A stretch of DNA of 64,000 nt from Spirosoma validum (lineage in GTDB: Bacteria; Bacteroidota; Bacteroidia; Cytophagales; Spirosomataceae): contig NZ_JACXAA010000004.1 in the NCBI RefSeq assembly GCF_014699035.1, forward strand, positions 310,001-374,000, given 5' to 3'. A model generated the notes under the pieces. It was not told the origin of the DNA. It made no database searches and saw only the letters and a program-made list of their open reading frames with translations. Made by a program: the position numbers and the translations under genes. Below are positions 1 to 64,000 of this stretch, one piece after another; the first letter of the stretch is position 1; each line of letters opens with the position of its first letter.

Positions 1-271
1 GTAAACCAATAACGATGGGATAAAACTGATAGCGCTGTCTTTGATCGGAGACATCAAAATTAGTGAATCGCCCCTGCCTGACCTTCCGGTAGTTTCGCCA
101 GGAAATCGGAAGGACGACACCACCCAACAATAAGCCAGAAATAATAACGGCATTCTTGAGGGGCAATTGCTGAAAGGTAACATAGCCAGTAAACAGCGAT
201 GTCGTTAAAAGCGGATGCCCAACAATGGAAACAAGTTTAGCAAACTGGATAAGCGGTGAACCCGTTTTCAT
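1..271 (-). CDS. Integral membrane protein, C-terminus cut off by window edge
   Basis: The reverse strand reads open from an ATG at 271 to the window edge, giving 90 residues starting MKTGSPLIQFAKLVSIVGHP. Two hydrophobic stretches (about residues 8-31 and 37-53) are separated by a short polar loop, and a basic patch (RNYRKVRQGRF) follows the second, so a multi-pass inner-membrane protein is likely. The opening resembles small Bacteroidota membrane proteins that begin with a phrase like FHPLL after the first helix, but I cannot name the family. The rest of the gene lies left of the window. It is codirectional with the serine-hydrolase gene to its right, 29 bases away, so the two may be cotranscribed. 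Confidence 0.6.
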   Translation of the reverse strand, partial: MKTGSPLIQFAKLVSIVGHPLLTTSLFTGYVTFQQLPLKNAVIISGLLLGGVVLPISWRNYRKVRQGRFTNFDVSDQRQRYQFYPIVIGL

Positions 272-300
272 GGTTGGGCAATGATTGAGATCGCTTTCCA

Positions 301-1476
301 CTAGTTCTTCACTGCGGCCAGTACACGTTTGATCAGTTCATTGGGACTGCCGTTATGCCATCGCCAGACAATTACAATGTCATGTTCAGGGTCAACCCAG
401 ATCGTGTTTGAACCTGCACCGATCGCGGCAAAACTGGTCGCTGGTGCGTCAGGCCAGGCTTTCTTTCCCGTTGAACTCGTACCCGTATTCAGCCACCATA
501 GATACCCATAATCGGGGCCAACTGGGCTGGGCGTGGTTGCCTGTTTCACCCAGTTCGGGGAGACAATCTGTTGATTACCCCAGCGACCCTGCCGCAGAAA
601 AAGATAGCCGAAGCGGGCTTCGTCGCGCGCATTGATCCATAAACCACCGCCCCAGCGCGTACCGCCACTTACCGACGGCATTTGTTTCCCGCCAATATCG
701 ACTACAGCGTTGGGATACGTAACGTAGCGCCAGGTATCCGATGCGCCGATCGGATTCATGATTTCGTCGCGCACTACGTCGGGTATGGGCTTTTTCCACA
801 AACGTAACAGCGACAACGCCATTCGGTTGATACGTACGTCGTTGTATTCGTAAAAAGCGCCAGGTTTCTGGAGCGTACGATGTTTGCGTTCGCCTTTGCC
901 GAAGGCTTCTTTGCCCACGAAATCACTGTTTTTGCCCCAGAGCGTTCCTTCCCATTCGCTGGTTTGGGTGAGATGGTTTTCCCACGTAATGGCGCGGTTT
1001 TGCTCCGAATCATACCCGCCATCGTGGATAAGTTTCGCAACCGGATCATGAATGTCGGGAATCATACCCCGCTCGATCGTAATTCCTGCGACTGTCGACA
1101 GTACGCTCTTCGCGACGCTGTAGGTTGGGTCGGCGCGTTGTGTGTCGCCCCATTCAGCCACGATGTAGCCATGACGAAGAACGATGCCGTTGGTAGCGGC
1201 CCGGCTGCTGGGCATTGGTCCGAGGAGTTTACCGAAGATCTCTTCCTGGGTCGAGAAATTGGGCGTCATCTGGGTAGTCTCCTGCGTTTTGGCGAACGCT
1301 ACGGCCTGGTCGAGTAATGTAGCATCCATGCCCACTTTTTCGGGTGACCGATGGGCCCAATTATCGCCTTTGGGTGGAAAATAGTTTGTTGAGGTAGCTG
1401 GCTGGCGGTGGCAGGCTGTCAGCGTAGCCAGGACTAACGTATAGAGGGTAAGTTTGCGCAGAAAAAATGGCGTCAT
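301..1476 (-). CDS. Serine hydrolase lipoprotein, class C beta-lactamase fold
   Basis: The frame is open from 1584, but I chose the ATG at 1476 because it begins a good lipoprotein signal (MTPFFLRKLTLYTLVLATLTAC) with the cysteine of the lipobox at residue 22. That makes a 391-aa envelope-anchored protein. The catalytic SxxK tetrad is visible in TYSVAKSVLS, the YxN triad in YEYNDVRINR, and a Gly-rich GGGLWINARDEARFGYLFL segment follows, all typical of the beta-lactamase / penicillin-binding-protein-like hydrolase family (Pfam Beta-lactamase). Members include esterases, D-aminopeptidases and peptidoglycan-acting enzymes. The true substrate cannot be read from sequence. It is probably not a resistance beta-lactamase. 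Family assignment is firm, function open. Confidence 0.85.
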   Translation of the reverse strand: MTPFFLRKLTLYTLVLATLTACHRQPATSTNYFPPKGDNWAHRSPEKVGMDATLLDQAVAFAKTQETTQMTPNFSTQEEIFGKLLGPMPSSRAATNGIVLRHGYIVAEWGDTQRADPTYSVAKSVLSTVAGITIERGMIPDIHDPVAKLIHDGGYDSEQNRAITWENHLTQTSEWEGTLWGKNSDFVGKEAFGKGERKHRTLQKPGAFYEYNDVRINRMALSLLRLWKKPIPDVVRDEIMNPIGASDTWRYVTYPNAVVDIGGKQMPSVSGGTRWGGGLWINARDEARFGYLFLRQGRWGNQQIVSPNWVKQATTPSPVGPDYGYLWWLNTGTSSTGKKAWPDAPATSFAAIGAGSNTIWVDPEHDIVIVWRWHNGSPNELIKRVLAAVKN

Positions 1477-1798
1477 TCGTGGTTGAGTTTGGTTTTGGAC
1501 CGCTTGCTGGTGATTGTCGATACCAGAGTCCGAAGATAAGCTGTTTTCGTAGAGAATTTGCCTGTTTCGGTCAATTGAAGGCATTTTTAGCGAAGGAGGT
1601 ATTTACTTTTAACCGAACATTAACCCCTGCTTTATCCTCTTTTCAGGTCATCTGACGACGTTTGTCGTGTCAGCAAAGAAGCCGATTCTCTGGAAAAATA
1701 AGGCCTGAGTTTTCGAAGATTCGGCTTCCCTGCTGGTACGTATATAACCTGTTACCTGAACGATGTTTCAACCGCATCACATTTCGTAAAAATCAATC

Positions 1799-3160
1799 AT
1801 GAAAGCGCTCATCCATTTTATTTCGACAAAAACAACGCTGCTCACACTCGGGCTGCTTGTCGCAGGATGGCAATCAACTTTTGCGCAAACTACAGAAGCT
1901 GAACAGCAACCTGCACCCACTGACAACCAAACCATTGTGTCGGCCATTGCTCCGTACCGCGACGATGTTCGCCGGTCGATTTTATTAGCCAGTGAACAGC
2001 CGCAGATCTTATCGGGGCTGTCCCAGCAACGCGCTACCAGTCAGCAGGCGTTCGAGACTATTATTCAACCATACGGCCAGAACAAACAGGCCTGGTTTTA
2101 TAATTTGTCACGTTACCCTGACATCTTACATGCACTGGCAACTATGCCCAAAGGCGCTGATGAGTCGTCGGTGAAGGCGTTGACCAAAAATCTGACGGCC
2201 GATCTACAGGAGTCAGCCTGGAAAGTCTATCGCCATCACTACGATGATCTGGTTCAGCTGGATAACATCAATCAACAGGCACAACAGTCGTTCGACAACC
2301 TGATTAGTTCGCTGGACGTACCGACGCAGGATGCGTTTCGCCAGTTGATCGACATGCCGGACGTATTGACTCAACTGACCGATCAGCTCGATAAAACGAC
2401 GCAGTTAGGCGAAGCATACCGGGCTAATCCAGATCAGGTGACGAAAGATCTGACGGCTTTGCACGATAGTTTGGCCGTACAAAATCAGCAGGAGCTGGCA
2501 GATTACCAACGGGAAATCAATAACGACCCGCAGGCAAAACAGGAGTTACAACAGGCAGGGCAGGCCTATGCGCAGGCAAACGGCTACAACACGGGCATTA
2601 ATCCTGATCCGGGTTGGGTCAATACGTCGTACTATTATCAAAACCCTTATCCATACTGGTTTGGGTATCCATATTGGTACACCTCCGCCCTCTGGTATCC
2701 ATCGGCCTGGTGGTATGGCACGGGTTTTTATTACGGACTTGGCGGAAATATGGTGCTGTTTGGTATGCCGTCCCTGGGCTTCTCAAACTGGTTTTTCCGA
2801 TCGGGCTACGCTACGTATCCTCACCTGTATAACCGCTTCAATACGTATTACACTCAGAATATTGGGCAACACCACATCCTGACCGCCGGAAACACAGGGT
2901 TTATGTCAGCGGCTCGGCGGGCCTTTAACCCAGCCGCCGGATCGGCTAACGCCCGCGCCAACTGGCTGACCAATCCCCGTCAATATACCCGACCCGGTAA
3001 CTGGACGAATACCGCTCGTGGCGCAACCGGTCGATATCTGGATGCCAACGCCGGCGCTTACCATACCCAATCCTGGGGCGGAGGTGCCCGTATGTCGGGC
3101 GGTAGTTTCGGTGGGGGCTTCCACGGTGGTGGTTTTCATGGTGGCGGTGGCCGACGGTAA
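1799..3160 (+). CDS. Secreted Tyr/Trp-rich protein with Gly/His-rich tail
   Basis: This is a 453-aa exported protein with a signal peptide ending in STFAQ (about residue 30). Residues 45-260 are helical and Gln/Asp-rich, with a repeating pattern suited to a helical bundle. Residues 270-330 are strikingly rich in Tyr, Trp and Pro (YYYQNPYPYWFGYPYWYTS), and the C-terminus is a low-complexity Gly/His tail (GGGFHGGGFHGGGGRR). Such tails occur in periplasmic or matrix proteins that bind metals or polymers. I do not recognise a named family. A strong intrinsic terminator follows at 3211-3241, so it is transcribed alone. Expression as a real protein is likely given its length and coherent codon use. 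Confidence 0.7.
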   Translation: MKALIHFISTKTTLLTLGLLVAGWQSTFAQTTEAEQQPAPTDNQTIVSAIAPYRDDVRRSILLASEQPQILSGLSQQRATSQQAFETIIQPYGQNKQAWFYNLSRYPDILHALATMPKGADESSVKALTKNLTADLQESAWKVYRHHYDDLVQLDNINQQAQQSFDNLISSLDVPTQDAFRQLIDMPDVLTQLTDQLDKTTQLGEAYRANPDQVTKDLTALHDSLAVQNQQELADYQREINNDPQAKQELQQAGQAYAQANGYNTGINPDPGWVNTSYYYQNPYPYWFGYPYWYTSALWYPSAWWYGTGFYYGLGGNMVLFGMPSLGFSNWFFRSGYATYPHLYNRFNTYYTQNIGQHHILTAGNTGFMSAARRAFNPAAGSANARANWLTNPRQYTRPGNWTNTARGATGRYLDANAGAYHTQSWGGGARMSGGSFGGGFHGGGFHGGGGRR

Positions 3161-3210
3161 GGATCACACTACGTTGTAAGCTTGTGTTAGCTCATTAATA
3201 GCACTGAATA

Positions 3211-3241
3211 AAAACCCCGATCTAACCAGAATCGGGGTTTT
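3211..3241 (+). terminator. Intrinsic terminator after the Tyr-rich secreted protein
   Basis: AAAACCCCGAT (3211-3221) and ATCGGGGTTTT (3231-3241) form a perfect 11-bp stem with a 9-nt loop, ending in T residues. It sits 50 bases after the stop codon at 3160 and before the response-regulator gene. Confidence 0.85.
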
Positions 3242-3308
3242 GTGTTATACTATGAGTTCAGTAAACCTTCGTTATTTTGCTGACTAAATTACATGTAGTT
3301 CATAACCC

Positions 3309-3986
3309 ATGCACATACTCATCGTTGAAGATGAAGCGTCGATTGCCGCGTTCCTGCGGAAAGGTCTGGAAGCCAGTGGATTTATGGTTCAGGTTGCTTC
3401 TGATGGACTAGCCGGACAGCGGTTGGCACTGGATTATCCATTTGATTTAATTATCGCTGATATAAACATGCCCCGGCAGAATGGCCTGGATATGGTTGAG
3501 ACGTTACGTAAGCAGGGTATTGAAACACCGATACTGATGCTAACAGCCTTTGGCACAACCCCTGACGTAGTAGCCGGCCTGGACGTAGGCGCCGACGATT
3601 ATCTGGTAAAACCTGTTCCGTTCGAGATTTTGCTGGCCCGCATCCGGGCGCTAACCCGGCGACATACGGGACACCTACAACAGGAAACGACACTAACGAT
3701 CGGAGATCTGGCTATCAATCTGGATAAACGTACTGTCCAGCGGGGTAATCGAGTGATCAATCTAACCGCGAAGGAGTTTCAACTGCTGGAGTACCTGATG
3801 CAAAATCGGGGACGCGTGGTTTCCAGAGCCGCCATCGCTGAGCAGGTCTGGGATATGCAGTACACCATGAGCAGCAACTCCATTGAAGTATACGTAGCGT
3901 TGTTACGAAAAAAAGTCGATCAGGCTGGCGAACCCCGACTGATTCATACCGTCATCGGCGAAGGCTACGTACTGCGGGAGCCGTAG
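3309..3986 (+). CDS. OmpR/PhoB-family response regulator
   Basis: This 225-aa two-domain DNA-binding response regulator has an N-terminal receiver domain (about 1-115) with acidic pocket D8, phospho-acceptor D51 (in IIADINMP), T79 and K101 (DDYLVKP). A winged-helix OmpR-type domain follows (about 125-222), ending in the usual HTVIGEGYVLREP. All key receiver residues are present, so it should be phosphorylatable. The expected partner histidine kinase is normally next door in Bacteroidota, but none follows here: the next gene is a GT39 glycosyltransferase. It is therefore an orphan regulator whose kinase is elsewhere or lost. Confidence 0.93.
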   Translation: MHILIVEDEASIAAFLRKGLEASGFMVQVASDGLAGQRLALDYPFDLIIADINMPRQNGLDMVETLRKQGIETPILMLTAFGTTPDVVAGLDVGADDYLVKPVPFEILLARIRALTRRHTGHLQQETTLTIGDLAINLDKRTVQRGNRVINLTAKEFQLLEYLMQNRGRVVSRAAIAEQVWDMQYTMSSNSIEVYVALLRKKVDQAGEPRLIHTVIGEGYVLREP

Positions 3987-4036
3987 CTTGGTACCCATGG
4001 GCTTATTGAGTTTTATCAAATACCGCCGATACTATT

Positions 4037-4070
4037 TCATTCTTGCCGGGTTAAAGCCCGGTAAGAATGA
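4037..4070 (+). terminator. Hairpin after the response regulator
   Basis: TCATTCTTGCCGGG (4037-4050) pairs with CCCGGTAAGAATGA (4057-4070) with one mismatch and a 6-nt loop. It lies 51 bases after the regulator stop. The first ATG of the downstream frame (4067) is inside the right arm, which argues for the later start at 4109. The inner CGGG-ttaaag-CCCG core resembles the nested core of the repeat at 63342-63407. Confidence 0.6.
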
Positions 4071-4108
4071 AAAATAGAAACCTGATCATTAAGTTCAACC
4101 AGGCGCTA

Positions 4109-5629
4109 ATGACCAAAAAGACAGCCATTCTGACTGGATTCGTTCTGCTTAAGTTTGTCCTGCAGTACGTATTAATCAGCCCGGAATACGACTTGCAACG
4201 GGATGAATATCTGCACCTCGACCAGGCGAACCATTTGGCCTGGGGGTATTTGTCCGTGCCGCCGGTTACGTCCTGGATTTCCTGGATCATCAAAGGGCTG
4301 GGGAATTCAGTGTTTTGGGTCAAGTTTTTTCCCGCTCTGTTTGGCGCGTTGACCATTGTCGTGGTTTGGAAAGCGATTGAGACACTGAACGGGACACTGG
4401 CTGCCCTGATTCTGGGCGCGACGGGCGTATTATTCTCGGTGTTGCTGCGACTCAACACCCTCTACCAACCCAATTCATTAGACGTTCTGTGCTGGACAGC
4501 CTTGTACTACGTCCTGATCAAGTACCTCAACTCTCGAAAAACGCAGTGGCTCTACGCCGGAGCGGTTGTATTTGCGATAGGCTTTCTGAACAAATACAAC
4601 ATCGCTTTTCTGCTGATCGGATTTGTACCGGCTCTACTGCTGACCCCGCAACGGAAACTCCTGATCAATCCCCACGTGGTAGGAGCTGGTTTGGTTGCTC
4701 TCTTACTGATCCTGCCCAATCTGTTGTGGCAATACACGAATCAGTTTCCGGTACTATTCCACATGAAAGAACTGGCCGAGAAGCAACTGGTCAATGTCGA
4801 CAGAAATGCGTTTCTGAAAGCGCAGCTGCTGTTTTTTGTCGGTTCTTTACCCGTTATCATTGCCGGGATATATGCCTTGCTGGTGTACAAGCCGTTCGAA
4901 ACGTATAAATCATTCGCCTGGGCTATCGGCCTGACACTGGGCGTTTTTCTCTACCTGAAGGCCAAAGATTATTACGCCATTGGGCTGTATCCCATCTACC
5001 TGTCGTTCGGTTCGGTGTTTGTCGCCAACCAACTGCAGACAGGCTGGAAACGGTATCTGCTACCAGCGATCATAGCCCTGCCGGTTTTGTTTTTCATTCC
5101 GATGTACCAGGTAGCGTTTCCCAACAAAAGCCCTGATTACATGGTAAGCCATCGCGCTACGTATCAGAAATTAGGGCAACTGCGTTGGGAAGACGGCAAA
5201 GACCATGCCCTGCCGCAGGACTACGCCGATATGTTGGGCTGGAGAGAATTGGCCGCTAAGGTCGATAAGGTGTATACGACCCTTCCAGGCAATACGCTGG
5301 TTCTCTGCGACAACTACGGTCAGGCGGGCGCGATCAATTTCTACACCAAACGGAGCGTCCAGGCGGTATCGTTCAATGCCGATTACCTCAACTGGTTTAA
5401 CCTCGACCAACCCTACGCGAACCTGATCCGAGTGAAAGAGGCTGAGAACCAACGTGACGAGTTGAACGAAACGAGTCCTTATTTCCGCACCTCGCTAGCG
5501 GCCGACTCCATAACCAATCCGTTTGCCCGAGAACAGGGCACCACCATTTTCCTCTTCACCGGCGCAAACGTTGACATTCGCCAACGCATTAAACACGAAA
5601 TCGACGAAGTGAATAGTCAACGCCGATAA
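4109..5629 (+). CDS. GT39-family membrane glycosyltransferase (ArnT/PMT-like)
   Basis: This multi-pass membrane glycosyltransferase uses lipid-phosphate sugars as donors. The frame is open from 4067, but that ATG sits in a hairpin arm. The ATG at 4109 starts directly before the first membrane helix (MTKKTAILTGFVLLKFVLQY) and is preferred, giving 506 aa. Just after helix 1 comes the acidic catalytic loop expected for GT39/GT83 enzymes (YDLQRDEYLHLDQANHLAWG), then PPVTSW. About nine further hydrophobic segments run to about residue 345, followed by a soluble C-terminal domain of about 160 residues. The acceptor is unknown. The last 173 bases exist a second time at 9088-9260, so a paralogue once lay downstream. 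Confidence 0.88.
   Translation: MTKKTAILTGFVLLKFVLQYVLISPEYDLQRDEYLHLDQANHLAWGYLSVPPVTSWISWIIKGLGNSVFWVKFFPALFGALTIVVVWKAIETLNGTLAALILGATGVLFSVLLRLNTLYQPNSLDVLCWTALYYVLIKYLNSRKTQWLYAGAVVFAIGFLNKYNIAFLLIGFVPALLLTPQRKLLINPHVVGAGLVALLLILPNLLWQYTNQFPVLFHMKELAEKQLVNVDRNAFLKAQLLFFVGSLPVIIAGIYALLVYKPFETYKSFAWAIGLTLGVFLYLKAKDYYAIGLYPIYLSFGSVFVANQLQTGWKRYLLPAIIALPVLFFIPMYQVAFPNKSPDYMVSHRATYQKLGQLRWEDGKDHALPQDYADMLGWRELAAKVDKVYTTLPGNTLVLCDNYGQAGAINFYTKRSVQAVSFNADYLNWFNLDQPYANLIRVKEAENQRDELNETSPYFRTSLAADSITNPFAREQGTTIFLFTGANVDIRQRIKHEIDEVNSQRR
5457..5629 (+). repeat. Direct repeat copy 1: 3' end of the GT39 gene
   Basis: These 173 bases, the last 57 codons of the GT39 gene, match 9088-9260 with no indels. 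I count 27 mismatches by eye (about 84% identity), almost all in the second half. The first 100 bases differ at only five or six positions. Confidence 0.9.
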
Positions 5630-6149
5630 AGATTTTATGTAGAAGAGACGAATTCGCTTGCCTTGGTGAGTGTCATTCGACAGAATATAAGAGCCACAAT
5701 TACCACCAATAGTTTTTTACAAGGCTTCGATATTGTATTTACGCAATTTATTACAATGTGTACGACCGTTTGTATTGTAACAAGATGGTAATACACGAAT
5801 GAAGCATTTCTCGTCTCAAGAAAGAGCGTTTATTGATGCGTGAATAAGTTTGTAAAGTTTGCCAGATCGCTCAACTATCGCCTTTGACAAAGTTTAGAAC
5901 TTTGTCAAAGATCAACCCTAAAATTTCTTTACGGATTAATTCACGGATCAATAACGAGATGACGGAAATTTCTTAAACGGGGCGTACTTCAATCTTTACA
6001 CACCCGTTTAGTTGGGCTACTCTGCCTCCTCCGAGAGGGTGCTGCCTATTGCAAGAGCGTCGGCAGTGCAGAGCAAAAATCATAATCTATTCACGCATTC
6101 AAGCCCCGCTAAATACTTCCGTGTTGAATCCCTATTGACTGGAATAACA
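5630..6149. other. Intergenic, no gene seen; small perfect hairpin inside
   Basis: These 520 AT-rich bases lie between two convergent genes. No open frame here has convincing protein character. The only ordered element is CTTTGACAAAGTT (5882-5894) facing AACTTTGTCAAAG (5898-5910), a perfect 13-bp stem with a 3-base loop and no T-run. Composition begins to drop toward the AT-rich accessory block here. Confidence 0.6.
5882..5910. repeat. Perfect 13-bp hairpin in intergenic DNA
   Basis: CTTTGACAAAGTT - tag - AACTTTGTCAAAG is a perfect inverted repeat. It is about 250 bases from either flanking gene end, so it is not an obvious terminator. Each arm contains the near-palindrome TTGACAAAGTT, so it may be a dispersed palindromic repeat or a protein-binding site. 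Confidence 0.6.
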
Positions 6150-7490
6150 TCAATTATTAGAAGTAACAAGTATCACTGTATAAATATCATCTTCGATGCG
6201 GATTCCAATTTCAATATTAAAAGATGACTGAGATCTTTTGGCAGTTTTTTTGTATATATCCACCTTATCTTCGTTTCTTGTATAAACATAGCCTTCCACA
6301 GAAAGTGAATTTTTAATTTTCTGATACCTTTCTTCCGAGTCTGTAGCAAAAACAAGAATATTTTTATGATTTAAGTAATCTTTTTTAAATCCTAAAGCTA
6401 ATTCATCATCATCACCTTCGCGCTTTAAAAATTTTATACCATCCTTCTCTCCGGCACTAGTAAAACTATTATTGGCAAGATAAGTATCGAGATCTTTTTT
6501 GTTGAAGTTGGCTATCTTTTCTAAATCAGAACAGCTTTGAGGTAATGAATTAAACATTGAAGCTGATGTACTAGTAGCCCGTATTATTTCATAATTCACA
6601 ATAAATTGACCCTCATCATCATCCGTACTGTTATCATTCACCGCCAGACTTAAATAGCCTGGTTTATGAACCGTAAGGGTATTACTGCTACCTAGAAAAG
6701 TCCAATCAGAGCCCCCAAAACGATAAATCAGCGAACCATGTTTTGCATTGGTCGTGGTACTGTAGGTAGCAAATCCCCCTATTCCATTTGGTCCACCATA
6801 ACCGGCGAACATTCCCAGCCTTACCGACCCCTCAGCTCTAATAATCACCTTATCTCCAGGTTCTAAAGAAATTCTGGTCTCAGTGGAAGTTGGAGTGACT
6901 ACCAGTGTTCCTTTGTCACTATTTATGACTGAGTTTACATACGTATTATGCGCATCAGAATCGATGTTAAGTGGATTTTTGTAGGCGATCACTGATCCAA
7001 TTTCAGCAGTTTGGGAATTATAATCATCCACATATTTTATAGTTTTCTGCTCAGTTGCGCCAGGTTTCACCCAAAATGAAGCATCTTCATACATAGTCTG
7101 ACCCGTAGTAAGACGAATTTTTCGTATGGCTTTTACCTTAGCATACTCTGAGCATGTGTTCGTAAAGACTCGATAGGAATAATAGGTTGACGGAACTTTT
7201 ACTTCCTTTCTAATTTTGTTTCCGGGTACTAAATATGGGACTCCCGACGGACTATAGTCAACAGCTGACTCTGTACGTTCTTCAACCTTTGTATACCCAG
7301 CCTCACCTCCTGTTTCGGTACGACTCGTAATGCAGGATGGGTTGTTTGTGTAGCGATCCTGTATGTGATAGACATCAAAAAGGGAGTACTGATAGGTAAG
7401 CTGAAGATCCTGGTTTTGAGCCGTTGATTGGGCTGTAAAGAAGCTAGAAATAGAAAACAGCAGAATGAGTTTGTGGATAATTAATCTCAT
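6150..7490 (-). CDS. Secreted protein with LecA (PA-IL)-like carbohydrate-binding domain
   Basis: This is a 446-aa exported protein with a signal peptide ending near TAQSTAQ (residue 25). Residues 26-190 are an uncharacterised beta-rich region with paired cysteines. Residues about 195-304 match the fold pattern of the galactose/Ca2+-binding lectin PA-IL (LecA): PGDKVIIRAEGSVRLG, then a Gly-rich loop, then KHGSLIYRFG, then a GYLSLAVNDN acidic loop and GQFIVNYEI. The LecA Ca2+/sugar loop has Asn and Asp residues at the position of our NDNSTDDDEG (285-294). Residues 310-446 are mixed helix/strand without a recognised family. Base composition is lower in GC than in the flanking core genes, consistent with later acquisition. 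It is probably cotranscribed with the small frame upstream (ATGA overlap at 7487-7490). The lectin call is by pattern recognition only. Confidence 0.72.
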   Translation of the reverse strand: MRLIIHKLILLFSISSFFTAQSTAQNQDLQLTYQYSLFDVYHIQDRYTNNPSCITSRTETGGEAGYTKVEERTESAVDYSPSGVPYLVPGNKIRKEVKVPSTYYSYRVFTNTCSEYAKVKAIRKIRLTTGQTMYEDASFWVKPGATEQKTIKYVDDYNSQTAEIGSVIAYKNPLNIDSDAHNTYVNSVINSDKGTLVVTPTSTETRISLEPGDKVIIRAEGSVRLGMFAGYGGPNGIGGFATYSTTTNAKHGSLIYRFGGSDWTFLGSSNTLTVHKPGYLSLAVNDNSTDDDEGQFIVNYEIIRATSTSASMFNSLPQSCSDLEKIANFNKKDLDTYLANNSFTSAGEKDGIKFLKREGDDDELALGFKKDYLNHKNILVFATDSEERYQKIKNSLSVEGYVYTRNEDKVDIYKKTAKRSQSSFNIEIGIRIEDDIYTVILVTSNN

Positions 7491-7687
7491 GACATGAAGA
7501 AGTTTCGTGATACGGATGGTTGTGGGACGAACCGGGTTTTTCGCTTAAAATAATGGAAAGATGTAAGGCTGCACAACTCTATACCCACCAAACTGGCGTA
7601 AGTAACGCTTGCCAAAAAATCTTTTTTATTAAAAGGGGCCAAATGCAAACCGGCCCATAAAACGCCCCAATTGAGAAGCAGATACAT
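7487..7687 (-). CDS. Small hypothetical protein overlapping the lectin-domain gene
   Basis: This 66-codon frame has a hydrophobic N-terminus (MYLLLNWGVLWAGLHLAPF) and a basic C-terminus. Its stop overlaps the ATG of the downstream lectin-domain gene by four bases (ATGA), the usual sign of translational coupling and the main reason for listing it. No family is recognised. It could also be only a leader region of the downstream gene. Confidence 0.35.
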   Translation of the reverse strand: MYLLLNWGVLWAGLHLAPFNKKDFLASVTYASLVGIELCSLTSFHYFKRKTRFVPQPSVSRNFFMS

Positions 7688-7690
7688 GAA

Positions 7691-8021
7691 TGCTCCTTCG
7701 TATCAGTTAGGAGCGTTTTTGTAAGACAGTCGTGTAGACAACATTATTGTACAGTATATCCCACTACGTAGAGGCCAAAATCCATAGCACTCTGTAAAAT
7801 CGGACGGCATAGGCCACCCTGCGCCGAAGCGTCGGAGCGCCGAAGCGGCAACTTTTACGTTTCGTTAACATTCTTTTACAGGTCGTTTATAGACGACAGG
7901 ATCGAAACTTTTAGCTTTGCTGCCCACCGCAGTGGTTGAAATCCTTGAAAATAAAAAGAAGGCCTTAAACGGATCTGATTTATCAGGAGATAGATCTATG
8001 TTAGTTGAACCGACAAAAAAC
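7691..8021. other. Divergent intergenic region with a possible Bacteroidota -7 box
   Basis: These 331 bases separate the leftward lectin operon from the rightward repeat-protein gene. TAGCTTTG at 7912-7919 fits the Bacteroidota -7 consensus TAnnTTTG. No clear -33 TTG is seen. A short direct repeat GCGCCGAAGC occurs twice (around 7822-7848). No gene is supported, although the downstream frame is open back to 7917. Confidence 0.4.
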
Positions 8022-8564
8022 ATGAAAAAAATCATTTATGCGCTGGTCTTACCGCTGGTTGTAGTAAGCGGACTCGTATTGGCTAATCGTGAAATTAACA
8101 ATGAAGCGTCTAAAAAATCAACCTCAAAACCACTCTCTGTTGCTGAAATGAAAGCCGGAAGGAAAAAATGGGAGGCTACCCCTGATGGTATAAAGTACAA
8201 AAAATGGGAAGCGTCTCCCGAAGGTAAAAAAGTGTATGCCGGTGAAGCTAAAATAAGGAAGCATATAAGTGCTTTTACCAATATGGAGGCTGTTGTAACC
8301 TCTCTTTCTCTTCCGCCAGGCTCACGATTAGGTTTCGGAGTGATGGTCAGGATTAATGGTGACGATTATATCCTTAGTTTTGGACCGGAAAAGTCTAATG
8401 AATTTCAGCAATTGCATAGCCTGAACGTTAACGACAAACTAAGTATAAGAAGCCATTGGGTATCGCACGCGCCTAAGTATTCATATCCAATCGTATCGGG
8501 CGACTATGTAGAACGAGATAGTAAACTAATTTATAAACGTCCCCCTCGCAAAGGCGGTTGCTAA
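8022..8564 (+). CDS. Small exported protein with KWEASPEG-type repeats
   Basis: The frame opens at 7917, but the ATG at 8022 begins a clean signal peptide (MKKIIYALVLPLVVVSGLVLA) and gives 180 aa. Two tandem copies of a short motif follow: KKWEATPDGIKYK and KKWEASPEGKKVY (about residues 47-72). The remaining 110 residues look like a compact beta domain containing SLSLPPGSRLGFGVMVRING and DDYILSFG. I do not know the family. The frame is intact, unlike the decayed gene just downstream. It lies in the accessory block between the two GT39 gene ends, and its function is unknown. Confidence 0.65.
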   Translation: MKKIIYALVLPLVVVSGLVLANREINNEASKKSTSKPLSVAEMKAGRKKWEATPDGIKYKKWEASPEGKKVYAGEAKIRKHISAFTNMEAVVTSLSLPPGSRLGFGVMVRINGDDYILSFGPEKSNEFQQLHSLNVNDKLSIRSHWVSHAPKYSYPIVSGDYVERDSKLIYKRPPRKGGC

Positions 8565-8571
8565 GTAAATT

Positions 8572-9088
8572 ATGAAATACGTATAGGCTTTATTCTTAAC
8601 GGTTGTTTTTTTACCTCCTGCGGACAAAACCAAACAGGAGATAAAAAATAGTATCAAGTCCGAAACCAAAGACGTATCCACTTCCAGATGGATTGACCCC
8701 AACTATGAGTATACTGATTCTATCGGTAAGAGCCTGATCGTACAAAACAGCCTCCCAAAAGGTGGAACAAAATACACTGACCCTGATGGCGAGGGATACA
8801 TTATGCTGTATGTTCCCTCGAATAATTAATGAAACAGATAACCCTTTTGAATTGACGATTGACTTTCCTTTAGATTCATTTGAGATTCAACCCAATCGCT
8901 ACGTAAAAATAATTCTTCCTTACGACACAATGACACGTGATAAAGAGGATTTGTTTGGTTATGGTCTGACAGATTTAGTCTCTTTTATAGATAATAGTAT
9001 TCATAAATCTTCTTCGTTGAAAAGAATGATTAATCCAAAAGAATCGAGTGGTTTTTATGTCGTAATGCTTTTTATCAAACCAATGTAA
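8572..9088 (+). pseudogene. Decayed lipoprotein gene, several lesions and truncated end
   Basis: Three overlapping frames together read as one lipoprotein. ATG at 8572 starts MKYV, then a TAG stop at 8584-8586, then ALFLTVVF. A shift at the T7 run (8606-8612) is needed to reach the lipobox LTSCGQNQTGDKK. A second shift at an A-run near 8642-8648 leads to NSIKSETKDVSTSRWIDPNYEY and on to YIMLYVPS. A third shift near 8815-8825 leads to RIINETDNPFELTIDFPLD, which runs to a stop at 9086-9088. At that exact point the sequence changes to the copied GT39 gene end. So one nonsense lesion, about three frameshifts and probably a lost C-terminus are present. The part from RIINET onward looks like a family of small Bacteroidota lipoproteins, but I cannot name it. 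It is clearly non-functional as it stands. Confidence 0.75.
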
Positions 9089-9260
9089 CGAGCTGAACGA
9101 AACGAGTCCTTATTTCCGCACCTCGCTAGCCGCCGACTCCATAACCAATCCATTTGCCCGAGAGCAGGGCACAACCATTTTCGTCTTCACTGGTGCCAAA
9201 ATTGATATTACCAAGCGAATCAAACACGAAATTGACGAGGTAAATAACCGGCGCATATAA
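9088..9260 (+). pseudogene. Orphan 3' end of a second GT39 glycosyltransferase gene
   Basis: These 173 bases match the last 173 bases of the GT39 gene at 5457-5629. The encoded tail (ELNETSPYFRTSLAADSITN ... IDEVNNRRI, stop) differs mainly by conservative or silent changes, which shows that it once belonged to a working paralogue under selection. Nothing of the rest of that gene remains. The fragment begins abruptly at the stop of the decayed lipoprotein gene, so this is a recombination junction. Copies 1 and 2 bracket 3.46 kb of accessory DNA in direct orientation. Confidence 0.88.
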
Positions 9261-9319
9261 AGGGTAGGTGTGCAAATATCTATAAATAGAATTTGAGAAT
9301 AATGTTACAAAACTATCTT

Positions 9320-10807
9320 TTATTTATGCACTATAGAAAAAGCAATTCTGTAACCTTTATTCCTATCAACATAGTCATATTTTATAACTGAAATAGTCTT
9401 ATTGGAAATTTTTAAATTCTTGCTTTTGCCATTTATTATCGCTTTTGTGATTGCATTTGGTAAATCGTTATCTAAAGCAGATCTGTATAAATGTTTGACG
9501 TATTCGTGAAATTTATTAACAGATAATTTCTCATCATTCTTCGAATTAATATGTAGAATTAGTTTCAATTGAATTACTATAGTGCTATTGCCAGAAACGT
9601 AATAAGCTACGTTATCAGCCATGCAATACGTTTCACTATTGTCAATTGAATCCTTGTTGAGTTCAATATACGGTGAACTGGCTTGCCACTCATCGCCATA
9701 GCATTTATTGTAAAACCCAGTCGCAATTCCACTATCTTTAAGGAAGTCTTTTGATTTATGGGGCGACCATCCTTCGTTACTATCTACATTAGGTGGGTTT
9801 TGTTCAACAAGTTTTAATTCTTTAATATTATTGATAGACTTTTTTACATCCTGCTTGGTTTTGGGTTCCTCTAGAAATAATGTATTGGTCCATCTTACTA
9901 AAGATTCTTTGTCATCTTTAAAGTTCAATAATGCCTGTTTTTTGGCATATAATAAAATATCGTCATCTTTTATAATAGACTTTATCGCAGAAAATCTTGA
10001 TTTGTAATTCATATATAGATATAGTATATAAAAGAATGGAATAAAACATAATGTAAGGATTATAGATAATGAAAATTCTTCAGCTTTTTCAACTATACTG
10101 ATACTTATTATATTTTGAATAATTTTTGATAAAGAATAATATAGCATTATTCCTGCTATAATTATAGTTACTATATTTAATAATTTTCTTACATCTTTGT
10201 ATTTTTCTTCTTTAGAGTAAAGAAGTAGGCCTCCAATAAAGAAACCTATTGCTGTGAGTAATATTTCAATAAATATGTTAAAAGTATGTTGCCCAATAAT
10301 AAATTCAATTATAGCAGAAAATGTCACTGTTTCCAATACAATTTTCTTGAAGTATTTTTTGTCTGTATTTGGCTTACTTATATTATACATAATAACTGAT
10401 CCTGTGAAAACTAACCATATTATAGCGTCTTTCCAAAGAGATTGTTTCCAGAATCCAATAAAATATAGAATTGAAATAACAATAATTAAATTCAACAACA
10501 GTAATATATATACTATTATTATATTTTTTACAAAGAAGGCATTTATAACGCTTTTTATAGAAGTTCGAACTTCACTAGAACGAAAATAGATGATACAAAA
10601 GGGGATGATTACACATATAAAAATTGCTATTTCTCTAGAGTTGAAAATTCCTATTTCTCGAAAATCTAATATTTCTATTATTGATAATTTCGATATGATT
10701 GATTGAAATAGATGTGAGAATATTATATGTAAGATAACAGCTATAACAATAAGTATTAGCTTTATTGTATCTATTTCTCGCAAATCCAGTATCTCGATTA
10801 ATGACAT
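9320..10807 (-). CDS. Orphan AT-rich membrane protein with large soluble C-terminus
   Basis: This 495-aa intact frame sits in very AT-rich DNA, visibly under one third GC and unlike everything else in the window. The first 270 residues hold about eight hydrophobic segments. The remaining 225 residues are polar, with GWSPHKSKDFLKDSGIATGF and SETYCMADNVAYYVSGNSTI as the most ordered stretches. The N-terminus carries an internal repeat: IEILDLREI (about residues 4-12) recurs as IEILDFREI (about 44-52), each before a hydrophobic helix. No known family is recognised. Composition, isolation and position beside the GT39 scar suggest recent acquisition. A membrane-anchored defence effector is one possibility, but there is no motif to prove it. 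Confidence 0.65.
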   Translation of the reverse strand: MSLIEILDLREIDTIKLILIVIAVILHIIFSHLFQSIISKLSIIEILDFREIGIFNSREIAIFICVIIPFCIIYFRSSEVRTSIKSVINAFFVKNIIIVYILLLLNLIIVISILYFIGFWKQSLWKDAIIWLVFTGSVIMYNISKPNTDKKYFKKIVLETVTFSAIIEFIIGQHTFNIFIEILLTAIGFFIGGLLLYSKEEKYKDVRKLLNIVTIIIAGIMLYYSLSKIIQNIISISIVEKAEEFSLSIILTLCFIPFFYILYLYMNYKSRFSAIKSIIKDDDILLYAKKQALLNFKDDKESLVRWTNTLFLEEPKTKQDVKKSINNIKELKLVEQNPPNVDSNEGWSPHKSKDFLKDSGIATGFYNKCYGDEWQASSPYIELNKDSIDNSETYCMADNVAYYVSGNSTIVIQLKLILHINSKNDEKLSVNKFHEYVKHLYRSALDNDLPNAITKAIINGKSKNLKISNKTISVIKYDYVDRNKGYRIAFSIVHK

Positions 10808-11052
10808 TTGGAAGCCGTAGCTAGTGTAGGTTTCTAATGCAATTTTTACATTCTAATTTAACAAATAAATGTGTTAGCTAATTATGATATATTGATGTAT
10901 GGTTATTAAAAGACTATATAAGGTCAAAAAGATAGATGTGGTCAATTTACTACGTCCCAGCTGTTCTGCTAAATTCACTTCGTGATGCTTATTACTTTTG
11001 GCGTATTGATGCGTTCATCGAATGAAGCAGACGTCAACGATAGCGATAATCC

Positions 11053-12036
11053 ATGATTGATCACGAAACAACCCGCCTTGCCCGACTGGTAGCGCTACTG
11101 ACTCTATTGCAAACCAAGCGGACGCTGACGGCCACCGAGTTAGCCCAGCGTTTTTCGGTCAGTACCCGTACCATTTACCGCGACATCCGAACCCTCGAAC
11201 AGGCGGGTGTTCCGGTAGTCACTCAGGAGGGAAAAGGCTATTCGATCATGGATGGTTATCGGTTGCCGCCGGTCATGTTTACCCGCGAAGAGGCCATCGC
11301 CCTACTCACGGCCGAAAAACTAGCCGCCGGACTAACCGACGGGCCCACCGCTCAACTCACCGGTACGGCTATGGACAAGCTGCGATCCGCGCTACGTCGC
11401 ACTGACCGGGACCACCTGGAAACGCTGTCGCCCAACATTCAGGTACTGGGGGCAGTTAGTCTGCCCGGCCGACCCAATGCTTATCAGCAATTGGTGACCG
11501 CCATTACGTCCCAACAAGTGGTGCGCCTGCTGTATAGTGCTGCCGATGCCGACGAGCCAACGTTGCGAGACGTGGAACCGATTGGGCTTTATCTGAATCA
11601 GCAATGGCACGTAGTGGCCTACTGTCGGCTGCGGCAGGCATTCCGTAATTTCCGGCTCGACCGAATCAAAAGTTTGGCAATCAGTCAGGAAACCTTTACC
11701 GCCCGGCCCGAAAGCCTGCAGCAATACTGGGCTAATGAGGCTAATCGGCGGGGTAAAGAAAAGGCCGTTATCCGCTTTCAGCCGATGGGGGTATGGGTCG
11801 AATCGGTCCAGCGGTTGCACGATACCAAACACCAGTATGGATGGGTACACGATCAAGCGCTGCCCGATGGCCAGTTGGAGATGACCTTTTTTATCGGCTC
11901 GCTGCCGTATTTAGCCGCCTGGCTACTCCCTTACGCGGGAGCCGTTACGGTGCTCGAACCGCCCGGGTTACAGCAGGAACTAGGCAAACTGGCTGAGCGG
12001 GCACATCATTTTTTTGCGACCCCAACTAGGGTATGA
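11053..12036 (+). CDS. YafY-type transcriptional regulator (HTH + WYL domain)
   Basis: This is a 327-aa regulator. Residues 8-60 form a DeoR/HTH_11 winged helix (TATELAQRFSVSTRTIYRDI). Residues about 145-225 are the WYL domain region (VRLLYSAADADEPTLRDVEPIGLYLNQQWHVVAYC), and a WCX-like C-terminal extension follows. WYL domains bind nucleotides or nucleic acid and are common in one-component regulators, including regulators of defence loci. The DUF1761 gene starts 81 bases downstream on the same strand and is the likely cotranscribed partner. The orphan membrane protein lies upstream, transcribed away. Whether this regulator controls it is open. Confidence 0.9.
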   Translation: MIDHETTRLARLVALLTLLQTKRTLTATELAQRFSVSTRTIYRDIRTLEQAGVPVVTQEGKGYSIMDGYRLPPVMFTREEAIALLTAEKLAAGLTDGPTAQLTGTAMDKLRSALRRTDRDHLETLSPNIQVLGAVSLPGRPNAYQQLVTAITSQQVVRLLYSAADADEPTLRDVEPIGLYLNQQWHVVAYCRLRQAFRNFRLDRIKSLAISQETFTARPESLQQYWANEANRRGKEKAVIRFQPMGVWVESVQRLHDTKHQYGWVHDQALPDGQLEMTFFIGSLPYLAAWLLPYAGAVTVLEPPGLQQELGKLAERAHHFFATPTRV

Positions 12037-12117
12037 CATAAGGCTGTCAGTGGGTGCCACGACCTTTGTAACGTCGAAGGACAAGCATCCTTATTTCACC
12101 AACTAAACAGTCAATCC

Positions 12118-12534
12118 ATGTTAAACGTATTGGGCAACATCAACTGGTTCAGTGTTCTGGTCGCTTTTGTTGTGTATTTTCTGCTGGGAGCCCTGTGGTA
12201 TATGCGGCTCTTTCCTCAGCTCTACAAAGTGTCGTTGGGTAAAGCAAACGAAACCCTCCAGAATCAGAGCCCTCTGTACATCGCTGGTCCCGGTTTGTGT
12301 GTGCTGGTAATCGTTGTCGCCAGTGCGATCTTACTCTATGCGCTGGGCATCGATTCGTACGGGGCTGCACTGGTGTTTGCTCTGGTCGTTGGGGTTGGGT
12401 TTCTGGTTTCGAATACGACGAACATCGCCATCAATCCCAACATACCCCGGCCGTTTCTGTACAGTTTAATTACGAGCAGCTATCACATGGTCGGTATTAC
12501 GCTGACCAGCCTCATTCTGGTCGCCATGCGTTAA
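12118..12534 (+). CDS. DUF1761 family membrane protein
   Basis: This is a 138-aa protein with four hydrophobic segments, beginning with NINWFSVLVAFVVYFLLGAL and followed by WYMRLFPQLYKVSLGK, the hallmark loop of DUF1761. Family members have no established biochemical role. It follows the WYL regulator gene by 81 bases on the same strand, an arrangement consistent with a regulator and its target. A hairpin (12540-12584) and a long inverted repeat (12667-12732) end the unit. Confidence 0.85.
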   Translation: MLNVLGNINWFSVLVAFVVYFLLGALWYMRLFPQLYKVSLGKANETLQNQSPLYIAGPGLCVLVIVVASAILLYALGIDSYGAALVFALVVGVGFLVSNTTNIAINPNIPRPFLYSLITSSYHMVGITLTSLILVAMR

Positions 12535-12539
12535 TCAAT

Positions 12540-12584
12540 AAATCCTGGTCCGATACGTCATTGTACGTAGCAGGGCCAGGGTTT
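12540..12584 (+). terminator. Hairpin directly after the DUF1761 gene
   Basis: AAATCCTGGTCC (12540-12551) pairs with GGGCCAGGGTTT (12573-12584) with two G-T type mismatches and a 21-nt loop, followed by ATTTGT. It starts six bases after the stop at 12534 and is a plausible intrinsic terminator. Confidence 0.6.
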
Positions 12585-12666
12585 ATTTGTCGTAGCCTTC
12601 TGCGATCTGTGTTATTCGTTAACGTGAATAATGGCTTACTCTAGCTGAATATAAGATCGCTGGATT

Positions 12667-12732
12667 TGTAGTGCCGACCGTCCCGGTCGGATGAGGGTAT
12701 ATACACGCCCGACCGGGACGGTCGGCACTACA
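12667..12732. repeat. Perfect 24-bp inverted repeat with nested palindrome
   Basis: TGTAGTGCCGACCGTCCCGG plus TCGG (12667-12690) is perfectly complementary to 12709-12732, with an 18-nt loop. Each arm contains its own smaller palindrome (CCGACC...GGTCGG), as in REP/BIME-like elements. It lies between the convergent DUF1761 and M28 peptidase genes and can act as a two-way terminator. The nested structure suggests a dispersed palindromic element. Confidence 0.8.
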
Positions 12733-12746
12733 GACCAATACCAACT

Positions 12747-14237
12747 CTACCGCTCCAGCTTAAAGTCGGGGTCTAGGCGTACCCGTTGCGGTCGATTCGC
12801 TACGTCCCATCCCGTCAGGTAAATCCATTTGGCAATGCGCGTTACCTTGGCGGTATTGATCCGGTCAGGTTCGTCTTTCGGGGTGTGGTAATCGGGGTGG
12901 AGCAACGTAGTGAACGCGATGGCCGGTACGTTGGCGCGGGCGTAGGGGAGGTGGTCCGAGCGGAAATACCAGCCTTCCGGATGATCGGGTTTATCCCAGA
13001 GCGTATCGAGCTTGAAATGCGCTTCCGACTGGTTCACAGCTAAGGCTGCGTTGACCAAATCCGCTGAATTGCGGTGCGGAGGTTGCTGACCCAGAATACA
13101 GGCGCTATCGGGTGCGTTACGGCCAATCATCTCGGCATTCAGCACGGCTATAATGGATTCTTTCGGTACCGTTGGTTTATCGACGTAGTAGCGCGAGCCC
13201 AGCAAACCTCGTTCTTCAGCGCCGTGAAACACAAACAAAGCCGACCGTTTCCCCGGTTGTTTGGCAAACGCCCGTCCAATAGCCATTGTCGCGACACAGC
13301 CACTGGCGTTATCATCGGCCCCATTCCAGATCGAGTCGCCAGCCACAGCGCGACGAACGCCATCATGGTCCTGGTGCGTACTGAACAACACGTATTCGTT
13401 TTTGAGAGTTGGATCGGTGCCCGGCACTTTCGCAACGATATTGACCGACGGATAATTAAAACTCTCGACGTTCACTACGTTGGTAAACTGCTGGTTAGGC
13501 TGTTTGATCCAGTCCAGTGCACTGGCGGGAAGCCAGACGGTCGGTGCCTGCGAGAACACCCGCGTATTCGCTCCGCCCGGCAGATCATAGCGTCCGCGTT
13601 CGAGGCCGGTGGTCCAGCGTTCGAAATACGATTGGGCCTCTGCATTAGACACCCAGATGACCGCCAACGCGCCCGCTTTCACCAACTCGGCAGCCCGGCG
13701 CGTCATCGTGCCGAACAAGAACCGTCGGTAACTCAATTCGGCTGGCCCTGTTCCCGAAAACTCCAGCGCCACCGCTTTGCCTTTGATATCGACTTTCGAC
13801 ATTTCCTCGGGCGTGCCTTTGCCTACGAACACGAGGGGCGCATCGACGGAAGCAATCGCCGGGGCCAGAATAAAGGCATCCTGTCCGTGCGTCAGTTGGT
13901 GCGTGCCGATGTTCAGGCGGCTGGTTTCGGTAATGCGAGTGCGCTGAATATGAAAAAACTGGAAGAACGTACCGTCGTCACCCGCAGGTTGCAGACCCAT
14001 CGCTCGTAGCTGGTCGGCAATCCAGACCGAGGCTTTTAATTCATCGAGCGATCCGCCTTCGCGTCCCCGGAAGTGATCGCCCGCCAACGCAAACAGGTCA
14101 CGTTTAATGTCGCTTTCCTGAATAGCCGACAGCGCATTCGGGGATTTTGTTACGTTACGTTGAGACTGAGCGTAACTGGTGGTCAGCAACAACGAATAAA
14201 GTAATAGAGAAGTGATGAAGGAAACGTAACGATGCAT
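12747..14237 (-). CDS. Secreted M28-family zinc aminopeptidase
   Basis: This is a 496-aa exported metallopeptidase with a signal peptide ending at TSYAQ (residue 24). A PA-like insert domain lies at about 120-260, and the M28 catalytic core at about 265-490. Zinc ligands are visible: H288 and D290 in STHQDHDG, D308 in NGADDNASG, catalytic E341 (with E342) in HGAEERGLLGSRYY, an acidic residue in NAEMIGRN (369), and a histidine in YFRSDHLPYA. The set is complete, so it should be active. The family removes N-terminal amino acids from peptides in the periplasm or outside the cell. It stands alone, leftward, and ends at the inverted repeat 12667-12732. Confidence 0.92.
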   Translation of the reverse strand: MHRYVSFITSLLLYSLLLTTSYAQSQRNVTKSPNALSAIQESDIKRDLFALAGDHFRGREGGSLDELKASVWIADQLRAMGLQPAGDDGTFFQFFHIQRTRITETSRLNIGTHQLTHGQDAFILAPAIASVDAPLVFVGKGTPEEMSKVDIKGKAVALEFSGTGPAELSYRRFLFGTMTRRAAELVKAGALAVIWVSNAEAQSYFERWTTGLERGRYDLPGGANTRVFSQAPTVWLPASALDWIKQPNQQFTNVVNVESFNYPSVNIVAKVPGTDPTLKNEYVLFSTHQDHDGVRRAVAGDSIWNGADDNASGCVATMAIGRAFAKQPGKRSALFVFHGAEERGLLGSRYYVDKPTVPKESIIAVLNAEMIGRNAPDSACILGQQPPHRNSADLVNAALAVNQSEAHFKLDTLWDKPDHPEGWYFRSDHLPYARANVPAIAFTTLLHPDYHTPKDEPDRINTAKVTRIAKWIYLTGWDVANRPQRVRLDPDFKLER

Positions 14238-14278
14238 GATGAGTAGGGTTAACTTGAATACGATGACTGAAATAGTTA

Positions 14279-14635
14279 TTAAGCGCGCTCTAGGATGAAA
14301 TTTCCGTCGATGCCTAATTTTTCGTGCAGTCGTTTTGCGAGGTCAAGGGTTATACGCCGTTTTCCATTCAAAACTTCAGAAACACGCGAGGTTTCGACGC
14401 CTAGTAATTGGGCCAGATCTTTTTGTTTTAGTTTCATCTCATACATTTTCCACTCAATCATGCCCGTCAGCGTTGTGGGTTTGGGAAAACTCATAGTAGT
14501 TTGTTCATAGCGCTGAAGCGCTTCTGCCAACGTGCGGGCCTGATTTTGTAGTTGTGAATCGTCGCCCATCCGAGCAAGGAGGGCATCAAAATCGGCAAAC
14601 GCCTGTTTGTAATCGGCTTCGTTCAGAATGGTCAT
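14279..14635 (-). CDS. higA: HigA-type antitoxin, XRE-family DNA-binding protein
   Basis: This is a 118-aa protein. The N-terminal half (1-55) is helical, and a helix-turn-helix of the XRE type lies at about 60-112 (MKLKQKDLAQLLGVETSRVS, then KRRITLDLAKRLHEKLGID). It follows the HigB-like toxin gene with a four-base ATGA overlap (14632-14635), the usual toxin-first order of HigBA modules. It should neutralise the toxin and repress the shared promoter. The gene symbol is by family resemblance. Confidence 0.85.
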   Translation of the reverse strand: MTILNEADYKQAFADFDALLARMGDDSQLQNQARTLAEALQRYEQTTMSFPKPTTLTGMIEWKMYEMKLKQKDLAQLLGVETSRVSEVLNGKRRITLDLAKRLHEKLGIDGNFILERA

Positions 14636-14937
14636 GGTTTGTACTCGATTAGCTTAGCGTCAATTTTATCGTAATCGGCATGGGTGCCAATAAATTTGAT
14701 ATAAACAGTTCGGATACTAAATAAAATGGCAACGATTAGTCGATATCGATTTCCTCGTATATTGAAAACAAACCGCTCATTGCCGACGTAGTCAACAGAG
14801 TTAAACTGAGCACGAACACCATTTATATTCGACCAATCGGCTTCGGCAACTGTATCGTACCACTCCATTAGAGCTATAGTAGCATCAGGATGCGTTTCTG
14901 CAAACCGAATCAGTGTAGCTTTTGCAATTATTACCAT
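14632..14937 (-). CDS. higB: HigB-type mRNA interferase toxin
   Basis: The frame is open from 15000, but the ATG at 14937 gives the standard length of 101 aa and the usual start (MVIIAKATLIRFAETHPDA). The RelE/HigB core is visible: WYDTVAEADWSNINGVRAQF, SVDYVGNERFVFNIRGNRYR, and the closing VYIKFIGTHADYDKID. Family members cleave mRNA at the ribosome. It overlaps the antitoxin start by four bases. An intact pair is expected to be a functional toxin-antitoxin module, although activity cannot be judged from sequence. Confidence 0.87.
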   Translation of the reverse strand: MVIIAKATLIRFAETHPDATIALMEWYDTVAEADWSNINGVRAQFNSVDYVGNERFVFNIRGNRYRLIVAILFSIRTVYIKFIGTHADYDKIDAKLIEYKP

Positions 14938-14988
14938 AACGTAATCCTGACTAAGAAATTCCAGATTTGGGAATTTATTTCTATTTAT

Positions 14989-15344
14989 ATGAGAAAGCAT
15001 AGCTTTATCTTCACTTTATACGTGACTTTTTTCGTTAGTCACCTCCTCGTTGCACAGACAAAGAAAACCACAACCGACCCCGCTGCCCGATATGATATGT
15101 ATGTGTAACAGGCCGTTCGGGGCCAACTAGTACTATTGTGAAGGATGGGCAAGTACTTTATACCGGTAAACTCGACCACTGGCATTATAGTACGTTCCAA
15201 CTAAGCAATAACCAGTTCAGGTAGGGGTACGATGCCGTTAGTTTTGTGCTCAATACGCAGGGGGAAATTGCTGCGCTACGTTTCCTTGGTGGCCAACTGG
15301 TGAAAGCATCGGAAGGAACGGGCAAAAACAGGTCGTTTCAATAA
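14989..15344 (+). pseudogene. Remnant of a secreted serine hydrolase (signal peptide and DUF3471-like tail)
   Basis: An ATG at 14989 starts an excellent signal peptide (MRKHSFIFTLYVTFFVSHLL, then VAQTKK) that stops after 39 codons at 15106-15108. Downstream, shifted frames read YTGKLDHWHYSTFQLSNNQF (about 15160-15221), then after a TAG stop GYDAVSFVLNTQGEIAALRF and on to a stop at 15342-15344. That tail resembles the C-terminal DUF3471 domain of beta-lactamase-fold hydrolases, which carries LEHWHYDTF-type sequence. The whole catalytic domain is missing. It is a deletion remnant, divergent from the toxin-antitoxin pair and just before the ChrB-AraC gene. Confidence 0.65.
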
Positions 15345-15364
15345 ACAGTTTATTCTCTATTCTA

Positions 15365-16222
15365 ATGGTTTGGATTACGCGAGAACGACCCAAAATTGAC
15401 CGGCTGGCCTGCCCCTGGCTCATCCGGCGCTTTATTGATCCGACGGCCGAGATTGTTTTTGTACCCGAGTCGCAGGTCGGCGTGCAGGCTCAACTGTTGA
15501 ACGCAACTCCCTTCGATGTACCTGGAGTAGAATATAGCCATTACGAAGACCAGTGTACGTTTGATTACTTTCTGCAAAAGCACAATCTGACAGATCCTGC
15601 ATTACTGGCCATAGCCCCTATTGTGCGCGGGGCTGACACCGATGATCATTCGTTAGCTCCACAGGCAGCAGGTTTATGGGCTATTTCAGCCGGGATGGCC
15701 TTCAATATTCCTGATGATCAACAACTTTTGGCACAGGGGATGATTATCTATGATGCGCTCTACAGTTGGGCAAAGCACATGCAATCTGTCAAACATACGC
15801 AAAGCCCCACGGAGCGACTACTGCTGGAAGTACTCCATACCTATCTTAAGCCGACGGGCAAACGGAAGACGCCCAACTGGGTAAAGGAATTGAAGGAACT
15901 GATTCAGGATCAGATTGATACAAATTTAACCCTTAGTTTAAACGAATTGTCCGAAAGTTTAGCGGTCAATCCTGCCTATGTGTCACGGGCCTTTTCGCGC
16001 TACTTCGATGACCTGTCGTTTGGCGAATATATCCGCAAACTACGTATTAATAAGGCCGTTCATTTGCTGGAGTCAACCCAATACAGTTTGTCCGAAATTG
16101 CGTATCTGACCGGTTTCTCCGACCAGAGTCATTTCACCCGGATATTTAAGAAACTCATGGGTCAGAATCCGTCAGACTACCGGAAAAGTGGTCGAAAAAG
16201 TAAAGCAGATACAAAAGGTTAA
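15365..16222 (+). CDS. ChrB C-terminal domain fused to an AraC DNA-binding domain
   Basis: This is a 285-aa protein with an unusual fusion. Residues 1-136 match the ChrB C-terminal domain of chromate-resistance proteins: VWITRERPKIDRLACPWLIR, RFIDPTAEIVFVP, TPFDVPGVEYSHYEDQCTFD, VRGADTDDHSLAPQAAGLWA and the closing YDALYSWAKH. Residues 175-275 are an AraC/XylS double helix-turn-helix (LSLNELSESLAVNPAYVSRA, then SEIAYLTGFSDQSHFTRIFK). A sensor-regulator role responding to oxyanion or oxidative stress is inferred. No ChrA transporter is nearby. The gene begins 20 bases after the serine-hydrolase remnant. A small outer-membrane-type protein follows after 60 bases and is the likely target. Confidence 0.85.
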   Translation: MVWITRERPKIDRLACPWLIRRFIDPTAEIVFVPESQVGVQAQLLNATPFDVPGVEYSHYEDQCTFDYFLQKHNLTDPALLAIAPIVRGADTDDHSLAPQAAGLWAISAGMAFNIPDDQQLLAQGMIIYDALYSWAKHMQSVKHTQSPTERLLLEVLHTYLKPTGKRKTPNWVKELKELIQDQIDTNLTLSLNELSESLAVNPAYVSRAFSRYFDDLSFGEYIRKLRINKAVHLLESTQYSLSEIAYLTGFSDQSHFTRIFKKLMGQNPSDYRKSGRKSKADTKG

Positions 16223-16282
16223 ATACGTTCTATTTTGTGCTCATCAGGGGGCTTAATCTTGTGGTAAAATCCATAAGAAGTC

Positions 16283-16819
16283 GTGAAACAAGTTTTAGAA
16301 TTCATTCGATGTTATGCCTTCATTTGTCTGTTGTTAGTGATGGCATTCCTATCCCAACACGTTCGTGCCCAGGCACCAGCGCCACCGGTTTATCCGCGTA
16401 TGGCGGCTTATTTGGGCGTGCTACACCCGATTGTAACCGCCAGTCAGACGGGATGGGAGCCTAATTTTAGTGACTACTACGTAGTTGGATTTCCAATTGG
16501 TATCAATCTCTGGAAAACGCCCAAATTGGGTTTCTCCGTGGAAATTGTGCCTATCATTCGAGCGGAAAATCAGACCAGTCGGGTAACCAACGTTTTGTTC
16601 CATCCGGGTGTGTTAGTCAATTTAGGTAACGATTTTACGCTGGCTGGCCGACTGGCGTTTGAAACATCGGGGCGTTACGGACTTACGCCAGTGCTCAATA
16701 AAATCGTTAAGCGAACCCCAACCAACAGCTACTTTATTGCCGTACCGCTTCCCGTTCGCTTCGGAAACGACCGGCCTACGAGCGTAACGGCTGGTTTTCA
16801 GTTTGGGATTGTTTTTTAA
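16283..16819 (+). CDS. Small outer-membrane beta-barrel-like protein
   Basis: This 178-aa exported protein uses a GTG start at 16283. The next in-frame ATG would cut into the signal peptide (CYAFICLLLVMAFLSQHVRA). After cleavage near residue 30 the chain alternates hydrophobic and polar residues in short strands with Gly/Tyr turns and ends in a phenylalanine (TAGFQFGIVF), the usual outer-membrane barrel C-terminus. No named family was recognised. It follows the ChrB-AraC regulator by 60 bases in the same direction and may be its target. Confidence 0.6.
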   Translation: MKQVLEFIRCYAFICLLLVMAFLSQHVRAQAPAPPVYPRMAAYLGVLHPIVTASQTGWEPNFSDYYVVGFPIGINLWKTPKLGFSVEIVPIIRAENQTSRVTNVLFHPGVLVNLGNDFTLAGRLAFETSGRYGLTPVLNKIVKRTPTNSYFIAVPLPVRFGNDRPTSVTAGFQFGIVF

Positions 16820-16833
16820 CGTGAGTTGAAAAG

Positions 16834-18204
16834 TCAACGGAACATAGCCTTGTAATGAGCAGATGGTTGTAAAATGCCACCGCTCTCGGCATAGAACGTA
16901 TCGTCCAATTCGAAAACGCCTTGTTTGGCTCGTGTCCAGCTGGCTGTGCCGCGTGGATGATAGCCCACCATGGTTTGCCAGTTTCGATAATTCAGATCGC
17001 CGTTGGCTTCCAGTAGTTGCATGTCCAGACCCGGAAACGGTTTCAGTCGGGCGGCCAGGTTCTTGTTCCAGTCGATAAGAATTGGGTTTACGGTAAGGTC
17101 GGCGCATAGACACGGAATCCCGCGCTCATGGGCGGTTTTCGCCATTTTCATCGACTGACTAAGTGTTTTGGCAATGCCCTTCAGGACCAATGCCTGATAG
17201 CCCTGATCCAGCCGCCGGACGGCTCCTTCGTAATCGTGCGCGCTTTCGTCAGCGCATAGCCGAACGCCCACGTCACCGACCAGCTCTTCGTTGGTTTCGA
17301 ACAAGGGTTCTTCGATCAGCAAGATCTGGTCGAACGCACCGATCTTCTTCGTATGGTCGAGCAGACGTAGCAACGTTTCTTTGCGTTCGTAGCGGGCGTT
17401 TGGATCGAGCGTATAAATGATACGTCCGGAAGGTGTCTGCGGAGTCGTCAGATTCTTTAGCGCAGTATGAATTTCCGTCAGGCGTTGTTTGTCTTTCTCC
17501 AGCATCTCGGCCTGGGTTCCCGGCTGTCCAAGCTTGATCTTAACCACAAAATACCCCTGCTGCTCCACAGCCCGGCGAATGTCGGCGATCGGCAGCGAAT
17601 ACGACGCGGAATATAGAATGGCTATGCGTTTATTTCGGTAGCCGAGTGCCGTTCGGTACGGTTGCGGAATCAGTTCATCGAAGGTACGGTACCCATTTTC
17701 GGCTGCGTAGAGTAACCAGGCTGCATTATCGGGACCAACCAGGGCATTAAGCGTAAATAATTTGTTGAGTGCAGGCCGATTCGTCAACTGTATTCCTGCT
17801 TTATGGATCGGTTCCAGCAACTGATCCATCAGGTCGATGGGCGTTTGAAACGGTACGTCCCGCATCATCCGTAGCGCCTGATCGGTCAGGCTGAATAACA
17901 ACGCATTGGCTCCCGCTTCGGAGTAGAGGCTGTAGACATCGGCATCATCATACAACACATTCTGCGTCGCCAGGCCAATCTTACGCAGCCCCGATTCCGT
18001 TTCGACCAGCGACGCTGATTGCCAGCATTCGTGCATAAAATTGCCTTTGAACCCAAACTGGCGAATCAGCGGCTCTCGTTCGAAATTGGCGTTTGTCCGA
18101 TTGATACGTAGTGTTTTCGATCGATGTGCCTGATTGGGCGACGGATGCAGGAGGGGTAGGCCAGCTACGGCCCCGGTGGTTTGCAGAAACTGACGACGGT
18201 TCAT
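16834..18204 (-). CDS. Enolase-superfamily enzyme (MLE/mandelate-racemase type), Tat-like signal
   Basis: This is a 456-aa protein. The N-terminus MNRRQFLQTTGAVAGLPLLH has the twin-arginine pattern, so export as a folded protein is likely. The catalytic barrel carries the superfamily residues: K222 and K224 (VVKIKLG), metal ligands D267 (YTLDPNARY), E298/E299 (LLIEEPLF) and D319/E320 (RLCADESAHD), and a general acid/base K342 (LVLKGIAKT). These fit the muconate-lactonizing subgroup, which includes dipeptide epimerases. With M28 and M20 peptidases on both sides a peptide-related substrate is tempting, but this is only context. It is leftward, divergent from the M20 gene. Confidence 0.85.
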   Translation of the reverse strand: MNRRQFLQTTGAVAGLPLLHPSPNQAHRSKTLRINRTNANFEREPLIRQFGFKGNFMHECWQSASLVETESGLRKIGLATQNVLYDDADVYSLYSEAGANALLFSLTDQALRMMRDVPFQTPIDLMDQLLEPIHKAGIQLTNRPALNKLFTLNALVGPDNAAWLLYAAENGYRTFDELIPQPYRTALGYRNKRIAILYSASYSLPIADIRRAVEQQGYFVVKIKLGQPGTQAEMLEKDKQRLTEIHTALKNLTTPQTPSGRIIYTLDPNARYERKETLLRLLDHTKKIGAFDQILLIEEPLFETNEELVGDVGVRLCADESAHDYEGAVRRLDQGYQALVLKGIAKTLSQSMKMAKTAHERGIPCLCADLTVNPILIDWNKNLAARLKPFPGLDMQLLEANGDLNYRNWQTMVGYHPRGTASWTRAKQGVFELDDTFYAESGGILQPSAHYKAMFR

Positions 18205-18431
18205 ACGTAACGGAAAAACGTACTGAATGCCTCTTTCTACTTACGCTTTTGTCCAGATGAACTGGTATATAGAATGATGAACTGTACTGATTATGCTGAT
18301 TGTGGTGTCGGTTACTTTTAACCGGCACAGTGAAGTTTCCAAAATCGATCGACACGGCATTGACCAACTGGTTGCAATCGAGTGAATTTTGCTGTATACT
18401 GTGACAGTACTCTTTAATCAACCTGAAACAT

Positions 18432-19958
18432 ATGTCCAAAAAATCTGTACTTTTCTTCGTCCTGATCACGGCTTTTTCGGCTCGTGCCCAATCTCCCCAG
18501 CAACGTGTTCAGCAGTATCGGAAGGCGCACGAAATTGCGTTAATGGATGAATACCGGCAATTTCTGTCTATTCCGAACGTATCGGCAGATTCGACGAATA
18601 TTCGTAAAAATGCGGCTTTTATTGTGCAGATGATGCAACAACGGGGTATCGCTGCTACGTTGCTCGACGTACCAGCGCCGGGCACCAATCCGGCCGTATT
18701 TGGCGAAGTAAAAGTACCGGGGGCGAAAAAGACGATTGTTTTCTATGCGCATTACGATGGACAGCCGGTTAATCCGAAGCAATGGGCCGAGGGGCTTCAA
18801 CCCTTCGTGCCTGTGTTCATTATAGCACCCGTTGAGCAGGGTGGGAAAATCGTAACGACTTACAAATCCGGTGATCCAATCGACCCCACCTGGCGACTCA
18901 GCGGGCGGGGTAGTGCCGATGACAAAGCGGGCGTTATGACCATCCTGAATGCGTACGATGCGTTAGTCAAGAGCAAGATCACCCCAGCGGCTAACCTGAA
19001 GTTTTTCTTTGAAGGCGAAGAAGAAGTTGGCTCAACGCACCTGGGCGAGATTTTTGAAAAACACCGCGACAAACTAGCCAGTGACCTCTGGGTGATTGCC
19101 GACGGACCGCGTCACGTATCGGGGAAACGCGTCGTGCAGTTTGGCGTTCGGGGCGATGTCAACATGCACCTGACGGTTTACGGTCCAAAACGCCCCTTGC
19201 ACAGCGGTAACTACGGCAACTGGGCACCCAATCCGGCCATGCGGATGGTCAAACTGCTGGCCAGCATGAAAGATGACAACGACAAAGTGCTGATCAACGG
19301 GTTTTATGATGACGTAGTACCGCTGACCGCCAGCGAGAAAGCCGCGCTGGCTAAAGTGCCGAACATGGAAGCGTCGTTGAAAAAAGAACTCGGCATTGCC
19401 CAGCCCGATGGCAATGGCACGCCCTTTGTCGAGTTGCTGATGCGTCCCACGCTGAACATCAACGGAATGCAAAGTGCTAACGTTGGGGCAATGGCCGGCA
19501 ATGTGATTCCGACTAAAGCCGAAGCCGTTCTGGATTTGCGACTGGTTCGTGGCAACGACGTAGCACGACAGACCGGACGAGTTATGGACCATATTCGGGC
19601 ACAAGGCTACCAGATAATCGACCATGAACCGACCGACGCCCAACGGCAGCAGTATCCGAAACTGATCAAAATTACGATGGGCCACGGCTACAACGCCCAG
19701 CGAACGCCGATGGATTTACCCATCGCGCAGGAAGTCATTGCCGCCGTGCAAACTACCAGTCCGGACCCCATTGTTGTGTCGCCTTCGTCGGGAGGGAGTT
19801 TACCGCTGTATCTGTTTGAGGAAGTTCTCAAAGCCAACGTAGTGTCGGTGCCCGTCGTGAATTACGACAATAACCAGCATGCCGAAAATGAGAACGTGCT
19901 TGTTCAGTATTTATGGGATGGCATTGAGATCATGGCTGCGATTATGCTCATAAAATAG
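18432..19958 (+). CDS. Secreted M20-family dipeptidase
   Basis: This is a 508-aa exported peptidase with a signal peptide ending near SARAQS (residue 20). The M20 zinc site is visible: H in VFYAHYDGQPVN, D in GRGSADDKAGVM, catalytic EE in FFFEGEEEVGSTHL, then D in VIADGPRH and a late His in NNQHAENE. A dimerisation domain insert spans about residues 230-400. Family members cleave dipeptides such as Xaa-His or short peptides. The gene ends two bases before the stop of the convergent NmrA-type gene, so termination is tightly shared. It is divergent from the enolase-superfamily gene, with 227 bases between. Confidence 0.9.
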   Translation: MSKKSVLFFVLITAFSARAQSPQQRVQQYRKAHEIALMDEYRQFLSIPNVSADSTNIRKNAAFIVQMMQQRGIAATLLDVPAPGTNPAVFGEVKVPGAKKTIVFYAHYDGQPVNPKQWAEGLQPFVPVFIIAPVEQGGKIVTTYKSGDPIDPTWRLSGRGSADDKAGVMTILNAYDALVKSKITPAANLKFFFEGEEEVGSTHLGEIFEKHRDKLASDLWVIADGPRHVSGKRVVQFGVRGDVNMHLTVYGPKRPLHSGNYGNWAPNPAMRMVKLLASMKDDNDKVLINGFYDDVVPLTASEKAALAKVPNMEASLKKELGIAQPDGNGTPFVELLMRPTLNINGMQSANVGAMAGNVIPTKAEAVLDLRLVRGNDVARQTGRVMDHIRAQGYQIIDHEPTDAQRQQYPKLIKITMGHGYNAQRTPMDLPIAQEVIAAVQTTSPDPIVVSPSSGGSLPLYLFEEVLKANVVSVPVVNYDNNQHAENENVLVQYLWDGIEIMAAIMLIK

Positions 19959-19959
19959 G

Positions 19960-20844
19960 CTAGGCAAAGGCAGGCGCATAGTCACGGGCAAAATCGGCAA
20001 AAGTCCGGGGCGGCTTACCCGTTACGTCCTGCACATCTGACGTAACGGCGGCCGCTTCATTACGGCTGTAGTGTGCGTAATCTTCAATCAGACCATCGGC
20101 CTGCCAGACTGGGAAGCCAGCTCCGAGTAACGCTTCCCGCATGGCATCCGATGGAATGTCGATAAACGTAACGGGCTTGCCGAGTCCTGCTGAAAGGCTA
20201 TCCGCCATTTCGACGTGGGTAAGTGCCTGAGGACCTGTGAGTGTGTAAATCTGTCCTTCGTGACCGGATTCGGTCAGGGCTTTTGCCGCAACGGCTCCAA
20301 TGTCACGAATGTCAATGAGGCTGATTTTGGCGTCGCCAATGGTCGCAAAAAACTTGCCCTGGCTGGCAATCGAATCCCGGAAGCCTAGTAATCCCTGCAT
20401 AAACAAATTCGGACGCAGGAACGTAAAGGGTATGTCCGACTCTCGAATTGCCTGTTCCACGATAGCATGATAGCGCAGGAAACGCACGGGAGAGTCTATA
20501 CTGGCGGCAAGTTGTGATAGTTTAACAATATGCCGAATGCCCGCCCGCTTGGCTTCCGCAACAAACGTAAGTTGCTGGGCTTCGGCCTGATCGGATGAGT
20601 TGGTTAGCAGAAAAGCCTGGTCTATTCCCGTCAGTGCCTGCGCAATCGTAGCCGGGTTATTAAAGTCACCTTCAACGACTTCGGCGCCTTCGAGCGCGAT
20701 TAGTGTGTGCGCATCCTTGAGTGATCGGATCATTGCCCGAAAAGGAGTGCCTTGTGCTGATAGCGTTTTGGTTAGTTCGGTGCCAATGGCACCTGTTGCC
20801 CCGGTGATCAGAATGGTGGGCGCGGAATTTACGGTCGTATCCAT
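19960..20844 (-). CDS. NmrA-type NAD(P)-binding oxidoreductase
   Basis: This is a 294-aa Rossmann-fold protein of the atypical SDR/NmrA group (including quinone oxidoreductase 2-like enzymes). The dinucleotide motif TILITGATGAIGTEL lies at residues 9-23, followed by VVEGDFNNPATIAQAL, FLLTNSSDQAEAQ and FTFLRPNLFMQ. The catalytic Tyr-x3-Lys of classical SDRs is absent, as usual for NmrA proteins. The gene is divergent from an AraC-family regulator across 141 bases containing a 12-bp inverted repeat (20876-20937), so the regulator probably controls it. Confidence 0.88.
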   Translation of the reverse strand: MDTTVNSAPTILITGATGAIGTELTKTLSAQGTPFRAMIRSLKDAHTLIALEGAEVVEGDFNNPATIAQALTGIDQAFLLTNSSDQAEAQQLTFVAEAKRAGIRHIVKLSQLAASIDSPVRFLRYHAIVEQAIRESDIPFTFLRPNLFMQGLLGFRDSIASQGKFFATIGDAKISLIDIRDIGAVAAKALTESGHEGQIYTLTGPQALTHVEMADSLSAGLGKPVTFIDIPSDAMREALLGAGFPVWQADGLIEDYAHYSRNEAAAVTSDVQDVTGKPPRTFADFARDYAPAFA

Positions 20845-20875
20845 ATGTTTGTTCGATAAATGGTTTGCTAGAGCC

Positions 20876-20937
20876 TGTTAAGTCAAAACATGGAACAATG
20901 GAAGCTGAGCTCTTATGTGCAGCGCTTTGACTTAACA
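20876..20937. promoter_or_regulatory. Inverted repeat in divergent promoter region, candidate operator
   Basis: TGTTAAGTCAAA (20876-20887) is exactly repeated in inverted form as TTTGACTTAACA (20926-20937), with a 38-base spacer, inside the 141-base gap between the NmrA-type gene and the AraC regulator. The placement fits looping or paired half-sites for the regulator. A terminator is unlikely between divergent genes. Confidence 0.5.
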
Positions 20938-20985
20938 AAGGTCTGAAAGCAGAATTCACTAAAATTGTAAGAAAACGAACTTATC

Positions 20986-21828
20986 ATGACTTTGCCAGCG
21001 AACAGTCAGTTGATTGAAGCCGACGAGCGGCTGGCTACCGTGTTCAGTCATTTCTACTGCGTTCAGCAGCCGAGTCAGGCCATCTCGGTGTCGCAACAGT
21101 TACTGCCCAATTACGAGATGCTGCTCGTTTTTAACTTCGGTCCTGCGATTCCGTTTGCACTGGGCGATTCGGTTTATGAAGTTCAGCAGATAGCGGTAGT
21201 GGGGCCTCTGCAAAAAATGCTACGGTACGAATTACCACCGAACACCGATTTGATAGTCGTGAACTTCACGCTCAATGGCTTCTATCGACTTCTGGGCGTT
21301 CCGATGCACCAGTTTAAAACAACGGAGTGGGAAAATCCAGACGTGTTGCTTAATTCCAATTGTTTTGACGAATTATGGCAGCAGGTAGCGCCTATGACTA
21401 CATTGGCGAATCGATTGCAACGGATTAGCGAATATGCTTTAACGCATTTAGCCCCCATCGACGTAGTGACCGATTCGTTACTGGAAAGCATTCCGTATTT
21501 TAAGCAGACGGCTGTCGATCCTGTAAAAGCAATTGCCCAACAAAACCAGGTTTCGACGCGGAGTATCCAGAATCGATTTCAAACGCATCTCGGATACTCG
21601 GCTAAGGAACTTACCCGGTTTCTACGTTTTAAAAAAGTGCTTGGGTTCCTGAGCGAACAACAGCCTGGGCCGGTCGACTGGTTGGCCCTTGTTCTTGACT
21701 TTGGATACCATGATCACAGCCATCTGATCAAAGATTTCCACTATTTTCTGGGCGTTACGCCCCGTCATTTTCTTAGCCAGTTGGCGCAGGGTGGAGTCTG
21801 CATCAGTAAATCTGGTAAATTCTATTGA
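20986..21828 (+). CDS. AraC-family transcriptional regulator
   Basis: This is a 280-aa regulator with an N-terminal cupin-like sensing domain (about 1-150, DUF6597-type: PNYEMLLVFNFGPAIPFALG and VVGPLQKMLRYELPPNTDLI). A C-terminal AraC HTH pair spans about 175-265 (IAQQNQVSTRSIQNRFQTHL, then VLDFGYHDHSHLIKDFHYFL). It is transcribed away from the NmrA-type oxidoreductase gene and probably acts on their shared promoter region, using the inverted repeat at 20876-20937 as a candidate site. The inducer is unknown. Confidence 0.88.
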   Translation: MTLPANSQLIEADERLATVFSHFYCVQQPSQAISVSQQLLPNYEMLLVFNFGPAIPFALGDSVYEVQQIAVVGPLQKMLRYELPPNTDLIVVNFTLNGFYRLLGVPMHQFKTTEWENPDVLLNSNCFDELWQQVAPMTTLANRLQRISEYALTHLAPIDVVTDSLLESIPYFKQTAVDPVKAIAQQNQVSTRSIQNRFQTHLGYSAKELTRFLRFKKVLGFLSEQQPGPVDWLALVLDFGYHDHSHLIKDFHYFLGVTPRHFLSQLAQGGVCISKSGKFY

Positions 21829-21921
21829 CTCAGTTCAGTGCTGGTTAGTCAGTTAGCTCTATCACGCCCAAATTAATTTTGAAGAAAAAATAGCCCGACG
21901 CGAACAATCCTGACAAATTAA

Positions 21922-21933
21922 ATGTATATACAT
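21922..21933. promoter_or_regulatory. 12-bp palindrome upstream of the YceI gene
   Basis: ATGTATATACAT is a perfect palindrome 39 bases before the YceI start codon. It may be part of the promoter or a repressor site. No consensus assignment is possible. Confidence 0.3.
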
Positions 21934-21971
21934 CAAATACCTTAACACGTAATCCGATAACACATACAATT

Positions 21972-22520
21972 ATGGCAACTGAAGCAGCCACCGCTACCAT
22001 CTGGGCAATTGACCCTACTCACTCTGAAGTTCAATTTAAAGTAAAGCACCTGGTTATCTCGACCGTAACGGGCTCGTTCGGCCAGTTTGAAGGGCAGCTT
22101 GAAACCGTTGGTGATGACTTCACCGACGCTAAAATTTCATTTTCTGCGGATATCGCCAGCATCAGCACGAACAATGAGCAACGGGATGGCCACCTCAAAT
22201 CCGGCGATTTTTTCGATGCCGAGAACTTTCCCAAGTTAACCTTTACGTCAACGAGTATCACCAAAACCGGCGACGATACGTATAATCTCGTGGGTGATCT
22301 AACGATTCGGGGCACGACCAAACCAGTAACCCTGAAAGCCGAATACGGCGGACAGATGCAGGATTTCTACGGTCAGACGAAAGCCGGTTTTGAACTGACG
22401 GGTACGATCAAACGTAAAGAATTCGGTTTGACCTGGGATGGCGTAACGGAAGCGGGTGGCGTTGTTGTCAGTGACGACGTTAAACTGGTCATGAATATCC
22501 AGGTAACGAAACAGGCATAA
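21972..22520 (+). CDS. YceI-family lipid-binding protein
   Basis: This is a 182-aa protein of the YceI family, a lipocalin-like barrel that binds polyisoprenoid or other amphiphilic lipids. Characteristic phrases are TIWAIDPTHSEVQFKVKHLV near the start, SFSADIASISTNNEQRDGHL, FPKLTFTSTSITK, DLTIRGTTKPVTL and KRKEFGLTWD. No signal peptide is seen, unlike E. coli YceI, so a cytoplasmic location is likely. It stands alone and ends at a perfect 22-bp stem (22539-22590). Confidence 0.93.
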   Translation: MATEAATATIWAIDPTHSEVQFKVKHLVISTVTGSFGQFEGQLETVGDDFTDAKISFSADIASISTNNEQRDGHLKSGDFFDAENFPKLTFTSTSITKTGDDTYNLVGDLTIRGTTKPVTLKAEYGGQMQDFYGQTKAGFELTGTIKRKEFGLTWDGVTEAGGVVVSDDVKLVMNIQVTKQA

Positions 22521-22538
22521 CTAGTTTTTTTTCTACGT

Positions 22539-22590
22539 AGCTGGCCCCGCATGAGCCGTCATTATCGACGGCTCATGCGGGGCCAGCTAG
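22539..22590. terminator. Perfect 22-bp bidirectional hairpin
   Basis: The arm at 22539-22560 (TAGCTGGCCCCGCATGAGCC plus GT) is exactly complementary to 22569-22590, with an 8-nt loop. It is placed between the convergent YceI gene and the split surface-protein gene and is preceded by a T-run (22526-22533), so it can stop transcription from both sides. Confidence 0.85.
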
Positions 22591-22598
22591 TTTACAAC

Positions 22599-25500
22599 TC
22601 ACTGTTGAAAATACTCGATCTTATCAGAGTCCACGTTATTGCTAGATCTGATCTCGCTGGGAATGTTGACCAGCACCCCACTAACCGTCAGCATCCCCAC
22701 CGTTGCCCCTGGCGTCAGCGTGCCCGTCAGGCCTACTGATAACTTATCGCCCCCGGCAATAGGCTGAGTAGTAGTCAGAACGTAGTAGTTGGCATCGCTG
22801 GTGTTCAACTGCCAGAGACTATTCTGCACTGAGCGGTTGGCCACACTGGTGGCGCTGCTGGGCAGGCTGAGCGAGACTTTGGCATCGCGGGTAATCTTGA
22901 GGGTAATGGTCCCGGTAATCGTCACGCCGTTGAGCTCGACCACATCGGCCACTACGCTGAGGGGACTGTCGCCGGTGAGTGTGGTAGGTCGGGCGTAGAG
23001 AATCGGAGTCAGATCAGGGACGGCCGTCACCGAGAGGCTGAAAGGCGTGGAGGTCACGCTGTTGCAGGGGCTGACGATGACCACTACGTAGTTGCCTGCA
23101 TCACCGGCTTGTACATTGTTCAGCGCTAGGGTGGCTGAGGTCTGCCCGCTCACCACATTGCCATTTTTGTACCACTGATAACTGCTGACCGTACCGGTGA
23201 TACTCACTGCTACGGTGACTGTGCTCCCTAAGGGTACGGTGCTACCGCTGCGAGGCTGAGCTGTGATGGTCGCCGGTAGACTCTGAGCACCCTGATACTC
23301 AAAAGCGCCCATGTCGATGCGGCTATTGTTGTAGAAGCGCCCATTCCCTGCTACGTCCGTTGTGCCGTTGGTTGCCGTGGTGCTGGCCGGGTCACCAGCG
23401 TTGATAGCCGGTGAGCAACTGTTCAGCACCGCGCTGCCCGTGCTGGCAAAGGGCGAACTGGTGGTGGTCAGGTTGTTGGTACCACTATAGTCGGTAATGG
23501 AAGCCTCGAACAAACTGTAGCGGGCCGTTACACTACTATTGTTCGCGTTAATCAAACTGTTACTGCCGCCATTGTTGAAGAGCACGCAGCTGATAAGCTG
23601 AGGCTGGCCGTTGAGATTAACCATGGCTCCTCCATTACCGGTATTTCCCACAAACGTGCAGTTAGTAAGTTGGGGACTACTGCCGTTGTTGAACAGCCCC
23701 CCCCAGCGGAAATGGCTGAGTTGAATTGAAACGAGCAGTTGATCAGCAGGGGATTGCTGCTGGTGTTGTAATAGTAGATAGCTCCGCCAAAGGTGGCTGT
23801 ATTGCTGGCAAAGATGCAGTTGCGGATCTGCGGACTGCTGACGATGTTGAGCATGCCGCCCCCATCGTTGTTGGGATCGCTGCCGGTAGCATTGCCCGCA
23901 GTGATAACAAAGCCGTCCAGAATAGCTGAGTTGGTCAGCCCGTTGTTATTGTTGAAAAGGACGTGGTAGCTGTTGTCATCGGTGCCCGACCCGCCAATTT
24001 CGCCCGACAGAATAGTGGGGTTGCTGGAGGTGCTTCGGTTGGCTAGGGTAGGGGTACCAGTAGGGGGAAAGCCGCCGTAGATGACTACGTTGTTTTTCAT
24101 TGAAAAACTAACGGTACGGTCGGTGCTCGAGGTGGGCTTATAGGTGCCAGCCCCCACCCAGACTTGTTCGACGCCAGCCGCGTTGATCATCGCTTGCAGG
24201 TCGGCGGAGGCATTGGACCACGAAGAGCCGTCGCCCTGCCCACTGCTGGATTGCCGCACGTAGCGGATGGGCTGGGTAACTACCAAACTAAAGACCGTTG
24301 AGGTCACCGTCGTATTGCAGTTGCCCGTTACCACCACCGAGTAGCTACCGGCATCGCTTATCTGCACTGAAGGCAGTGTGAGCGTGGCTGAAGTCTGGCC
24401 GCCTAGCGCACTGCTGTTCTTGTACCACTGATAGGAACTGACCGTACCGGTGGCACTGACCGACGCGGTAACCGTAGTGCCCACTTGTACTGTTGTGCCT
24501 CTGATCGGTTGTTGGGTAATGATTGGGGTATCTGTAGTTTGGTACTCGAAAGCGCCCATGTCGATGCGCCCCCCGTAAAGACGCGGATTGCCGGCCAGAT
24601 CCGTCGGCGTAGTGCCGGTGATCCCACTACTGTTTGGGTCACCGGCATTGATCGCTGGCGAACAAGGCCTTAGCGTTTGTTCGGCTGAGCTGGTGAAGGG
24701 TAAGGTGCTGGTGATTATATTATTAGATCCCGAGTAATTGGTGACAGAGGGCTCAAACAGACTATAGGTTGCATTAACCGAGCTGGAGCCGTCGAACGTA
24801 TGCGCTCCGCCGTTGTTCCAGGCGATACAGTTAACCATCTGATTTTGACTACTCCCCGTGGTGACGATGGCGTTACCGACGTTGTTAACGGTGGAGTGTG
24901 ACACAAAGGTGCAATTGGCCAATTGGGCACTGCTCGTCGTATTCAGATACAGGCCGCCCCCCGATTGCGCCGTGTTCCCTCGAAAGAGACCATTGATGAC
25001 GAGCAGATTACTGGTAGCGGTGTACATGCCACCCCCAAAGCCCTGGGCCGAATTGCCCTGAAACGTGCAGTTCAGGATGATGGCCAGATTTCTTACGTTA
25101 GCCATCCCTCCTCCGGAATTGAATGCGGCATTGTTCCGAATGAGGCAGTTAATAATTTTGGGGCTGCTCTCTTCATTGTATATGCCGCCCCCATAGATGC
25201 CGGTCGCCGGTGAGGATATATTAGCGTTCCCTAACGTAATGGTAAAACCATCCAGAATGGCACTTTGGTCCAGGTTGTTTCTATAGTTATAAACAACGTG
25301 GTGGCTGTTGCCCGCCAGCGTGCCGTCGTTATCAATATCGCCCGATAGAATGGTCGTGTAGTTGATCGGGTTGCGATTCGTCAGCGCCGGATTGCCAGTA
25401 GCCGGAAATCCACTGTAGATGGTCACGCCGTTTTTCATGACAAAGCTGATGGAGCGGTCGGTCGTGCTGGTGGGCTTATAGGTACCCTGAGCTACCCAGA

Positions 25501-25732
25501 TCTGCTCGACACCACTGGTGTTGATCATGGCCTGAAGATCACCTGAGGCAGCTGCCCAGGAGGTGCCATTGCCGCTACCGCCCTGGCGAACGTAGCGGAT
25601 AGACTGAGCCAGGCTGGCTGAAGCCGTTAGGAAAAAGAGGCTTAAGAAACACAAGCTAACTGTCGTTAGACGAATTGCTGGTGGGGAAAATGCGCGTGCG
25701 AACACATACCCACGTTGTAGAGAAGAAAACAT
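22599..25732 (-). pseudogene. Giant beta-helix/Ig surface protein gene split by a frameshift at an eight-base C run
   Basis: Two frames (25732 leftward to 23552; then to 22599) together encode one protein of about 1044 aa. The upstream frame reads sensibly to SFQFNSAISAGG, then turns to nonsense. The other frame continues the theme with GLFNNGSSPQLTNCTF. The switch point is a run of eight C (23697-23704; G on the coding strand). Layout: signal peptide, then two tandem modules, each a right-handed beta-helix (starting IRYVRQ, with AILDGF and GGGI/GGGM repeats) plus an Ig-like domain (SSYQWYKN, DAGSYSVVV / DAGNYVVVI), and a C-terminal domain of about 130 aa shared with the 1925-aa neighbour. 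It is likely a cell-surface adhesin. The run could be a phase-variation switch, a true mutation or a sequencing error. Confidence 0.8.
23697..23704. repeat. Eight-base C tract at the frameshift
   Basis: CCCCCCCC lies exactly where the surface-protein frame breaks. Gaining or losing one or two bases would restore a single frame. Homopolymers of this length are classic slipped-strand sites. Confidence 0.8.
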
Positions 25733-25751
25733 AGAGAGTTTGGTTAAAAGA

Positions 25752-25803
25752 GTACAAAGCCAAGATAGCTAATCACCGGTGATTAGCTATCTTGGCTTTG
25801 TAC
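25752..25803. terminator. Perfect 52-bp palindrome between the two giant surface genes
   Basis: The 26 bases at 25752-25777 are exactly complementary to 25778-25803 with no loop at all (centre ACC/GGT). It begins 20 bases after the split surface gene start codon and ends nine bases before the stop of the 1925-aa gene, so it is the terminator of the latter. A loop-free palindrome of this size can form a cruciform. Confidence 0.85.
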
Positions 25804-25812
25804 AGAATCACC

Positions 25813-28800
25813 TTACTGCGGGAAGTAGTCGACCTTGTTGGAGCCAACGTTGTTTATAAACCGGTATTCTTTGGACACTCCTAACATAGTGGCACTAATA
25901 GTCATTTTTCCAGTCGTCGCACCTGGGGTTATCACACCATTGAGACCAAAGCTTAGTTTGTCGCCCGGAGCAATGGGTTTCGTGGTCTTCAGCACATAAT
26001 AGCCGGTGCTTTCCGTTGACGAAAACGTCCAGGCGTTATTCTGTACTGATCGGCCATTTAATTGAGTAAGGCTACCATCAAAACTGAGCGTCGTTTTAGC
26101 GTCCTTAGTCACTTTGATGATGATCTCTCCGCTTGTTGCTATATTATTCACCTCGATTGCATCGACCACTACGCTGAAATTGCCGTTACCATAAAGGGTG
26201 GAAGGGCGGGCATACAGCAGTAGAGTCACATCCGGGTCTACAGCCACTACGGTTGTTGATGCAATAGCTGAGCAGCCATTGGCGGCTGTCAGGCTCACCG
26301 AATACACACCGGGCGTAGTCACTGTAGCGGTATAAGGTTTCAATACAACCTGAGTGGCACCATAACCAAAGCGGTACGTAGTTGCCCCTTCATTAACCAT
26401 TAACGTAACAAAGGTACTAGTCTGCGAGAGCGGGCCGCTGGCAATCAGTTTGACGTTGCCTGGGCAGTCATCGTCGGTGATGATGGCTGAGACCGATGTA
26501 ACTGCTCCCATTGTATAATCGCCCCCTGCGGTTAAGACAACAAGGACACTTCGATTAGCTTCAATTTTCGTGTTGGCAATAGGTACTATCGTCAATGAAA
26601 CAACCGAACTGCTATTGGAGAGCACGATTGATTGTAAGACTCCCGTTTGGGCCGCTGTTGAAACGGGTTGACCTGATGGATATTTAATCGTATAATCCGT
26701 ATTCAGTTGTGCCGTTCCCGATAGTATATAATTGATAGTTGTCGGTTTCGTCGCATTTTGCGGCAGCTTAAAATCAATGATGACAGGCGTACCAGCATCC
26801 TCTATTACCGATGGGTTGGTAATCGCCAGAGATAGGGCCGTTGTGCCCGTTGTGCTAACGCTACTGCCAACAACGAACTGAATAATATCAGATGTCTGTT
26901 TGATATTACCGTACTGATCCGGGATATTGCTGAGCGTAACCCGAATCGATTCGCCCGATAGAGCGCCCAAATTGGTTAGAGGAGTCACAATTAACCGACT
27001 TCCACTGCACGACAGCTGAGCTGATAAGGTAGCGTTATTGCTTAGGCGAACCATCGACACATTGGCAGCGGCAACGGCAGCAGCACATCCCAGATTTTCG
27101 GTATACGTAGCTGCGATCAGATCACCTGCTGTATATCTGTCATCTGTTGGATTGGCTTTCCCGAACAGGGAAGGAGGTGTTCGATCAATGATACCAGTGC
27201 TCGTTTGAGAATAGGTTGTCCCACTGGCGCAGCTGAGTTTAAGCCGTATAACGTACTGACCATCCGCCAGGCCGATTGTATTCCAGTAGGTAGTGGTGCC
27301 AAAACCACTGTCATCAATCTGCGTTTTGGGTAACGTGAAGCCTGTAAACCAGCTATTGGAGCCTAGTGCTTTATATTCCAGCGAAACACTAGTCAGGTCT
27401 GTATATATATAATCTTTAAATACTACGGTTACCCGGTTATTATCGCTTGCCGTGCTGACCCAGTTGGCCTCGGGCATAACGAGCGTAATCGGACTACAAC
27501 TGGTCTGAAAATAAGCCTGTAACGTGGTCGAGATACTGGTTGTACTACAGGCATCAGAGAGTGTTAGCTGTATGTTATCAAACGTATAAATGCCTGAGCC
27601 AGGATCCCGCTCTACATAAATAGTATACGGCCCTGATACACCAGCATCCAGGTTGATGGGTGTAACGGATCCAACAGAGCCGAGAACCTGACCGTTCTCA
27701 CCATTCAACTTAACGGTAAGTCCATTAACGATCGAATTCAGGGCCAAATTGTAAGTGCGGTTTTCGCCAGTAGAACTAGCATTCCCTATAGTGAGAGGAA
27801 ACGAAGCCTTGTTACCGACAATTCCAGTTTTTACCGGCGATGTTGAGTAAAGCTGCATTACATCGCGGGCAAAGGTTCCAGGCATGTGTGGGCAACTGGT
27901 TTCTCCGGCTATCAGGTCAAAAACAGGACTCCCATAAACAGGATCTTTTTTTACATTAACATTAAAACTATTTCCTTTCCCGTTACTAATCGTACTAGCA
28001 TCTTCAGCGAGCGTATAGGCAAACGTAATTTCTTTCATATTGGTGGTGCTCTCACTTTGACCGTTGTCCATTTTTACGTTCACAATGACTCCCCCAGACA
28101 CGCCACTACCCGCAAATTCAAACCCTAATTCGCCTGCCGTTTGTGAGTCGATAGACAATCCAAATTCAACGGTGTTATTACTGGACGTACGCGTTGTTTC
28201 AGAAAGCGTTTTAAACGATCCTGAACCAAAAGATACATTCTCGACGAAGCGAGCGTTTCGTTTGTTTTCTTCATTATTGGCTAACAGCTGCTCCCACATC
28301 GAAACCTGTTTCTGGTAATAGTTATATTTATTTGTTTTGATGGGTGCTGCAGGATCTTCGGCATTACGGAGATTTTTAAGATTCGGAATGACAGTATTCA
28401 GGATATGGGCTTGTGTATAAAAAAATGTAGTTCTTGAGTCCTGGTTTTTATCACTAGCTATCATGAGCCTTGATACTGAATCGATTTGGCAGGCTGCCTG
28501 GTTAAAGCTAAACTGCACGGATTTTCCATAGATCAAATTCAGCGCCTGGCCAATAAATACGTCACTGGCTGCACCCGGACTTCCACCTTCTTCGGTTCGG
28601 TATTCGCTTTGAATGGTAGAGGAAAAAATGGCTTCCGAGCTGGTTGTGTTATACTTGGTTGTATTGACGCTTTGGTTGACAGATCCCCAGGCTTTTGATT
28701 CGAACACTACGCCAATACCGGTTGAAAAATCCGTACCGATCTTGACCTCAACCCAGGGTTCTACGCCCACCGCTTTCTGGCTATAGAATCGAACGGCCCG

Positions 28801-31590
28801 TTCATACGTCTGCGACGTTGACCATGCACTGAAACTTTTGTTTCCCGGTGGGTCATGCAAAACCATCGTAACGAGTTCTGGTGACGTTGTCGTAAAGGTT
28901 GTACCAGGCCTCACATCACCCTGAATAAATACGGTTTTAAACAAATCGTCTGCTTTTTGCCCATATTCATCCGTAAATCTCAGGGTTAGATTCCGTAGAA
29001 AAGGAGAAAGCGAATTCGGCTCGCCTGGTACCAAAGTGAAGCTGGCGATACCATTGACCACCGGCGTGGCGGGAAGATTTTCCTCCTGAATCGTGTTCGA
29101 TCCGGTTACCGTACCACTACTAACTGAACAACTATTCGCTGTTGCTGGATTTCCTTCATAGACTTCCACGGTGAATGGCAAGGCTACCCCCTGCCGGCCA
29201 ACTGCGAAGGTAACAGAGGTGCAGGCATTCGGAAGGCTTTGAGCAGCGAACTTTAGGTAGGGTTTGCGATGAAACGTTAAATCTAGCGTAGCGTCACTTT
29301 CCGTTACATCACGTACCAGCATAGTCAACTGCGGTTCAAAAAAAGCCTTTAGCTGTTGTGGGCTAATGTATTCAGCAGCTTGCACATTAAGCGTCGATGG
29401 TTTATAGTCGATGCTGATAAGCCTGTATTTTCGGGCGGGCAGTTGAATGTTATAATAGCCCGTTGCGCCAAATTGACTACCATTGATCACGACCTGTTGT
29501 CTAAAGCAGGAGCTACGCTGTGTGCCATCGGCAGCATCGGGTAGTACGTCTGAAAACGTCAGAGTGGCTGTGCCGCTGAGGGGTTTCCCGCACCCATCTC
29601 GTAGATAACCGGTAATTCGGTGCATCTGAGAATCAATAAAGTTGATACCCGTCTGGACCGTTGACACGTTGAGCGTATAGACAGCGGGCGTGAGGGTATG
29701 GTTACCATAGCTGGCCGTAACGGTATAGTTTCCGGGCTCATTGACGGCAATGGCATACCGGCCATACGCAGCGGGGGGTGGTGTATCCAGATAACCAGAC
29801 TTGCCCTCTTTCTTTGTAACACCGTTTTGGAGCAACTTTATGGTCGCTCCATCCATCGGGCACACCGTTGGGTTCTGAACAGAAGCGTCTAAGCAAAAAA
29901 CGCAGGTCTGCGAAACGGTTCCTGTGACGCCAAGTGCCGTTTCGTCTTCGAAGTTAACTCCATTAAAATTATCACCTATCCTCGGATTAAGTGGATCAAG
30001 CGTTCTGACTATACTGGTAGGCTTGAAGGTATGTAGAACTAAAGACGGTGTAATGGTGAAGGATACAGGGGAATTGTTATTGGGCGGTCCGTAGTAAATA
30101 GGAGAGAACCTATAGTTACCCTCATTATTGGTCGTTGTGCATTGCGTATAACTGGCTGGACTACCCGGTACGTTGGCTTTCACGATGCAAACCTTCACCC
30201 CAGACACAGCTGCACTACCGTTAGCAGCCGTAGTCTGTATGTGTCCATCAATAAATCCATTTGATAAGACCATCGTTAGCGACACATCATTTGTAGTCAC
30301 TGTTCTGGAACAGCCGTCCGTAACTTTTAGATGGAATTTAAATGGTACGGTTTTTAATTCTGAAGGAGAGGGATTGGTAGACGGTTGTAGGGCTGATAAA
30401 GAAAGAGTACCTCCTGTAACCCCGGTAATATGAACAAAACCTCCGTTACCTTCACTTTTTTCCCAGGCATAAGTAAATGGCCCAATACCTCCACCCGAAA
30501 AGTTGAGCGACGCCGTCGGTACCTCCAGAGGATTAGGAAGAAGATTATTGTAGACATTCGATGTACTTATTATCGCTGGCGCTACCGGATACGTTTCTAT
30601 CGATAAATTAAAGGTTCCTTCATCCTCATATTTTGCGCCTTCAACAATAACGGCGTACCGACCGCTACATAAGCTTGTTTGTAGATACGATTTATTGCTA
30701 CCGAGTGCATCATCGTTAGATCCGATATAAGCGCCTAGTTTAGGCCCTGATTCATCATACTTAAATAGATGAATAACGGTATTAAAATCCGTTTGATCGA
30801 AAAGGGTTGATAAAATTACATTACTAGTTTGAGACAACGTGAAGGTATAAACTACGTCTCTCCCCCCCGTTGGTTTGGAGGGAGTCAACTCAAAATTATT
30901 AGCATAGCCCATAAATGGGAGCGCGCCGTCTGGTGCCTTTCGATTGCTATTGATATGCGACTTTGTATTGCTATCAACAATACCAAAATTCAAAGGGTTA
31001 TTGATAGCAGCGCCACCATAATACCGCCAGGTGTGCTTCATGTAGTATCGACTGGGACCACCATAGAAACTACTGTAAACGAGGCCATTGAATGGCGTCC
31101 ATACATTAGACGGATCCAGCGTAGGTTTCATCAATTTAACTTCATACCCATCTAATTGATCACCTTCATCCCAGTTACAGTTTTTGCTATAGTCAATCCA
31201 GGTAAATACTTCCAGATCATACTGTTGTGACCCATCGACATGCTGCAGGATAACGCCATCGACAACAGGGCCCAGACTTTCAGGAGCGTAATTGTTATTG
31301 TCATTTGAATAGCAAAATGAACTTTCCATTTGACCCTTAATGTGATTAAATTGATTCGTAGGTTGATTATCAGTATCTACAGTGGCTTTAACCTTGTAGG
31401 AAGTATTAGAAAAAGGGTAACCTGGTGAAGATGGCTTAATACTACCCTGGACAAAGTGTACTTCGGTGTTAATTGTCGTGTTTAATATTTGTGCCTGTAC
31501 CACCGTGCCCAGTAAAAGAAGCAGGAATAGCAGTGGTCCTGTTTTTCGTCTGGTCAGCAGACTGAATTGCCTTGATAAAATTCGTTTCAT
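25813..31590 (-). CDS. 1925-aa multidomain secreted surface protein (PPC-like, Calx-beta, shared C-terminal domain)
   Basis: The signal peptide ends at LGTVVQAQ (about residue 34). Visible parts: a pre-peptidase C-terminal-like domain at about 225-330 (DVVYTFTLSQTSNVILSTLF, GSNDDALGSNKSYLQTSL); a PKD-like region to about 445; a carboxypeptidase-regulatory-like repeat at about 447-545 (GVKVCIVKANVPG, NNEGNYRFSPIYYG); a cysteine-containing linker with repeated PTVCP/CVFCLD sequence; a large central region (about 900-1330) with YGSPVFDLIAGETSCPHMPG; a Calx-beta domain at about 1580-1690; and a C-terminal domain of about 140 aa beginning LLLYARPSTL. Adhesion or matrix assembly at the cell surface is likely. 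There are no typical CHU_C or type A sorting residues, so the shared C-terminal domain may do the anchoring. Confidence 0.85.
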   Translation of the reverse strand: MKRILSRQFSLLTRRKTGPLLFLLLLLGTVVQAQILNTTINTEVHFVQGSIKPSSPGYPFSNTSYKVKATVDTDNQPTNQFNHIKGQMESSFCYSNDNNNYAPESLGPVVDGVILQHVDGSQQYDLEVFTWIDYSKNCNWDEGDQLDGYEVKLMKPTLDPSNVWTPFNGLVYSSFYGGPSRYYMKHTWRYYGGAAINNPLNFGIVDSNTKSHINSNRKAPDGALPFMGYANNFELTPSKPTGGRDVVYTFTLSQTSNVILSTLFDQTDFNTVIHLFKYDESGPKLGAYIGSNDDALGSNKSYLQTSLCSGRYAVIVEGAKYEDEGTFNLSIETYPVAPAIISTSNVYNNLLPNPLEVPTASLNFSGGGIGPFTYAWEKSEGNGGFVHITGVTGGTLSLSALQPSTNPSPSELKTVPFKFHLKVTDGCSRTVTTNDVSLTMVLSNGFIDGHIQTTAANGSAAVSGVKVCIVKANVPGSPASYTQCTTTNNEGNYRFSPIYYGPPNNNSPVSFTITPSLVLHTFKPTSIVRTLDPLNPRIGDNFNGVNFEDETALGVTGTVSQTCVFCLDASVQNPTVCPMDGATIKLLQNGVTKKEGKSGYLDTPPPAAYGRYAIAVNEPGNYTVTASYGNHTLTPAVYTLNVSTVQTGINFIDSQMHRITGYLRDGCGKPLSGTATLTFSDVLPDAADGTQRSSCFRQQVVINGSQFGATGYYNIQLPARKYRLISIDYKPSTLNVQAAEYISPQQLKAFFEPQLTMLVRDVTESDATLDLTFHRKPYLKFAAQSLPNACTSVTFAVGRQGVALPFTVEVYEGNPATANSCSVSSGTVTGSNTIQEENLPATPVVNGIASFTLVPGEPNSLSPFLRNLTLRFTDEYGQKADDLFKTVFIQGDVRPGTTFTTTSPELVTMVLHDPPGNKSFSAWSTSQTYERAVRFYSQKAVGVEPWVEVKIGTDFSTGIGVVFESKAWGSVNQSVNTTKYNTTSSEAIFSSTIQSEYRTEEGGSPGAASDVFIGQALNLIYGKSVQFSFNQAACQIDSVSRLMIASDKNQDSRTTFFYTQAHILNTVIPNLKNLRNAEDPAAPIKTNKYNYYQKQVSMWEQLLANNEENKRNARFVENVSFGSGSFKTLSETTRTSSNNTVEFGLSIDSQTAGELGFEFAGSGVSGGVIVNVKMDNGQSESTTNMKEITFAYTLAEDASTISNGKGNSFNVNVKKDPVYGSPVFDLIAGETSCPHMPGTFARDVMQLYSTSPVKTGIVGNKASFPLTIGNASSTGENRTYNLALNSIVNGLTVKLNGENGQVLGSVGSVTPINLDAGVSGPYTIYVERDPGSGIYTFDNIQLTLSDACSTTSISTTLQAYFQTSCSPITLVMPEANWVSTASDNNRVTVVFKDYIYTDLTSVSLEYKALGSNSWFTGFTLPKTQIDDSGFGTTTYWNTIGLADGQYVIRLKLSCASGTTYSQTSTGIIDRTPPSLFGKANPTDDRYTAGDLIAATYTENLGCAAAVAAANVSMVRLSNNATLSAQLSCSGSRLIVTPLTNLGALSGESIRVTLSNIPDQYGNIKQTSDIIQFVVGSSVSTTGTTALSLAITNPSVIEDAGTPVIIDFKLPQNATKPTTINYILSGTAQLNTDYTIKYPSGQPVSTAAQTGVLQSIVLSNSSSVVSLTIVPIANTKIEANRSVLVVLTAGGDYTMGAVTSVSAIITDDDCPGNVKLIASGPLSQTSTFVTLMVNEGATTYRFGYGATQVVLKPYTATVTTPGVYSVSLTAANGCSAIASTTVVAVDPDVTLLLYARPSTLYGNGNFSVVVDAIEVNNIATSGEIIIKVTKDAKTTLSFDGSLTQLNGRSVQNNAWTFSSTESTGYYVLKTTKPIAPGDKLSFGLNGVITPGATTGKMTISATMLGVSKEYRFINNVGSNKVDYFPQ

Positions 31591-32218
31591 AGGATTAATG
31601 AGTAAAGCGAGAAATAAAGGAGTTGGGTAATGCAGATTTTTGGCATCGCTACGTATTGTAGGCGAGCTAATACGGGAAAATGGGCAAAAAAGGGACGTAG
31701 CGTAGCCGGGCTTCGTTCAGAACAGATTTTTTCTGTTCAACAAAGTCAATAGAACAAGTCGATTTATAGATTGTGCCTTATTTAGGCTACATCCCTTCTA
31801 CCCAGAGCAGATGTCTGATAAGTAGTCGTTAGAACCCGGTCGTAACCGGGTGCCATTGGCCTCAGATGCACGTGTTGCAGACCCCGCGCGTTCAGCATTC
31901 TGCGACTGCCCGACAACGAACCAGGATGGCGCATTCGTCGGACCCGGCAATGGAGCCATTTTGGACTGGAGAAATCGGTAGTGGCTCATTAAATAGAACA
32001 GGAGGAGGATGAGGAGCGGTTGTTTCATAAAAGAGGGAAGTCGGTTAAAAAGAGAAAGAGATGTTCGGATTGATTTATGGCGTGAATAGTGCCTTATCGA
32101 TCTAATTCAGGTTGTATTCGTATAGGCAAAGCTCGCTACTAATCCGGGGGGATGGGTATAAGAAAAAGGACAAATGCTATAACAAATGTCGCTTTTGAGT
32201 CGCTGGACCGTTTTTTTG
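31591..32218. other. Intergenic, no convincing gene
   Basis: These 628 bases lie between the starts and ends of two leftward genes. A 76-codon frame (31798-32028, leftward) begins with a hydrophobic stretch (MKQPLLILLLFYLMSHYRFL) but continues with composition not typical of a protein and holds imperfect repeats (CCCGGTCGTAACCGGG near 31831-31846). I do not regard it as a gene. Upstream promoter sequences of the 1925-aa gene must lie here but were not identified. Confidence 0.5.
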
Positions 32219-35206
32219 TTATAAATTAGTCTGTCTGGTGAACTCAATTGGGGTTCGGCCGTATACTTCCCGAAAGCACTTGGTAAAGTAAGCCGGACTT
32301 TCGAAACCTACCTGATAGGCTGTTTCTGAACTCGACAAGCCTTGCCGTAAATACGTAGTGGCCTGCTGAAGCCGGTAGTTACGCAGGAGTTCACTGGTCG
32401 ACAGTCCCGTCAGGGTTTTGACTTTTCGGGTGAGTTGTTTACGGCTTAGAGCCATCTTGTCGGCCAGTTCTTCGACAGAGAAGGCGGGGTTGCTGAACTG
32501 ATTTCCCAGCACTTGATAGAGCTGAACCAGGAAGGGATTCGCTGGCATTTCTGGCGGTTCCTCTGCAGGTCGAATGGAGGTTAAGCTGGCCTGTACGCGC
32601 TCCTGCAGGCGCCGTTGGCGGCTGAGCAGATTCTGAATTCGCAGTAGCAATTCACCCATACTAAACGGTTTAGTCAGGTAGTCGTCGGCTCCCTGCTCTA
32701 GTCCGGTAAGTCGGTTCTCCTGGGCGGCTTTGGCGGTTAATATCACCACCGCGATATGGTCCGTATGAGCATGACTTTTGACCAGATGAGCCAATGCATA
32801 GCCATCCAGGCGGGCCATCATCACATCCGTAATAACAATATCAGGTAGTTCGCTTTGGATAAGAGACCAGCCTGTTTCCCCATCAGCAGCCTGGAGGACG
32901 TGATATAGGCCAGACAGTTCATTCACGAGAAATCCCCTTAACTCGTCATTGTCTTCTATAAGCAGAATCTGGGCCCTGAACGACTCTTTGCCAGAAGGAA
33001 TCGTAACGGGAGCAGGAGAAGCCAGCGACCACTCCCAGTCAGCGCTCGGTTTAACGACAGAATCGTTAATAGCGGGCAGGTCGAGGCTTGTTGATACAAA
33101 CTGTAGCGGCAGGGTCAGGCGGAACGTAGTGCCCACACCGGGTTCGCTCTCTACGGTAATGGTACCTTCCAACAAGTCAATCAATTCCTTGACCAGCGCC
33201 AGGCCAATACCGGTTCCTCCATAGGCACGGGTACTCGATGTATCGACCTGGTAAAATCGGTTGAAAATGTGCGGTAACTGGTCGGGGGCAATACCGATAC
33301 CCGAATCGGTGAGTTGAATCTGTACACGTCTTCCTTCACCAACTTCCCAAACTGGATTGATTGTAAGGCTTATCTGCCCCCCGGTGGGCGTAAACTTGAG
33401 GGCGTTCGCCAATAAATTCGTCAGAATTTTTTCCCACTTATCCGAATCGAATACCTGCGGTTGTGGCGGAAATTGACCGACAATGCACGTTAACGTTACG
33501 TGTTTCTGCTCAGCGGCCCGTTGGAATACATCCACAATAGGATAAATAAAGCTGGTTAGTTCACCCTGCATCAGCGAAACGGCCATGTGGTTGCCCTCTA
33601 GTTTCGATAGATCCAGCAACTGGTTGACCAGCCGAAGAAGTTGTCTGGCGTTCCGTTGGATCAGCGTTAGCAGGGGTCGATCGAAGCGATTTTCCTGAAG
33701 TAATTTCTCGACTGGCGATATGATCAGCGAGAGCGGGGTCCGAAACTCATGAGTCATGTTGGTCACAAAACGTGACTTAACCTGATCGAGCTGCCGGAGT
33801 TGGCTGGCTTGCTGATGGAGTTCCTGAGTTCGCTCAGTTACCTGTTGTTCCAGTCGCTCATTTTGTTGAGCCAGAAGTTGCTGACGTTCCTGCTGTTGGA
33901 CTAGGTTGCGGGCCGAGAGAAGTTCGACCTCATCCAGTTGGGCTCTCAATTGCCGGTTGACCCAGCCGTGTTCCAGGGCCAGCCGAAGGGATAAGGTAAG
34001 CGGGAAACATAGAAAAGAAACTACATAAAAGAAATTGATCAGCCATTCATGATCGGCGGCAGTAATGTGCAGAGCAGTCAGGATCAATATAGTGACCCAC
34101 AATCCTAGGTTAAAGAAAGCGCCAACCGTCACGATGCGCGCTCCAAGCAGGTTACGCTGGGTGGCCATTAATGAAAGCCGAATAAATTCGAACAGGATAA
34201 GCCGGTCAAACCAAGAGAGCCAATAAAAGCTATCCGATGCTGTAATAAAAGAAAAGCTGATGCTCCCGATTGCTAACCAACAAAGCCACCCCTTACGAAA
34301 GTCAAACAGACTATAAAACGTTAGAAGCGCCATGGCGGGTACCCAGAAATCAATGAGTGAAGCGTAATGAATGATGAGACGATCATATAACGAGTGCGTG
34401 TAATTGTCAGCTGCTCTCGCCAAAAAAGTAATGCATAGCATCAGATACATACCTGCCGCATACAGATTCGTCCGCTGTGTAGTTCGGTACGCCAAAAAAA
34501 GACTCAGATGCAGGATGAACAGGATGAATGCGATCCCGACTTTAAAAGCAGACGTACCGATTTGCTCTGTATCGTATGGTTTTAAGGTGGGGGTTGACGA
34601 GGATGAAAACAGCCAGTATTCAATAGCGTCGGTATGCCAGTTTTGGGATCGTATGTTGTAATAAAGACCGGGTTGACAGGCAATGCGTAGAGCCAGTACG
34701 TGTTCAGACGAAGGCTGGAGAGGCAGGCTAAAGGTGGCTCTTGGATCATAAGCCTTTACCTGATCTGGATAGGCACTGACTATGCCGAAGCGGTATAACA
34801 ACCGACCATCCAGGTAAATTTCTGAAGCAACCGATTGAAACACTTTAATCATGAGGGGCGGCAATTCAGGGCCGGTGTGCAGATGCAGCCGAAGCCAGCC
34901 AATACCGGCCTGTCTGAGTTGTGGCAAATCCCGAAGGGTTTTGGTTGGATCGATACTACGCCACTGTCTGTCATTCAGTTGTGGACTGGCTCCGTCCGGA
35001 TTGTCGCCAGCCTGAAATCGCCAGCCTTCTTTTAGCAGAAATCCATCCGTGGGAATATGATTTAGGGAAATAAGGGTAGGTGGCTTCTCGGTGTTGATAC
35101 TTGTCGAGGTAAGGTTATGGGAATGGTAGGGTTGGGCCTGAGTATAACGTACCCAGGGGCTTACCAGCATAAGTAAGCAACTCAACCACCGAGTAGAGGT
35201 AGTCAT
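32219..35206 (-). CDS. 7TM hybrid sensor histidine kinase / response regulator / AraC
   Basis: The frame is open from 35257, but the ATG at 35206 begins the signal peptide (MTTSTRWLSCLLMLVSPWVR) and gives 995 aa. Order: periplasmic sensing domain (about 45-205), seven hydrophobic segments (about 220-410), coiled coil (about 420-475), HisKA with H486 in TNMTHEFRTPLSL, HATPase (NLLANALKFTPTGG; DSGIGIAPDQ; GGTGIGLALVK), receiver with D794 (DIVITDVMMARLDG), and AraC HTH (about 885-995). One polypeptide therefore senses, phosphotransfers and binds DNA, as in Bacteroidota carbohydrate-sensing hybrids. Target genes are probably nearby but are not identifiable. All catalytic motifs are intact. Confidence 0.93.
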   Translation of the reverse strand: MTTSTRWLSCLLMLVSPWVRYTQAQPYHSHNLTSTSINTEKPPTLISLNHIPTDGFLLKEGWRFQAGDNPDGASPQLNDRQWRSIDPTKTLRDLPQLRQAGIGWLRLHLHTGPELPPLMIKVFQSVASEIYLDGRLLYRFGIVSAYPDQVKAYDPRATFSLPLQPSSEHVLALRIACQPGLYYNIRSQNWHTDAIEYWLFSSSSTPTLKPYDTEQIGTSAFKVGIAFILFILHLSLFLAYRTTQRTNLYAAGMYLMLCITFLARAADNYTHSLYDRLIIHYASLIDFWVPAMALLTFYSLFDFRKGWLCWLAIGSISFSFITASDSFYWLSWFDRLILFEFIRLSLMATQRNLLGARIVTVGAFFNLGLWVTILILTALHITAADHEWLINFFYVVSFLCFPLTLSLRLALEHGWVNRQLRAQLDEVELLSARNLVQQQERQQLLAQQNERLEQQVTERTQELHQQASQLRQLDQVKSRFVTNMTHEFRTPLSLIISPVEKLLQENRFDRPLLTLIQRNARQLLRLVNQLLDLSKLEGNHMAVSLMQGELTSFIYPIVDVFQRAAEQKHVTLTCIVGQFPPQPQVFDSDKWEKILTNLLANALKFTPTGGQISLTINPVWEVGEGRRVQIQLTDSGIGIAPDQLPHIFNRFYQVDTSSTRAYGGTGIGLALVKELIDLLEGTITVESEPGVGTTFRLTLPLQFVSTSLDLPAINDSVVKPSADWEWSLASPAPVTIPSGKESFRAQILLIEDNDELRGFLVNELSGLYHVLQAADGETGWSLIQSELPDIVITDVMMARLDGYALAHLVKSHAHTDHIAVVILTAKAAQENRLTGLEQGADDYLTKPFSMGELLLRIQNLLSRQRRLQERVQASLTSIRPAEEPPEMPANPFLVQLYQVLGNQFSNPAFSVEELADKMALSRKQLTRKVKTLTGLSTSELLRNYRLQQATTYLRQGLSSSETAYQVGFESPAYFTKCFREVYGRTPIEFTRQTNL

Positions 35207-35461
35207 GAAAAGAAAGTTCAAAAGAGGGAGTTTCGGGTGACTATCTGCCATACCCACACTGGCTATAACAGCCAGACCTGTGTACGGTTGACAAAGTCTA
35301 TTTCAGTTTACATATATAGTTAGTTGCCTGATGATTTATTTACTATACGGTAGCCATGCCAATGGATGTTTCGTTGCGATAGTTATCTTAGGCTCACAAA
35401 CGCCCAGGCTATGCGATCAATTGTTTCCTCATCGACTTTGTCGTCATGACGTGTTCAACCA

Positions 35462-35830
35462 ATTGCAGTAAATCGTAAAGAAGTGGGTATTGTTCATCCC
35501 CGAACGTTGGGGAACTTTGCCCGGCTGCTTGGCAAGTACGTTCGCGATGAACACGTTATGCCACTGGAAGAAGCCGTTCGCTGGTTGACGAGTTTACCCG
35601 CGATCAACCACAAACTTCCCAAGCGGAGTTTGTTACGGCTCGGTTATTTCGCTGACGTAGTGATTATTGACCCAGCTACCATTGCCGATAAAGCACCCTT
35701 CGCTGATCCCTTCCAGTATTCGGTGGGCGTTCAGTACGTATTGACCAATGGAAAGCACACAAACGTGTTTCCAGAACGTAGCGTGGACGGCCACGTCCAT
35801 GTAATCATAGGCTTAAAAACGCAGTTATAA
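35462..35830 (+). pseudogene. C-terminal remnant of a D-aminoacylase / amidohydrolase gene
   Basis: The readable frame (GTG at 35483) gives 115 aa matching only the end of N-acyl-D-amino-acid deacylases: VHPRTLGNFARLLGKYVRDE, EEAVRWLTSLPA, RLGYFADVVIIDPATIADKA, and FADPFQYSVGVQYVLTNGKH. The catalytic barrel with its metal ligands is absent, so it cannot be active. After the GKHTNVFPE phrase the frame runs into the left arm of the inverted repeat at 35776-35871, which replaced or extended the natural end. The 5' end of the remnant is set by eye. Confidence 0.75.
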
Positions 35831-35871
35831 ATTAGCCTACGGCTACGCGGACGTGGCTGTCCACGCTACGT
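35776..35871. repeat. Long inverted repeat, 23-bp arms, one mismatch
   Basis: ACGTAGCGTGGACGGCCACG plus TCC (35776-35798) is complementary to 35849-35871 with a single mismatch and a 50-nt loop. It overlaps the tail of the amidohydrolase remnant and touches the stop codon of the CHU_C protein gene, so it serves as the terminator of that leftward gene. Like 12667-12732, its arms contain inner palindromes (GTGGAC/GGCCAC). Confidence 0.75.
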
Positions 35872-38255
35872 CAGCGAACCAGCATGAGTCGTCCTCGTAA
35901 AACGGGCTTTTCCGGCACAGTACGGACAGTGTATGCATACACACCACCGGGCAGCGAAACGCCATTCAACGTACCGTCGAAGGGGAGCGTATAGCCTTTT
36001 CCTGAAGAATAAATTACCTCACCCCAGCGATTAAACACCGTAACGATGGCGTCGGGAAACGCTTCGATGCCGGGAAGATCCCAAACGTCGTTGACGCCAT
36101 CGCCATTTGGAGAAAAGGCGTCCGGTACCCAGACCCCGATGTAGACGGTGATGCGGATGGTATCTTTTGCTTCACAGCCGTAACGATTTTTTACATCGAG
36201 CGTATACGTAATGTCGTTGGCAATGTTCGTGATCAGAGGATTCGCTGACGTAGCGTTGTCTAAATATTGACCCGATGTCCACTGAAACTGATTGGGATTG
36301 CCGGTATAGGCTGGGTTTAATGTAAATGTATTACCCCGGTACGTTGTCATCGTGTCAGCCAGTTGAATCGTCGGTATGGGCGAAACCACGGCTGTCTGTG
36401 ACACCACCGTAGCCGCACACTCAGGGGCTGCTTTAACGCCATAACTCAATTTGTGATCGCCGACTCCTGCAGTTTTTGGGTCAAACGTATTGCCTGTTAG
36501 GCCCGTCCCGGTATAGTCGCCACCGGGCGGACTGCCTTTGAGGGTATAAGTTGGATTGTTGGGACCGCAAACCGCCGGAATCGAGTCGAGCGTAACGGCT
36601 GGCGTTGGCAACTGGATGACGACAAGTGGGGGAGACGTTCCTTCGCATCCGTAGGTATCCGTCGCGATGACTACGTAGGTACCCGCCTTTGAGGCCCGAT
36701 ACTGTGTCCCTGTAGTACCCGTGACGATCTGCCCATCCTTTTGCCATACGTAACGAAGCCCACCACTGCTTTGTAACAGCAATGAGTCCTGCGGACAAAT
36801 CCGATTTTGCCCGGATGCTGACACAATCTTTGCCAGTACCGGCGCTGAGCGAACCAGTGAAGTGGTATCGGTAGTGACTGTACAGCCCACCGATGTATAA
36901 GTTAACACAGCCCAATAACGACCATCCTGCGTAGTTTTTAACGAATCCGTCACTGGGTTTGCTAATGCCTGACCCTCCCGGTACCATTTATAGGCAACGC
37001 CCGTATCGGCCGTGGCCGTTAACGTTACCGAACCTGTTTGCGCGCATAGATGGCCCGTGCTAGTCAGAGAGGCTTTCTGACCAATGACCCGAATGGCCAG
37101 CGTATCCGACGTACCTGCTTTACTACAGGTCGCTTTAGGTGAGACCAATACGGTATATTCACCCGCGTCACTTACCGTAAGCGTTGATGACGTAGCCCCC
37201 GACAAATTAACCCCATCCCGTCGCCACTGGTAGTTCCAGTCGTTGTTGATGGTAGCCTGAAGAACTGCGTTATCACCCTGGCATATCGTTGTCAGTCGGC
37301 GCTGGGGACGGTTCATGAGCTGAACGGTTGGAGCGGGGGTCGTTTGGGGTGGACAATCAATGACCAGCAACTGAAAATCGCGCCGTACCTCGCCAATCTT
37401 CACGCTATTTCGATATTCTTCTACCTTTATGGCAAAAACGAAAAGGCCTAACTGTGTTGCGGTTACAGACAGTTTTCCCGTCTGGGCATTTACGCTTAAT
37501 GTTGGACTACCGGGGATGGCGTTCGTAGCGCTGAATCCCGACAGCCAGCTGACATCCGGATAAGGGCCAGGTGATACGCCTGCATTACTTCCCATTCCCG
37601 TACCTTTCTGATCGAGGGGCGTCACCATCGAATACCGTAGCTGGTCCCCATCTGGATCGGTACCACCAAACGGAAAGGTGAAGGCATCACCGATACAAAC
37701 ATACTCGCCATTGATAGGCCCGAAATGAGGGGATGAATACGAAACCAGTTGCCCATTTTGCATCAGGGCCGGAAATTCGAGGTAAAACGTAAAGCCGACC
37801 TGATCAGGGGTTCTGATATTATTGATACCCGAGTTTCGGTTACGGGTCTGGTAGGAGATATAATAGCCCTGTGGATCAGTATAGCTAGATGGAGCGAGCT
37901 GAATAGTCGCTTCGTAGGTAGAGACCACAAACTTCAGGTTACGTTGCTGCGCGCAGAACTCGTTGGCGTAAATAACGGGTTGTCGTCTTCCCGTTTCAGT
38001 AACAGTAAATGTCATCATCTGGGAATTGTTACTTTTTCGGAAAATGCCTAAAGATCCGGTTGAGGCCTGACGCGCTATGCCTGGTGTACCATCTTCGAAA
38101 TACTGAGTAACAACAATTCGGTAATGGCCCGGTACGTCGCCAATAGCCTGCATTTCCAACTGACCACCAACCTGGTGCGTAGCCAGCGAAACGAGTGGCA
38201 AGCTCAGAAACAAAAGCCAGTATATAAACCGATAAGTAGATGTACGCATAAGCAA
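35871..38255 (-). CDS. Gliding-motility-associated / T9SS type B sorting-domain surface protein
   Basis: This is a 794-aa exported protein with a signal peptide ending near VSLATHQ (residue 22). The N-terminal half is beta-rich, with HQVGGQLEMQAIGDVPGHYR and a long PKD-like part. Several Ig-like and PKD repeats with paired cysteines follow (SGATSSTLTVSDAGEYTVLV, SKAGTYVVIATDTYGCEGTS). Residues about 710-794 are a CHU_C / type B sorting domain: VPDAFSPNGDGVNDVWDLPG, VTVFNRWGEVIYSS, and LPGGVYAYTVR before the final basic RGRLMLVR. Such domains direct secretion and anchoring by the type IX system, which supports assignment to Bacteroidota. It is probably an adhesin. Confidence 0.92.
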   Translation of the reverse strand: MLMRTSTYRFIYWLLFLSLPLVSLATHQVGGQLEMQAIGDVPGHYRIVVTQYFEDGTPGIARQASTGSLGIFRKSNNSQMMTFTVTETGRRQPVIYANEFCAQQRNLKFVVSTYEATIQLAPSSYTDPQGYYISYQTRNRNSGINNIRTPDQVGFTFYLEFPALMQNGQLVSYSSPHFGPINGEYVCIGDAFTFPFGGTDPDGDQLRYSMVTPLDQKGTGMGSNAGVSPGPYPDVSWLSGFSATNAIPGSPTLSVNAQTGKLSVTATQLGLFVFAIKVEEYRNSVKIGEVRRDFQLLVIDCPPQTTPAPTVQLMNRPQRRLTTICQGDNAVLQATINNDWNYQWRRDGVNLSGATSSTLTVSDAGEYTVLVSPKATCSKAGTSDTLAIRVIGQKASLTSTGHLCAQTGSVTLTATADTGVAYKWYREGQALANPVTDSLKTTQDGRYWAVLTYTSVGCTVTTDTTSLVRSAPVLAKIVSASGQNRICPQDSLLLQSSGGLRYVWQKDGQIVTGTTGTQYRASKAGTYVVIATDTYGCEGTSPPLVVIQLPTPAVTLDSIPAVCGPNNPTYTLKGSPPGGDYTGTGLTGNTFDPKTAGVGDHKLSYGVKAAPECAATVVSQTAVVSPIPTIQLADTMTTYRGNTFTLNPAYTGNPNQFQWTSGQYLDNATSANPLITNIANDITYTLDVKNRYGCEAKDTIRITVYIGVWVPDAFSPNGDGVNDVWDLPGIEAFPDAIVTVFNRWGEVIYSSGKGYTLPFDGTLNGVSLPGGVYAYTVRTVPEKPVLRGRLMLVR

Positions 38256-38819
38256 GTTGTTCTAAATCTCTTCCTCAATCCTTCTCTCACTATAACTGCA
38301 TTAGGTATTCAATAGCCTGCATCTCCTGGGATTCAAGCTTAGTTAGTTCCCCAGTTTGCTTTGTAGGCAATCCATCTCTTCCTTTCTATACCAAAGCAAA
38401 ATTTGACTCATCCATACGCATCAAGCGACTCTGTGGATCCGTACAAATTTGATTCTGATGACAGCAATGGATTGTTAATAAAATCGCTTAAAACTAAACT
38501 TATATTGTCCCTGAGAGCATTGCTTCTAAAGGACTACGAATCAAAACAATAATGGGCATAGTAGCAATATAAGGAAGCAGATTTACCCGCTTTAGTTGGC
38601 TATACGTCAGAATACGATGAACCGTTGCGAAGCCGGTAAACGAAGTACGGCTTGCTGGATGTGAGCTAACCCCAAATCACAGATTGATTGATGAGCCTGC
38701 AAGTTGGAATTAGCTTTTACCGACCGACCTGCCTGTGGAAATTACTCAGGTTCTATGGAAATTCCTTCCTGTGTATGGACCAATAGACCAACTGCCTGAT
38801 CAGTACACTAGTACCTGAC
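38256..38819. other. Intergenic, nothing recognised
   Basis: These 564 bases lie between the CHU_C protein gene start and the end of a small hypothetical. No open frame of credible protein character, no inverted repeat of note and no tRNA-like fold was seen. It must hold the promoter of the CHU_C protein gene. Confidence 0.5.
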
Positions 38820-39230
38820 TCATGAGCTACCCATTAGCCAGGCATATACGTCATCATTACCGACAAAATAGCGACAGGCTAGCTCACTATTTTGGGCCAG
38901 CGATGCCCTGATGATCAAATCAGATCCAAGTTTGCCAAACTGGTTAACGTCGGTAAGGATAATAGCAATACGCGGCTGCCGGGTCAATCCCTGGCTGGCT
39001 TGTGGCAGCCAGTGTTGCATAAACCAATGCAGGTCTACGGGGTTAAATAAGCGTAACTGTCGTAAGTCGATCTGCCAGCGTTTGATCTGATGTCGTTTTG
39101 CCAGGGCAAGTGTAGCCAACGTTCCATCCCGAAAGTTTTCGCTACTGGGCAAGCCTACCCAGGTTTGTGTTAACAGGTGTACATTGCATTCGACCAATAC
39201 CCGTACGTGCTCATTTTGATACGTCTTCAT
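38820..39230 (-). CDS. Hypothetical protein, STAS-like size and pattern
   Basis: The frame is open from 39335; the ATG at 39230 (MKTYQNEHVRVLVECNVHLL) gives 136 aa. The fold pattern alternates strands and helices: IKRWQIDLRQLRLFNPVDLH, PRIAIILTDVNQFGKL. This reminds me of small SpoIIAA/STAS-like proteins in Bacteroidota, but no defining residue is seen. There is no signal peptide. It follows the 87-aa frame upstream by 22 bases on the same strand, so the two are probably cotranscribed. Function unknown. Confidence 0.6.
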   Translation of the reverse strand: MKTYQNEHVRVLVECNVHLLTQTWVGLPSSENFRDGTLATLALAKRHQIKRWQIDLRQLRLFNPVDLHWFMQHWLPQASQGLTRQPRIAIILTDVNQFGKLGSDLIIRASLAQNSELACRYFVGNDDVYAWLMGSS

Positions 39231-39252
39231 TGTACGTGGCAATCGTGTCGAT

Positions 39253-39516
39253 CTAATGCAGTTGATCAATTGTATCCGCAGTCGCTTGGATCGCAAAAGC
39301 GCGTTGCAGTTCAAGTTCAGCGAACCGGTAAGCATATACGAACTTGTCGTTTTCCTGTTGAATGATGCCCATATCTTCCAACTGGATTACGTTGTTCCAG
39401 ATCCGCTGCAAACTCCCGTAAAACCCGTCTTCCGATTGCGATAATAAAACCTGTAGCGAGGGATAGGTTGAAGTTTCGGGACGATTAGCGTCGATAGGTG
39501 TGATGGTACGTTCCAT
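39253..39516 (-). CDS. Small hypothetical protein upstream of the STAS-like gene
   Basis: This 87-aa acidic, largely helical protein (YPSLQVLLSQSEDGFYGSLQ, QRIWNNVIQLEDMGII, ELELQRAFAIQATADTIDQL) has no signal or membrane segment. It is the first gene of a two-gene unit with the protein at 38820-39230. No family is recognised. Confidence 0.5.
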   Translation of the reverse strand: MERTITPIDANRPETSTYPSLQVLLSQSEDGFYGSLQRIWNNVIQLEDMGIIQQENDKFVYAYRFAELELQRAFAIQATADTIDQLH

Positions 39517-39796
39517 TTGCGTACTTATTCAGTTTAACCGCTGTCTCACGGTTTAAAAAAGTAACGTACATCTGTTGCATCAATGGGGCTGGGAAGGTTA
39601 ATAATCAGTTCTGATTTTAAGGTCTTTTAACGTCACATCAATGGAGTTTCACGCAACGAAAGACCGCATTTAGCAGAATTAAACCGTCAATGGCCAAAAA
39701 AATGCCCAAAAACGGTCATTCCGCTTATATAAACCCATACGCAGGCTAGTTACAGTTTGTGGCGAATGCAACGCAATTAGGTAACGGCACTATACG

Positions 39797-39830
39797 CAAA
39801 AGCCGAACCATCATAACGGTTCGGCTTTTG
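39797..39830 (-). terminator. Intrinsic terminator of the Kelch-DUF4907-DUF4270 unit
   Basis: CAAAAGCCGAACC (39797-39809) and GGTTCGGCTTTTG (39818-39830) form a perfect 13-bp stem with an 8-nt loop. On the reverse strand it ends in TTTTG. It lies 28 bases past the stop at 39859. The rest of 39517-39858 holds no gene. Confidence 0.85.
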
Positions 39831-39858
39831 ATACGCTATACTGAATAATGTATTGATG

Positions 39859-41208
39859 CTACGTTCCTGAAGATATGAACAGTTTCATCTTCATCTGATC
39901 GCCCGTACGGAATGGATTTCCGAGCGTTACCCGCTGAATGAATCGCTTCAAGGTATAGGGGTCTTGACTTGTGGGAGCAGGCAGTGTCAGTAACAAAGGC
40001 TCATTCGGCGCTTTTTGTTTGAGAATCTCACCAATGTAATACGTCAGATCGAAGGTGTATGAATCGGTGAACAACTGTGCAAACGGATCGATGGAATAGT
40101 ATCCTAAAGCACCACCGCCGGATTGAGGTATGGTGCCGCCTGGAATAGTGGCAATCGCCACGTTTTGATTATTGACCTGAAACAGCTCCAGTGAACTAGG
40201 CGGGGCAGCATTATCCAGCTGCGTACGACGAATAGGGCTAACAACCAATACAGCTTTGTTGAGATCAGCATAACCTTCAGGCCGGGCAAATTGGGCCAGA
40301 TAAGGAAATTCAATCCGGGTTTGCAGTTGAGAAGCAATCGAAACAAAAGACGTATTGTCGGTCAGGCGACTACTCACAGCGTCCGATCGATTCTTAAGCG
40401 CATTTAATGGCGTGCCGCTACGATCGTTCTGCAACTGGGTGAAATGATAATTTGTAATCGGAAACAGTACGTCTGCCGACGTCTGCGGGTCCTCAATCGT
40501 GTGGTAATACAGTCTGAGTCCGCTGGTTGAGGTAGCAAAGCAGGCCAGTGTGTTGCTCGTTGAATTATTTACGAAAGCAAAGCCTGGTATAAATCTGGAT
40601 AACGACGTGAAATCAGTAATCTGATTTGTAGATAATCTGGTAAATAAGTCCTGCGCCAGATTGTCCGTCATACGGAAGCGAATTTGTTTTCCCCGCCGAT
40701 TGGGTTGCGGCAAAACAACCATTTTAGCTGTGGGCGTGGGGTCGTAAACGATTGAGCTGGTATTATAGTAAAGCTGAGGAGCGAGCGGATTTGCCAGCCG
40801 GTGTACACTTATGTCGAATAACGTAGTGGTGTCGCCATAAACAAAGGCTTGGCTAGCACTCACCAGGGAATAGTTCATTTCCAGCACCAGAGAATCCAGT
40901 CTCAGATTTGTTTGGGCTCCCAGGGAGTTTGACGTATAATCAAACGTAGCAAAAGAGCGCGCGTTCAGCCGTCCGGTTTGCGGATCAGTCCAGCGGCCAA
41001 CCACTATGTCCGCATCCGTAGACGTAGCAAACGAATCAGCCCGCAGCACCGTTGAGGTCTGAATGGTTACCGTGTCAATGGACTGGATCGACAGTTCCTG
41101 CGGATTGATAACCGATTGACCAACATTCAGGTCACCCGATTGGCAGGCAACCAGCACGATACCGGTTAGCAATAGCAAACCGGCGTACCAAAAAGTACGC
41201 ATAAGCAA
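39859..41208 (-). CDS. DUF4270 family surface lipoprotein
   Basis: This is a 449-aa lipoprotein with lipobox IVLVAC (Cys at about 22). Characteristic DUF4270 phrases are VGQSVINPQELSIQSIDTVT near the start, VVGRWTDPQTGRLNARSFAT, and the beta-rich body (LDSLVLEMNYSLVSASQAFV). Members are Bacteroidota-specific outer-surface or periplasmic lipoproteins of unknown function, often encoded next to Kelch and DUF4907 proteins. The DUF4907 gene ends six bases upstream, so this is the last gene of a tight operon. Confidence 0.9.
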   Translation of the reverse strand: MLMRTFWYAGLLLLTGIVLVACQSGDLNVGQSVINPQELSIQSIDTVTIQTSTVLRADSFATSTDADIVVGRWTDPQTGRLNARSFATFDYTSNSLGAQTNLRLDSLVLEMNYSLVSASQAFVYGDTTTLFDISVHRLANPLAPQLYYNTSSIVYDPTPTAKMVVLPQPNRRGKQIRFRMTDNLAQDLFTRLSTNQITDFTSLSRFIPGFAFVNNSTSNTLACFATSTSGLRLYYHTIEDPQTSADVLFPITNYHFTQLQNDRSGTPLNALKNRSDAVSSRLTDNTSFVSIASQLQTRIEFPYLAQFARPEGYADLNKAVLVVSPIRRTQLDNAAPPSSLELFQVNNQNVAIATIPGGTIPQSGGGALGYYSIDPFAQLFTDSYTFDLTYYIGEILKQKAPNEPLLLTLPAPTSQDPYTLKRFIQRVTLGNPFRTGDQMKMKLFISSGT

Positions 41209-41214
41209 TGGAAT

Positions 41215-41562
41215 TCAGGGAATTGTTACGCCTAACTGGCGTAGTTCGTCATTCGTCAGAGTAGGCAGTGCCTTTGTCTCTTGTAATTTCTCAACCACTC
41301 GCTCACCGACCCGGCGGGCCTGTTCCTGACTGGCAAAACCAACTGTACCAGCTTGCCCCGGTACAGTTGGTTGATGAATAAATGGGTTTCCGTTATTCAG
41401 AATATCGTAACCCCAGCCAGTTGACGTAGCAAACACCTCAACCTGGTAAGGCGATGAATTACGAAACAACCGGTATGCTGTCAAAACAGCCAGTCCAATC
41501 AGCGCTAGAATCAATGCGAATCGAATTGGGCTGATTCGCCACGTAGATTGGTCAGTACTCAT
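41215..41562 (-). CDS. DUF4907 family small membrane-anchored protein
   Basis: This is a 115-aa protein with one N-terminal membrane helix (IRFALILALIGLAVLTAYRL, about 11-30) and a small external domain: VEVFATSTGWGYDILNNGNP, FIHQPTVPGQAGTVGFASQE and closing helices. This is the DUF4907 pattern. It is 12 bases from the Kelch gene upstream and six from the DUF4270 gene downstream, so it is the middle gene of the operon. Function unknown. Confidence 0.85.
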   Translation of the reverse strand: MSTDQSTWRISPIRFALILALIGLAVLTAYRLFRNSSPYQVEVFATSTGWGYDILNNGNPFIHQPTVPGQAGTVGFASQEQARRVGERVVEKLQETKALPTLTNDELRQLGVTIP

Positions 41563-41574
41563 TCTAACAGATAC

Positions 41575-42657
41575 TTACAGTACTTGCTCAATCGTTGGGT
41601 CGAAATCCCATAGGTCGTCGAAACGAGAGGTCGAGCCTGGGCTACCCGTGGTAACGTAACCTTTGTTACCAATAGCAAAGCCTACGGCATTCGTGCGCGA
41701 AGAACCTTCGAAAACGCCTTTGGTTACCCACGTATCCGTAGCCGGATCGTATTCCCAAACATCTTTCGCCGTCGTGTTTCCAAGCGTAAGATAACCCTTA
41801 CCGTTGATGGCAAACGCAACACCATAGCTACGGGCGATACCCGCGTTATCGGTTGTGAAATCAGCTTTTTGCGTCCAGCTGTTCGCGGCTGCATCATACA
41901 TGAACCAGTCCCGTTGTGCTGTGCCGCTTCCATTCCCCGTACCGACGTAAGCTTTGTTGTCGATCACGAAAGCTACGGCGCCTTCGCGTTTGGCCCCGCC
42001 ATATCCAGCGGTTTGCGTCCAGGCACCGGTTGCCGGATCGTAAGCGTAGAAATCTTTCAGGTAGTTGCCATCGTTTCCAGTGCCAACGAATCCTTTATTA
42101 CTGGCACCAAACGCAACAGCATTGGTACGGGCTGATCCGGCAAAATCGGCAATCCGTTTCCACGTATTAGCCGTTACGTCATACTCCCAGAAATCCTTTA
42201 GTTTGTCGCCATTGGTGTTGCTACCTGTACCGATATAACCTTTATTGCCAACCGAGAAACCTACACCTAAATAGCGGGCGACTCCACCAAAATTAGCCCG
42301 TTGTGTCCAGGCATTCGTTGCCGGATTATACGACCAGAAATCGGACAGCATCTGGGTCTTGTTATCGATGCCAGTACCTAGGTAAGCGATGTTATTGACT
42401 ACGAATCCCGAAGCTCCGGAACGGGCAACGCCATCCAGTGCTGATTTAACCGTCCAGTCGCCCAAAGTAGACACGGTTGATGAGCTACCGCAGCCCACCA
42501 GGAAACTGCTCCAACCCAGGCAGATCAGACTGAGTGCCCAGTTGATACGTTTCTGGTTTGTTTTATGAGCAGGAGCGGAGGAGAGTAGAATCTCAGAAGA
42601 TACGGTTTTCGGCTGTGGGTTGGTTGCCGAACGAAATCGAAATGGTAAATGAATCAT
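41575..42657 (-). CDS. Kelch-repeat lipoprotein
   Basis: The frame is open from 42789; the ATG at 42657 (MIHLPFRFRSATNPQPKTVS) is preferred because it follows an apparent untranslated leader, giving 360 aa. A lipobox (SSFLVGCGSS) is seen at about residue 57. At least six Kelch blades follow, each with a GY/GF-G-TG turn and a DFW/DFY-YDP-TNxW part (KGYIGTGSNTNG, DFWEYDVTANTWKRIADFAG). This forms a beta-propeller at the cell surface. First gene of the Kelch-DUF4907-DUF4270 operon. Binding partner unknown. Confidence 0.88.
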   Translation of the reverse strand: MIHLPFRFRSATNPQPKTVSSEILLSSAPAHKTNQKRINWALSLICLGWSSFLVGCGSSSTVSTLGDWTVKSALDGVARSGASGFVVNNIAYLGTGIDNKTQMLSDFWSYNPATNAWTQRANFGGVARYLGVGFSVGNKGYIGTGSNTNGDKLKDFWEYDVTANTWKRIADFAGSARTNAVAFGASNKGFVGTGNDGNYLKDFYAYDPATGAWTQTAGYGGAKREGAVAFVIDNKAYVGTGNGSGTAQRDWFMYDAAANSWTQKADFTTDNAGIARSYGVAFAINGKGYLTLGNTTAKDVWEYDPATDTWVTKGVFEGSSRTNAVGFAIGNKGYVTTGSPGSTSRFDDLWDFDPTIEQVL

Positions 42658-42926
42658 GAAAAAAGAGCGTAAACGAACGAACTGAAACGTAAAGGTATAG
42701 CAATTTGAGTTAAGAACGACTGTTTTGCCATCCAGATGGGGATAGACGAGCGAACAGCAAAGCCGACGGAGATTGCCAAAAGTCGGCATCGGTCATCGTT
42801 ATAGCAGCATTAACTGATTATATTCATCTGACAAAATTAAGTTAAAGACCTGTTACTTACCAACGTAGTGGTTTCATAAAAATTCTTAATTCTGGCCAGA
42901 TTATCCTCACTTTTCTGATAAAACTA

Positions 42927-42967
42927 AACGACTACATCACAAAGACCCCCTTCGTGACGTAGTCGTT
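42927..42967 (-). terminator. Hairpin after the S41 protease gene
   Basis: AACGACTACATCACAAAG (42927-42944) pairs with CTTCGTGACGTAGTCGTT (42950-42967) with two mismatches and a 5-nt loop, 24 bases past the stop codon at 42991 of the leftward protease. Confidence 0.75.
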
Positions 42968-42990
42968 GGAATGCTATTGAAAAAAAGCGC

Positions 42991-44469
42991 TTATAAATTC
43001 AGCGTCTTCAACTGACGGACCATAGCATGGCCACCCACTTTACGTTGGAGCGACGAGCCCAGCGCTGGAAGTGTGTTGCCAGCGGCTACGCCTTGTCGTG
43101 TGTTGGTCGTGCCCCCTGCTATTTGGTTCAACGCAGCACTCAGTAGATTTTCCTTTGTATCGCCAAGCGGCAATAGAGCAAGAGGCTCTTCTACTTCCAC
43201 ATTAGGCGTAAAGCCCGTCGAGTAATCCGACTGTCCGGCGTTGTTGTATGATTTAAAGACGATTGGTTGCATGCCCCATTGAATCTTGCCTGTTTCGTCG
43301 GTGATGGTAATGGAACCAACATTTTTGCCATACGTAGTGGTACCAATAGTAGTTACGGTCATGTATGGACGAAGGCCATTGATAATCAGTTCGCTGGCTG
43401 AAGCGGTGTGTTCGGTCGTCAGCACGATGACCCGCGAGAGGTTGCTGCCAATGTTCTGTGATTTATCCAGGAAATTCTGGATGAAAAAATTCGACCCATA
43501 TTCCCGCTGTAATTCAGGCGTGATGGTACTGTTCCATTCTTCGCGGAAATACAACTTGCTCGAGCTAACGCCCTTGCCAATGAGGCTGGCCAGATTCGCT
43601 GACGAAGACGTATATCCACCGGGATTATAACGCAGATCGAGGACTAACTCATTTACACCCTGTGCTTTGAAGTCATTGAATACCGCATCGACCTGAGCAT
43701 CGTACTCATTGGCCTTGCTGCCGTTAGCACCGGGTACAAATTGATTGTAGACCAGATACCCTACTTTTTTGCTGCCAACCGTATAGACTGAATCGAGAAA
43801 GACAGGGTTTTCCTGAAATGTTGTTGCCGTTACGCTGATCGTTTGACCCGAATCGACCAAAGACGAACCATTTACAGTAGCCAGACCGAACGCGAATGTC
43901 GTTCCCGAAAATAGCAAATTCGAATAGTTGGTCGTCGAAATCGTCTGACCATTCACCTTCGTAATAATATCGCCCCGTTTGATCCCAGCTTTCTGTGCTG
44001 GTGAATTCGGCAATACGTAGAGCACCTGTGCAATGACGTCCGTCGAGCCCGATGCTTTCAGATACAGGTTGTATTCCATACCCGTCGTGGTGGTTTGGCC
44101 GCTTAGGCTGGCCTGCAGGTCCGTACCACTTTCTTCAATCCACGAAAAACGGTCGCCAGTTGGGTTTGACGTAGCGTTGTATTTATTCAGAATGGAATCG
44201 AAGAATTTATCGGGCGACAGCGTTTTGTCGGGATTGGCCGGAATTGTGCTGTTCCAATAATACAACTCCTGCATGTTTTCCAGAATCCAGTCGTTGACAG
44301 CTTGGTTGTCTGTCGAAGAGCTGGCCAGTGGAGTAACGTCATCTGTTGTCTTTTTACAAGCTGACAAGGATAAGGCAAAGCCAGCGATCAGTAGCCATTT
44401 CGCAACGCGCAGGCGAGATTGTTGATGGATAAATTTTCCAGGCGTAGTATTCACAACGTATTTATTCAT
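42991..44469 (-). CDS. S41 family C-terminal processing peptidase, lipoprotein
   Basis: The frame is open from 44508; the ATG at 44469 (MNKYVVNTTPGKFIHQQSRL) starts just before the membrane signal with lipobox ALSLSACKK, giving 492 aa. A PDZ domain lies in the first half (VLPNSPAQKAGIKRGDIITK), followed by the tail-specific protease core: LDLRYNPGGYTSSSANLASL, catalytic serine in EHTASASELIINGL, and the lysine in TTYGKNVGS. All parts are intact. Related proteins process or turn over envelope proteins. It is separated from the Kelch operon downstream by a terminator. Confidence 0.9.
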   Translation of the reverse strand: MNKYVVNTTPGKFIHQQSRLRVAKWLLIAGFALSLSACKKTTDDVTPLASSSTDNQAVNDWILENMQELYYWNSTIPANPDKTLSPDKFFDSILNKYNATSNPTGDRFSWIEESGTDLQASLSGQTTTTGMEYNLYLKASGSTDVIAQVLYVLPNSPAQKAGIKRGDIITKVNGQTISTTNYSNLLFSGTTFAFGLATVNGSSLVDSGQTISVTATTFQENPVFLDSVYTVGSKKVGYLVYNQFVPGANGSKANEYDAQVDAVFNDFKAQGVNELVLDLRYNPGGYTSSSANLASLIGKGVSSSKLYFREEWNSTITPELQREYGSNFFIQNFLDKSQNIGSNLSRVIVLTTEHTASASELIINGLRPYMTVTTIGTTTYGKNVGSITITDETGKIQWGMQPIVFKSYNNAGQSDYSTGFTPNVEVEEPLALLPLGDTKENLLSAALNQIAGGTTNTRQGVAAGNTLPALGSSLQRKVGGHAMVRQLKTLNL

Positions 44470-44885
44470 CTGTTTTTGGGGAAATTGAAGTACCGTACTT
44501 ATCGTCATTACGAGAAGCGTTAACCGATTGTTGCAGGGCCGATCAAAGGACCAGGATATTTAATGACAGTTTAATGAAATGTACCGATGAATTGGCCGGG
44601 TTCATCGATGAACGGACTTGAGGTAGTGGGAAGAGAATTGATACCATCTTTAGGCTAGTAAACCAACGTAGTATCAGCATACTATAGTAACGTTTGCCCC
44701 CTGAAGAACGTTCGTTATTTCTCGTAGGCAAGCGCTGATACAGTCAGTGTTTTTACTTAATTTTTGATCTCTGAAATCAATGTATTCAGGATTGGTTGCG
44801 CTGAAATCAGTGGTTTCTACTAAGGGACTCCATTGGTTTGTTTTGTATCTTTGACAGAATAAACAGAATCGTAGTAAGTACTCCT
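44470..44885. other. Divergent intergenic region with a -7-like box
   Basis: These 416 bases lie between the leftward S41 gene and the rightward dehydrogenase unit. TATCTTTG at 44846-44853 fits the Bacteroidota -7 box TAnnTTTG, 32 bases before the GTG start at 44886. A -33 TTG at proper spacing is not evident. Otherwise no gene or repeat was seen. Confidence 0.45.
44846..44853 (+). promoter_or_regulatory. Candidate Bacteroidota -7 element
   Basis: TATCTTTG fits TAnnTTTG and lies 32 bases before the proposed start of the dehydrogenase small subunit. No convincing -33 element was seen. Confidence 0.4.
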
Positions 44886-45422
44886 GTGGAAAGACGTAAC
44901 GCGTTAAAAACAATGGCCGGAGCCGTTGGTGGGTTTATTAGCCTTCCTGCCTGGGCCAACAGCTGGACAGTTGAAACAGCTCGCTCAACCCGGCAAATTC
45001 TCTCCCGAAACCAGATGGATCTGCTGGCAGACATGGCCGAAACCATTGTTCCGGCTACGGACACTCCAGGTGCCAAAGCTCTCAACGTACACCAGTTCAT
45101 TCAGAAAATGGTAACGGACTGCTATGAGCCCAAAGCTCAGGAGTCGCTCAAGAATGGCCTGGATTCGCTGGATGGGTTGGCCCAGAAATCGTTTGGCAAA
45201 CCGTTTAGCGAAGGCGACGTTGCGCAACGAACGGCCCTGTTAACGCAATTATCGCAGGACCCGGCACAGAAGGAATTTTACGGATTGGTGAAAGGGCTGA
45301 CGATTCGGGGTTACATGAGCTCAGAATACGTAATGACTAACCTGACGCACTACCAATTTATACCCGGCCATTATCATGGCTGCGTACCCGTTCCTCAAAA
45401 AGCTGTATCTCAATCAAAATAA
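44886..45422 (+). CDS. Gluconate 2-dehydrogenase subunit 3-type protein
   Basis: The frame is open from 44838, but GTG at 44886 gives the usual start of this family (VERRNALKTMAGAVGGFISL), a Tat-like export signal, and 178 aa. Body: DLLADMAETIVPATDTPGAK, VHQFIQKMVTDCYEP, and YVMTNLTHYQFIPGHYHGCV, all typical of the small subunit of flavoprotein sugar/alcohol dehydrogenases. The GMC-type large subunit begins 27 bases downstream. The small subunit probably carries the cofactor-loaded large subunit across the membrane by the Tat route. No cytochrome subunit is encoded next to them. Confidence 0.87.
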   Translation: MERRNALKTMAGAVGGFISLPAWANSWTVETARSTRQILSRNQMDLLADMAETIVPATDTPGAKALNVHQFIQKMVTDCYEPKAQESLKNGLDSLDGLAQKSFGKPFSEGDVAQRTALLTQLSQDPAQKEFYGLVKGLTIRGYMSSEYVMTNLTHYQFIPGHYHGCVPVPQKAVSQSK

Positions 45423-45449
45423 GCCGAAAGACTTTCTGTAACTCTTTTT

Positions 45450-47162
45450 ATGTCTTACCTAAATATTGACGCTCAGGCGCTGAATACCTACGATGCCATT
45501 GTGATTGGGTCTGGTATCAGCGGTGGATGGGCGGCTAAAGAATTAACCGGCAAAGGTCTGCGCACGCTCGTCCTCGAACGGGGCCGCGATGTCCGGCACG
45601 TAACGGATTACCCAACCACGAACATGCAGCCGTGGGAGTTCGAACACCGGAATCAGTTGAAGCGGGACGTTCGGGATGCGAATCCGATCATCAGCAAGTG
45701 CTACGCTTTCTACGAAGGCACTGAGCAGTTTTTCGTGAAAGATGCTGAACATCCTTATGTACAGGAAAAACCCTTCGACTGGATTCGGGGCTATCAGGTC
45801 GGTGGAAAATCGCTGATGTGGGCTCGACAAACGCAACGGTGGAGTGACTTCGATTTTGACGGTCCCGCCCGCGATGGCTTCGCCGTCGACTGGCCCATTC
45901 GGTACGCTGATCTGGCACCCTGGTACAGTTACGTAGAGCGGTTTGCCGGAATTACCGGAAATAAAGACGGACTGGCAACTCTGCCCGATGGCGAATTCCT
46001 GCCTCCGCATGAGTGGAACTGCGTAGAGAAGCTCTTCCAGCAAAAAATGGCGTCTCGGTACAAAGACCGGCACGTCATTATGGGTCGGGCCGCCCACTTA
46101 ACCAGTCCGAAGCAAATTCATTTCGATCAGGGTCGGGCCCAGTGTCAGCACCGCACGATTTGCGAACGCGGTTGTCCATTTGGCGGATATTTTAGCAGTA
46201 ACTCTACAACGATTCCCTGGGCAGCCAAAACGGGTAAGATGACGTTGCGTCCTAACTCGGTTGTGCATTCTATCATCTACGATGAGAAAAAAGGTAAGGC
46301 GACGGGCGTTCGCGTAGTGGATACAAACACGAAGCAGATGCAGGAGTTTTACGCCAAAATCATTTTCCTGAATGCAGCTGCCTTGAACTCGAACCTGGTC
46401 CTTCTGAATTCAACCTCGAATCGGTTCCCAAATGGCTTGGGTAACGATAGTGGTGTGCTGGGAAAATACGCGGCCTTCCATAATTACCGGGCCGGTATCT
46501 CGGGCGAATACGATGGAGACCTGGACTCAACGACCGATGGGCGTCGTCCGAACAGTCCCTACATTCCTCGATTCCGTAACGTATTGAAGCAGGAAACGGG
46601 CTTCTTGCGGGGCTATGCGGCTGGCTTCTCCGCGGGTCGTATGTCTTACTCAGATCAGAATGCGATCGGGGCTGATCTTAAACAGAGCCTGCTCAACCCA
46701 AAACTGGGCGGCTGGCACGTCGGCTCGCACATGATGGGCGAAACCATCCCGAAAGAAACCAACTACGTAGCACTCGACCCCAATCTGAAAGATCCGTTCG
46801 GGATTCCGCAACTGAAAATTTCCATCGCCTATGACGACAACGACGACAAAATGGTGAAGGATTATCAGGAGCAGCTGACGGAAATGTTTACCGAAGCCGG
46901 TTTTAAGAATATTAAACTGCGTGATGATCATCGTAACCCTGGTCTCGATATTCACGAGATGGGTGGGGTACGGATGGGGAAAGACCCCAAAACATCGATG
47001 CTGAACAAATGGAACCAGCTTCATGCGGTCAAAAATGTGTTCGTAACCGATGGCGCCTGCATGACATCGACTTCCACTCAAAACCCATCGTTGACCTACA
47101 TGGCCATGACCGCCCGTTCGGCTGACTACGCTGTCAAAGCGATGAAAAAAGGGTTGGTATAA
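45450..47162 (+). CDS. GMC-family FAD-dependent dehydrogenase, large subunit
   Basis: This is a 570-aa flavoprotein of the GMC oxidoreductase superfamily. The FAD-binding Rossmann motif AIVIGSGISGGWAAKEL is at residues 15-31, and QVGGKSLMWARQTQRW is the FAD-contact loop. The C-terminal catalytic part shows DIHEMGGVRMGKDP and TDGACMTSTSTQNPSLTYMA with the conserved His and Asn. It forms a complex with the subunit 3-type protein encoded upstream and oxidises a sugar or sugar acid in the periplasm. The exact substrate cannot be told. No signal peptide of its own is seen, as expected for piggy-back export. It ends before the giant hairpin at 47175-47258. Confidence 0.9.
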   Translation: MSYLNIDAQALNTYDAIVIGSGISGGWAAKELTGKGLRTLVLERGRDVRHVTDYPTTNMQPWEFEHRNQLKRDVRDANPIISKCYAFYEGTEQFFVKDAEHPYVQEKPFDWIRGYQVGGKSLMWARQTQRWSDFDFDGPARDGFAVDWPIRYADLAPWYSYVERFAGITGNKDGLATLPDGEFLPPHEWNCVEKLFQQKMASRYKDRHVIMGRAAHLTSPKQIHFDQGRAQCQHRTICERGCPFGGYFSSNSTTIPWAAKTGKMTLRPNSVVHSIIYDEKKGKATGVRVVDTNTKQMQEFYAKIIFLNAAALNSNLVLLNSTSNRFPNGLGNDSGVLGKYAAFHNYRAGISGEYDGDLDSTTDGRRPNSPYIPRFRNVLKQETGFLRGYAAGFSAGRMSYSDQNAIGADLKQSLLNPKLGGWHVGSHMMGETIPKETNYVALDPNLKDPFGIPQLKISIAYDDNDDKMVKDYQEQLTEMFTEAGFKNIKLRDDHRNPGLDIHEMGGVRMGKDPKTSMLNKWNQLHAVKNVFVTDGACMTSTSTQNPSLTYMAMTARSADYAVKAMKKGLV

Positions 47163-47174
47163 CTTAAAATCTGG

Positions 47175-47258
47175 CATTTTCAGCCCCTGGATAGTGGAAC
47201 AGTGGTGTCAGGTTCGAAAACCTGACACCACTGTTCCACTATCCAGGGGCTGAAAATG
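47175..47258. terminator. Perfect 40-bp-arm inverted repeat, 4-nt loop
   Basis: The arm at 47175-47214 is exactly complementary to 47219-47258, leaving loop CGAA. It begins 13 bases after the dehydrogenase stop. The right arm includes the first ATG (47256) of the downstream frame, which is why a later start is chosen for the methyltransferase. It is the longest perfect inverted repeat seen in the window and the likely terminator of the dehydrogenase unit. Confidence 0.88.
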
Positions 47259-47273
47259 TATAAGCACACAAGT

Positions 47274-47900
47274 ATGAACGATCACGGAATCGGCGACCTA
47301 TACGAAGCGATTGCGGACTGGTTCGACCAGAACCGGAATAAAAACCTGGTCGAACGTAACTACCTGGAAGCGCTTCTGCAGAACCGCAGACCGGGTGCTT
47401 CCGTGCTGGATTTGGGATGTGGATCAGGAGAGCCCATCGCTCGCTTTCTGATTGAGCAGGGATGCCAAGTTACCGGCGTCGACGGCTCATCGAACATGAT
47501 CGCTCTGTGTAAGAACCGATTTCCCGATATGGAGTGGATCCGGGCAGATATGCAAACGCTGAATCTTGGTCGGAAGTATGATGCCATCATTGCCTGGGAT
47601 AGTTTCTTTCATCTGACTCACGATGCGCAGCGGGCAATGTTTTCAGTCTTTGCCAATCATATCCAAAAAGATGGCATGTTACTCTTCACGTCAGGCGACG
47701 AGCATGGGGTCGCCTACGGAGAAATGAGTGGCCACACCGTCTATCACGCCAGCTTAGCTTCGGCAGAGTATCATTCCTTATTTGAACGATATGGTTTCGA
47801 GGTACTGCTCCATAACGTCAATGACGTAACGTGTGGTAATCGTACCGTGTGGCTTGTGAAAAAAACGATAGGTGCAGTTCTTACAAACGGGGTAGAGTAG
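47274..47900 (+). CDS. Class I SAM-dependent methyltransferase
   Basis: This is a 208-aa cytoplasmic methyltransferase. ATG at 47274 (MNDHGIGDLYEAIADWFDQN) is preferred over 47256, which lies in the hairpin arm. Motif I VLDLGCGSGEPIARFL and the acidic SAM loop VTGVDGSSNMIALCK are clear, followed by motif II/III sequence IRADMQTLNL and YDAIIAWDSFFHL. Substrate unknown. Its last 20 bases overlap the end of the convergent receiver-domain gene. It shows no sign of decay. Confidence 0.88.
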   Translation: MNDHGIGDLYEAIADWFDQNRNKNLVERNYLEALLQNRRPGASVLDLGCGSGEPIARFLIEQGCQVTGVDGSSNMIALCKNRFPDMEWIRADMQTLNLGRKYDAIIAWDSFFHLTHDAQRAMFSVFANHIQKDGMLLFTSGDEHGVAYGEMSGHTVYHASLASAEYHSLFERYGFEVLLHNVNDVTCGNRTVWLVKKTIGAVLTNGVE

Positions 47901-48324
47901 CGGTCTGCTGCCAGAAGTTTTTCAGCAGTTCCATAAAGCGAACCCACTCTCCATACGATTCTGGTTTGGTCATGTACGCATTAGCCCCCTGAAAATAAGC
48001 TTCCTTAATGTGGAAATCGCTATCGGAAGCGGATAGAATGATAATAGGGATTAGGTGCACAGGAGAATTCTGGCGCAATTGGGTCAATAGTTTGAACCCT
48101 TCCGCACTATCGGGTACGTTCAGATCCAATAAAATGAGTTTGGGTAAAGGAGCCGCTTGTTTTTGTAGATATTCATCCAGAGCCGCAATTGACTGAATGG
48201 GAATTACGCTGGCTTCGGGAAAGCTAACTTGTGACGACCGTTCCAAAAGGTCGGCTATCGTAGGGTCGTCGTCAATGGATAAAATAATAAATCTACCAGG
48301 AGTGGGCACGGTAATACGGGGCAT
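47881..48324 (-). CDS. Single-domain (receiver-only) response regulator
   Basis: This is a 147-aa CheY-like receiver with no output domain. Acidic pair DDD in ILSIDDDPTIADLLE, phospho-acceptor Asp in LILLDLNVPDSAEG, Ser/Thr in IIILSASDSD and Lys in NAYMTKPESYGEW are all present. It acts by protein-protein contact or as a phosphate shuttle. A paralogue is encoded divergently 161 bases to the right. Its stop overlaps the methyltransferase gene end by 20 bases. Confidence 0.9.
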   Translation of the reverse strand: MPRITVPTPGRFIILSIDDDPTIADLLERSSQVSFPEASVIPIQSIAALDEYLQKQAAPLPKLILLDLNVPDSAEGFKLLTQLRQNSPVHLIPIIILSASDSDFHIKEAYFQGANAYMTKPESYGEWVRFMELLKNFWQQTATLPRL

Positions 48325-48485
48325 AAACTCGACAAAACCAAAAATACGCGATATGTCCTTTTTTTCATAAAGTCGCTTAAAAAGCCGAACAGATTTTAAA
48401 CAATTATTTTAATAAGTGAGTATCAGAATGAAGATAAAAGTTGATCAGGTGACTACGTAACAAGGTGAAAATTGTCTGAACGAGC

Positions 48486-48971
48486 ATGGAGTCAGTTAAT
48501 ACAACAGATAAAACATTTCCTATACTACTAATTGATGATGACCCTAATTTGGGAGATATTCTGAGTCGGGTGTCTCAGAACGCATTTCCGGAGGCTGACT
48601 TTATCCATTTTTGCTCGATCGAAGAGGCTATGGATTACCTGAAATCCTCTCCGGTCAATTTACCCAAACTGATCTTACTCGACATCAATTTTAACCGGGA
48701 AGAAGACGGGCTGGCCTATCTGGTTATGTTAAGAAAATACCTTCAAACGGTTCAAATCCCTATCATTATCCTGTCGATGATGGCTGACGAAGAGCGGATT
48801 CAACAAGCTTACTCGACAGGCGCCGTGTCGTTTCTGGAAAAATCATCTACCGTTCAGGGCTGGACCAATTTGCTGAAATCATTGAAAAAGTATTGGAGTG
48901 ATATTGTTGATTTACCAACCGACCGACTTGACGGCGATAGTACCGGGTCGTTATACAAAGCCCTCGAATAG
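48486..48971 (+). CDS. Single-domain response regulator, paralogue of its divergent neighbour
   Basis: This is a 161-aa receiver-only protein. ILLIDDDPNLGDILSRVSQN, phospho-acceptor in LILLDINFNREEDG, Ser in IIILSMMADE and Lys in VSFLEKSSTVQGW are present. Alignment with the neighbour is close through the first half (IDDDP, SQ.(A/S)FPEA, SI, LPKLILLD), so they are diverged duplicates. A C-terminal extension (DLPTDRLDGDSTGSLYKALE) is added. No kinase is adjacent to either. Likely both belong to one phosphorelay. Confidence 0.88.
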   Translation: MESVNTTDKTFPILLIDDDPNLGDILSRVSQNAFPEADFIHFCSIEEAMDYLKSSPVNLPKLILLDINFNREEDGLAYLVMLRKYLQTVQIPIIILSMMADEERIQQAYSTGAVSFLEKSSTVQGWTNLLKSLKKYWSDIVDLPTDRLDGDSTGSLYKALE

Positions 48972-49222
48972 TAACTCTTCACAATCTAATAGTACTTAAT
49001 TCAAGTTGCGTGATTGTCTTCATGTTGCGTAGCTACGGCATATTTGGCACTGAATAGCTCCCGCAATGACTTGCGCGCCGTCAGGTAGGTTACCAGGGCA
49101 GATCTTTGCTTTTCTATAAACATTTGTTCGCTACGCGACCAGATTAGTATTTACCAGCGCCGAAGAGCTTTTGTTGGAAGCGTAGTATAATCCTGCGTAG
49201 AACACCTATAGTTTATTAAACG

Positions 49223-50524
49223 ATGAAGAAACCTGTTTGGGGCCTTACCTGCCTAACCGCTTCGCTGGTCGCAATGAACTGCCTTGGCGAACATAATCTC
49301 AGCAAACCGCCAGTGCACACACGTAGTGCGAAAAAAAATGCTCCCGCTGCGGAGTTGAAACTTCCTTCGGGTTTTTCAGGAATGATTGTCGCTCAGGACT
49401 TGGGCGCTGCCCGACATATAACGATCAGTAAAACCGGAGATATTTATGTGAAGCTTGCCAAGCTGAAAGACGGGAAAGGGATTTATCGGCTGCGCGACAC
49501 CAATAAAGATGGGGTAGTGGATGAGCAAATTGGCTTTGGCGATTATCCGGGAACTGGGATTCTCATCAAAAACGGCTACTTGTATGCGTCGTCAAACAGC
49601 AGTATTTACCGCTATAAGCTCAACGATAATCAAGAAGTTATAAACCCCGACCAGCCCGAAAAAATAGTGTCAGGTTTGCGGGAAAAAGATCGCGATAAAT
49701 CGAAATCGATTGCCGTTGATAACCAGGATAACCTGTATGTCAACGTAGCGTCCGATAACGACGCGTGCCGGGAAGCCGGAACCGGCAAAGGTATCATGCC
49801 CTGCTCCCTTGTCGACACAGTCGGTATCTGGCGTTTCAAAGCGAACGTACCTAACCAGACTACGGCTGATGGGGTTCATTTTACGAAAGGCTTAAAGAAC
49901 GTAGTAGGGCTGGACTGGAATCCAAAAACCAATTCGCTGTTTGTTACCCAACATGGCCGGGGGAAGTTCGATGATTTCTACCCACAATACTACACGCCAC
50001 AACAGAGCGCAGCACTACCTGCCGAAACCCTGTACGAACTGCATCAGGGCGACGATGCGGGCTGGCCTTACATTTATTATGATCCGGTTCAGAAAAAGAA
50101 AATTCTGGCACCGGAGTATGGGGGTGATGGCAAGAAAACAGGCGGGGAGAAAACGATCAGCCCATTAGCCACTTTTCCGGCTCATATGGGACCGAACGCG
50201 CTGTTATTCTACACCGGAACCGCCTTCCCCGAACGCTATCGGAATGGTGCTTTTATCGCATTTCATGGACAAAACCAGGCGATGAACAAAGGGTACCTGG
50301 TTGGATTTGTTCCGTTCAAAAATGGTAAACCGTCGGGACCGTGGGAAATCTTTGCCGACAATTTTTCGGGCATCGATTTAGCGAAACCAACCGGTCCTGT
50401 GCAGCATCGTCCCTGTGGGCTAGCCCAGGGACCGGATGGTTCTTTGTACGTAACCGATGATCTGAACGGAACGCTGTATAAAATTAGCTACAGTGGAAAG
50501 GCAACGGCGTCCGTGAAAAAGTAG
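49223..50524 (+). CDS. Sorbosone-dehydrogenase-like PQQ beta-propeller protein, lipoprotein
   Basis: This is a 433-aa exported protein with a lipobox-like SLVAMNC (Cys at about 20). The body is a six-bladed propeller of the L-sorbosone / soluble glucose dehydrogenase group: GFSGMIVAQDLGAARHITIS, GLDWNPKTNSLFVTQHGRGK, ELHQGDDAGWPYIYYDP, GTAFPERYRNGAFIAFHGQ, and closing RPCGLAQGPDGSLYVTDDLN. Members oxidise sugars using PQQ, but many homologues have unknown substrates. It is near the GMC dehydrogenase, in line with a sugar-oxidising theme. A terminator follows. Confidence 0.85.
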   Translation: MKKPVWGLTCLTASLVAMNCLGEHNLSKPPVHTRSAKKNAPAAELKLPSGFSGMIVAQDLGAARHITISKTGDIYVKLAKLKDGKGIYRLRDTNKDGVVDEQIGFGDYPGTGILIKNGYLYASSNSSIYRYKLNDNQEVINPDQPEKIVSGLREKDRDKSKSIAVDNQDNLYVNVASDNDACREAGTGKGIMPCSLVDTVGIWRFKANVPNQTTADGVHFTKGLKNVVGLDWNPKTNSLFVTQHGRGKFDDFYPQYYTPQQSAALPAETLYELHQGDDAGWPYIYYDPVQKKKILAPEYGGDGKKTGGEKTISPLATFPAHMGPNALLFYTGTAFPERYRNGAFIAFHGQNQAMNKGYLVGFVPFKNGKPSGPWEIFADNFSGIDLAKPTGPVQHRPCGLAQGPDGSLYVTDDLNGTLYKISYSGKATASVKK

Positions 50525-50606
50525 GAATCAACTGTAGTGCATACGGGAGTTTGCCTGACTGCTCCTGCACTCATGGTCGATTAATTAGGCATATCGATAC
50601 GTAAGG

Positions 50607-50638
50607 AAGGTCATCTGCGGGAGTGGATGGCCTTTTTT
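50607..50638 (+). terminator. Intrinsic terminator after the propeller protein gene
   Basis: AAGGTCATC (50607-50615) pairs with GATGGCCTT (50626-50634) with one G-T pair and is followed by a T-run (50633-50638). The rest of 50525-50860 contains no gene. Confidence 0.75.
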
Positions 50639-50860
50639 GTATTATGTTTAGTATCTTTCATCAGGGCTTTTAAGAAACATAAACCTGAAAGGCTGTGCCT
50701 GATCACGAATCTTTACCGACGAATAAATTTCGTGTTGTTCTATTTGTCAGTGCTGAATACTACTTCTACATGGCAAATCTACAAACCTGCCTTTTGCTGA
50801 TCTCCAATCCTGTACGTGTTAGTAAATGCAATCTATAAGTTAGTCATCTACTCGCTGAAA

Positions 50861-51724
50861 ATGAGTTTATATGTTTTATTCCTGGTTTTAACCGCTGCTG
50901 TTCTACATGCCACCTGGAATCTGCTTTCCAAAAAAACACAAGGTAAAACTCCCTTTATCTGGTTAATGTATGTTGCCAGTAATATTGTGTATCTACCAGT
51001 GTTACTCGTTAAAATAAAGCAGGGTGATACGATCTATTCACAACCACTCTTATGGTTTTCGTTAAGCAGTGCGGTGCTGCATCTTGGGTACTATATCGTA
51101 TTATAAAAGGGGTATAGAAGCGCTGAACTTTCAGTTGTATACCCGCTTGCCCGAGGGTCAGGGCCTTTGTTTTCGTCTACAGCGGCTATTTTATTCTTGC
51201 ACGAACAGTTGAGAATAACGGCAACTATTGGCTTGTTCTTAATTATTGCAGGTGTGCTGTTGATAACCGGATTAAGCTTTAAAAAGGAAGACAACAATCA
51301 ACTAATGCCAGGCATTACGTACGGCGTGCTTACGGGTTTGTTCATAGCCTTATACACGTTTAACGACACGATTGCCGTAAAATCCTATGCCGTATCCCCT
51401 TTGCCGCTCACACTGGGTACCAACTTTTTTGGGGCCATTTTGCTGTTTCCATTCATCGTCTCCAAAAAAGAAGAACTAAAAAGAGAACTGAAATTGCATA
51501 AATGGATCATTATAGCCATTGCTATCTTAAGCCCTGCTGCTTACATACTGGTATTGGAAGCGTTGACGTATGCGCCGTTAACCGTCGTTGCACCAGCCAG
51601 AGAAACAAGCATTTTATTAGGTGTATTTATGGGCTCAAGGGTATTTAATGAAGAGGATGGCAAAAGAAGGCTATTTGCCAGTGTACTAATACTGGGTGGC
51701 ATAATCGCCTTAAGTTTGAGTTGA
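50861..51724 (+). pseudogene. EamA/DMT-family transporter gene with a single in-frame stop
   Basis: Residues read MSLYVLFLVLTAAVLHATWN and on to LGYYIVL, then TAA (51104-51106), then in the same frame KGYRSAELSVVYPLARGSGP and on to a stop at 51722-51724. With the stop read as an amino acid (CAA to TAA is one base) the chain is 287 residues with ten hydrophobic segments, the normal size of an EamA drug/metabolite transporter. The second half shows the same fold repeat (TLGTNFFGAILLFPFIVSKK, APLTVVAPARETSILLGVFM). No other lesion is seen, so the loss is recent or is a sequencing error. Confidence 0.85.
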
Positions 51725-51835
51725 ATCTGTATAACTCACTGGATTTCACTAGAAAGTCGTGTTGAATACGTATCATCCAAGAATAGACATACAGATAGTT
51801 AAGGGCTGCTGTAAGAAACAAAAAATAACTGGGGT

Positions 51836-53146
51836 TTACGGTCGTAATGCTTTGCGGTACGTATCAATGGCTCGCTGCCGGGCAAATCCGTGCTCGATTA
51901 TCGGTTTTGGGTAATCAGGTGTGCCATATTCAGGGACCCATTGCCGAATGTATTCTTCTTTTGGATCAAATTTCTTGGCCTGCGAAATGGGGTTAAATAC
52001 CCGGAAAAAAGGTGATGCATCATTGCCCGATCCGGCTACCCACTGCCAGTTGCCGTTGTTCGCCGATAGATCGTAATCCCGTAACTTCTCGGCAAAATAG
52101 GCCTCGCCAATCCGCCAGTCGATCAGGAGGTGTTTAATGCAGAAACTAGCTGCATTTAAGCGCGCCCGGTTGTGCATCCAACCCACCTGATTCAGTTGCC
52201 GCATACCCGCATCGACCAACGGATAACCCGTCATGCCCTGCTGCCAGCGCTCGATGTCTTCCGATCGGTTAAGCCAAGGAATGGCTTCGTAGGCCGGTCG
52301 GAACGGTTTATGCTCGACGTGCGGAAAATGGTCCAGAATCTGAAAATAAAAATCCCGCCAGATCAACTCCGTCAGGAAACGCTCACCTTGGGCCTGAGCC
52401 TGCTGAACCAGGTGACGAATGCTGATTGTCCCGAATCGTAAGTGAATACTCAGTTCGGTCGTTCCGTGCAGGGCGGGCTTGTCCCGATTTTTAGCATAGT
52501 TCTCTAATACTTCCTTCGGTACCTGAGTGGCTGGAAAATCCTCCTTTACTTCCTGAAAGTTCATCGATTCCAGGCTTGGAATCGGTTGAGCTGTGCGTTT
52601 GTGAAAGTGATGAAAATACGACTCTGTGGGGTAGGAGCGTACATAAAAGTCGGTAAGCGTATCCTTCCATTTTCGCTGATAGGCACCAAACACCGAGTAA
52701 GGAGTCTTTGAACCCGTCAGCACTTCATTGGTGTCGAAGATTGCCTGATCTTTATACGTGTGTAACTGAATTCCGGCTTCCTTTAATAATTCCTGAACAC
52801 GCTGATCCCGCTGTTTGGCGTAGGTTTCATAGTCTGTATTTGTATAAACGGCAGCGACCGAAAACGTTTGTAAAACTTGTTTCCAGACGGCAATAGGCTC
52901 ATCGTAATAAACCAGCAGGGTTGAACCCATTTGGGTCAATTGCTTCTGAAGCTGGTGCAACTGCTGATGAATAAAACTGACGCGTCGGTCGTGCCGGTCG
53001 GCCAGCGGGTCGAGAATGGCACGGTCGAAAATGAACAGAGGGAGAACGGGTTGACCACTTTTAAGTGCATAGTAAAGGGCCGCGCTATCGTCGAGTCGTA
53101 AGTCGCGCCGAAGCCAGCAAATCGAAATAGGTTGATCAGCAGCCAT
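51836..53146 (-). CDS. phrB: Deoxyribodipyrimidine photolyase
   Basis: This is a 436-aa class I photolyase/cryptochrome. The N-terminal antenna domain starts ICWLRRDLRLDDSAALYYAL. The C-terminal FAD domain has ELIWRDFYFQILDHFPHVEH, WQQGMTGYPLVDAGMRQLNQ, GWMHNRARLNAASFCIKHLL and WQWVAGSGNDASPFFRVFNP, all signature regions of CPD photolyases, including the flavin-contact and Trp-chain positions. It repairs UV-induced cyclobutane dimers using blue light. It lies next to SDR and FMN-binding stress genes on the same strand, in a likely UV/oxidative-stress cluster. Gene symbol by family. Confidence 0.93.
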   Translation of the reverse strand: MAADQPISICWLRRDLRLDDSAALYYALKSGQPVLPLFIFDRAILDPLADRHDRRVSFIHQQLHQLQKQLTQMGSTLLVYYDEPIAVWKQVLQTFSVAAVYTNTDYETYAKQRDQRVQELLKEAGIQLHTYKDQAIFDTNEVLTGSKTPYSVFGAYQRKWKDTLTDFYVRSYPTESYFHHFHKRTAQPIPSLESMNFQEVKEDFPATQVPKEVLENYAKNRDKPALHGTTELSIHLRFGTISIRHLVQQAQAQGERFLTELIWRDFYFQILDHFPHVEHKPFRPAYEAIPWLNRSEDIERWQQGMTGYPLVDAGMRQLNQVGWMHNRARLNAASFCIKHLLIDWRIGEAYFAEKLRDYDLSANNGNWQWVAGSGNDASPFFRVFNPISQAKKFDPKEEYIRQWVPEYGTPDYPKPIIEHGFARQRAIDTYRKALRP

Positions 53147-53198
53147 TGAGGATATATTCTGGATAGGATCGTTCGTATTATTGGGTACTACGTATCAA

Positions 53199-53242
53199 AA
53201 TCAATCAGTGACAACGTATTAAATCATTGTCACTGATTGATT
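53199..53242 (-). terminator. Perfect 16-bp hairpin after the SDR gene
   Basis: AATCAATCAGTGACAA (53199-53214) is exactly complementary to TTGTCACTGATTGATT (53227-53242), with a 12-nt loop. It lies nine bases past the stop of the SDR gene and before the photolyase start. Confidence 0.8.
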
Positions 53243-53250
53243 GGATGGGG

Positions 53251-54117
53251 TTAGGCATTGCCGCCGTTGACGTCCAGCAGGCTGCCCGTAATGTATGAGC
53301 CGTCACTCGATGCCAGCAATACGTAGGCAGGTGCCAGTTCTTCGGGCTGACCTGGCCGTTGCAGGATCGTTTTGCTGGCCGCTTCGACAACACCATCGGG
53401 ACCCATACCCGCACCCGGCAGAAACGGCGTATAGATCGGACCGGGCAATACGGCATTGACCCGAATTTTTTTCTCCCCTAACTGTGTAGCCAGCGACATG
53501 GTGAAGGCGTGAATCGCTCCTTTTGTTGACGCATAATCAACCAGTTTCGGCTGGCCCATTTTACCCACGATGCTTCCCGTATTGATGATCGAATCGCCTT
53601 CGTGAAGATGGGGTAGGGCGGTTTGTACCATAAAGAAGTAGCCGTAAATGTTCGTTTCAAACGTCCGGCTTAACTGTTCTTCCGTGATGTCTTCAATTTT
53701 CTCCACAATGTGCTGATAAGCGGCATTGTTGACCAGAATGTTGAGCTTGCCAAACTGGGCGATGGTCTGATCAACAACTTGCTGGCACTTTGCCTTGCTG
53801 CGAACATCCGTAGCCAGCGTCAGACACGTACCACCGAATTGTTCGGCCAAGCGCTTGGTTTCCTGCGCATCGACTTCCTCTTCGGCCAGATACGTAATAA
53901 CAACGGATGCACCTTCTTTGGCGAACGCAATGGCCACAGCCCGGCCAATGCCTGAATCGCCCCCGGTGACAATCGCTACTTTGCCTTTTAGTTTGCCCGC
54001 AGCCTGATAATTGGTGAGATCGCTGTCGGGTTCGGGGGTCATTTTCGCCTGTATGGCGGGAAACTCCTGTACGTCACTTTTAAGTTCTTCTGCTTTTGGG
54101 TATTCAGGTTGTTCCAT
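53251..54117 (-). CDS. SDR-family oxidoreductase (glucose-1-dehydrogenase-like)
   Basis: This is a 288-aa classical-type short-chain dehydrogenase with an N-terminal extension of about 45 residues. NAD(P)-binding IVTGGDSGIGRAVAIAF, NNAAY (NNAG-type) segment, catalytic Ser in IINTGSIVGKMG and YASTK (Tyr-Lys) in VDYASTKGAIHAF, then VNAVLPGPIYTPFLPG. The extension and AYVLLASSDGSYITG ending match stress-induced SDRs such as YhdF/YghA. A general-stress role with the neighbouring photolyase is inferred. Substrate unknown. Confidence 0.9.
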   Translation of the reverse strand: MEQPEYPKAEELKSDVQEFPAIQAKMTPEPDSDLTNYQAAGKLKGKVAIVTGGDSGIGRAVAIAFAKEGASVVITYLAEEEVDAQETKRLAEQFGGTCLTLATDVRSKAKCQQVVDQTIAQFGKLNILVNNAAYQHIVEKIEDITEEQLSRTFETNIYGYFFMVQTALPHLHEGDSIINTGSIVGKMGQPKLVDYASTKGAIHAFTMSLATQLGEKKIRVNAVLPGPIYTPFLPGAGMGPDGVVEAASKTILQRPGQPEELAPAYVLLASSDGSYITGSLLDVNGGNA

Positions 54118-54211
54118 TTGTGAAATTGGGTTGATTCTGTTGAGTAATACGTTGTAATCCTATATCTATCACCTTGTACACGAAGATTGTTTGGTAAACC
54201 TGTTAAACAAT

Positions 54212-54251
54212 GCGAGCCGGTCGCACTTATCGATAAGTGAAACCGGCTCGC
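54212..54251 (-). terminator. Long imperfect hairpin upstream of the SDR gene
   Basis: GCGAGCCGGT (54212-54221) pairs with ACCGGCTCGC (54242-54251). Inside, after a 2-base mismatch, CACTTATC pairs with GATAAGTG. It follows the end of the FMN-binding stress gene (54319, leftward), so it is its terminator. Confidence 0.75.
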
Positions 54252-54318
54252 TTGCTGATTTGAAAATAGACTGCCAGATACGTTAAACGCTTATCCTACA
54301 AGTCCGTTACGTTCGTGC

Positions 54319-54831
54319 TTATTGAGGCTCGTCGCCAAATTTTTCGTTGTGGCCCGATTTGCTGGGTTGTCCTGTTAGAGCACCTTTGGCCATTTCAAAC
54401 AGATTCATCATTTTACCACCTGGTTTGTCCCAGTATTCACCCGCGTGGGTAGTGACTTTCAGAAGCGTAATATTCGGATCGTCTTTGCCTTTGGGAAACC
54501 AGGTTTTCAGAAAATCACTCCAGAGATCATTAATCTTAGCCTGATCGTCTACCACTTCGGCATGTCCTGATGTGGATACGTATACTTCTGATCCGGTATC
54601 AGAAAAGCCCAGACCGACCCGGCTATTTTGCTGAATTTCAGCTATTTTGTTCGAATCGTTGTAGGTGAAAAACCACATACATCCTTCACTATCGATTTCG
54701 TGCGTAGCCATCGGACGCGTGTGAAAATCGCCGTCGGCCTGCTGCGTCGTGAGCATGGCAATGCGGATGTCCTTGATTTTCTCTTTGAGCTGACCCAACT
54801 CGTTGAGATTTAATGTTTGTTGCGCTTGCAT
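54319..54831 (-). CDS. Pyridoxamine-5'-phosphate-oxidase-fold general stress protein
   Basis: This is a 170-aa protein of the FMN-binding split-barrel family (general stress protein 26-like). DIRIAMLTTQQADGDFHTRP, GCMWFFTYNDSNKIAEIQQN, VGLGFSDTGSEVYVSTSGHA and PNITLLKVTTHAGEYWDKPG show the typical order. Flavin or another cofactor is probably bound. No export signal. It is upstream of the SDR and photolyase genes on the same strand but separated by terminator hairpins. Confidence 0.88.
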   Translation of the reverse strand: MQAQQTLNLNELGQLKEKIKDIRIAMLTTQQADGDFHTRPMATHEIDSEGCMWFFTYNDSNKIAEIQQNSRVGLGFSDTGSEVYVSTSGHAEVVDDQAKINDLWSDFLKTWFPKGKDDPNITLLKVTTHAGEYWDKPGGKMMNLFEMAKGALTGQPSKSGHNEKFGDEPQ

Positions 54832-54998
54832 AACGTTTCTGAGTTAATTTCCCTGTCACAAGTCGGTGTTTACGGGAGAAGTTTACCGATTGCAGATATA
54901 TTTTTTTTAATCAGTCAAGCGAAATAAGTTTAACTGGGGTTGTTCACGCATGAGTTTCCTGTAGTAACGTAGCGTGGTACCTGCTTTCTTCGCAATTT

Positions 54999-55724
54999 AT
55001 GAGCATTCACATTGGTACGTCGGGGTGGAGTTACGATCACTGGCAGGGCGTTTTGTACCCGCATGATACGCCCGTTCATGATCGATTGGGGTATTATGTA
55101 CAGCGTTTTCAGACTGTCGAACTGAACAGCAGTTTTTACCGATGGCCGAAACAAGCCACCTTTGCCAGCTGGCGACGACGGTTACCCGACGGCTTTCAGC
55201 TCACGGTGAAAGCGCCCCGTGGACTGACTCACGCCAAAAAACTTTATGCGCCCGAAACCTGGATGTGCCGGATCAAAGCCTGTTGGCATGAACTGCGCGA
55301 AAAACGGGCAATCCTGTTAGTTCAGCTTTCACCCAACCATGCTTATGACTATGAACGACTAGCGTATTTTCTGGACCAGGTGCCATGGTGGATGCGTGTA
55401 GCGGTCGAATTTCGGCATCCGAGCTGGCATACGGAAGCTATTTTTACCTTGCTGGAGCAACACCAGGCCGCGTATTGCATCACGAGTGGTGCACATCTGC
55501 CCTGTATCCTGCGCGCTACAGCCCCGTTCGTGTATGTACGCATGCACGGACCCGACACGGATTGGCTTTACGGCGGCTCATACTCCGATACAGACCTGCG
55601 TTGGTGGGCTGATCGCATTCGGGAGTGGGCGGGCATGGGCAAAGACGTCTTCGTGTATTTCAATAATGACGGTGGCGGCAATGCGGTACGTAACGCCGAA
55701 ACACTACGTTGGCTCGTTGGGTAA
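54999..55724 (+). CDS. DUF72 family protein (YecE-like)
   Basis: This is a 241-aa TIM-barrel protein of the DUF72 family: IHIGTSGWSYDHWQGVLYPH at the start, FQTVELNSSFYRWPKQATFA, FQLTVKAPRGLTHAKKL, and WWMRVAVEFRHPSWHTEAIF, ending in FVYFNNDGGGNAVRNAETLR. The family is widespread, and its chemistry has not been established to my knowledge. It is divergent from the general-stress protein gene. Confidence 0.93.
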   Translation: MSIHIGTSGWSYDHWQGVLYPHDTPVHDRLGYYVQRFQTVELNSSFYRWPKQATFASWRRRLPDGFQLTVKAPRGLTHAKKLYAPETWMCRIKACWHELREKRAILLVQLSPNHAYDYERLAYFLDQVPWWMRVAVEFRHPSWHTEAIFTLLEQHQAAYCITSGAHLPCILRATAPFVYVRMHGPDTDWLYGGSYSDTDLRWWADRIREWAGMGKDVFVYFNNDGGGNAVRNAETLRWLVG

Positions 55725-55815
55725 CGACGGGAACAGTAAACCCTATCGTTCTCTGGCTTTAGCCAGTATGAGCGCGGGTACTTCGCCCGTTGCCGATTAA
55801 TCGACCTATACGCTA

Positions 55816-56706
55816 ATGAGTCAGTCCTCCAACATTACCCGTAAACAGTTTCTTAAACTAGGTGCCCTGGCTACGTCAGCGGCTCTTTTGCCTCAACTCG
55901 ATGCCTTTGCCGCTTCATCAAAAAAAGTTGGTTTACAGTTATATACACTACGGGATCTGATGGCGAAAGATCCGGATGGTACGTTAAAAAAAGTGGCGCA
56001 GATCGGCTACAAGGAAGTTGAATCGTTTGGCTACTCAGATGGCAAATTCTTCGGTAAAACGCCGAAAGACTACGCGGCATACTTAAAAAGTCTGGGCTTA
56101 TCGGCTCCCAGTGGTCACTACACGACGGGTAAAACGATGCCTAAAGCCAAAGGCACGCTAATGAACGACTGGAAGCGAGCCGTTGATGATGCCGCCACGA
56201 TTGGTCAGAAATACATGGTCTGCGCCTATCTGTTCCCCGAAGAACGTACCAAGCTAGATGATTACTTAAAGTTTGCTGATTTATTCAACAAATCGGCGGA
56301 GGTATGTAAGGCAGCTGGTATTCAATTTTGCTACCACAACCATGACTTTGAGTTTAAGCCACTGAGCGGAAAAATGCCGTATGACGTTCTAACCGGCAAT
56401 ACGGACAAAAACCTGGTAAAACTCGAACTCGATTTATATTGGGCTACTATGGCAAATCAGGACCCGGTCGCTTTGTTTAAAAAACACCCTGGTCGTTTCC
56501 CGCTTTGGCACATCAAAGACATGGAAAAAACACCCGAACGCGCGTTTGCTCCCGTCGGAACCGGATCCATCAATTTCCAGCGCATTTTCGACGCTCAGAA
56601 AACCGCAGGTCTGACGCATTACTTCGTGGAGCAGGACGTTTGCAAACTGCCGCCGTTGGAATCCATCGCGATTAGCTACAAGAACGTGGAAAAATTGAAG
56701 GTGTAA
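55816..56706 (+). CDS. Secreted sugar phosphate isomerase/epimerase-like protein
   Basis: This is a 296-aa TIM-barrel protein of the xylose-isomerase-like superfamily (AP endonuclease family 2). Its N-terminus is an export signal with a Tat-like beginning (TRKQFLKLGALATSAALLPQ). The barrel shows KKVGLQLYTLRDLMAKDPDG, IGYKEVESFGYSDGKFFG, QFCYHNHDFEFKPL (metal-site His/Glu), VKLELDLYWATMANQDP, FPLWHIKDMEK, and HYFVEQDVCKLPPLESI. Members isomerise or epimerise sugars, or act as lyases/dehydratases. The terminator 56731-56773 follows. Confidence 0.88.
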   Translation: MSQSSNITRKQFLKLGALATSAALLPQLDAFAASSKKVGLQLYTLRDLMAKDPDGTLKKVAQIGYKEVESFGYSDGKFFGKTPKDYAAYLKSLGLSAPSGHYTTGKTMPKAKGTLMNDWKRAVDDAATIGQKYMVCAYLFPEERTKLDDYLKFADLFNKSAEVCKAAGIQFCYHNHDFEFKPLSGKMPYDVLTGNTDKNLVKLELDLYWATMANQDPVALFKKHPGRFPLWHIKDMEKTPERAFAPVGTGSINFQRIFDAQKTAGLTHYFVEQDVCKLPPLESIAISYKNVEKLKV

Positions 56707-56730
56707 ACGAGCCATTGCCGACCACCAACA

Positions 56731-56773
56731 AAAATCAAAGCGGGCAAGATTCGGTCTTGCCCGCTTTGATTTT
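56731..56773. terminator. Perfect 19-bp bidirectional terminator
   Basis: AAAATCAAAGCGGGCAAGA (56731-56749) is exactly complementary to 56755-56773, with a 5-nt loop and A/T-rich ends on both sides. It lies between the convergent isomerase gene and a small hypothetical. Confidence 0.88.
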
Positions 56774-56797
56774 ATGGATTGTTGAAAAAACGTATTC

Positions 56798-57037
56798 TTA
56801 ATCAGCTTGTTCGAAAGCATAAATGTTGAAAACGTCGTCCCATTCGACTCCATTCTCATCGTTCCATTTACACTTGATCGCATCACGATTATTCACTGAT
56901 CCGATGCTTGTTTCTTCTGCATCGTAGCTATAGGCGGTCATCGTCTCGCCATTGTCGATTTTCCGAACGCGAACTTCTTCGTTACTATCCAGCTTGCCTC
57001 GAATGTAATCTGCATCGGAAACGCCATTTTTCTCCAT
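56798..57037 (-). CDS. Small hypothetical protein
   Basis: This is a 79-aa acidic soluble protein (MEKNGVSDADYIRGKLDSNE, VRVRKIDNGETMTAYSYDAE, AIKCKWNDENGVEWDDVFNI). The beta-strand-rich pattern with a KCKW...W stretch resembles small YodC-like DUF proteins, but no family is certain. It lies between the isomerase and the COX1-like mini-protein gene and ends near the shared terminator. Confidence 0.5.
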   Translation of the reverse strand: MEKNGVSDADYIRGKLDSNEEVRVRKIDNGETMTAYSYDAEETSIGSVNNRDAIKCKWNDENGVEWDDVFNIYAFEQAD

Positions 57038-57095
57038 GTCAAATCAAACGTTGTTGTGTTCTCTTATTACTGTCAAATCGAACAAAAGTTTATCG

Positions 57096-57509
57096 TTAAG
57101 TCTCTTTTCGATGAGCAGAAGGACTTCGCCGAAGCACAACGACAAACATGTTGATGATGTACAGGACCTGGCTCAACACAAGCGCCATGGCAATCCATAC
57201 CAGCCAGTTGCCAGTAAACAAAGGCAGTGTGAACGTAACGAGTGCCGCTAGCGTCAGGATCAGATGAGTAGCTGTAAGGGTTCGATTCGGTCTGGTTGTA
57301 CGGCGGCTCATCAACCAATAGCCTGCTCCAATCACTAGCAGAAATATGGAGGCCGCAAACGCAAAATGTAGATTACCAATAACGTAATACGTATCCGCAA
57401 GCTGAATATCTACCGTATGCTGGCTGAAGATAATACCTAACAAAATCAGCACAGGAATGGCTAGCCAACTGGTCATGTAAGGTTTTCTTAGCGCGGTTTT
57501 CATGGCCAA
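57096..57509 (-). CDS. Small four-helix membrane protein resembling a piece of cytochrome oxidase subunit I
   Basis: This is a 137-aa membrane protein with four hydrophobic segments (about 15-32, 45-66, 80-98 and 104-125). Between the first two lies HTVDIQLADTYYVIGNLHFA, strongly resembling the region of heme-copper oxidase subunit I that reads HDTYFVVAHFHYV, with the Asp-Thr-Tyr and His-Phe residues kept. The heme-ligand and copper-ligand histidines of the full subunit are otherwise absent, so it is not an oxidase. I recall similar small proteins in other Bacteroidota. Function unknown. It is 24 bases from the acetyl-CoA hydrolase gene upstream on the same strand. Confidence 0.7.
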   Translation of the reverse strand: MAMKTALRKPYMTSWLAIPVLILLGIIFSQHTVDIQLADTYYVIGNLHFAFAASIFLLVIGAGYWLMSRRTTRPNRTLTATHLILTLAALVTFTLPLFTGNWLVWIAMALVLSQVLYIINMFVVVLRRSPSAHRKET

Positions 57510-57533
57510 ACGTTACGTAGTTCCTCGTCTCAT

Positions 57534-58820
57534 TCAAATTCCTCCGAACCGGGCAAACGCCTGCCGTTCCAGCTCTTCCCGATGGTCGGGGTGGGCGATA
57601 TTGATAAGGGCGCGAGCGCGCTGGCGGAGGTTTTGGCCGTACAGATCGGCGATGCCATATTCCGTGACGATGTAGTGAACGTGCGCGCGGGTGGTCGTTA
57701 CGCCCGCTCCTTCTTTCAAAAACGGCACGATTTTACTAAGCCCTTTGCTTGTCATAGACGGAAGCGCGATGATCGGTTTGCCTCCTTCCGAGAGCGAGGC
57801 TCCCCGAACAAAATCCATCTGGCCACCCACACCTGAGTATTGGTACGTACCGATGGTATCCGCGCAGACTTGTCCGGTCAGGTCAATCTCGATGGCGGAG
57901 TTGATGGCGGTTACTTTCGGATTTCGTCGAATAATGGCTGTATCGTTGGTATAGCTGGCCTGCTTCATCGCAACACCGGGGTTATCATCAATGAAATCAT
58001 AAACCCGCTGGCTACCCATCACAAACGCCGACACGATGCGATAGGGGAGCACTGTTTTGTGTTCACCCGTAATGACGCCCCGCTCAACGAGGTCAATGAC
58101 GCCATCCGAGAACATTTCGGTATGAATACCTAAACCTTTGTGGTGAATAAGTTCGGCCAGCGTAGCGTTCGGTATCCCACCGATGCCAAGCTGCAACGTA
58201 GCACCGTCTTCAACCAGGCTGGCAACATACTGACCAATCTTCCGATCTTCGGCGCTGATCTCACCTGGCAACACTTCGTACATTGGCTCATCGACCTCAA
58301 TAGCCGCGTGCAGCATAGACGCCGGAATCAGGCCATCACCATGCGTGCGCGGTACGCGTGGGTTGATCTGAGCCACTACGTATTTCGCCGACCGAATAGC
58401 GGCCAGCGATACGTCGACGGATGGTCCCAACGAACAGTAGCCGTGTGCATCGGGCGGAGAAACCTGAATCAGCGCTACGTCGATGGGTAGAACTTTTCGC
58501 TGGAACAATAGGGGAACTTCGCTCAGAAAAACCGGTACGTAGTCGCCAATGCCCTGGTTGAGCTGCTTCCGCATATTCGCTCCGATAAAGAACGAATTAG
58601 GCCGAAACGATTTTTGGTACTTCTTCTCCAGATAGGGCAGGGGGCCTTCGGTATGAATATGGCATATTTCGACGTTGCTCAGGTCATCCGCCCGGTCAAC
58701 CATCGCCTTGATAAGGACATGGGGCGTCTGCGCAACGCTATGAATAAAAACGCGGTTGCCGGACTGAATGGCGGAAACGGCCTGTTCGGGGCTGGTAATT
58801 GGGAGAATAACGGACATCAA
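57534..58820 (-). CDS. Acetyl-CoA hydrolase/transferase family protein
   Basis: This is a 428-aa enzyme of the CoA-transferase family I / acetyl-CoA hydrolase group (4-hydroxybutyrate CoA-transferase-like). LIQVSPPDAHGYCSLGPSVD, LQLGIGGIPNATLAELIHHK, the catalytic Glu in GLGIHTEMFSDGVIDLVERG, and FVRGASLSEGGKPIIALPSM (GG-loop) and YGIADLYGQNLRQRARALIN are in order. It moves CoA between short-chain acids. The start is either the first or second Met. It may pair metabolically with the IcmF acyl-CoA mutase at the right end, but that is only context. Confidence 0.9.
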   Translation of the reverse strand: MMSVILPITSPEQAVSAIQSGNRVFIHSVAQTPHVLIKAMVDRADDLSNVEICHIHTEGPLPYLEKKYQKSFRPNSFFIGANMRKQLNQGIGDYVPVFLSEVPLLFQRKVLPIDVALIQVSPPDAHGYCSLGPSVDVSLAAIRSAKYVVAQINPRVPRTHGDGLIPASMLHAAIEVDEPMYEVLPGEISAEDRKIGQYVASLVEDGATLQLGIGGIPNATLAELIHHKGLGIHTEMFSDGVIDLVERGVITGEHKTVLPYRIVSAFVMGSQRVYDFIDDNPGVAMKQASYTNDTAIIRRNPKVTAINSAIEIDLTGQVCADTIGTYQYSGVGGQMDFVRGASLSEGGKPIIALPSMTSKGLSKIVPFLKEGAGVTTTRAHVHYIVTEYGIADLYGQNLRQRARALINIAHPDHREELERQAFARFGGI

Positions 58821-58955
58821 CTATAGGGGATAAGGGAATGGAGTGAATCCCACCCCAAAAATACCGACCGAACTAAACATGTTTCTTATCCAGCCAACTG
58901 ATTAGTATCAGTCCCCTGGCTTATTGTTACGCTGGTAAAAGTCAGAAGTAGACAT

Positions 58956-59019
58956 GAAACAGGCTCCGGCATGTATACCCGCTCGATTATTGGCAAGCGA
59001 CAACGTCGGAGCCTGTTTC
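58956..59019 (-). terminator. 13-bp hairpin with wide loop after the DUF2267 gene
   Basis: GAAACAGGCTCCG (58956-58968) is exactly complementary to CGGAGCCTGTTTC (59007-59019), with a 38-nt loop. It lies six bases past the stop of the DUF2267 gene (59025, leftward). Confidence 0.65.
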
Positions 59020-59024
59020 GTGGA

Positions 59025-59438
59025 TTACCTGGGTGAATTCTGTGCGGTTTGACTGCTCTCGAATAAAGGAGCGTAGTCTTCCGAAAGTGTAATCTTTATT
59101 TTATGCAACTCACCCTCGGTAACCATCCGGCCCAAAAGCTGCATAAACTGCTGCGTATAGTGTTGACCGGTTTCTTCATCGACGCCTAATTTGTCGGCTA
59201 CTCGCTGGTAAAACTCCGTTAATTTAAATCGCTCGCCCTGGTCGCGCTGCTCGGGGCTAATTTCCCGAATGATGTCCAGCAATGGAGCGGGTAACTGAGC
59301 GCCAAGGTTGTCGGCTGCATTACCGGCCAGATGTTCGGTCAGGGTGTGCAGAAAAGCCCTGGTAATGTCCAGCACTTCTTCCTCAGTCTGAACGCCGAGT
59401 TGTTCTTTGGCTTCGTGAATAAATTCAGGATATTGCAT
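59025..59438 (-). CDS. DUF2267 family protein
   Basis: This is a 137-aa helical protein. MQYPEFIHEAKEQLGVQTEE, DITRAFLHTLTEHLAGNAAD, LPAPLLDIIREISPEQRDQG, FYQRVADKLGVDEETGQHYT and LLGRMVTEGELHKIKITLSE follow the DUF2267 pattern (two repeats with GV and acidic helices). Function unknown in the family. It is downstream of the GH1 gene by 63 bases and on the same strand. Confidence 0.88.
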   Translation of the reverse strand: MQYPEFIHEAKEQLGVQTEEEVLDITRAFLHTLTEHLAGNAADNLGAQLPAPLLDIIREISPEQRDQGERFKLTEFYQRVADKLGVDEETGQHYTQQFMQLLGRMVTEGELHKIKITLSEDYAPLFESSQTAQNSPR

Positions 59439-59501
59439 AACGTTGTGAGTTGTTTATCTGCCAGCACAACCCCATGAGTAAGAATAGAGTTTGAAAAAAG
59501 A

Positions 59502-60899
59502 TCAGTTAATCGCAACCGAGTGCTCTGTCGTTAATAACTGCTGAAACCAGCGCCCCGACGCCTTCACGATACGTTGCTGAGTTCTGAAATCGACGTAGAC
59601 AAGCCCGAAGCGTGGACGGTAGCCTTCAGCCCATTCAAAATTATCCAGGAATGTCCAGGCAAAATACCCCTCGACCGGTAAACCTTCCTGTTTGGCCCGC
59701 AACACTTGCTGCAGGTACTTCTGGTGGTACTCAACCCGCGCTACGTCATGAACCGCACCCTGTTGAACCGTATCGAAAAAAGCCGCTCCGCTTTCGGTGA
59801 TGTAGATTTTTTTGACACCTTCGTATTGACTGAATTGTTGAATAACCCGATACATACTTTCGGGGTAAACTTCCCAGCCCATTTCGGTGATCGTCTGCAC
59901 GTTCCGACGCAGGGGCGATACGTCTTTGGCCCAGATATACGGCATAAAATACGATTGCTCGACGACGGCCCGGAAATAGTGCTGTAAACCAATGAAATCG
60001 TAGTCGAACGCGAGCCGCTCCATGTCGCCGGGTTTTGCTGTTTTTTTGGAGATACCGTACAGAAAAGGCAGTTCTTTGGTTGGGTAGCCTAATCCCAACG
60101 AGGGCTCAATGAAAAGCCGATTCATCAGCGCATCGACGCGGGTAGCGGCATTCTGGTCTTTGGGCGTAAACGGGTCAATGGGTGAGCAGGAGAACGTTGT
60201 GCCGACCTGTGCATCCGGTACGTTACGTCGGACAATGCGGCCGCCCTCGGCTTGCGCCAGTGTCGTGTGATGGATGACGGGCAGCAGGTTTCGCAAACTC
60301 CGCCGGCCCGGTGCATGCTGACCCGTGAAATACCCCAGGATAGAAAACGCCAGCGGTTCGTTCAGGATAATCCAGTGCTTGACTTTGTGCCCAAACGCTT
60401 TGGTACAGACATCTGTGAAGTCCGAAAACCAGTCGACGACTTTCCGATTGGGCCAGCCGCCTAAGTTCTCAAGGGCCTGTGGTAAATCCCAGTGATAGAG
60501 CGTAATCCAGGGCGTAATGCCCAGCGCAATGCATTGGTCAATTAGCTGATCATAAAAGGCCAGTCCCAGGTCGTTGATACGTCCGCCATTGGCCGGGCCA
60601 AGACCATCGGGCAGAATGCGTGACCACGACAGTGAGAAACGGAAGGAATCGAAGCCCAGTTCTTTATGCAACTGTAGATCGGATACGTAACGATCATAAA
60701 ATTCGCAGGCAACGTCGGCTGTTTCGCCGGTTTTGATCTTACCCTTCTGCCTGCTGAATGTATCCCACACGCAGGGCGTTCGTCCGTCACGATCGACAGC
60801 GCCTTCAATTTGGTAAGCGGCTGTGGCGGTGCCCCAGATAAAATCAGGACCAAACGCCTGGCGGTTCAAGGGAGATAACTCTGACAATGGAATGGGCAC
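59502..60899 (-). CDS. Glycoside hydrolase family 1 beta-glucosidase
   Basis: This is a 465-aa GH1 enzyme. The start FGPDFIWGTATAAYQIEGAV is the classic N-terminal signature. Acid/base Glu lies in WIILNEPLAFSILGYFTGQH (ILNEP; about residue 175), nucleophile Glu in YITESGAAFFDTVQQG (ITESG, usually ITENG), and the substrate loop in WTFLDNFEWAEGYRPRFGLV. All catalytic residues are present. It cleaves beta-glucosides or related sugars, likely in the cytoplasm (no signal peptide). It stands at the head of the DUF2267 unit. Confidence 0.94.
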   Translation of the reverse strand: MPIPLSELSPLNRQAFGPDFIWGTATAAYQIEGAVDRDGRTPCVWDTFSRQKGKIKTGETADVACEFYDRYVSDLQLHKELGFDSFRFSLSWSRILPDGLGPANGGRINDLGLAFYDQLIDQCIALGITPWITLYHWDLPQALENLGGWPNRKVVDWFSDFTDVCTKAFGHKVKHWIILNEPLAFSILGYFTGQHAPGRRSLRNLLPVIHHTTLAQAEGGRIVRRNVPDAQVGTTFSCSPIDPFTPKDQNAATRVDALMNRLFIEPSLGLGYPTKELPFLYGISKKTAKPGDMERLAFDYDFIGLQHYFRAVVEQSYFMPYIWAKDVSPLRRNVQTITEMGWEVYPESMYRVIQQFSQYEGVKKIYITESGAAFFDTVQQGAVHDVARVEYHQKYLQQVLRAKQEGLPVEGYFAWTFLDNFEWAEGYRPRFGLVYVDFRTQQRIVKASGRWFQQLLTTEHSVAIN

Positions 60900-61098
60900 G
60901 ATACGTTGATGGGCTAATCTCGCAAAAGTACCGAGTCACTACAAAACGATACGTAACGAAACAATTATTTAACATACGCTCTGTGGCGAATGATTTAATC
61001 GAATCTTAAGTCACCAATGGAAACTTTTCGTTGCGAATCTGTCTTGCCCAATCGCTTAGTGCCTTGATTAATTTATTGGCTAAACAATGCGATTCAGT

Positions 61099-61680
61099 AT
61101 GACAACTACTACCCAATACCTGTGGGCGGCCTTGATGGGAGCCGTTCTTCTTTCTTCGTGTAGTCGCCCGGCGGCTTATTTTCAGCGAGGATCAGCAGAG
61201 CCATTTCCGGCAGCCGCTTCTCAATCCGAAGTGGCTGGAACTCTTCCTACATCGGTCCCTGCACCGGTAGAGCCGTTAACGCAGCATGGAGAAATGGGGA
61301 CGGATTATAATGCCTACGTTCGTAAAGATAATCAGGTCGTGGCCAGTGACCGTGTAGGTGAGCATATAAATCGAATGAAGCATCTGGGCGTATCGACCCG
61401 AACGACGCAGCAGTTGGAAGAAAGTAGTACGTATCGGCAAATGAATCGGGTAGAACGGTTGATGTTGAAGGTAATAAACCGGAAAATCAGTCGGCAACTG
61501 GCCCCTAGTCGTCCCGAGAAAGCCATGGTCAACAGACCGATTCAGGTGATAGGCGCGAGCGTTTTGCTCGTAGGAGGTTTGCTACTGCTGATACTCGGCT
61601 CGGGTACAGTAGCTTTTATTGGATTGATTCTCTCGCTGGTGGGAGGGGTTGGTGTAATTGTCGGACTATTTGGCATTTGA
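61099..61680 (+). CDS. Lipoprotein with C-terminal transmembrane hairpin
   Basis: The frame is open from 61087; the ATG at 61099 begins the signal (MTTTTQYLWAALMGAVLLSS) with a lipobox cysteine (LLSSC), giving 193 aa. Residues 25-130 are polar with many Gln/Arg and a helical stretch (NRVERLMLKVINRKISRQLA). Residues 150-193 are two very hydrophobic, Gly-rich helices (VLLVGGLLLLILGSGTVAFI and GLILSLVGGVGVIVGLFGI). No family recognised. Terminator 61712-61771 follows. Confidence 0.65.
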   Translation: MTTTTQYLWAALMGAVLLSSCSRPAAYFQRGSAEPFPAAASQSEVAGTLPTSVPAPVEPLTQHGEMGTDYNAYVRKDNQVVASDRVGEHINRMKHLGVSTRTTQQLEESSTYRQMNRVERLMLKVINRKISRQLAPSRPEKAMVNRPIQVIGASVLLVGGLLLLILGSGTVAFIGLILSLVGGVGVIVGLFGI

Positions 61681-61711
61681 TGAACGAACCCCCGACTCTC
61701 GGGGAGGGTGT

Positions 61712-61771
61712 ATACAATCGAATGACCGCCCAGTCCGGTACGAATCGGATCAGGCGGTCATTCGATTGTAT
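61712..61771. terminator. Perfect 19-bp bidirectional hairpin
   Basis: ATACAATCGAATGACCGCC (61712-61730) is exactly complementary to 61753-61771; the 22-nt loop itself holds TCCG/CGGA. It lies between the convergent lipoprotein gene and the Spy-like gene. Confidence 0.85.
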
Positions 61772-61780
61772 TCGCCACGT

Positions 61781-62185
61781 CTAGCCACGGCGGCCGTAAG
61801 GAACGGGCTGATTTCTGTTATAGCGGTTGTTCTGCTGAACGGCAAACAGTCTGTCACGCTGGGCGGAGGTTAGAACGGCCAGCATATCCTGACGTTTACG
61901 GAGCTGAAGCTGACGGAGGCCATCAGGTGTCATGCGGCTTGTTGAAAACAGGCGATCATAGTTGTCTTCGATCTTATGCAACTGTTTTTCCTGCCGACGA
62001 GATAAGCCAACGATAGCATCAATGCGGTCTATTTTTAAGTCGTCCTGAACCTGGTCGCGGTCATAGCGAGAGCCACCGTATTGTGGAGGACGGTTGTCAA
62101 ACGGTTTTGAGTATACGCCTTGAGCGAAGGTTACACTGGTTGCTAAGCTGAAGAGAGTGATGGCGGCAATGATTGTCTTTTTCAT
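61781..62185 (-). CDS. Small periplasmic protein, Spy/CpxP-like pattern
   Basis: This is a 134-aa exported protein with a signal peptide ending at VTFAQG (residue 22). Residues 50-120 are helical with Arg/Gln-rich repeats (DRIDAIVGLSRRQEKQLHKI, LRQLQLRKRQDMLAVLTSAQ). The phrase VLTSAQRDRLF is like the LTxxQ motif of Spy/CpxP-type chaperones, but I see only one clear copy. Role in envelope stress is possible but unproven. It is convergent with the lipoprotein gene and 120 bases from the symporter gene end. Confidence 0.65.
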   Translation of the reverse strand: MKKTIIAAITLFSLATSVTFAQGVYSKPFDNRPPQYGGSRYDRDQVQDDLKIDRIDAIVGLSRRQEKQLHKIEDNYDRLFSTSRMTPDGLRQLQLRKRQDMLAVLTSAQRDRLFAVQQNNRYNRNQPVPYGRRG

Positions 62186-62305
62186 GTCAGTACGTTGTTT
62201 ATTTGTGCGTTACTGATTCTTAGAAGGCAATCCCGTCGTTGCGTTTAATCAAGGTATAGAGGCTTCTGGCTGAATGCCTGTTTTTAGCTATCGAATTCGG
62301 CTAAA

Positions 62306-63322
62306 TCACTTCTGAATGACCTCATATTTTTCTTTTTGCCGCTGTGCCATCGACTGAGCAATGATGCTGGCGACAATCAGTTGCAGCGCGTGGTACATCA
62401 TAATCGGTAAGAGCGCTACGCCAGCCATATTACCTGGAAATAGTACGTTGGCCATCACGCTGCCTTGTACCAGCGATTTCTTGGAGCCACAGAACAAGGC
62501 CGTAATACGGTCTTCCCGATTGAAGTTCAGTAATCGGCTGAGTAACGTAATCAAACCGAACATCAGAAAGAATAATCCCAGCATAAGCCCGGCCAGCCAC
62601 AAAAGATCATCCACTGAAATTTTCTCGAACGAATGGAGCGCGAACGATTCGCAGAAAGCGGTGTACACGATGAGCAGAATGGTAATCTGGTCGAAATACC
62701 GTAACGAGGTTTTAAATCGGGCTGCCAGCCAACCCAGCCGCTGATTCAATAACAAACCCAATATAACCGGCAGAATGACCTGAAGCGTCAGTTTCCCAAT
62801 CACATCCGTAAGATCGTATTGCCCGTTTGTGCTGGTTAATAGATAACTCATCCAGATGGGTGTAATGAATACGCCAATCAGGCTTGAAATGCTGGCATTG
62901 AAAATAGCCGCCGGAATATTGCCACCCGCAATCGACACCATCACCACCGACGACGAAACCGTTGACGGCAAGGCTGCTACGTAGAAAATGCCCAGCCACA
63001 GCAATTCGGTATCGGGCGTAAGGAACAGCGAACGGGCGGCCAGCACAACGGCCGGGAAGACCACAAACGTAGTGAGGTGAATGACCAGATGCAGCCGATA
63101 ATTCCGTAAGCCTTCCCGCAACTGACTGAAATTCAGCTTTAATCCATAAAAGAAAAAGATTAGGGAGACGCCATACGTAGCCAGCGACGATAACGAAAAA
63201 AGACCTTCCTGAATGCCGGGCTCAGGCCAGAGCTTAGCCAAACCAATCATAGCCAGGAGGGCCACTATAAACCAATCGAGCCCAACCCGAGCCAGTAGCG
63301 TACTCAACGACGTTTTAGCCAT
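62306..63322 (-). CDS. Bile acid:sodium symporter (SBF/BASS)-family transporter
   Basis: The frame is open from 63472, but ATG at 63322 (MAKTSLSTLLARVGLDWFIV) gives the standard 338-aa length. About ten hydrophobic segments are seen, including GVSLIFFFYGLKLNFSQLRE, LPSTVSSSVVMVSIAGGNIP and TALFCGSKKSLVQGSVMANV, the crossover helices and conserved Gly/Ser residues of the SBF-like subgroup (YfeH type). Solute unknown. The terminator repeat 63342-63407 separates it from IcmF, which is transcribed towards it. Confidence 0.9.
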   Translation of the reverse strand: MAKTSLSTLLARVGLDWFIVALLAMIGLAKLWPEPGIQEGLFSLSSLATYGVSLIFFFYGLKLNFSQLREGLRNYRLHLVIHLTTFVVFPAVVLAARSLFLTPDTELLWLGIFYVAALPSTVSSSVVMVSIAGGNIPAAIFNASISSLIGVFITPIWMSYLLTSTNGQYDLTDVIGKLTLQVILPVILGLLLNQRLGWLAARFKTSLRYFDQITILLIVYTAFCESFALHSFEKISVDDLLWLAGLMLGLFFLMFGLITLLSRLLNFNREDRITALFCGSKKSLVQGSVMANVLFPGNMAGVALLPIMMYHALQLIVASIIAQSMAQRQKEKYEVIQK

Positions 63323-63341
63323 AATGAATACTAACCTGATA

Positions 63342-63407
63342 AAGGTATCACGGGTTTCAACCCGTCTGGGGATGGTCTGAAAAACGGGTTGAAACCCGTA
63401 ATACCTT
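63342..63407. repeat. Inverted repeat with each arm itself palindromic
   Basis: The arm 63342-63365 is complementary to 63384-63407 with one mismatch. Each arm contains ACGGGTTTCAACCCGT-type inner palindrome (ACGGGTT/AACCCGT), so two small hairpins or one big one can form. It overlaps the last two bases of the IcmF stop codon and lies before the symporter gene start. The nested form resembles BIME/REP elements. Confidence 0.8.
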
Positions 63408-64000
63408 ACATATTTCGTCGGTACTGGCCACCGACGGCGTAAAGTGCGTTCGATAATTGACCCAGCGAACATACTTTGGTGGCCTCCATCAGGCTCTCAA
63501 AGATGTTTTCGTTGGCCAACGCGGTGGCTTTCAGGTTAGCAAGTGCTACGTCAGCTTCCGCGCGATGGGCATTCTGGAAGGCCTGGCACGCGTCAACCTG
63601 AAAGCGTTTTTCGTCGTCGGTTGATCGGATCAATTCGGCGGGAACGATGGTTGGCGAACCGGCCGGATCGAGAAACGTATTGACGCCAACGATGGGTAAA
63701 TCGCCATTATGTTTCAGCGTCTCGTAATACATCGACTCTTCCTGAATTTTGCTACGTTGATACATCCGTTCCATTGCGCCCAATACGCCCCCGCGCTCGT
63801 TAATGGCCAGAAATTCCTGATAAACAGCTTCTTCAACCAAATCGGTTAACTCTTCGACCACAAAAGCGCCTTGTAGTGGATTCTCGTTCTTAGTTAAGCC
63901 AAATTCTCGGTTGATGATCAGTTGAATAGCCATCGCCCGTCGGACCGACTCTTCCGTCGGTGTGGTAATGGCTTCGTCGTAGGCGTTGGTATGCAGTGAG
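63406..64000 (-). CDS. icmF: Fused isobutyryl-CoA mutase IcmF (C-terminal part)
   Basis: The frame runs leftward from the window edge to a stop at 63406, giving about 198 residues of the C-terminus. The sequence [20 protein letters not shown] (just inside the edge), then [34 protein letters not shown] and [20 protein letters not shown] are diagnostic of acyl-CoA mutase large-subunit C-termini of the fused IcmF type, which rearranges isobutyryl-CoA and butyryl-CoA using B12 and carries its own GTPase chaperone domain. Only the substrate-binding barrel end is visible here. Symbol by resemblance. Confidence 0.85.

Follow-up and report, generated by a model that had tools for sequence, protein, structure and literature searches.

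A repeated GT39 gene end joined to a truncated lipoprotein gene in Spirosoma validum: probable remnant of a second GT39 gene

A repeated gene end around a block of low GC content is a usual hallmark of integrative elements. Such a repeat is found in a 64,000-nucleotide stretch of the Spirosoma validum genome (contig NZ_JACXAA010000004.1, positions 310,001 to 374,000; hereafter the window), in which the end of a GT39 gene recurs beyond a block of accessory genes. The initial annotation of this locus offered two readings: a tandem GT39 paralogue mostly deleted and fused to a truncated gene, or an element that had inserted in the 3' end of the gene and brought a replacement end, which would make the locus an attachment-like site. 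We therefore asked how the second gene end came to lie where it does.

The repeat and the accessory island around it

The repeat was present as annotated: positions 5457-5629 and 9088-9260 are identical at 146 of 173 bases (84.4%), in direct orientation and without gaps. A repeat search stretched the copies to 5447-5631 and 9078-9262, and the identical core comprises 37 bases (5463-5499). When the same 173-base sequence was slid ungapped across the window, the mean was 43 matches (standard deviation, 5.9) and the top unrelated position scored only 70. The repeat is therefore not a product of chance, which the initial annotation had also dismissed. Lower GC content between the copies was likewise borne out (39% for 5630-9087, versus 51% for the GT39 gene and 48% for the window), and the AT-rich stretch goes on past the second copy, with 28% GC over 9261-11052. 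Across all 39 contigs of the genome (8.2 Mb), the GT39 protein matched exactly two places at an E value of 0.001, namely the complete gene and, with residues 460-519, the second copy. The latter had been annotated as an isolated gene end with its stop codon. The features of the locus are as follows.

3987-12746, no strand: accessory island flanked by genes for a response regulator (3309-3986) and an M28 peptidase (12747-14237, minus strand); delimited by seven of seven relatives
4067-5629, plus strand: intact GT39/PMT_2 gene with tail copy 1; Pfam PMT_2 match (E value, 8e-24), best relatives 61-71% identical
5447-5629, plus strand: tail copy 1 of the repeat; pairwise comparison, repeat search and codon analysis
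6150-7490, minus strand: gene for a 446-residue protein of unknown family; 62% identical relative in another genus (G173), 61% identity over 288 residues in G012
8022-8564, plus strand: widespread accessory gene; its 180-residue product contains a short WEA(T/S)P(D/E)G repeat twice; present in 66 of 222 genomes of the family, counting that of the window
8578-9088 (start approximate), plus strand: decayed, frame-broken lipoprotein-like gene truncated at the junction; open frame beyond the junction in 7 of 11 loci, DNA homology to G004 stopping at 9083
9078-9260, plus strand: tail copy 2, probable orphan 3' end of a second GT39 gene including its stop codon; pairwise comparison, protein search, tail tree and codon analysis
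9079-9083, plus strand: putative junction microhomology ACCAA, common to the lipoprotein and GT39 sides; overlap of the two homologies
9320-10807, minus strand: AT-rich gene for a 495-residue protein of unknown family, its first half hydrophobic by eye; open reading frame, composition and profile searches
11053-12534, plus strand: gene for a WYL-domain regulator and DUF1761 gene; side by side in three of the five other loci fetched from the genus

A close orthologue of the response regulator (77-80% amino acid identity) was found in 7 of 35 other genomes of the genus, the best listed match in the others being at most 55% identical. All seven carry an M28 peptidase orthologue 109-402 bp after the response regulator, and none has a GT39 match. 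These seven empty loci indicate that 3987-12746, with the GT39 gene, was either inserted in the lineage of the window or lost in the others. The variable segment thus takes in the GT39 gene itself, which the initial annotation had not considered; the empty site that it proposed to look for, lacking just 5630-9260, was not found in the relatives compared, nor was a GT39 gene with the same neighbours among the loci compared.

Hairpin-forming repeats are located at the island edges and behind the GT39 gene (4035-4072, 5882-5914 and 12667-12732). The one at the left edge is present also in the empty locus of G033, the right edge carries a perfect 24-base hairpin with partial copies elsewhere in the genome, and the repeats at 5882-5914 and 12667-12732 recur partly across the genome. 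No tRNA was detected in the window, and no Rfam match in 3000-16000. Beyond the island, 14279-15000 encodes a HigB-like toxin and a helix-turn-helix antitoxin that match PADLOC PD-Lambda-2 A and B, and 15365-16222 contains a single gene in which a ChrB C-terminal domain is joined to an AraC-type helix-turn-helix domain.

The pieces of the island differ in their distributions, as expected for a mosaic. The gene at 6150 has matches in 19 of 222 genomes, mostly partial; its sole near-full relative is that in G173, with which DNA homology extends across 6205-7661. The gene at 9320 has matches in 10 of 222 genomes, the best being 29% identical apart from the window itself, and its protein has no match in Pfam, NCBIfam, PHROGs or PADLOC. 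The WYL regulator occurs in nine other genomes of the genus at 68-78% identity. The island is a mosaic and accessory, and the block has no evident function as a unit. The "lectin" label applied within it found no support in Pfam, NCBIfam or PHROGs.

The gene at 8022 has no match in plasmids or in viral contigs. Together with its upstream leader (7697-8574), it recurs in all eight neighbourhoods fetched, in surroundings that are mostly unrelated, a single pair (L171 and L174) having a long stretch in common elsewhere. The gene and leader are 82-90% identical to the window at the DNA level, with a value of 84% in a Chitinophaga. The main match begins at 7848-7852 in seven of the eight, and the window seems to hold extra GC-rich bases at about 7800-7847. 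Judged from these sequences, it appears to move freely as a single gene, with no recombinase of its own. One perfect inverted repeat of 16 bases, possibly due to chance, lies within the GT39 gene (4830-4845) and just before the gene at 8022 (8007-8022).

The two tails and the cut lipoprotein gene

The putative assignment to GT39 fits the Pfam PMT_2 match. Given that many relatives align from about residue 10-15, the true start of the gene may be an inner ATG.

Among the 56 coding codons compared between the tails, 22 are changed, 14 of them synonymously and 8 with replacement. The synonymous share is higher than the approximately 29% expected for random change without selection (p = 0.0007); inclusion of the two codons just left of 5459, which adjoin the junction and both carry replacements, gives 14 of 24 (p = 0.002). 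Copy 2 has no stop and no frame damage. The synonymous bias indicates that the tails diverged mostly within working genes, of which both ends were part for much of their separate history, and that copy 2 was cut off later. A tree of 98 tails groups the pair as sisters (support, 0.945) distant from all others, which places the second gene in the same GT39 lineage. Copy 2 retains the family-common residues IFVF and AK that are changed in copy 1, and the opposite applies at DIR. Sister tails would also result if the GT39 end of the window had been duplicated recently; however, a divergence of 16% with this synonymous bias and an intact frame is a misfit for a recent non-functional copy, and we give such an origin next to no credence.

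The differences are unevenly spread. Counted from 5457, 6 mismatches fall in the first 103 bases and 21 in the following 70 (permutation test of the step, 0.001). The first 33 codons contain five synonymous changes and one replacement, compared with nine and seven in the last 23. With the boundary chosen from the data, the contrast across the step has a p value of 0.006 for replacements and also for synonymous changes at unchanged residues (5 of 32 versus 9 of 16). The step is due in part to weaker constraint on the C-terminus, and in part perhaps to an old edge of recombination or gene conversion. Better conservation of the amino acid tail, as annotated, was borne out in the first 33 codons; the last 23 do not show it.

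On the far side, the 94-residue stretch upstream of the orphan end (8804-9085) has matches in 15 of 222 genomes of the family, counting that of the window. Eleven of 12 fetched loci were examined, one of them (L133) being the window itself. In 7 of the 11, the open frame extends 35-52 residues beyond the junction; in these seven (L135 to L141) it continues for 40-57 residues past a conserved FYVVML-like segment, whereas the window gene ends five residues past it. Stops are present in the G004 locus (L134) and in L142; for L143 there was no match at the threshold applied. The DNA of G004 is 87% identical to the window over 7850-9083, the homology ending at 9083, and its own lipoprotein remnant continues beyond the corresponding point. 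Given the longer frame in relatives and this break, the orphan GT39 end is spliced onto a cut gene. Given also that the window gene is frame-broken and the G004 copy contains stops, the lipoprotein gene was decaying anyway. It had been annotated as decayed, correctly, and is in addition truncated at the junction.

The GT39 match of the orphan begins at 9078, and the homology to G004 ends at 9083, so that five bases, ACCAA, are common to both sides. This overlap suggests illegitimate joining, with the proviso that five bases can occur by chance.

Origin of the second tail

We consider it probable that 9078-9260 is what survives of a second, diverged GT39 gene, namely its 3' end, fused at a microhomology to the cut lipoprotein gene. 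The island would once have held this gene downstream of the pair formed by the gene at 8022 and the lipoprotein gene, and selection would have acted on it for much of the time since the two GT39 genes diverged. Illegitimate joining at ACCAA would then have fused the last 60 GT39 codons to approximately the first four-fifths of the lipoprotein gene, with the remainder of both genes being removed in the same event. We infer that the junction arose through one deletion and that the second GT39 gene was located slightly farther downstream.

Three traits of such a remnant were looked for and found: a fragment derived from a once functional gene, a breakpoint that cuts a neighbouring gene, and a short microhomology at the junction. 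The sister relation of the tails and the intact frame of copy 2 also count in favour of the remnant, as does the occurrence elsewhere of the gene at 8022 beside all or part of the lipoprotein gene, away from GT39: G004, G005 and G018 are without any GT39 match, and in G151 the GT39 gene lies about 450 kb from the pair on the same contig.

Broken second GT39 copies in other genomes (G177, a Chitinophagales MAG and possibly G029) also count for this origin. GT39 matches were present in 94 of 222 family genomes, with a single copy as the usual state (the best 80 of 409 relatives were taken in one search). One genome (G177) contains pieces of a degenerate second GT39 gene far from its intact one. 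In another (G029; 71% complete, 870 contigs, 4% contamination), one GT39 gene is nearly full, and two additional pieces, on contigs other than that of the gene and unplaced in this fragmented assembly, may be a second copy; in three genomes (G114, G118 and G209) a single gene is split. Comparison of 99 further GT39 loci with themselves (mean total flank of 14.8 kb, about 3 kb for most search-derived loci; some genomes included twice) revealed one large GT39 fragment, in the Chitinophagales MAG locus L034. There, approximately 1 kb beyond an intact gene (1737-3260), lies a cut GT39 fragment (4227-4446) that is a 5' end rather than a 3' end and about 86% identical over 210-220 bases. A short copy of the 3' border of this GT39 gene also precedes the intact gene (1475-1522). 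The smaller matches (20-54 bp in L031, L037, L051, L066, L069, L083 and L118; 41 bp in L034) were rejected as short or dispersed repeats. Plasmids yielded just six GT39 records, all remote (<29% identity).

Several observations count against the remnant. An ancestor with both complete genes, the presumed state before the deletion, was not seen among the 222 family genomes, G029 having the unplaced pieces mentioned above. The step at base 103 is unexpected for a plain tandem pair without gene conversion or recombination. Both codons adjacent to the junction are replaced, and the overlap of five bases may be fortuitous. Of the first reading in the initial annotation, the fusion of a leftover GT39 end to a truncated gene is upheld by the cut lipoprotein gene, the overlap and the synonymous bias, but the tandem arrangement is not: neither two intact GT39 genes close together, which it had proposed to look for in relatives, nor another orphan GT39 tail was shown among the 222 genomes.

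The step and the usual single copy would both be accommodated if the last 180 bases of the resident GT39 gene had been the site of pairing with DNA of a related strain. A crossover there would have left the step at base 103 and brought in the block together with a foreign end for the gene (copy 1 from about 5560 onwards), and the incoming DNA would have joined illegitimately at ACCAA on its far side, with the resident end left behind as copy 2; no tandem pair is needed. However, with six differences before the step (five synonymous, one replacement), the sequence there would not have been identical when any recent crossover took place, and weaker constraint on the C-terminal protein sequence already accounts for part of the step. 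Longer inserts arise by homology-facilitated illegitimate recombination. The portion of PMC6382021 drawn on here describes this process in transformable bacteria; a microhomology junction fits it, although the integrated segments described there are of 3-10 bases, not kilobases. We regard capture of this kind as unlikely, without setting it aside. It is one route to a remnant, so that the two explanations overlap. We are similarly doubtful of the proposition that accessory genes were captured at the GT39 3' end without an integrase, the gene keeping a complete foreign end and its displaced end lying behind the block.

The second reading in the initial annotation, in which an integrative element entered the GT39 3' end, supplied a replacement end and later lost its recombinase, would make 5457-5629 and 9088-9260 att-like. 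The repeat does reach the stop codon, and the identical core is followed by divergence as in replacement ends. Integrative elements are often located in gene 3' ends with short repeats, those of IMEs measuring 8-60 bp according to the part of PMC5704250 cited here. However, no recombinase was detected by Pfam scan among 17 open reading frames of at least 90 residues in 1-19958, and the nearest tyrosine integrase (PF00589) on the contig, at C34:503916, is over 180 kb away, consistent with the annotation's own remark that no integrase was seen. Five island proteins have no match in PHROGs. An empty site with an intact target gene was also not found among the relatives compared, the GT39 gene itself being absent from the seven empty loci. 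By a criterion of our own, an element end should not cut a gene of the element, and here the right junction falls within a lipoprotein gene of which relatives have the full length. An attachment-like site is therefore highly improbable.

Comparison with known systems

The scar at this locus is real, clearly readable and of an ordinary kind; it is not a new type of mobile element. A repeated gene end around a low-GC block can also stem from gene loss at a microhomology, and whether the gene beside the far repeat is cut helps to tell such loss from an integrative element. Capture of a related allele, if true, would be a natural example of islands that grow through transformation without a recombinase.

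The locus resembles ICE/IME-type elements in the 3' ends of protein genes in its direct repeat, which reaches the stop codon and includes 37 identical bases in a row, but differs from them in that no recombinase was found, one end lies in a truncated gene and no matching empty site was detected. Homology-facilitated illegitimate recombination during natural transformation could yield the layout from one homologous anchor and one microhomology junction; here, however, the anchor region is not near-identical. Gene remnants left by illegitimate, microhomology-mediated deletion in bacterial accessory islands share with this locus the cut end, the cut neighbour, the short overlap and the mosaic low-GC surroundings. 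The present case differs from them in having an accessory gene as the parent and an intact, diverged copy at a distance of 3.6 kb on the upstream side.
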